From a virus, in IMG/VR virus record IMGVR_UViG_3300047564_000884, positions 1 to 22,613 of that record: a DNA stretch of 22,613 nucleotides; one strand, 5' to 3'. Numbering within the stretch: the stretch's first letter is position 1; every line of letters starts with the position of its first letter. Below the pieces are notes generated by a model. That model did no database searches. It saw only the letters and a program-made list of their open reading frames with translations, and was not told the origin of the DNA. A program made the translations under genes and the position numbers. Shown in pieces: positions 1 through 22,613 of this stretch.

Positions 1-436
1 TACAATAGTGGATTGCTTTCAGGATGTCAAGTCTTGACTTACCACCCTTCTTGCCGAAACGTGAGAGATATTTGATGGCATTTGACCTGGTAAAAGGCTC
101 AGCATCACCAATACTCTCAATCAAATCTAAAGTTTGAGTCTTAGATTCCTGAGAAGTGTAATGTTGATGATATGTACTAGTAAGATATTGCTCAATCTCT
201 TTCAGGGTTTTGTCTTCTTGGTATTTCCAAAACCCATTTTGGTTTTCATTCATAACGATTGGTAAAGTAAAATTGTCGGGAATGTCTGGGTACATTGAAT
301 CAAGATATTCTTTGGGAGGAAGCGGTGTCCACTCATACCCCCCAGTATCTTTAACCCATTTTTCTCCTGTGGCCGTGTAGGCAAAGTCCTCCTTTCCCAT
401 GTTCAGTTCATCATAAAGCATACTCCACGAATTCAT
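1..436 (-). CDS. DUF3310 / T7 gp1.7-like protein, 3' end cut off
   Basis: The frame opens with ATG at 436 and runs off the left edge after 145 codons with no stop, so the gene is incomplete. GAGGAG sits 7 bases before the ATG, inside the last codons of cobS, which suggests translational coupling. Residues ~89-144 contain HxHYTS, then LDLIES, then NAIKYLSRFGKKGG (119-132) and LDILKAIHY. This is the DUF3310 pattern (HY...IE...GNAIKYL-R-GKKGG...L-KA-WYL). The best-known member is T7 gp1.7, a nucleotide kinase. The first ~85 residues are acidic and aromatic-rich and match nothing I recognise. A nucleotide-metabolism role is inferred from the family only. The family call is fairly secure; the activity is not. 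Confidence 0.75.
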   Translation of the reverse strand, partial: MNSWSMLYDELNMGKEDFAYTATGEKWVKDTGGYEWTPLPPKEYLDSMYPDIPDNFTLPIVMNENQNGFWKYQEDKTLKEIEQYLTSTYHQHYTSQESKTQTLDLIESIGDAEPFTRSNAIKYLSRFGKKGGKSRLDILKAIHYC

Positions 437-440
437 TCTA

Positions 441-1493
441 TCACTCCTCGGTCAAAAGGTCAACATCTGCATCGACTTTATCATAAAGGTCAACAAATGC
501 TTGCTTGGTATCATCATCAAAGCGATTCAGGCAAGTGCGGATTGCTTTGATCTTATCACCAAAGATGGCATAAGCGCGGACAATGTGCACAAGGCGGCGA
601 GTGCTGATCACTTCATCCACACCACCATCATAGAAGGTTTTGCGGATCAGTTGAGCCCAGTCAGCAAGATTCTTGCAGAAAGATTCATCATCACACAAAC
701 GGGACAGAATCTTGATCTCTGTCGAAGGATTCGGATACTCCTGCTCAAAAGTCACAGGGAAACGCTCCAAGAATGCTTCGTTGAGAACATTAGTACCGAT
801 GAAACGACCGTCATCAGAACCCTTACCCTTGGTGTTAGCGGTAGCAAAAACTTGGAAACCAGGTGCAGGTTTCACATAACGACCAATCTTCTTCAGGAAA
901 ACTCCCTTACCTTCAAGGATGGACTGAAGACACAGGATCTTGTTAGATGCAAGGTCAATCTCATCCAGCAGCAGAATAGCACCGCGATTCAGTGCTTGAA
1001 CCACAGGACCATCGTGCCACACGGTCTCACCGTTGACGAGACGGAAACCACCAATCAGGTCATCCTCGTCGGTCTCAATGGTGATGTTGACACGAATCAA
1101 CTCACGTCCAGACTGAGCACATGCTTGCTCAACACCGAAAGTCTTGCCATTGCCAGACATACCAGTGATGAACACAGGATAGAACAGGCGAGACTGGATA
1201 ACTTTCTTCACGTCAGAAAAGTTCCCGAACGGGACAAAAGTATCATCTTTCTGCGGAATAAGGTTCAAGATTTCCCGAGCGGGAATAACCATTTCTTCTA
1301 GTTGCTCCCTTGCTTCTTGAATGGTCAGGTTCCACTTGCCACGCTTAACCTTGTACTTTTCAAGGTGACGAGTAACGGTTGGATAAGTAATATCGGTCTG
1401 TGCACAATATGCACGAACATCAGCCGCAGTAATCGTGTCACCGTACATATCACGGAGCGATTCAACGACGGAGACAGTGGACACTCGGGACAT
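441..1493 (-). CDS. cobS: CobS/MoxR-type AAA+ ATPase
   Basis: AAA+ ATPase of the CobS/MoxR clade, commonly called cobS in cyanophages. In bacteria CobS is the ATPase that, with CobT and CobN, inserts cobalt during aerobic cobalamin synthesis. Numbering from the chosen start, Walker A is GMSGNGKT (111-118), Walker B is AILLLDEID (172-180) and a sensor-like ATANT lies near 217. The N-terminal ~20-55 looks like a small helical DNA-binding-type segment. The open frame extends to an ATG at 1505, but that codon has no ribosome site. The ATG at 1493 has GAGG 6 bases upstream, so I start there (350 aa). It lies downstream of the CobT-like VWA gene and just before the DUF3310 gene. No CobN is in view, so metal insertion is uncertain and a general MoxR chaperone role is possible. 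Confidence 0.88.
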   Translation of the reverse strand: MSRVSTVSVVESLRDMYGDTITAADVRAYCAQTDITYPTVTRHLEKYKVKRGKWNLTIQEAREQLEEMVIPAREILNLIPQKDDTFVPFGNFSDVKKVIQSRLFYPVFITGMSGNGKTFGVEQACAQSGRELIRVNITIETDEDDLIGGFRLVNGETVWHDGPVVQALNRGAILLLDEIDLASNKILCLQSILEGKGVFLKKIGRYVKPAPGFQVFATANTKGKGSDDGRFIGTNVLNEAFLERFPVTFEQEYPNPSTEIKILSRLCDDESFCKNLADWAQLIRKTFYDGGVDEVISTRRLVHIVRAYAIFGDKIKAIRTCLNRFDDDTKQAFVDLYDKVDADVDLLTEE

Positions 1494-1507
1494 TGAGAAC
1501 CTCATTG

Positions 1508-1523
1508 ATTATGTATACATAAT
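1508..1523. repeat. Perfect 16-bp palindrome before cobS
   Basis: ATTATGTATACATAAT is identical on both strands. It sits between the terminator at 1530-1552 and the cobS start. On the minus strand an extended -10-like element (TGGTATTAT, -10 at 1519-1524) overlaps one arm, which is a suitable position for an operator. No convincing -35 was found. The operator role is inferred. Confidence 0.5.
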
Positions 1524-1529
1524 ACCACG

Positions 1530-1552
1530 AAAAAAGCGCCCTTTGGGGGCGC
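1530..1552 (-). terminator. Rho-independent terminator after the VWA gene
   Basis: On the minus strand a 6-bp GC-only stem (GCGCCC paired with GGGCGC, 5-base loop) is followed directly by six T. It lies 23 bases past the VWA stop codon, so cobS probably needs its own promoter or read-through. Confidence 0.85.
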
Positions 1553-1574
1553 AGTGGACGGTTTGCAAATTGTC

Positions 1575-3722
1575 CTAGGCAATCACCGAGATGAACTTGG
1601 ACAAGATTTTTTTGTTAGTCTTCTTCCCACCATAGGATTTTTTAAACGATGAGAGAATTTGAGCCTTAGTTGCTTGCTCTGGAACACTGAATTCGGAAGA
1701 TGATTCCAAAGAACTACAGGACAAACCGATCAACTCATCGTATCCAAGAGTAGAAGAAAAGGTGACAGACTTTTCCTTTGACCAAATTTTAGTACGTTCT
1801 TCCTGTTCAGTATACTCAAGATCCATACGCTTGATCCAAGACCTGAAATCGCGATTGGGAAGAACACGTATACCAATCATATTCATGCCGGGGAAGCAAT
1901 CTTTGAGATTGGTAATAAGAGTAGAAGTTAGATTCCAATACTGATAACCGATTGGATAATTATTTCCAGTTTTTCGGCAACGAACATATCCATTAGCCCC
2001 AATGCTACGCACACCCACATACTCTTCATCATCATAGTTGCGTTTGATATCAACGTAACGAAGAGAGTTGCAAGCTTCTCCATCAGTCAATATGACACAA
2101 TGCACTTTCTGAGTCTTAGAACGTTTGCAGAAGTCTGGGATAATGGTATGCATGGAAACAATTGCCTCATTCAGAGGAGTTCCAGAAAGAGACATTCTTG
2201 CTGGAAGAGTATAAGGAGTTGACTTATAAGTACGATAGACTTCGAAAGTTTTAGCAACCCGATACATGTTGCGGATATGCCGATCAAAATCTTTCGTCTT
2301 GGTAGTAGAAGACAGAATGTTCAGCATGTTGAACATCTCAGGTAGAGCAAAATACCCAGACTTTTTCTCAGTATGCTGTTGAGGGATTAGATTACCATCT
2401 TCAAAGCGAGAAGAGGCTCTGTAATTCCACTCGGAAGAGAATGCATACACATCAAAAGGAATGTTAGTTTTTTTACAAAACCAAACAAGATTGAACAACT
2501 GCTTCAGAGTTGGCATCATCTGATCATTCATAGATCCAGACCAGTCAAGAACAAAGACAAGTCCATGACTCTTACCATCCTTTGTGATGGAAATCCTTTT
2601 GAAGATATCTTCGCTGTATCTGTAGGTGTGAAGTTTGGCAGTATCAAGAACACCACTCTTAGAGACAGAGGTTCTAGCATATGCATCGGCCGATTTACGG
2701 CATTCAAACTCCTTTACCAGATAATTGACTTCTCGCTGAGCATCTTTCTTATATGAAGAGAACTCTTTATCAATGTCAGAGAACATCAGTTCATAAGAGA
2801 ACCCATTGAGTTCCATTTCGTTTTCCCAAAAACCTTCGATATACGAATGAATTTTTTCAGGATCAACAACAACGGTATCAAGATTAACTTGAGGAATTTC
2901 CATGTAATATGGATCTCCCCAACTATCATCCTGAGAAAGATTTTGAACGTTCTCACTCAGAGAATCTGCTGTACGAACCTGAGGTTCTTCACTGTGCTCC
3001 CCTCCAGTAGAAGACTGTTGCTCGGAAGTTCCACCATATGATTCACCATCCTTAGGTTCTTCAGACTCACCATCTTCTTTTTGCTGACTTCCAGACTCGT
3101 CAAACGACTCAGATACCTGGCCGTTATTATTCTGTTGCTGAGAGTTTGTTGTAGGGGGTTCTACCGCCTCTTCTTTCTTAGGAGACTTACAGTAGTTCCA
3201 AAGAGCAACGGCGGCCTCAAGAGCATCCTGAAAGGTCTCAGCAGCATCAACCATATCAACGATCTCTTGCTCTTTCTCAGTAAAATCAATCTTCAAGAAA
3301 GATCCGATCTTGAAGTGAAGATTTACACGATCCGCAAGATTCATCTCATTGACGTTATCATCCTCAAGGGAAAAGAAATCGTCATCTTGAAGTTGCTTGT
3401 ATCCACGATAAAAAGTCTTAGGAAGACCAAGGTAACGACGCTTCATCAACTTTTCAATGCGAGCATCTTCAGTCACATTGACAAATTGATGAGGCACTTT
3501 GTACTGCTTCGAGATCTCCTCATCAGGAGTGTAGAGAGCATGACCAACCTCATGAGCAACCAGAAGGTCATACACTTCTTCGGTTGCTTTCTGCCAGAGA
3601 GGCAGAGTCAAAACACGATTGTGCACATCAAAAGAAGCCGTTTCACACTTCTTGTGCTCGATGATGAGATCTTCGGTTGCAAGGAGTTTGGCGAGGGTTC
3701 CTTTGACGGCGTGATTGATCAC
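1575..3722 (-). CDS. CobT-like protein: HEVGH metallopeptidase motif plus VWA domain
   Basis: The start is a GTG at 3722 with AGGA 8 bases upstream; the ATG-less start overlaps the preceding small frame by 4 bases (GTGA). Residues 57-61 are HEVGH, a zinc-metallopeptidase motif. VTEDARIEK follows at 83-91, with a glutamate well placed as third metal ligand. Residues ~180-270 are a Ser/Glu/Gln-rich acidic linker, as in CobT. A C-terminal von Willebrand A domain begins near 385 with an intact MIDAS: DWSGS (393-397), then SGTPLNEA and LTDGEA. CobT-type VWA proteins partner with CobS/MoxR ATPases, and the next gene is exactly that. A joint protein- or metal-remodelling machine is inferred. Whether the HEVGH site is proteolytic cannot be told from sequence. 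Confidence 0.85.
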   Translation of the reverse strand: MINHAVKGTLAKLLATEDLIIEHKKCETASFDVHNRVLTLPLWQKATEEVYDLLVAHEVGHALYTPDEEISKQYKVPHQFVNVTEDARIEKLMKRRYLGLPKTFYRGYKQLQDDDFFSLEDDNVNEMNLADRVNLHFKIGSFLKIDFTEKEQEIVDMVDAAETFQDALEAAVALWNYCKSPKKEEAVEPPTTNSQQQNNNGQVSESFDESGSQQKEDGESEEPKDGESYGGTSEQQSSTGGEHSEEPQVRTADSLSENVQNLSQDDSWGDPYYMEIPQVNLDTVVVDPEKIHSYIEGFWENEMELNGFSYELMFSDIDKEFSSYKKDAQREVNYLVKEFECRKSADAYARTSVSKSGVLDTAKLHTYRYSEDIFKRISITKDGKSHGLVFVLDWSGSMNDQMMPTLKQLFNLVWFCKKTNIPFDVYAFSSEWNYRASSRFEDGNLIPQQHTEKKSGYFALPEMFNMLNILSSTTKTKDFDRHIRNMYRVAKTFEVYRTYKSTPYTLPARMSLSGTPLNEAIVSMHTIIPDFCKRSKTQKVHCVILTDGEACNSLRYVDIKRNYDDEEYVGVRSIGANGYVRCRKTGNNYPIGYQYWNLTSTLITNLKDCFPGMNMIGIRVLPNRDFRSWIKRMDLEYTEQEERTKIWSKEKSVTFSSTLGYDELIGLSCSSLESSSEFSVPEQATKAQILSSFKKSYGGKKTNKKILSKFISVIA

Positions 3723-3895
3723 AGTGTTTTCCTGAACGTCTCTGTATTATACGAAAAAACCCTGCGCTTGGCAGGGTTCATGTGACACTTTTTGAAGTGG
3801 TTCAGACGGGCTTTTGCCTGTCGTAATGCCTGTGGTTTAAGGTGGCGTTTCTGCTCCTTCTTGGAGTGATGCTGCCAGTTTGGAACGTTAGTCAC
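3719..3895 (-). CDS. Possible 58-aa basic protein
   Basis: A frame opens with GTG at 3895, with GGAGG 4 bases upstream. The start overlaps the stop of the 106-aa gene (GTGACTAA). The frame ends with a TGA that overlaps the GTG start of the VWA gene. Coupling at both ends suggests a real gene. The product is rich in Lys, Arg, His and Gln with no recognisable domain. Against it, the frame runs through a strong terminator and a promoter-like element, so a full-length message needs read-through. I give it less than even odds. Confidence 0.4.
   Translation of the reverse strand: MTNVPNWQHHSKKEQKRHLKPQALRQAKARLNHFKKCHMNPAKRRVFSYNTETFRKTL
3746..3774 (-). promoter_or_regulatory. Putative sigma70-type promoter for the VWA gene
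   Basis: On the minus strand CTGCCA (3769-3774, 4 of 6 to TTGACA) is separated by 17 bases from a perfect TATAAT (3746-3751). The -35 lies within the terminator hairpin of the upstream unit. The -10 is 24 bases before the GTG start. Confidence 0.5.
3753..3778 (-). terminator. Rho-independent terminator upstream of the VWA gene
   Basis: On the minus strand AACCCTGC pairs with GCAGGGTT (8 bp, 5-base loop), followed by a T tract that runs out of the stem. It would end transcripts coming from gp46 and the 106-aa gene. Confidence 0.75.
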
Positions 3896-4208
3896 GTTGC
3901 CTCCAGTCCTCTGGTTTGTCTTCCGTCCACCAGTCTACCATATCATCAACGCTTTGAAAACCACGTTTACCAAAACGTTCATGACCAAGACCGCCAATGT
4001 CAAGTTGATTCAAAAAATCATCCATGTCACCTTGCTGCATATCTGGATTCTCTGCAGTTCTTCTTGCTTGTCTAAGGATAGTGGCAGCAGATCTATTAGC
4101 CTTTGCCAATTTCTCAGCCCATATCATATCCGCTAAATCAACACTTTCACCCAATACAATCTTCTGACAAATTGCTTCTAGGCGAATCCGATATTGTGTG
4201 GATAACAT
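3888..4208 (-). CDS. Conserved-looking hypothetical protein (106 aa)
   Basis: I do not recognise the family. The N-terminal ~55 residues are helical and charged (RLEAICQKIVLGE, then a Lys/Ala-rich stretch and LRQARR). The C-terminal third is acidic with tryptophans (VDDMVDWWTEDKPEDWRQRD). There is no signal peptide or membrane segment. ATG at 4208 has AAGGAA 5 bases upstream. It follows gp46 by 21 bases, and a late-promoter-like AATAAATA overlaps the gp46 stop, so it may be transcribed late even though it sits behind recombination genes. Confidence 0.75.
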   Translation of the reverse strand: MLSTQYRIRLEAICQKIVLGESVDLADMIWAEKLAKANRSAATILRQARRTAENPDMQQGDMDDFLNQLDIGGLGHERFGKRGFQSVDDMVDWWTEDKPEDWRQRD

Positions 4209-4226
4209 ATTTTCCTTTCGCTGGAG

Positions 4227-4234
4227 TATTTATT
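4227..4234 (-). promoter_or_regulatory. Late-promoter-like box AATAAATA
   Basis: 7 of 8 bases match the T4 late box TATAAATA. It overlaps the gp46 stop codon and lies 18 bases before the 106-aa gene. Confidence 0.45.
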
Positions 4235-5945
4235 CTTTGACTAGACGAGAAAAAGATCCGACTTTTTCAAACGTAATAGTTCCAGCGAATTTATCATGTA
4301 GTTCACTGTTGTGAGAGATAACAAAAACGTTTGCATCTTTGATGATATATCGGACAATTTTTAGGAACTCTTGAGTTCCATTACTATCCAAGGATGAATC
4401 AAATACTTCATCCATGATCAGAAGGTTCGTATTTACACTATTTCTTACTCGTGCAACTTCTCTCCATGTGAATAGCAGAGCCAAGTCGATACGCATCTTT
4501 TCACCCTCAGAAAAAGAAGCATAAGAAAACTTCTCGTGAATGGGTGACTGTACTGTTTCGTTGAATTCTTCATCAAGATTAAAGTTGATGAAGAAGTCCA
4601 TCATACGGATGTATTTGTTAACTTTTTGATTAATCAGAGGAAGATACTTTTTGACAATTTGGCGTTTTACACCACCGTCCTTGAGGAGGGAGAATGCGAA
4701 ATCATTGTATTGTAAATTGTTCTTCTCTTCTGATAATAGGTCGTAACTTAAACTCAGCTCTGCCTTGTACTTTTCTAGCTTGTCATACTCAGAATTTCTA
4801 TTCTTGACCTGATCGGTAACTCTTTGAATTTCACGTTCCAGAGTTTCTCTGGACTTGTCAAGTTGAGCAACCAAAGTCGTGGTGTTAGAAATTTCATAGG
4901 TTAGAGAAGTAGCCTCCTTTGAGAGATCGACAAAGCGGTTCTCTTTGGACTCCTCTTCTTGTATTTTGTTCTCAAGTTCACTGAGACCTTCTACCAACTG
5001 ATCTATAGAAGCATTGAGCTCCGCAATTCTATTTAACCGGTTTTCTTCCTCAATATCTTGAGTGCAGGTAGGGCATACCGTATTTTCGTTAAAAAATGTA
5101 TGCTCTTTTACAAGATTCTCTTTTTTCGTATCAATCTTTGCTTTCAGATTATGCAGTTTACGAACGCTTTTGCTAGCATTTGCTAACTCTTCCATCTCAG
5201 AATTCAGTTCTTGAAGCTTGCTTTGCTTCGTACTGATCTTGGTCAGATGATCTTCACGTTCCTTAATAATCTCTTCGATCTTCTTTCTTTTCTCATCCAC
5301 AATCTTCTCACCATTCTTGGTGATCTCTTCGATGAGTTTGCTCTGAAGATCTACCTTATCGATAAGGTTGTCTTTCTTATGCTCTAAACTGATAACCTTA
5401 TCTTTACCTTGACGAATACGATCCTTAATAATCATATTCATTGCTGAGAAAATCTTAATGTCAAGAAGATCTTCAATCACTTCCCGTCGATGAGAAGTTG
5501 GGAGCTGCATAAAAGGAACGAATCCGCTACTGCCAAGAATAACAATCTGAGTAAAGGACTTATAGTTTAACTTCAGAATATTCTGTTCTAGAAGTTTTTG
5601 ATTTGTCCTATCATCAGATTCACGGTGTAGTGGTTTACCATTGACGTGTACATCAAACACGTTTGGTTTAATACCACGTCTTACAAAATATTTCTTTTTG
5701 CCAATCTTGAATTCAATTTCAACAACACAGTCTTTTTCGTTTTGACTATTTGCTAACTGCGGCTTGTTGATATTCCTAAACGGTTTGTTGAACAGAACAA
5801 AGCACAACGCATCAAGCAAAGTAGATTTGCCAGAACCATTCTTACCGATGATGATCGTGTTGGGATGTTCGTTGAGATTGATTTCAGTCCAATAGTTTCC
5901 AGTGGAAAGAAAATTTTTCCAACGAATCTTTTCAAAGATGATCAT
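4230..5945 (-). CDS. 46: gp46, Rad50/SbcC-like recombination nuclease subunit
   Basis: ATPase subunit of the T4 gp46/gp47 complex, which resects DNA ends for recombination-dependent replication and degrades host DNA. The 571 aa length is close to T4 gp46. Walker A is GKNGSGKS (34-41). Two coiled-coil arms (roughly 175-280 and 300-400) flank a zinc hook, CPTC (291-294). The ABC signature FSEGEKMRIDLAL and Walker B LLIMDEVFD lie near the C-terminus, followed by an SHN switch histidine. The short hook arms are typical of phage Rad50. The start is 6 bases past the stop of the DUF3110 gene that separates it from gp47. Confidence 0.97.
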   Translation of the reverse strand: MIIFEKIRWKNFLSTGNYWTEINLNEHPNTIIIGKNGSGKSTLLDALCFVLFNKPFRNINKPQLANSQNEKDCVVEIEFKIGKKKYFVRRGIKPNVFDVHVNGKPLHRESDDRTNQKLLEQNILKLNYKSFTQIVILGSSGFVPFMQLPTSHRREVIEDLLDIKIFSAMNMIIKDRIRQGKDKVISLEHKKDNLIDKVDLQSKLIEEITKNGEKIVDEKRKKIEEIIKEREDHLTKISTKQSKLQELNSEMEELANASKSVRKLHNLKAKIDTKKENLVKEHTFFNENTVCPTCTQDIEEENRLNRIAELNASIDQLVEGLSELENKIQEEESKENRFVDLSKEATSLTYEISNTTTLVAQLDKSRETLEREIQRVTDQVKNRNSEYDKLEKYKAELSLSYDLLSEEKNNLQYNDFAFSLLKDGGVKRQIVKKYLPLINQKVNKYIRMMDFFINFNLDEEFNETVQSPIHEKFSYASFSEGEKMRIDLALLFTWREVARVRNSVNTNLLIMDEVFDSSLDSNGTQEFLKIVRYIIKDANVFVISHNSELHDKFAGTITFEKVGSFSRLVKE

Positions 5946-5951
5946 AATTTA

Positions 5952-6215
5952 TTATTGTTCAGATCTAGGAGGAATCACAATATCGCCAGGGGTTATTACA
6001 CTATATCTGTATCCGTTTTCTGCACAGGTTTTTACAGCTACTGCAAAGTTGACTTCGATAACTCTCAAAGGTACATCTTCATCAGCCTCTAACATCATAG
6101 CATATCTTTCAGCATCTTCCTCCTCTTCAAAGAAGAATAACACTTTGTTACCATCTTTGTCTAGGACGGCATACGCTCCTTCAGATTGTTTGCTGCCATG
6201 AATTAGAATGTACAT
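5952..6215 (-). CDS. DUF3110 small protein
   Basis: This 87-aa protein matches the DUF3110 pattern of small cyanobacterial proteins. It has an opening beta strand (MYILIHG), then GNKVLFFFEEEEDAERYAMM (22-41), LEADEDVPL, and an ending GYRYSVITPGDIVIPP. Function is unknown for the family. It begins 1 base inside the gp47 stop (TAATG) and ends 6 bases before gp46, so it is embedded in the nuclease operon and probably made in step with it. Origin from a cyanobacterial host is the simplest reading, but either direction of transfer is possible. Confidence 0.8.
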   Translation of the reverse strand: MYILIHGSKQSEGAYAVLDKDGNKVLFFFEEEEDAERYAMMLEADEDVPLRVIEVNFAVAVKTCAENGYRYSVITPGDIVIPPRSEQ

Positions 6216-7261
6216 TACTCAACTTCGCATGATAAAGAATAAACGTCTGTAAGAATTTTTTTCAACTTTAATTTATCCATATCAAAACCAGGTTCACAAT
6301 CATCAACATATCTATTCAAGATAGAAATAGTGTTCTCAGTTTCTTCAACTTCAAACTCTTCGGATTCTTGAATTGAGTAATTCTCAAGAACTTTAAGATC
6401 GTGAACACCAGCCATGTATAGTTTGTCAATTACCTTTTCCAACCTGGTGTCAGAAGATTTCTTTTTAACAATCAACTTTACATGCTTGTCTTTGTATGGA
6501 GTTGCATTGAATAACTGAGGAGACTCATCATTATAATAGACAATCTCAAAAAGAGTGTGAGGATTATCATATCTCTCAACCTCTAATGTCTCGGTATCGA
6601 TGATGTGGAATCCTCTGGGATCATTTACATCATTCCAGTAAATCTCGTAAGGATTTCCAAGGTAATAGATGTTGTCAGACTGCCCTCTATGATGATAGTG
6701 TCCAGAAAAGACTTTCTTAAACTTAGAGAACAACTCAGGATCATCTCCATGTTCCATCATGTAATTTTTGTTGGGCCAGAATCCACTGAGTTCAAGGTGT
6801 CCAAAGACAACACTTGCTTTGGTTCCATTGATCATGTCTAGAGTTTTTGCTCTGTTTTCATTATTAATCCAAGGAACCATCAGAGCAAGCATTGAACCGA
6901 GTTTTATCTCAGTAGCGTCAGCATAACAGATGATGTTATCATACTCTCGTAACAATAACTCAATAGAATTAAGGTTGTTAGTATCTTTATAAAAGGCAGT
7001 ATGGTTACCCACAATAGTATGCACTGGGATTTCAAGATCACTAAGAACACCGTAGTAATTTTTCTTAGCCCAGTCGAGACTCCAAAAATCAATACCTTTG
7101 CGAGAATCGAAAGTATCACCCATATCGATGACAGCATCGACAGACTCTCTTTTAATTGTTGGAAAGAAAACTCTTTCATAGAACTTTAAAAAGTGATTAT
7201 GGAGACTTTGATTTCCTTTTCTCGCACCAAAATGTTGGTCAGTAATAATAGCGACTTTCAT
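6215..7261 (-). CDS. 47: gp47, Mre11/SbcD-like nuclease subunit
   Basis: Metallophosphoesterase partner of gp46, acting as exo/endonuclease on double-strand ends. All phosphodiesterase motifs are visible in order: TDQHFG (Asp and His), DMGDTFDSR, the GNHTAF Asn-His pair, GHLELSG and SGHYHHRG. Its 348 aa is close to the T4 protein. The ATG overlaps the gp55 stop by 4 bases (ATGA), so translation is likely coupled to the late sigma factor gene. The C-terminal ~100 residues form the capping and Rad50-binding part. Confidence 0.97.
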   Translation of the reverse strand: MKVAIITDQHFGARKGNQSLHNHFLKFYERVFFPTIKRESVDAVIDMGDTFDSRKGIDFWSLDWAKKNYYGVLSDLEIPVHTIVGNHTAFYKDTNNLNSIELLLREYDNIICYADATEIKLGSMLALMVPWINNENRAKTLDMINGTKASVVFGHLELSGFWPNKNYMMEHGDDPELFSKFKKVFSGHYHHRGQSDNIYYLGNPYEIYWNDVNDPRGFHIIDTETLEVERYDNPHTLFEIVYYNDESPQLFNATPYKDKHVKLIVKKKSSDTRLEKVIDKLYMAGVHDLKVLENYSIQESEEFEVEETENTISILNRYVDDCEPGFDMDKLKLKKILTDVYSLSCEVE

Positions 7262-7734
7262 CGATTGAGTTTGGTCTGAATATTATCTTTGATGGTATTA
7301 TAGTCGGAATGACTGCCATACATTACATTATTGTCAACAACCATGACTTCATCATATCCGTTACGCTCGATCATTTTATTTTTAATGTCAAGTTGTTTCT
7401 TCTCTTTCTGAATACGGCGCAAGAAAGCGAAGTGAATAATCTGAGTAAAATATGCAAAAGGATTCTTCGATTTTTCAGGATCGAAGTTATTGATGTATTG
7501 GACACAGTTCTCTACTCCATCAGAGATCATGTCATCTCTAAACATGTAATTGATGAAGTTTGGTTTGTACGACAGGTGTGTCGCAATCTTTAAAAAGCAC
7601 TCTCCGAGATAATTCGGAATGATCGGTCTGGGTTGACCTAATTCTTGAGCCTTGGCAACCTTACTCTTGTAGACGATGATTGCCTCAAGAAGTTCTTTGT
7701 TGTTGACGTAATGTTCAGATCTTTTCTTGGGCAC
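7258..7734 (-). CDS. 55: gp55, late-transcription sigma factor
   Basis: Phage-encoded minimal sigma factor that directs host RNA polymerase to late TATAAATA-type promoters. In T4 it works with gp33 and the sliding clamp. The 158-aa protein has region-2-like sequence at ~70-116: ISDGVENCVQYINNFDP, NPFAYFTQIIHFAFLRRIQ. There is no region 4, as in T4 gp55, which is slightly longer at about 185 aa. The start is GTG at 7734 with GGGAG about 9 bases upstream; no nearer ATG gives the family's N-terminus. A strong sigma70-type promoter lies just upstream, as expected for a gene made before the late genes. Late boxes found elsewhere in the window fit its activity. Confidence 0.93.
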   Translation of the reverse strand: MPKKRSEHYVNNKELLEAIIVYKSKVAKAQELGQPRPIIPNYLGECFLKIATHLSYKPNFINYMFRDDMISDGVENCVQYINNFDPEKSKNPFAYFTQIIHFAFLRRIQKEKKQLDIKNKMIERNGYDEVMVVDNNVMYGSHSDYNTIKDNIQTKLNR

Positions 7735-7760
7735 TACTAATATCTCCCTTATCTGAGGAT

Positions 7761-7789
7761 ATTATAACATTTTTTACAGGGCTTGACAA
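7761..7789 (-). promoter_or_regulatory. Sigma70-type promoter for gp55
   Basis: On the minus strand TTGTCA (7784-7789) is followed after 17 bases by a perfect TATAAT (7761-7766), 26 bases before the gp55 GTG. Five of six -35 bases and all six -10 bases match the host consensus, so the gene can be read by unmodified host polymerase. Confidence 0.85.
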
Positions 7790-7811
7790 GTTTGCAAAAT
7801 ATCTGTACAAT
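7783..7811 (+). promoter_or_regulatory. Divergent sigma70-type promoter, antisense direction
   Basis: On the plus strand a perfect TTGACA (7783-7788), 17-base spacer and TACAAT (7806-7811) form a near-consensus promoter. It shares the palindromic CTTGACAAG with the gp55 promoter, back to back. No plus-strand gene follows, so any transcript would be antisense to the 144-aa gene and possibly uvsW. It is seen in sequence only. Confidence 0.65.
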
Positions 7812-7833
7812 AACCTTTGTGGAGGTTCAGAAA

Positions 7834-8268
7834 TCAATTAGAAGCTTCTTTAATAGCTGAAGGGAGTTTGAAGTCTTTTTCTAATTTGGTTCTGGCATCG
7901 GAAACCGTTCCCAACGATCCCATCTTGCTGGTGATCTCCGATTCGAATGACCAATCTGGAGACTTCAAGTTTGCGATTCTTTGAAGGTACTCATTGTAAG
8001 AATCGATCAAATCTTCATTTTCAATAACGTTGATCTCTGTCATGGTAATCACATTTGACAGCCTGATCATGAAAATATCATCTTCAGGAAGAGTCATCCA
8101 TGGTTCAATCTTTGTCTGAACCATAAGTCCTTTTGTAATAATTTTCATCTTTACAGGATTTTGTAAGATGATGATGGGGTCTTCTGGTTCTAGGTCGATG
8201 TCGATGAGCGCAAAGATTTCTTCACCAGAGACCAACTTTAATACTGCATAAAATTCTGTATCGTTCAT
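7834..8268 (-). CDS. Hypothetical protein between uvsW and gp55 (144 aa)
   Basis: There is no firm family assignment. The first ~85 residues look like an all-beta barrel: AVLKLVSGEEIFALIDID, PIIILQNPVKMKII, and IFMIRLSNVITMTEI. The two-part hydrophobic pattern resembles an Sm-like fold, though this is only pattern matching. The remainder (~86-144) is helical and polar. The ATG overlaps the uvsW stop by 4 bases (ATGA) with AAAGGA just upstream, so it is translationally coupled to uvsW. It is probably an RNA- or protein-binding accessory to the uvsW/gp55 operon, by position alone. Confidence 0.8.
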   Translation of the reverse strand: MNDTEFYAVLKLVSGEEIFALIDIDLEPEDPIIILQNPVKMKIITKGLMVQTKIEPWMTLPEDDIFMIRLSNVITMTEINVIENEDLIDSYNEYLQRIANLKSPDWSFESEITSKMGSLGTVSDARTKLEKDFKLPSAIKEASN

Positions 8269-9731
8269 TTATCCTTTAGGCTGATGTTTACTATATCATA
8301 ATTAAACTTCTCTTCGTTATAAATCTTGATCCTTTCTACCAAATGATTAAGAGTGTAATTTCTCTTTTTGGCGAAGGAGACATCATCAGCGATGTCGTAA
8401 AGTGTTGCTCTTGTTTTATTGTTTCCTTTTCTAAGAACTCTACCGATTGATTGAAGGTTTCTAATTCTAGACTTGGAAGGCGAAGCAAAAATTACGTTGT
8501 GTAGGTTTTTAATATTGATACCAGTGGAGAATGTTCCGTAAGAGGCAACGATGATTGCATCGTTCTCTTTTTCTGTGATCGTTCGAACTTGTTCTCGATC
8601 TTCAGTATCAACTCCACCGTGAACAAAGAAAACTCTTCTATGTTCATTTACTGAGGTATTTATTAAATTGAAAAGAGGTAGGCCATGAGTCTCTACTCTG
8701 TTGAAAAGAATGAGTGTATTACCTTTTAAATCAACTGCTAGGTTCTTGATAAAATTATTTCTCTTCTCATGTCCAATAATGTATTGAACCTCATCTTCAT
8801 AGGTTTCAAATTTATGTGGACTGTGCTTGAGTAAAAGAATTTTGATATCAAGTTCTGCAAGATTCTTTTTTTCAATCAACTCGCTGGTGTTGATAGTTTT
8901 ATATGAAGGGCCAAAGAGACCTTCAAGAATCCATTTATGAGTTTGTGATCCATCAAGTGTTCCAGTGAATCCGAAACGATACTTACAGTCACACAATTTG
9001 GACATGATACTTATCAGTGACTTGCTCTTGAACAAGTGAGCCTCATCACCAACAACTACTTCGAATCTTTCAAAATATGTTCTTGGCATCTTGTAAATTG
9101 ATTGCCAAGTTGTTATAATGACTTGCGATTCAGATGTTCTCTCTCTACCACCATAAACTTTATGGCAGTTGGATCCAACGTCCCAACCATAATCGGCAAA
9201 GTCCTTATACATCTGTTCAACCAGAGATGTGGTTGGTACAACAATGAGAATATCTTTTTTGTGTTCAACAAAATATCTGACAATCGAATAGATCATCAGA
9301 GACTTTCCAGAAGCCGTGGGTGAGATTAATAGTCTTCTATTATGTCTCAATGCATCGTAAACGCCATCAACTTGATATTCTCTTGGCGTGTGAGAACATA
9401 TAGAATTCATGTAATCTTTGACACCCTCCTTTGAAATCATTTCATTGACTTCGAAAGGAGTACCGTAAAATTTGTTACTGACGAATTCGTATGTGTAGTT
9501 GTGATCCTTGCAAAACCTGATTAGTTTATCTAACAACCCAACATAGATTTCACCAGTCTGAATATTGAACAAGCGGATTTTACCATCCCACCACTTGTTT
9601 CTGTACTGAGGCATATACTTTGCCCCAGGTACATCAAAAGTAAATTGATCAGATAGTTCGTAAAAGATATGAGGTTCGGCTTGAACACGAAGATAAACTT
9701 CGTTCTTCTTGCCGATGATTAGATGACTCAT
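8265..9731 (-). CDS. uvsW: UvsW, RNA-DNA/DNA-DNA helicase
   Basis: SF2 helicase that unwinds R-loops and branched DNA. In T4 it switches replication from origin- to recombination-dependent initiation. Numbered from ATG 9731, an N-terminal DNA-binding region (~1-105) contains PQYRNKWWDGKIRL. It is followed by Walker A SPTASGKS (137-144), a DEAH-type box GDEAH (228-232) and motif III FTGTLD (255-260). The C-terminal RecA domain has ASYGTFSTGINI and the arginine finger motif SIGRVLRKG. The open frame can be extended 11 codons to a TTG at 9764 inside uvsY. I prefer the ATG 5 bases after the uvsY stop, giving 488 aa, close to T4's ~503. Confidence 0.95.
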   Translation of the reverse strand: MSHLIIGKKNEVYLRVQAEPHIFYELSDQFTFDVPGAKYMPQYRNKWWDGKIRLFNIQTGEIYVGLLDKLIRFCKDHNYTYEFVSNKFYGTPFEVNEMISKEGVKDYMNSICSHTPREYQVDGVYDALRHNRRLLISPTASGKSLMIYSIVRYFVEHKKDILIVVPTTSLVEQMYKDFADYGWDVGSNCHKVYGGRERTSESQVIITTWQSIYKMPRTYFERFEVVVGDEAHLFKSKSLISIMSKLCDCKYRFGFTGTLDGSQTHKWILEGLFGPSYKTINTSELIEKKNLAELDIKILLLKHSPHKFETYEDEVQYIIGHEKRNNFIKNLAVDLKGNTLILFNRVETHGLPLFNLINTSVNEHRRVFFVHGGVDTEDREQVRTITEKENDAIIVASYGTFSTGINIKNLHNVIFASPSKSRIRNLQSIGRVLRKGNNKTRATLYDIADDVSFAKKRNYTLNHLVERIKIYNEEKFNYDIVNISLKDK

Positions 9732-9736
9732 GCTTG

Positions 9737-10168
9737 TTATAATCCATTTTGGAATCTCATCCAATCAATAGCATTTTTGATAGCAAATCCTCTGTTGTTG
9801 AGGGATTTGATAATCTCTTCCAAGAATTTCAAAAGAGTATCATAATACTTGATCTTCAGAGATATTTTCGATAGTTGTTCATCAGCCTCAATGTATCTGA
9901 TGATTGCATCCTTTTCCCTTACTTTGTATGGGAATGGATCTTCTTCATAAACATCAGGGGATGCTTTCCCTGTGTAATAATTCCAACGTTCTAATTTCTT
10001 TTTATTGTAACCGTCAACTACTTTCTCTCGAAGCAGTGTGGTCGTATTGTATATATCCCAGTACTTGCAGTGCAACATTGGGGTTCTGAGGGATTCGTTT
10101 GCAAGATCATCTCTGTCGATCTCGCTATCCTTTTCCCACATTTTTTGAACTTCATCAAGACTCATCAT
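9737..10168 (-). CDS. uvsY: UvsY, recombination mediator
   Basis: Recombination mediator that loads UvsX recombinase onto gp32-coated single-stranded DNA. The 143 aa is close to T4 UvsY (137). It aligns by eye through several landmarks: an acidic N-terminal DEVQKMWEKDSEID, LERWNYYTGKASPD matching the T4 LDYYSGR segment, YIEADEQLSKISLKIKYYDTLLKFLEEI, and the C-terminal NRGFAIKNAIDWMRFQNG, which parallels T4 SRGFAIKHIQDMRAFEAG. Two ATGs open the frame; either could start. It lies directly before uvsW, a neighbour also in T4. Confidence 0.93.
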   Translation of the reverse strand: MMSLDEVQKMWEKDSEIDRDDLANESLRTPMLHCKYWDIYNTTTLLREKVVDGYNKKKLERWNYYTGKASPDVYEEDPFPYKVREKDAIIRYIEADEQLSKISLKIKYYDTLLKFLEEIIKSLNNRGFAIKNAIDWMRFQNGL

Positions 10169-10185
10169 AAAGTAAAAAAACTCAG

Positions 10186-10779
10186 TTAATCTACAAAATC
10201 AGTAGTTAGTCTGCTTCCAGACATATCAGTGATAGTATAGTAAGTATACTTGAAAGATGCTTGTGCTGTAAAGTATTCGGCGTCTGAAACAGTAGCATCA
10301 AAATCTAAACCAGAAAGAGAATATGGAAATAGATCTTTGAATCTTACCTGATATGCTGGATTAAAGTGACTTGTGAGGATAATTAAAGATCCGTCAGAAA
10401 ATTGTTGTCCGTAGTCTGGTTCAGCGATATCGTTGTTGGTTCTAGAGACAGCATCCTCATCTCTTACAAGATCTTTGAACTGTTGAGGAGTTTCTGGAAA
10501 TCCCAGTCCAAGGAGCCAGTTATGAATGGACATGTAGTTTTCTAAATTTTCATCAACAAGAAAACTAATAGTAAGATCACCATATTCCAGTTTTTCTCCT
10601 GGCACATTGATGTCTTTCAAATATGAAGGTTGATTTGCAATTCCCAGTGACAACTCAGGCAATCCAGCTTGTTGGCAAAAGAATGCAACTTTAGGTGCCT
10701 TTGTGATTGTGAATTTGAACCCAACTGGAGACAGAAAATTTCTATTCTGAATCTGTTGAGTGAAGGCAGATCTAGTCAC
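10186..10779 (-). CDS. Tail-tube-fold virion protein (gp19-like paralogue; gp54/gp48 candidate)
   Basis: This 197-aa protein has the layout of the T4 gp19 tube family. It shows an early FKFTI strand, FFCQQAGLPE, an INVPGEKLEYGDLTISFLVDE core, then an amphipathic ENYMSIHNWLLGLGFPE helix. The tail tube gene gp19 in this same window shows the same order of elements: FLVKAAALP, IPFRGRILKIAGDRTF, WTVTVINDTDF, then the EKWMNAINN helix. Tube-fold paralogues in T4 phages cap or initiate the tube (gp48, gp54), so a tube initiator or cap is the likely role. I cannot say which. The start is GTG at 10779, overlapping the previous stop (GTGA). It sits beside uvsY, as baseplate gene 25 does in T4. Confidence 0.72.
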   Translation of the reverse strand: MTRSAFTQQIQNRNFLSPVGFKFTITKAPKVAFFCQQAGLPELSLGIANQPSYLKDINVPGEKLEYGDLTISFLVDENLENYMSIHNWLLGLGFPETPQQFKDLVRDEDAVSRTNNDIAEPDYGQQFSDGSLIILTSHFNPAYQVRFKDLFPYSLSGLDFDATVSDAEYFTAQASFKYTYYTITDMSGSRLTTDFVD

Positions 10780-10940
10780 TCTCTATACTCTTTTAAAATG
10801 TCCAATACTCTATTTAGGGCATCGTGAGCACCGTCATGCCAGTCCCCACTCTTTCCGTAGTTGAGTCCATTGTAAAGTTCATTCTTCAGGTTTAGAACTC
10901 TAACGTTCAATTCATCTTTAGTCACACTATTTCTTGGCAT
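10776..10940 (-). CDS. Small hypothetical protein (54 aa)
   Basis: Unrecognised short protein with an N-terminal MPRNSVTKDELNVRV and a helical body (LNLKNELYNGLNYG, HDGAHDALNRVLDILKEYRE). An in-frame ATG at 10958 would add 6 residues; I chose 10940, which has GGGA 8 bases upstream and overlaps the preceding gene's stop by 14 bases. Its own stop overlaps the GTG of the tube-fold gene, so all three small cistrons here look translationally chained. The helical, charged composition gives no function. Confidence 0.7.
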   Translation of the reverse strand: MPRNSVTKDELNVRVLNLKNELYNGLNYGKSGDWHDGAHDALNRVLDILKEYRE

Positions 10941-11100
10941 AATACTTTTCCCAATCATTTCTCATTGCACCTAATGCCCAAGCATCAGTTAGTTTCTTCG
11001 GGCCTTCTTTCAACAACTGGATTTGAAATGCTGATAGACCAGCCTTCCTCTCCAAATAGTCCCTCCTCCACGATCTCTGCTTTGGGTCGATTTCGCTCAT
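10927..11100 (-). CDS. Small hypothetical protein overlapping its neighbour out of frame (57 aa)
   Basis: The frame begins with ATG at 11100, preceded by GGGAGG 6 bases upstream, one of the best ribosome sites in the window. It stops at TAG 10927-10929, within the first codons of the next gene. The first 116 bases (two thirds) lie inside the 109-aa gene in another frame. The product is compact and charged: MSEIDPKQRSWRRDYLERKA at the start, then LSAFQIQLLKEG, KKLTDAWALGAM, and WEKYYAKK at the end. The even spread of aromatic, hydrophobic and charged residues and the strong start argue it is translated. I recognise no domain. Confidence 0.68.
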   Translation of the reverse strand: MSEIDPKQRSWRRDYLERKAGLSAFQIQLLKEGPKKLTDAWALGAMRNDWEKYYAKK

Positions 11101-11314
11101 CCTCTTCCTCCCATTGTTTTACGATGTCTTCTGCCTGTTTATCAACAGACTGCATTGTCATTTCAATTTTACCTTCAATCCATTTTTCTTTTAACCAAGC
11201 GATAAAACCTAATGCAAGATGATTGATAGGAAACTTTTGTTTATTTGCCCACCTCTCTGCTTTGTGATACCACATCTCTTCTCCACCCCAATGGTGTTCA
11301 AATTTGTGTTCCAT
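10985..11314 (-). CDS. Hypothetical protein downstream of gp23 (109 aa)
   Basis: I start this frame at ATG 11314 rather than at the upstream end of the open frame (11398). The upstream part runs through the gp23 terminator and would place a late promoter inside the gene. A GATAAATA box lies 20 bases before ATG 11314. The ribosome site is weak. The first ~55 residues are tryptophan-rich (HHWGGEEMWYHKAERWANKQ, then FIAWLKEKWIEGK). The rest is acidic. The last 38 codons overlap the 57-aa gene in another frame. No function can be assigned. Confidence 0.72.
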   Translation of the reverse strand: MEHKFEHHWGGEEMWYHKAERWANKQKFPINHLALGFIAWLKEKWIEGKIEMTMQSVDKQAEDIVKQWEEEDERNRPKAEIVEEGLFGEEGWSISISNPVVERRPEETN

Positions 11315-11334
11315 AAAGTTTAGAGTAGGCGCTA

Positions 11335-11342
11335 TATTTATC
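11335..11342 (-). promoter_or_regulatory. Late promoter box GATAAATA
   Basis: 7 of 8 bases match T4 TATAAATA. It lies directly past the gp23 terminator and 20 bases before the 109-aa gene, restarting late transcription. Confidence 0.6.
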
Positions 11343-11345
11343 CAT

Positions 11346-11372
11346 AAAAAAAAGACCCCTCTGAGAGGGGTC
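11346..11372 (-). terminator. Strong terminator after gp23
   Basis: On the minus strand GACCCCTC pairs perfectly with GAGGGGTC around a 3-base loop, followed by eight T. A second small hairpin (ACGGG-TGA-CCCGT, 11382-11394) lies between it and the gp23 stop. It closes the capsid transcription unit. Confidence 0.93.
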
Positions 11373-11399
11373 GAATGAGTAACGGGTGACCCGTCCAAC

Positions 11400-12818
11400 T
11401 CACATCAGATTCTTGACGCTTACGCGGCGATAGTATCTGTTGGTAGCGGCAGTGATAGCACCGTAGGCCTGGGTGGTTCCCTCAGCGAAGGGGTTAGCAA
11501 CCATGCCATAACGGGTCTTAAAGCCGATCTTGGGCTGGAAGGTGTTCTCCCCAACGGCACGAACCATTTGGAGGGGAACGTAGGGGCAGTAGAAGAGACC
11601 AGCGTCATAGGGGCTAGAACCCTTATAACCAACAACATAGTACTGCAGAGCAGTGCTGTTGCTAGCGAAGGGATCGATATAAACGCGGTACTTACCGTTG
11701 ATGGTTCCAGCAAAGGTGTTGCCGGTGTCGTCAACGTTCAGGTTGGCGTTCAGAGCGGGGGTGTAGTCGAGTACACCAGCCATGGTCAGAGCAGAAGCAA
11801 CGTCAGCCGAAGTCAGGATGATGTTGCCCTTTCCTCTACGAGTTCTCTGAGCGATAGCGTTCGCATCTCTTTCGATTTGGAACAGCAGACCCTTGAACTT
11901 CTCAACCGACCAACGACCGTTGGAGTCGATATCGAGGTCAAATTGACCAGCGGTAGCAACGTTGGTTTGAGCGCCAGCTTCAGCAACCTTATAGATGGTT
12001 CTGATAACTTCACGGTTGATCTCAGCCAGAATCTCAGTCGAGAGAATGTTGGCGAGTTCAGCCTCAGCGTTCAGACCGTGGATTGCCTTAAGGTCTTGTG
12101 CCAGTTCCAGCGAGTATTCTGCCTTCAGAGCACGGCTCTTAGCAGTAACGGTGACTTTCTCGATCGAGAAGGCCATCTTGTTGAACTCATCGCCGCTCTC
12201 ACCGAGGGTCTCAGAGTTCAGAGTGCTCATGCCCTGACCAACGCTATAATCGGCGGGAGCGCCGTTAACGTCCAGGATACCAGGGTTAGAACCACGCTGG
12301 AGGGTTGTACCGAAACCAACGGAACCGCTGGAGTCAGTGCCACCGGTGTAGTTACCTTGGGTAGCGTCGTAGCCTTCGCGCTGAGCAGAGAATGCCGAAT
12401 CGGGCTCGTTGAACAGTGCCTCGGTTCCGGTCATGTTCTCGTAGCGAGAACGCATTGCGAAGATCAGTCCAGTGGGGCCGCTCATGGGTTGAACGCCAGC
12501 GAGGTCATAAGCGACCAGGTTGGGCATCGAGCGACGGATGAGGCTGATCAGAACGGGGTCAAAACCACCAGTGGGGTTGCCGCTATCGGTTCCACCAGTA
12601 CCGTTGTAGTATGCACCACCGCCAGCCGAGAACGACTGGGTGGGGGCTTCCATCAGGTTGTGACCACGATTGAAAGCTTGCTCCTCCATGAGGAACTTTT
12701 CTTGGTTTTCCAAGAGAGTGGCAGTAACTGCACGACGATGGGCGTCCTTAATAGGATCACATCCAGCGGCATCCAGAAGGGGAGCCCACTTCTCTTGAAG
12801 CTGTTGCGAGTTAAACAT
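11400..12818 (-). CDS. 23: gp23, major capsid protein
   Basis: HK97-fold major head protein of T4-like phages, forming the hexamers of the shell. The N-terminus MFNSQQLQEKWAPLLD is typical of cyanophage gp23. The protein is 472 aa (T4: 521). A gp21-type cleavage site (L/I-x-E) is present as LME at 55-57, so maturation would likely remove about 57 residues before APTQSF. The body contains the conserved MPNLVAYDLAGVQPMSGPTG and the C-terminal YYVVGYKGSSPYDAGLFYCP. No gp24 vertex gene is nearby. GC-rich, biased codon use fits high expression. The ribosome site (CAGG) is distant at 10 bases. Confidence 0.98.
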   Translation of the reverse strand: MFNSQQLQEKWAPLLDAAGCDPIKDAHRRAVTATLLENQEKFLMEEQAFNRGHNLMEAPTQSFSAGGGAYYNGTGGTDSGNPTGGFDPVLISLIRRSMPNLVAYDLAGVQPMSGPTGLIFAMRSRYENMTGTEALFNEPDSAFSAQREGYDATQGNYTGGTDSSGSVGFGTTLQRGSNPGILDVNGAPADYSVGQGMSTLNSETLGESGDEFNKMAFSIEKVTVTAKSRALKAEYSLELAQDLKAIHGLNAEAELANILSTEILAEINREVIRTIYKVAEAGAQTNVATAGQFDLDIDSNGRWSVEKFKGLLFQIERDANAIAQRTRRGKGNIILTSADVASALTMAGVLDYTPALNANLNVDDTGNTFAGTINGKYRVYIDPFASNSTALQYYVVGYKGSSPYDAGLFYCPYVPLQMVRAVGENTFQPKIGFKTRYGMVANPFAEGTTQAYGAITAATNRYYRRVSVKNLM

Positions 12819-12863
12819 GCTTCGTTTACCTGTGATTGTTTGAGTTTACTAAAGGGTGCGAGA

Positions 12864-13913
12864 TTATTTGTTGCCGAGAGCGCGGAGATATGCGTTCATG
12901 CGTCCAGCAGGAGCAGCAGGAACGGTTTCCATACCTTCAGTCAATGTCTCAGTTGTTTCTTGCTTGGCAACCTTCTCGGTAGAGAAATACGATTCTCTGA
13001 GGTTTGCCAGCTTCTCGCGATAGGATTCTTCACTCTCAAACTCAACACTTTCAGCAAGAGATGCGAGTTTCTCCTTTTGGGTTACAGCAAGTCCTTCGGA
13101 TACGTCCTTAAGGATGTGATCAGCGACGGACTCACCGAGCCTTTGATTCAGAGAAATATTCTTCTCAATTTGCTCGTTGAGTTTTGCCTCCATGTCATCA
13201 AGTTTGTCTACCATCATTTCGACAACATCATATTTATCGTCAGGGATATTCACATAATGATCTTCAAAAAGACCTCTCATTCCTTGCAGGAACGATTCAG
13301 TCATTTCTGTTTTCAGACCGTGCTCGATCTGCAGTTCGTTTTCCTTGATCCACTCTTCGGAAACGTACTCAAGATAAGCATCGACGCGAGTGACCAATTC
13401 TTCCTTGATCTCCTCAACTTCTTCAACAATGCGAGCGGCGTATGCTTCTTCGAGTTGCTCACGAACTTCAGAAACTTTAGCCTTAACAGTTGCTTCGAAG
13501 ATGATTCTCGCTTTCTCTTGGAATTCTTCCGAGAGTTCTTCGCCAGAGAACAGAGCGGCAACATCTTCTTCGATGTTAACGTCGGTTTCATCTTCTTCGA
13601 TGGTGGACTCATCCACGATTTCTTCGTCAGACTCTACGTCTTCGCCGTAGGTGTTCTTCTTCGAAGCGTCCATTGCTTCCGCTGCTTTTGCTTTAGCGTT
13701 AACTACGTTACGAACATGCGAAAGAGAAGGCTCTTTCAGTTTGGCCGAGTCATCATCGGGCTTGTAGTTCTCAGGAGTGGGGCCACCGAGATCCTCAATC
13801 TGAGCATGTCCAGGGACATAGGTGCTCTTCTTAGATGAGTCCATCGATTCGCCAGCTTTCGCTCCCCTGGTTACAGGGTTCTCCATTTCTTGTAAGTTTT
13901 TTCCAGCGGACAT
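12864..13913 (-). CDS. 22: gp22, prohead core scaffolding protein
   Basis: Major internal scaffold of the prohead, degraded by gp21 during maturation. At 349 aa it is longer than T4 gp22 (269). It is highly charged and mostly helical, with long Glu-rich coiled-coil segments (~95-330), as expected for a core protein. The N-terminal ~90 residues hold two copies of a 15-residue motif (18-32 and 75-89; pattern AKAxExMDxSKKxTY). Between them lies a GGPTPENYKPDDDSAKLK segment also seen in cyanophage gp22. An LQE tripeptide near residue 8 could be a gp21 site. Position between 21 and 23 is the T4 order. A consensus late promoter precedes it. Confidence 0.95.
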   Translation of the reverse strand: MSAGKNLQEMENPVTRGAKAGESMDSSKKSTYVPGHAQIEDLGGPTPENYKPDDDSAKLKEPSLSHVRNVVNAKAKAAEAMDASKKNTYGEDVESDEEIVDESTIEEDETDVNIEEDVAALFSGEELSEEFQEKARIIFEATVKAKVSEVREQLEEAYAARIVEEVEEIKEELVTRVDAYLEYVSEEWIKENELQIEHGLKTEMTESFLQGMRGLFEDHYVNIPDDKYDVVEMMVDKLDDMEAKLNEQIEKNISLNQRLGESVADHILKDVSEGLAVTQKEKLASLAESVEFESEESYREKLANLRESYFSTEKVAKQETTETLTEGMETVPAAPAGRMNAYLRALGNK

Positions 13914-13956
13914 TGTTAACTTCTCCGAAAAAATCGTGTTAAATTTAACCTAAATG

Positions 13957-13964
13957 TATTTATA
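13957..13964 (-). promoter_or_regulatory. Consensus T4 late promoter TATAAATA before gp22
   Basis: An exact 8-of-8 match to the T4 late box, 43 bases before the gp22 ATG and 2 bases past the gp21 stop codon. It would serve the 22-23 unit. Confidence 0.8.
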
Positions 13965-13966
13965 AA

Positions 13967-14617
13967 TTACAAGTTTGCCAAGAAATCTTGGAAGAGATTA
14001 AGTTTGTTCTCTTCAAGTCTTCTAGAGTCAACAAGTGTGTTAATCTTCTTGTAAGTTTTCTCTGCGAGTTTTTCGCGGAGGATGCCTCCATCCCATACCC
14101 AATCCTTTCCTTCCATGATGCCATTGACAAACGCATCAGGAGCGGAAGGATCTGCTACAATATCAGCAGCAGTGGCGAGCATGAAGTCATCATTGACTAA
14201 ACTGTATCCTTCTTTGGTGGGACTTAAAGTTCCAACACCACGAGAGGAAACGCCAAGTTTTACGCCTTCAGATAAGAGAGACTCAGCAATCTTACCCATA
14301 GGAGTAGAAAGGATTTTAGCCTTTCCGATAAAGTTATTGCCTTCTCTTTGCAGAGAAACAATTTTGTGAGATACTCTATCGAGGTTAACTGTAGGCCCAT
14401 CAGGGTGACCGAGTTCGCCTAAAGCACGTCCTTTGTCGATAAAGGTTTCGGTGTATCTCTTTACTTCTCTTTCCATGAGTCCCATGGAATAGACGCGACG
14501 GTTTCTGTTAGGCTGTTCGGTCTGAAGAAAAATTCCTTCGATATACAGGTTCTTCTTACCGTTGCGAGATTCAACGATAACTTCTACCTGTTCGATTTCT
14601 TCTCTGATGAGTTTCAT
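13967..14617 (-). CDS. 21: gp21, prohead core protease
   Basis: Serine protease that cleaves scaffold and capsid proteins during head maturation (family S80, herpes-assemblin-like fold). The 216 aa matches T4 gp21 (212). The catalytic His is in GELGHPDGP (H71), and the Ser is in GVSSRGVGTL (S124 or S125). The conserved ADIVADPSAPDAFVNGIMEG follows at 151-170. The ATG lies 4 bases after the preceding stop. Cleavage targets are visible in gp22 and gp23. Confidence 0.95.
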   Translation of the reverse strand: MKLIREEIEQVEVIVESRNGKKNLYIEGIFLQTEQPNRNRRVYSMGLMEREVKRYTETFIDKGRALGELGHPDGPTVNLDRVSHKIVSLQREGNNFIGKAKILSTPMGKIAESLLSEGVKLGVSSRGVGTLSPTKEGYSLVNDDFMLATAADIVADPSAPDAFVNGIMEGKDWVWDGGILREKLAEKTYKKINTLVDSRRLEENKLNLFQDFLANL

Positions 14618-14621
14618 TTTT

Positions 14622-14891
14622 TTAAACGGTAAATCCTACTTTTGCACCTTTAACTTCAGCATTTGCTGCAAGAAGCAAATCTCCATGATTTTTTTCGATG
14701 AACTCGGTTGTTCCTGCAGGAATGGTCATAGAACCAATTCCTTGATATTCCGAATCCAAAAGAGTGACCAAATGTGCAGTTGATGCACTGCTATTGTATA
14801 GACGAACAACAGTTGCTTGACTAAAACTAGATGCAGCACCAACTGTAGTGGGTAGAGCAGCTTCAGCTCCAAGTAGCAATGTTCTTGCCAT
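14622..14891 (-). CDS. Small hypothetical, probably virion-related (89 aa)
   Basis: Unrecognised 89-aa protein in the place of T4 gp68, between gp67 and gp21, but it does not look like an acidic core protein. It is neutral, rich in Ala, Ser, Thr and Val, and strand-forming: ATVVRLYNSSASTAHLVTLL, GSMTIPAGTTEFIEK, VKGAKVGFTV. This reads like a small beta-sandwich, so a head decoration or minor structural protein is a guess from composition and position. It starts 1 base inside the gp67 stop (TAATG), so the two are coupled. Confidence 0.8.
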   Translation of the reverse strand: MARTLLLGAEAALPTTVGAASSFSQATVVRLYNSSASTAHLVTLLDSEYQGIGSMTIPAGTTEFIEKNHGDLLLAANAEVKGAKVGFTV

Positions 14892-15124
14892 TATTCTTGA
14901 TCCTCTTGTGTTTCTTCATAATCATCTTCGTACTCTTCTTCAGAGTCGTACTCTTCCTCATCTTCTTCTTCGCTTGGTTCGCCAAAAAGTTGACTTGCAA
15001 CAGAGTTCCTCATAGCATCAATTCTCTCAGATGACTTATTGAAAAGTACATCTTTGATAGCATCACTGACCTCAGATGCGGATCGATCATCGATAATCGC
15101 ATCGATAATTTCAGAAGGTGTCAT
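14891..15124 (-). CDS. 67: gp67, prohead core protein
   Basis: Small prohead core component needed for correct head shape in T4, cleaved on maturation. This 77-aa protein has the T4 gp67 layout: a helical N-terminal half (IIDAIIDDRSASEVSDAIKD) and an extremely acidic tail (~50-77, nearly all Glu, Asp, Tyr and Ser). Position directly after gp20 is also as in T4. Sequence identity is low because of composition, so the call leans on synteny. Confidence 0.82.
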   Translation of the reverse strand: MTPSEIIDAIIDDRSASEVSDAIKDVLFNKSSERIDAMRNSVASQLFGEPSEEEDEEEYDSEEEYEDDYEETQEDQE

Positions 15125-15149
15125 GGTATTAGTTCAAACCTGTATAATT

Positions 15150-15157
15150 TATTTATC
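15150..15157 (-). promoter_or_regulatory. Late promoter box GATAAATA before gp67
   Basis: 7 of 8 bases match the T4 late box. It lies just past the gp20 stop and 25 bases before the gp67 ATG. Confidence 0.6.
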
Positions 15158-15160
15158 TGA

Positions 15161-16834
15161 TCAGATCTCTCCGCCCTTTGGAGGTTCTACAGACTTCTCA
15201 TCAACTTGATCATCTTTAGGAACATTTCCTAAGTTTTGACCACCATTACCACCATCTACAGGTTGACCATCGGAACCAACTCCTGCCATTTCTTCTGGAT
15301 CAGGAAGAATACCTTTTTCAATCTCATCTTCAATTTGAGCATCAATCTCAATAATTTCTTGATCTGTCTGTCTCAAAATATTGCGACGAACATACTCAAC
15401 AGAATAATACTTGCCGAGATAAGGTTCAATTTGATTGACAACTCCAAGACGGCTGTTCATCAGTTCAGCATCTTTGAGTTCATCGAATTGATTATCGTAA
15501 ATATAATCAAATTGAATGTGCTCCTTCATCAAATCCCAATCTTCTGGGGTGATGATATTTTTGAGGATAAGTTGAGTCTTTAAAAGATCCAGGAAGATAT
15601 TGCTGAAACGTTTGCGGAGACGACCAACAAACTTAGCAAACTTAAGTTCATCTCTCAGAATCTCAGAAGAACGGCCGAGGTTGAAACCACCATCAGCAGC
15701 AATTCTAGATTCGGGAACTTGAAGGGATCTGTAAAGTTTCTTTTGGAAATACTCTACGTCAGACAGTTCTCCAAGGTTTTGTCCACCAGGAAGAGTTGTG
15801 ATTTCCGTGCCACGTCCACCTTCTCTTCTAGGCAGCCAGAAATCTTCCAGCATGGACATGTACTTTCTATCATCACGAATCTCACCAGTGCCGGCATCGT
15901 AAACCAGTTTGTTACGATACCTGTTCATCACATCTTTGAGGTATTGCTCAGCCTTAACTTTAGGCAGATTACCAACATCGATGTAGAAAATTCTACGCTC
16001 TGGAGCACGAGACAATCTGTAGATAACAAGCGAGTCTTCAATCATACGGAGTTGATTGAGAGACTTAATTGCTTTATGAAGATATGAAAGAACAATAGAC
16101 TTGTTCCTATCTACCAGACCAGAAGTACAATATGTAATTGCATCTTTTGCAATTCTTACTCCTTTTGCTTCACTACCCCCAGTAATTTGCGAGGGATACA
16201 TTTGTCTAGGAGTATACATGAAGTACTCCTCAATCTCTGGAGTAACTCCTCTAGCAAGTTGGTCTGCAGTATCTTCTCTTGAATTGATTCCAGTAAGAGC
16301 AGCTCTTTGATTCTGAGTCAGTTTCTTTTCCTGTCGGATATAACGCATCTTAAGAGCGTCAATAAATCTGATCTCTTGGAGACCAGCAGCAGGATCTTTT
16401 AGATCGATAATTTTGTGGTAGTAAATTCTACCATCAACGTACCAGTTTCTAAAAATTTCGTGACACTTAGAATCAAAATCGAGAAGATCTTTGATGTACT
16501 TAAATTCTTTGCGGACGATTTTTTTGATGTCGTCACTAGCATTAAGATTTTGAAGATCAATAGAAACGGGAGAATCATTCAGATCCGAAACAATTGCTTC
16601 GTTCACAATATCTTCAATGGCACTATCACACTCTGGGTGCAGAGCCATTTCCCTATATCTTCTAATCAGATCGGCCTCAGTTTTGTAGACACCTTCAATG
16701 TCAACGTATTGACCATAAAAACCGCTAGAAAGATAATAGTCAACCCCATCCTCATTATTAGGAGGAACAGGGCTGACTACACTTTTGGGTTTGGGATCGG
16801 TGTCTTCAATTGAGAAGCCAAAAAGCTTAGGCAT
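15161..16834 (-). CDS. 20: gp20, portal vertex protein
   Basis: Dodecameric portal at the unique head vertex, through which DNA is packaged and to which the tail neck attaches. The 557 aa length is close to T4 gp20 (524). Conserved landmarks are YREMALHPECDSAIEDIVNE (~83-102), IYYHKIIDLKDP, IEDSLVIYRLSRAPERRIFY, and the clip/stem region with WLPRREGGRGTEITTLPGG. The C-terminal ~45 residues are Gly/Pro/Asp-rich and disordered. This gene is a standard cyanophage diversity marker. A late-like CCTAAATA box precedes it. Confidence 0.97.
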   Translation of the reverse strand: MPKLFGFSIEDTDPKPKSVVSPVPPNNEDGVDYYLSSGFYGQYVDIEGVYKTEADLIRRYREMALHPECDSAIEDIVNEAIVSDLNDSPVSIDLQNLNASDDIKKIVRKEFKYIKDLLDFDSKCHEIFRNWYVDGRIYYHKIIDLKDPAAGLQEIRFIDALKMRYIRQEKKLTQNQRAALTGINSREDTADQLARGVTPEIEEYFMYTPRQMYPSQITGGSEAKGVRIAKDAITYCTSGLVDRNKSIVLSYLHKAIKSLNQLRMIEDSLVIYRLSRAPERRIFYIDVGNLPKVKAEQYLKDVMNRYRNKLVYDAGTGEIRDDRKYMSMLEDFWLPRREGGRGTEITTLPGGQNLGELSDVEYFQKKLYRSLQVPESRIAADGGFNLGRSSEILRDELKFAKFVGRLRKRFSNIFLDLLKTQLILKNIITPEDWDLMKEHIQFDYIYDNQFDELKDAELMNSRLGVVNQIEPYLGKYYSVEYVRRNILRQTDQEIIEIDAQIEDEIEKGILPDPEEMAGVGSDGQPVDGGNGGQNLGNVPKDDQVDEKSVEPPKGGEI

Positions 16835-16860
16835 TATCTAAATCCGATTTCTACTATCTC

Positions 16861-16868
16861 TATTTAGG
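16861..16868 (-). promoter_or_regulatory. Late-promoter-like box CCTAAATA before gp20
   Basis: 6 of 8 bases match TATAAATA, 26 bases before the gp20 ATG. The TAAATA core is kept, as at gp18 and gp19. Confidence 0.45.
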
Positions 16869-16876
16869 TGACCTTA

Positions 16877-17455
16877 TCAACCGGTGATATCTCCACCATT
16901 TCCATATGCTTCCCAGTACTGGACTTGGAGTTCAACAGTGAACTCTTCCAGAGTATCGGAAGAATCATATGAAAGTTCAATCTGCGAGACGTTGGTGGGG
17001 AACACATCATAGAAACGATATGTTCTAATTGTATCACCCTCACGATTCAGTTGGAATACATATGCATCCGACTTGTAGTTGAGTGGGTTGCTTTCTCCAG
17101 TGGCATCTGCTACGTTATTGATAGCATTCATCCACTTTTCAAAAGCACCTCTGATTGCAAAGTCAGTATCGTTGATTACGGTTACTGTCCAAGTATCGAA
17201 GGTTCTATCACCAGCGATCTTGAGAATTCTTCCTCTAAAAGGAATATCAATGGGAGCAACGTTGGAAGCAGGCAGCGCAGCTGCCTTTACCAAGAATCTT
17301 GCTTTGTCCAGAACATTGTTATCTGCAGGAGCAATACCAGGGAACGATAATGCAACTTCAAACAGATTAGGTCTGGCACCGCCACCAGTCAGTTTGCTCT
17401 TGAAATCACTGATCTTCCTTAAAGCCGGAGGGTTGAGTTGTTGTCTACTTGCCAT
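16877..17455 (-). CDS. 19: gp19, tail tube protein
   Basis: Hexameric ring protein of the inner tail tube through which DNA passes. The 192-aa length is a little above T4 gp19 (163). The N-terminus carries PPALRKISDFKSKL, then LFEVALSFPG. The tube beta-sandwich follows (ARFLVKAAALP, IPFRGRILKIAGDRTF, WTVTVINDTDF), the helix EKWMNAINN, and C-terminal strands with YRFYDVFPTNVSQIELSYDS. GAGG lies 7 bases before the ATG. It sits between sheath and portal, as in T4. Confidence 0.96.
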   Translation of the reverse strand: MASRQQLNPPALRKISDFKSKLTGGGARPNLFEVALSFPGIAPADNNVLDKARFLVKAAALPASNVAPIDIPFRGRILKIAGDRTFDTWTVTVINDTDFAIRGAFEKWMNAINNVADATGESNPLNYKSDAYVFQLNREGDTIRTYRFYDVFPTNVSQIELSYDSSDTLEEFTVELQVQYWEAYGNGGDITG

Positions 17456-17479
17456 TGTGGAACCTCTAGTCTTTTTTGA

Positions 17480-17487
17480 TATTTAAG
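17480..17487 (-). promoter_or_regulatory. Late-promoter-like box CTTAAATA before gp19
   Basis: 6 of 8 bases match TATAAATA, 24 bases before the gp19 ATG and just past the gp18 stop. Confidence 0.4.
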
Positions 17488-17490
17488 GAA

Positions 17491-19929
17491 TTAAACGTTA
17501 CCGATGACTTCTTCAAAGTCAACACCGCTGCGAGTAGCAACGAATGTCAGACCGATGAAGTTGATGGAACGAGCGGGTTTGATGTAAATGTCAGCCACGA
17601 ACTCGTTGTTGTCAATTACAGCAGCGGTGTTATTTGTTTCGTCGCAGATGACAACGAAATCTGTGATACCACGCTTGGACTGAACATCTCTGAGGAAAGG
17701 TTCAATCGTGTTGACGAAGTTGCTTCTTGTAATTTCGTCGTTGAACTCAAAGAGTTGATCCTTGGCGGCCGCGGAAATCGCTTTCTCCAGGAACAGGAAC
17801 AGACGACGAACGTTAATTCTGTCAAAGGCAGAAGACTTAGCAAGAGCCGTCTTGTCTCCGAAGAGAACAATACCAGATCCAGATTGGAAGATTACAGGGT
17901 TGATTCTGTTGCTGTAAAGAACATCTCTTTGTTGCTGGTTGGGGTTATAAGGAACCTTAACAGCATTCAGGATAGCACCTCTCAGGGTTCCAGCGGGAGA
18001 GAACCAGGGGAAGTTGTTGATATCGTTTCTAGCACAGATGCCAGCGATATCTCCATTCAGAGGAACATATCTGAAGGTAGCATTGAAGCGGTCATACATG
18101 TACTTATAACCACTATCAAATACAGCGTAGGAGGAAGATGTCAGAGGACCGAAGAATCCAACTACGTTATTTGTGATGTCTACATCAGAGTTTACAGTTA
18201 CCGAACCAGCGGCAGCATCATTGATGATTGCTTTTCTGTAGGGCGAGATGAATGCAAGAGCATCCTTTCTTCTTTCTGCAACGTCGATGGCCTTCAGAGC
18301 AACAGATTGTGCCTCTGCGAGGTTGTAGTTGGCAGATCCCATCAGAACGAAATCTACGGGATAGTTATCGGGGTTAGCGAATACTTCAAAACCAGCTCTA
18401 ATGTATGCAGCAGAAGCGGTGAGACCACCAGAGTTTGCAGCAGTGTTGGTAGTTCCAGTCTTGGCACCGTAGTTAACGCCACCGCCAAGTTGCATGTTGG
18501 TGTTACCGATACCAGCAAAGTTGATACCTTGAGCGGGTTGATCCCATGCAGTATCTGTAGCAGCAGTCCATCCAGTTGCGGTTGTGAATCCAGTTGCTCT
18601 GGTTCCAGCAGGTTGACCACCGAGATAGATGTTGTCGGACTGAGCCTTGACATACTTTCTATAGTAGGAAGCATCACCTACAGAGAACTCAGCATCAGTT
18701 GCCTTAGAAAGGGACAGGTGCTTCTCAAGGATAGTTCCGACGTTTCCTGTGATTGTTCCTTTGTCGTCGATAACGACAACGTGAACTTCATCATTCTTGG
18801 CAGCCCTTACTTCAGCGTATCCAGAAGTTCCAGGACGCTCAGCGATTTGATTCCAAGCAAGTTTGGTTCCATTGGAAAGGTCGATTGTTTGGGAATCGAA
18901 CCAGTCACCAGGAGTTCCGTTTCTGAGGGATCCGAAGAATGTTACCGCAGTACCAGATGCAATAGTAACAGCAGTTGTCGATCCAGCACCGATGGTGAAG
19001 GATGTTAAACCGTTGCTGTACGATACACTACCAACAGCAACAAAAGTCAGAGCACTACCTACATGAACCGAAGATCCAGCAGCAACAACTGCAGAAAGAT
19101 CACCAGCGAGAGTGAAGGATGTAGTTCCAGCGGTTCCTGTTACGGAAAGTGTGCTCGATCCGTTCTGAATGAAGTCGGCAGCAAGACCAGTGCTGAGAAT
19201 AGGCTTGATTCCAGATTGTCCAGACCCACCAGCAACAAACTTATATGTTCCGTTGGGGGTGTAATCGATACTCGTTACTACACCAGCAGCAGAAACGTGC
19301 TGAGTAACTTTAACTTCGATCTGACCAGATCTAACTTCTGTGATGATTCCTTTGAGGTTACCATCGAGTGCAACTGTTCCTCCGATTCCAGGAACAACAG
19401 TTCCAGAAGGAATTGCCTGAGAAACACCCATACCAACAGTCAGTCCTGTTGTGGTGATACCTGTGAGAATCTGATCGCTCTTGCCATCGATCATGGCAAC
19501 TCTCAGGGTGTTACCCCAAGAACCAGGATCACGGCTTACAACGTCATAATTGGTGATAGTGTTATCATCGTATCCAAGATCACTATAGTGTTCGGCACTC
19601 TTGATCTTAGGGCCTGTTCCCCAACCTACGCTGCTATAGAATGCGTTCTTGAGGTCTGCATCATCTGCTCTAAGAACTCTAAGAGCGCCACCATATGCAA
19701 GGTAGGAGGAACCTACAAGCCAAGTTTCGTATTGCTTATCAAGATCATAAGATTGTCCGAAGTTGCTCAGTAACTCAGATTCGTTGGCAACTAAAACGGG
19801 AAGTTCTACTGGCCCTTTAGCAAAAGGCCCAACGAGAGCACCCGTTCTATCGGACGTAGGATCGATTCTCCCTAAAGTAAGATCTACTTCTCTTACAACA
19901 ATGCCAGGAGATGCTAAATTCAGCGGCAT
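17491..19929 (-). CDS. 18: gp18, contractile tail sheath protein with large insertion
   Basis: Sheath protein that contracts to drive the tube through the host envelope. The N-terminus MPLNLASPGIVVREVDLT and the C-terminal GITDFVVICDETNNTAAVID, NEFVADIYIKPARSINFIGL are hallmark sheath sequences. At 812 aa it is much longer than T4 gp18 (659). The extra length appears as a Ser/Thr/Gly/Val-rich beta region at about residues 150-340, following SRDPGSWGNTLRVAMIDGK. It probably forms surface domains on the sheath. AAGGAG lies 7 bases before the ATG and a late box lies upstream. GC-richer, biased codons fit abundant expression. Confidence 0.97.
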   Translation of the reverse strand: MPLNLASPGIVVREVDLTLGRIDPTSDRTGALVGPFAKGPVELPVLVANESELLSNFGQSYDLDKQYETWLVGSSYLAYGGALRVLRADDADLKNAFYSSVGWGTGPKIKSAEHYSDLGYDDNTITNYDVVSRDPGSWGNTLRVAMIDGKSDQILTGITTTGLTVGMGVSQAIPSGTVVPGIGGTVALDGNLKGIITEVRSGQIEVKVTQHVSAAGVVTSIDYTPNGTYKFVAGGSGQSGIKPILSTGLAADFIQNGSSTLSVTGTAGTTSFTLAGDLSAVVAAGSSVHVGSALTFVAVGSVSYSNGLTSFTIGAGSTTAVTIASGTAVTFFGSLRNGTPGDWFDSQTIDLSNGTKLAWNQIAERPGTSGYAEVRAAKNDEVHVVVIDDKGTITGNVGTILEKHLSLSKATDAEFSVGDASYYRKYVKAQSDNIYLGGQPAGTRATGFTTATGWTAATDTAWDQPAQGINFAGIGNTNMQLGGGVNYGAKTGTTNTAANSGGLTASAAYIRAGFEVFANPDNYPVDFVLMGSANYNLAEAQSVALKAIDVAERRKDALAFISPYRKAIINDAAAGSVTVNSDVDITNNVVGFFGPLTSSSYAVFDSGYKYMYDRFNATFRYVPLNGDIAGICARNDINNFPWFSPAGTLRGAILNAVKVPYNPNQQQRDVLYSNRINPVIFQSGSGIVLFGDKTALAKSSAFDRINVRRLFLFLEKAISAAAKDQLFEFNDEITRSNFVNTIEPFLRDVQSKRGITDFVVICDETNNTAAVIDNNEFVADIYIKPARSINFIGLTFVATRSGVDFEEVIGNV

Positions 19930-19966
19930 CTTATTTCTCCTTGTGGATCCAGAATAAGTCTGTAAG

Positions 19967-19974
19967 TATTTAGA
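19967..19974 (-). promoter_or_regulatory. Late-promoter-like box TCTAAATA before gp18
   Basis: 7 of 8 bases match TATAAATA, 37 bases before the gp18 ATG, in the 85-base gap after the zinc mini-protein gene. Confidence 0.55.
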
Positions 19975-20014
19975 ATTTTGATCGCTTTAAGTGGGGAAAC
20001 AATGCATGAACAAT

Positions 20015-20257
20015 CTACCAATCAGGATATTGCCAATTTACTGCCTCTCGTTGGCATTCTTTTCTTTGTTGGCGTTTATTGGTGATTCTTTTTATAGTGC
20101 ACACTTTGCACTCATATGAATAAGATGATTTGACCTTACCTCGGTCTTTTCTAGTTAGATAGAAATCGGAAAGAAGATCTTTTGTTTCTCCGCAGACTTT
20201 ACATGTCCTTTGTTGAAACAGAAGATGCTCTAAACCAAAGTCTTCTTCTAAACTCAT
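20015..20257 (-). CDS. Four-cysteine zinc-binding mini-protein (80 aa)
   Basis: Cys pairs CKVC (C19, C22) and CKVC (C50, C53) form a probable zinc-ribbon or treble-clef site. A basic segment (KRITNKRQQRKECQR) and a WQYPDW end follow. Such CxxC-GETKDLxxFY-CxxC modules occur at the N-terminus of some phage HNH/endonuclease-VII-like proteins. The HNH catalytic part is absent here, so this could be a stand-alone module or a remnant. The ATG overlaps the gp17 stop by 4 bases (ATGA), so it is co-translated with the terminase. Nucleic-acid binding is inferred. Confidence 0.72.
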   Translation of the reverse strand: MSLEEDFGLEHLLFQQRTCKVCGETKDLLSDFYLTRKDRGKVKSSYSYECKVCTIKRITNKRQQRKECQREAVNWQYPDW

Positions 20258-21897
20258 TTATATTCCCACATGAAGGCTCTGTCACCATATTCATCCGTGT
20301 ACCATCTATCTCCATCAGAATCTACAAAACTTTCATCGTCAAGTCCATCCGATACAAATCCAAATGGAGCCATGTCTTGTTCAATTTGATTCTTCTGTTC
20401 CTCATAGATTTTTTTACGGACATCTTGATCCGTCATCTCTTTGAAGTAGTCTTGTGCTACTAACCATGCAAAGATAACCAAGCACATTGCCAAGTCGTCA
20501 TTACATCCTTCTTCTGCTTCAAAAGATTGCTTTCTTTGGACAAATGTCGTAAGTTCTGATATAATGTCATAGTCTACAGTTAAGATCTTATGATCTTCAA
20601 CTAGAGTCTTCAAGTTAGAGCAACCTAACTTCTTTACAGCAGAAGTCATTCTTACTCCCATCTGGGATTTCTTTCCAGAGAATCCATGACCAACAATTTG
20701 TCCAGCACGACCCCTCATAGAAGCCATAAGCATATTGTCATACTCAAGATCAAAGTGTAGGATATTAGCAACCTGATCACCAATATCATTTACCTCACAT
20801 AGAACCCAAGCGTTATTATATTTTGTCGCTATCTCATAAATGATGCTAGGAAATAGCATCGGTTTGATTTCATTGTTTCTATATTTTGCAACTACCTTAT
20901 AGGGAAACTCAGTTATATCAAAAAGTAAGAAAGCTGAATAATCATTACCAATACCCCTGGCAACGTCAACCGTCATCATATAATTATTTTCAGGTCTAAC
21001 CTTTTCAAAGATATCCAATCCAGCATTACTTTGAATTGGATCCTCATAAACCATTGACTTTAGGATTGCAGGAGCAATCAGAGTGTCAACAGATCCTAAG
21101 AATTCGCATTCAAACTCAACACGGAATTGTGACTCCGAAGTATTTCGAATAGTCTGTTCTTTCCAGGCCTCATCTCTTCCTGGTACTTCTGACCAGTGAA
21201 CCTCCGTTGGAACGTATTCGTTTCTCTTTCTCTCAGCATCATGCCAGTATCGGTAGAAGTGATTCATACCGTGTGGCGTTGACACCATAATTACTTTGGT
21301 GCTTTGGCCAGAAGAAATAGTAGGATAAACAGAGGCAAAGAATTGATCAGCAATGTGATTCGGGATGAACGCGAACTCGTCGAGAAAGATGATATTATAG
21401 GATCCGCCTCGGACAGCAGACGCTGAAGTAGAAGCAGCGAGAATCTTTGACCCATTCTCTAACTCAACATTACCTTTATTCCATACCAGGATACCTTGCT
21501 GCATCCACTTTGGCAAGTTTTCGTAAGCAAGTTGTAATCTTGCCAACAGGTCTCTGGCTGTAGATGCCTTGTTGGCGAGAATGGCAATGTTTACGTTATC
21601 ATTGAACAATGCATAGTGTAGCAAATATGATACGCAAGTCGTAGACTTACCAGTCTGACGTGGCATCTTACAGATATTGAATCTGTGTGCGTGGAAATTT
21701 CTAATCAGTTTCTCTTGAAATGCATACATCTCAAAGGGAACAAGACCCTTGTCAAGAGAAACGATCTGAATATAATTCTTGGCAAAATATACTGGATCAT
21801 CTTTACATTTAATAAACTCCTGAATTTGATCAGGCGTAAAGTTAATCTTTGTATGAGCCTTTTTTAAATTCGGATTACCAAGATAGATATCATCCAT
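20254..21897 (-). CDS. 17: gp17, terminase large subunit
   Basis: ATP-driven packaging motor and headful nuclease. The N-terminal ATPase has Walker A PRQTGKST (79-86), Walker B IIFLDEFAF (169-177) with catalytic E174, and motif III VSTPHG. The C-terminal RNase-H-like nuclease has D311 in TVDVARG, E368 in CEVND and a third acid in CNDDLAM. At 547 aa it is shorter than T4 gp17 (610). The ATG is 2 bases past the nuclease-like gene's stop, with little ribosome site, which suggests coupling. The usual upstream small terminase gp16 is not identifiable within the window. Confidence 0.97.
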   Translation of the reverse strand: MDDIYLGNPNLKKAHTKINFTPDQIQEFIKCKDDPVYFAKNYIQIVSLDKGLVPFEMYAFQEKLIRNFHAHRFNICKMPRQTGKSTTCVSYLLHYALFNDNVNIAILANKASTARDLLARLQLAYENLPKWMQQGILVWNKGNVELENGSKILAASTSASAVRGGSYNIIFLDEFAFIPNHIADQFFASVYPTISSGQSTKVIMVSTPHGMNHFYRYWHDAERKRNEYVPTEVHWSEVPGRDEAWKEQTIRNTSESQFRVEFECEFLGSVDTLIAPAILKSMVYEDPIQSNAGLDIFEKVRPENNYMMTVDVARGIGNDYSAFLLFDITEFPYKVVAKYRNNEIKPMLFPSIIYEIATKYNNAWVLCEVNDIGDQVANILHFDLEYDNMLMASMRGRAGQIVGHGFSGKKSQMGVRMTSAVKKLGCSNLKTLVEDHKILTVDYDIISELTTFVQRKQSFEAEEGCNDDLAMCLVIFAWLVAQDYFKEMTDQDVRKKIYEEQKNQIEQDMAPFGFVSDGLDDESFVDSDGDRWYTDEYGDRAFMWEYK

Positions 21898-21899
21898 TA

Positions 21900-22331
21900 T
21901 TACACTAGAGTGCCCTTAGCACGACGAATTTCACGAAGTTCTTCCAAGTTCTTTTGCTTGGTTCCCCCATCATATCCCCAAGCATATCCCTCAACGATCA
22001 TCTGATCGTTCAAAGACAATTCTTCATTGTTGATGTAAAGTCTTCCAATAATTCTTCCATACTTCTCAGTAGAGTCTGGAAGTTCTGTGCGGATGATAAT
22101 ATCTTTGGCAAACTCAAGACGATGTTTTAACCAATTCTTAGCATCAAGACCTAACGCTTTTTCTTCTGCGTTTGCTGTACGACTTTCCGGTGTATCAATG
22201 CCGCCAAGGCGTATTCGCTTAGCAAGAGAGATATCGAAACCAAGATCAATGTCAGCGTCGATTGTGTCACCGTCTACTACTCTACCTACAGATTTGATTC
22301 TGTAAACGTATGGGTCTTTCTCAAATGTCAT
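21900..22331 (-). CDS. Staphylococcal-nuclease-like (thermonuclease) protein
   Basis: SNase/TNase-fold protein of 143 aa. Residues equivalent to the staphylococcal active site are all present: VVDGDTI (D20, D22), RLGGIDTPES with R41, D46, T47 and E49, and KYGR with R93. It should therefore be a Ca-dependent sugar-nonspecific nuclease. There is no signal peptide, so it would act inside the cell or virion. It overlaps the 70-aa gene by 11 bases and lies directly upstream of gp17. Roles in host-DNA breakdown or in processing during packaging are inferred. Confidence 0.9.
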   Translation of the reverse strand: MTFEKDPYVYRIKSVGRVVDGDTIDADIDLGFDISLAKRIRLGGIDTPESRTANAEEKALGLDAKNWLKHRLEFAKDIIIRTELPDSTEKYGRIIGRLYINNEELSLNDQMIVEGYAWGYDGGTKQKNLEELREIRRAKGTLV

Positions 22332-22533
22332 TTCTATGAAATGCTTCCGGTTCTGTATTATGTATCCAAGTTTTTAACTTGTGAAGATACGAACGAAGCA
22401 TATTAGCTTGATTGGCATGAAATGGATCTTGAGTTTCTATGTATAATCTATTGTGAAGGTCAATACCGTCCAAGCACTTCTTTATAATAGGATTCCAAGG
22501 TTCCCTGAAAGAAGTATTCCATTCGCGTGGCAT
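22321..22533 (-). CDS. Hypothetical protein (70 aa)
   Basis: Unrecognised 70-aa protein, rich in aromatic residues and histidine (MPREWNTSFREPWNPIIKKC, LHNRLYIETQDPFHANQANM, then an amphipathic RSYLHKLKTWIHN helix). No membrane segment or metal motif is evident. It starts 4 bases after an upstream stop and overlaps the nuclease gene by 11 bases, so it belongs to the terminase operon. It is too small to be a normal gp16 and lacks its features. Confidence 0.7.
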   Translation of the reverse strand: MPREWNTSFREPWNPIIKKCLDGIDLHNRLYIETQDPFHANQANMLRSYLHKLKTWIHNTEPEAFHRNDI

Positions 22534-22537
22534 ACGT

Positions 22538-22613
22538 TTACTTTTTCTTACCCCCGTTCTTGGCTTTCTTCGCTGTCGCGTTGCCTTGATTCTGTTTGCT
22601 CTGACCCTTTTTG
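22538..22613 (-). CDS. C-terminal fragment with lysine-rich tail
   Basis: Only the last 24 codons and the TAA lie in the window. They encode a Lys/Gln/Gly/Asn-rich disordered tail ending KNGGKKK. The gene starts beyond the right edge. In T4 order the next upstream gene would be the small terminase gp16, but a tail this simple cannot be assigned. Confidence 0.6.
   Translation of the reverse strand, partial: KKGQSKQNQGNATAKKAKNGGKKK

Follow-up and report, generated by a model that had tools for sequence, protein, structure and literature searches.

Why a virus whose main genes all lie on the minus strand should carry a sigma70-type promoter pointing rightward, with only antisense DNA ahead of it, is the question raised by the uvsW/gp55 junction in the window (the whole stretch of 22,613 nt analysed here, from IMG/VR record IMGVR_UViG_3300047564_000884). 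The junction is bounded on one side by gp55 (7258–7734, minus strand), which starts with GTG at 7734 and encodes a late sigma factor of 158 aa (PHROG 234, E 8e-69). On the other side lies the gene of a 144-aa Sm-like protein (7834–8268, minus strand; stop codon at 7834–7836), and beyond it that of the uvsW helicase (8265–9764, minus strand; PF21241 UvsW_N, PHROG 16). The original prediction had read CTTGACAAG as a -35 box on both strands, and this overlap of the two -35 boxes was located at 7782–7790. The leftward promoter, that of gp55, is present as predicted at 7761–7789 on the minus strand (TTGTCA at 7789–7784, a spacer of 17 nt and TATAAT at 7766–7761; 11/12 match), and a TG precedes its -10 box. 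The rightward one, at 7783–7811 on the plus strand (TTGACA at 7783–7788, 17 nt, TACAAT at 7806–7811; likewise 11/12), was also correctly said to face no gene, since it has ahead of it only the antisense of the 144-aa gene and then of uvsW. It shows the TTGACA-like -35 and TATAAT-like -10 boxes, 16–18 nt apart, of a sigma70 promoter, and it lies antisense to annotated phage genes, the Sm-like gene and uvsW being on the opposite strand. Judged from the distance to the -10 boxes, transcription would start near 7754 (minus) and 7819 (plus), about 65 bp apart.

The two promoters are the best sigma70-like sites in positions 1–20000 and make up two of the four sites of at least 11/12 in the whole window. 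Two promoters that have a -35 in common and each reach at least 11/12 are found a single time in the window and in 0/120 dinucleotide shuffles, which average 0.46 sites of at least 11/12 in all, so that a chance origin is unlikely, as had been argued. The overlap by itself is cheap, since it requires merely TTGACA followed by A; the improbable part of the pair is the two -10 boxes, each at 17 nt. A search of positions 7000–9000 against Rfam gave no match above gathering scores.

For the analysis of conservation, loci were gathered solely by gp55 protein similarity, only distinct loci were retained, and the 220 nt upstream of gp55 were scored on the antisense strand with a cut-off of 10.5. An antisense promoter scoring at least 10.5 was found in 70/70 window-like and 35/35 ACG-2014d-like cyanophage loci, in 52/65 Pelagibacter-phage-like and in 3/3 Sinorhizobium-phage-like loci, compared with 3–7% in shuffles and 2–7% in 220-nt antisense segments taken from elsewhere in these loci. 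These frequencies, set against shuffles and other stretches, are the fair measure of conservation. An exact TTGACA at spacing 17 is present in 68 of the 70 window-like loci, all of which also have the TA...T of the -10 box, an invariance partly due to the scan, which itself demands the A and the T; their spacers have a mean pairwise identity of 51%. The junction promoter was found in nine named cyanophages (P-SSM2, P-SSM4, S-SM2 with a spacer of 16, S-PM2, Syn9, P-HM2, MED4-213, ACG-2014d and S-RIM2) and, outside the cyanophages, in HTVC008M, DLP6 and phiN3; in Syn9 and S-PM2 the annotated genes around the antisense site are all oriented opposite to the promoter. Where a sense promoter of gp55 was found in cyanophage and Pelagibacter-like loci, it scores at least 10 in 80–97% of them, and the predicted antisense promoter is conserved at least as well as this one. 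The boxes and spacing of the antisense promoter thus appear to be under selection in the relatives. The original prediction had staked itself beforehand on conservation of the TTGACA/TANNNT boxes, and these are kept in the gp55 loci of relatives. The junction is not a trait of all T4-like phages, gp55 of T4_ev240 and of Vibrio phage V09 being flanked by other genes and lacking an antisense site of 9/12 or better within 250 nt. Comparison of the loci demonstrates a conserved divergent pair of putative sigma70 promoters at the junction of uvsW and the Sm-like gene with gp55, one serving gp55 and the other facing the 3' end of the uvsW operon.

The shared -35 is, as far as the compared loci tell, the geometry of the window's clade and not the conserved feature. 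The boxes overlap at the window's offset in 62/70 window-like, 8/35 ACG-2014d-like, 2/52 Pelagibacter-like and 0/3 Sinorhizobium-like loci; where there is no overlap they are 7 to more than 100 nt apart, most pairs lying next to each other or separated by tens of bases, and in S-PM2 and P-HM2 each promoter has an exact TTGACA of its own. These counts bear on promoter competition, another role offered by the original prediction, in which a polymerase at one of the -35-sharing promoters would exclude the other and so set the timing of gp55. Competition agrees with the exact overlap of the boxes in the window and its 62 close relatives, and opposed polymerases have been shown to compete at strong E. 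coli bidirectional promoters (PMC12825309). It is unsupported as a general principle, since the antisense promoter stays where the boxes separate, as they do in most ACG-2014d-like, Pelagibacter-like and Sinorhizobium-like loci as well as in S-PM2 and P-HM2, and as the purpose of the pair it appears unlikely.

Immediately 3' of the antisense -10 box lies an inverted repeat, AACCTT-TGTG-GAGGTT (7812–7827, plus strand), which was overlooked in the earlier reading of the sequence. Folded as DNA it gives -2.3 kcal/mol on the plus and -1.8 on the minus strand, and the start predicted from the -10 distance, G7819 (or T7818), falls in its loop. The general form is stem-(N)TGT-stem, with the TG 6–8 nt past the -10 box, where initiation is expected. 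Among the Pelagibacter-like phages a perfect stem (G.T allowed) is found in 45/51 loci and is built from 24 different stems, such as AGGC/GCCT, AACGG/CCGTT, GGTCT/AGACC and CCCT/AGGG. The left and right halves of the repeat were swapped between loci to give 500 chimeras, a test that is inflated by the relatedness of the sequences, from which the count of different stems suffers less; in it, the Pelagibacter-like set had 159 Watson-Crick pairs against 130 in the chimeras (reached in 0/500) and a fold energy of -4.04 against -1.87 (sd 0.27). The window-like cyanophages showed the same trend more weakly (189 against 172 pairs, 0/500 chimeras), and in the ACG-2014d-like set Watson-Crick pairs alone gave no significant difference (71 against 68, P 0.10). 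Mispairs on the non-template strand of the antisense promoter were compared in the Pelagibacter-like set, on which this strand test rests, the cyanophage sets being without power: A.C mispairs number 2 against 8.5 in chimeras (P 0.01), and G.T mispairs are not reduced (27 against 26). Among 91 distinct sequences, 71 prefer to fold on the plus strand and 13 on the minus strand. By covariation and strand bias, this is an inverted repeat in the predicted transcription bubble whose pairing is conserved on one strand.

Since G.T is tolerated and A.C is rare, the repeat probably acts in single-stranded form, folding into a hairpin in the non-template DNA of the antisense promoter. No such strand preference would be expected of a cruciform or of a double-stranded operator; if the repeat worked as a hairpin in the uvsW mRNA, the preference should be reversed. 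That the repeat serves the uvsW mRNA, either as its terminator or as a hairpin at its 3' end, was rejected in view of the weaker minus-strand fold, the rarity of A.C on the plus strand and the lack of a U tract after the repeat. An operator would be the binding site of a phage or host dimer that shuts the antisense promoter off, in which case the antisense RNA itself may matter little. Repressor operators are typically placed across a start site, as this repeat is, and two copies in phiN3 share identical arms; the arms nevertheless vary widely among close Pelagibacter-like phages with the pairing kept, and differ also between the copies in DLP6, and the avoidance of A.C but not of G.T is a strand preference that a double-stranded site would lack. 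An operator is thus considered improbable.

By its sequence, the antisense arm belongs to a small class of phage promoters in which the -10 box is directly followed by an inverted repeat centred on the predicted start. Pattern scans of viral contigs returned 236 sites of the extended motif, 162 of them at the uvsW/gp55 junction and 74 elsewhere. Each whole genome holds few copies, for which reason the idea of a general many-copy early promoter was dropped for cyanophages. About half of the non-junction copies examined drive a gene, while the others point at the 3' end of a gene on the opposite strand, and several of these others sit back to back with the promoter of a next gene; such next genes include those of glutaredoxin-like and 2OG-Fe(II)-oxygenase-like proteins (named by eye from sequence). 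A second recurring junction, viewed over about 100 nt on each side of the motif, is seen in four loci (L225, L251, L253 and L287), where a class promoter and the promoter of a glutaredoxin-like gene stand back to back, the former facing the 3' end of a structural-looking gene. At L198, L200, L204, L226, L233 and similar loci, a class promoter in sense orientation lies directly 5' of a recurring gene of about 149 aa (MSYENPW...), which is found downstream of large structural genes and has a well conserved leader, GTCCCCGTTAAAGATAAATAATAGCT. In phiN3 (NC_028945), a second start-site-repeat promoter at 159572 (minus strand) has arms identical to those of the gp55-junction copy at 24954. Stenotrophomonas phage DLP6 (KU682439) carries several GGCTTTAC(T/A)-16/17-TATAAT promoters with TGT at the start (e.g. 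101535, 119631, 67724, 34734 (+)); some of them have start-site stems, whose arms vary among the copies in that genome.

The predicted leader of the antisense RNA (7828–7850, plus strand) includes the complement of the Sm-like stop codon. Many relatives have a TAGCT near +21 of this leader, the window equivalent being TTAGAAGCT, and in many of them it overlaps the Sm-like stop codon. Most gp55 sites that have a TAGCT carry it between +20 and +23, and 22/55 sites elsewhere carry it at +21/+22; both kinds of site exceed shuffles, the count for the non-gp55 sites being inflated by one recurring gene family. Sites resembling boxA/nut in the leader at gp55 sites were not above shuffles.

On the uvsW side, a match to a T4-type late promoter, GATAAATA, lies at 11335–11342 (minus strand), upstream of a series of genes whose last members are uvsY, uvsW and the Sm-like gene; it fits the late motif NATAAATA reported for S-PM2 (PMC2984593), and ATAAATA occurs 6 times in the whole window with 3.5 expected, which is not above chance. 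It is directly preceded, at 11354–11372 (minus strand), by a strong intrinsic terminator (GACCCCTCTCAGAGGGGTC followed by T8) after a gene of 472 aa (11400–12818), a back-to-back arrangement of terminator and late promoter unlike the terminator-less uvsW/gp55 junction. For the uvsW operon no hairpin with a U tract was found, the uvsW-sense strand folding less well, and intrinsic terminators upstream of gp55 are rare (1/70 window-like, 5/35 ACG-2014d-like and 5/52 Pelagibacter-like loci). The 144-aa protein scores 32.4 bits with Pfam PF16243 Sm_like (cut-off 29.4), which its P-SSM2 relative also passes; it corresponds to PHROG 471, named 'methylamine utilization' there and in many GenBank records, and a sequence search of the PDB gave no relative at E 0.01. 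A phage Sm/Hfq-like protein adjoining the predicted antisense RNA would be a suggestive pairing.

The best explanation of the whole, held here with a little less than even confidence, is that early antisense transcription restrains the late uvsW operon or insulates gp55. Starting from the conservation, geometry, covariation and strand bias described above, it proposes a transcript, its timing, its target and a mechanism. Host RNA polymerase would use the antisense promoter early, and an untranslated RNA would begin in the loop of the repeat and cross the Sm-like gene and possibly uvsW. Convergent transcription, base pairing or both would then keep expression of the late uvsW operon low until the late phase that depends on gp55; alternatively, antisense transcription would until that phase block read-through from the uvsW operon into gp55. 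The hairpin would probably form in the non-template strand of the initiation bubble, where it may either tune the promoter or be read by a factor. Counted in favour are the conservation of the antisense promoter, the covariation of the start-site repeat, the other class copies facing 3' ends, the late-type motif ahead of the uvsW side, the scarcity of terminators before gp55 and the lack of a conserved ORF on the antisense RNA, 58/89 loci having no ATG in its first 80 nt. Weighing against it, no intrinsic terminator for the antisense RNA was found within 900 nt in 89 loci, 13/65 Pelagibacter-like loci have no strong antisense promoter in the 220-nt scan, and about half of the non-junction copies act in the sense direction, so that antisense transcription is not the sole use of the class. 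UvsW of T4 is made late and unwinds the R-loops of origins, and an early restraint of uvsW would therefore be meaningful. Antisense tuning of the uvsW operon, which the original prediction had put forward, is a possible role, and the conserved junction suggests a shared antisense step in the early-to-late switch, undescribed so far. A wider claim is distinctly more doubtful, namely that T4-like phages of several bacterial groups put a covarying, start-centred hairpin of the non-template strand behind consensus sigma70 boxes as a new promoter element, most constantly in an antisense promoter through which late sigma factor expression and uvsW control would be linked.

The antisense RNA could instead support the operon, covering the 3' part of the uvsW/Sm-like mRNA and shielding it from RNase E, an effect reported from cyanophage infections. 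PMC10976474 states, citing Stazic 2016, that antisense transcription can shield phage mRNA, and also mentions antisense transcription in Kyanoviridae. The element is, however, also found in phages of Pelagibacter, Stenotrophomonas and Sinorhizobium, and protection is regarded as quite improbable. Still less probable is a replication origin, at which the antisense RNA, annealed as an R-loop, would prime DNA synthesis and be removed by the UvsW encoded next to it, as in T4, where origins use R-loops made from promoters. A promoter without a gene ahead, adjoining uvsW and uvsY, would suit such an origin, but five genomes show no GC-skew turning point at the site and a cumulative range within permutation (skew being weak evidence under recombination-dependent replication), the leader is T-rich on the non-template strand past +50, which implies a weak RNA-DNA hybrid, and class copies elsewhere drive genes. 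That the antisense promoter is a weak, functionless by-product of a two-way -35 box, TTGACAA providing half of it free, is scarcely credible and, as a general account, is refuted by conservation, since loci with separate -35 boxes still have the antisense -10, its spacing and the start-site repeat.

Cyanophages are without the motA, asiA, alt and modA/B genes of T4 (PMC2984593), and the conserved antisense promoter found where the uvsW operon meets the late sigma gene provides a concrete, testable site for early/late timing in these phages. The start-site hairpin, kept by compensatory change across cyanobacterial, Pelagibacter and rhizobial phages, would be an initiation signal without a description in the literature examined. 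No report of the junction or of the start-site hairpin was found there, and this novelty is provisional, key cyanophage transcriptome and antisense studies lying outside the coverage.

Back-to-back divergent sigma70 promoters, that is, two promoters facing away from each other, are a generally known geometry. In contrast to ordinary pairs of this kind, one arm of the present pair is antisense without a gene, is better conserved and has a covarying repeat at its predicted start site. The bidirectional promoters of E. coli and Salmonella (PMC12825309, PMC10268837) are similar in that divergent promoters for the host polymerase overlap through sequence symmetry; there, however, the -10 region is shared and the starts are 7–25 bp apart, whereas the window pair overlaps in the -35 boxes only, with about 65 bp between the predicted starts, and most relatives that do not belong to the window's clade share no box at all. 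The definition of Warman and Grainger (starts 7–25 bp apart, overlapping -10s) accordingly does not cover the window pair. CfrI of cyanophage S-PM2 is described in PMC2984593 as an antisense RNA of a T4-like cyanophage with no function assigned. CfrI, located at psbA and a homing endonuclease gene, has been observed as RNA; the uvsW/gp55 site, in contrast, is known from sequence alone and shows conservation in several phage groups. A hairpin in the non-template strand is a known signal for RfaH (PMC5995543), in which ops works at an elongation pause and is read by that factor; the repeat described here is instead centred on the predicted start site, and its arms vary freely.
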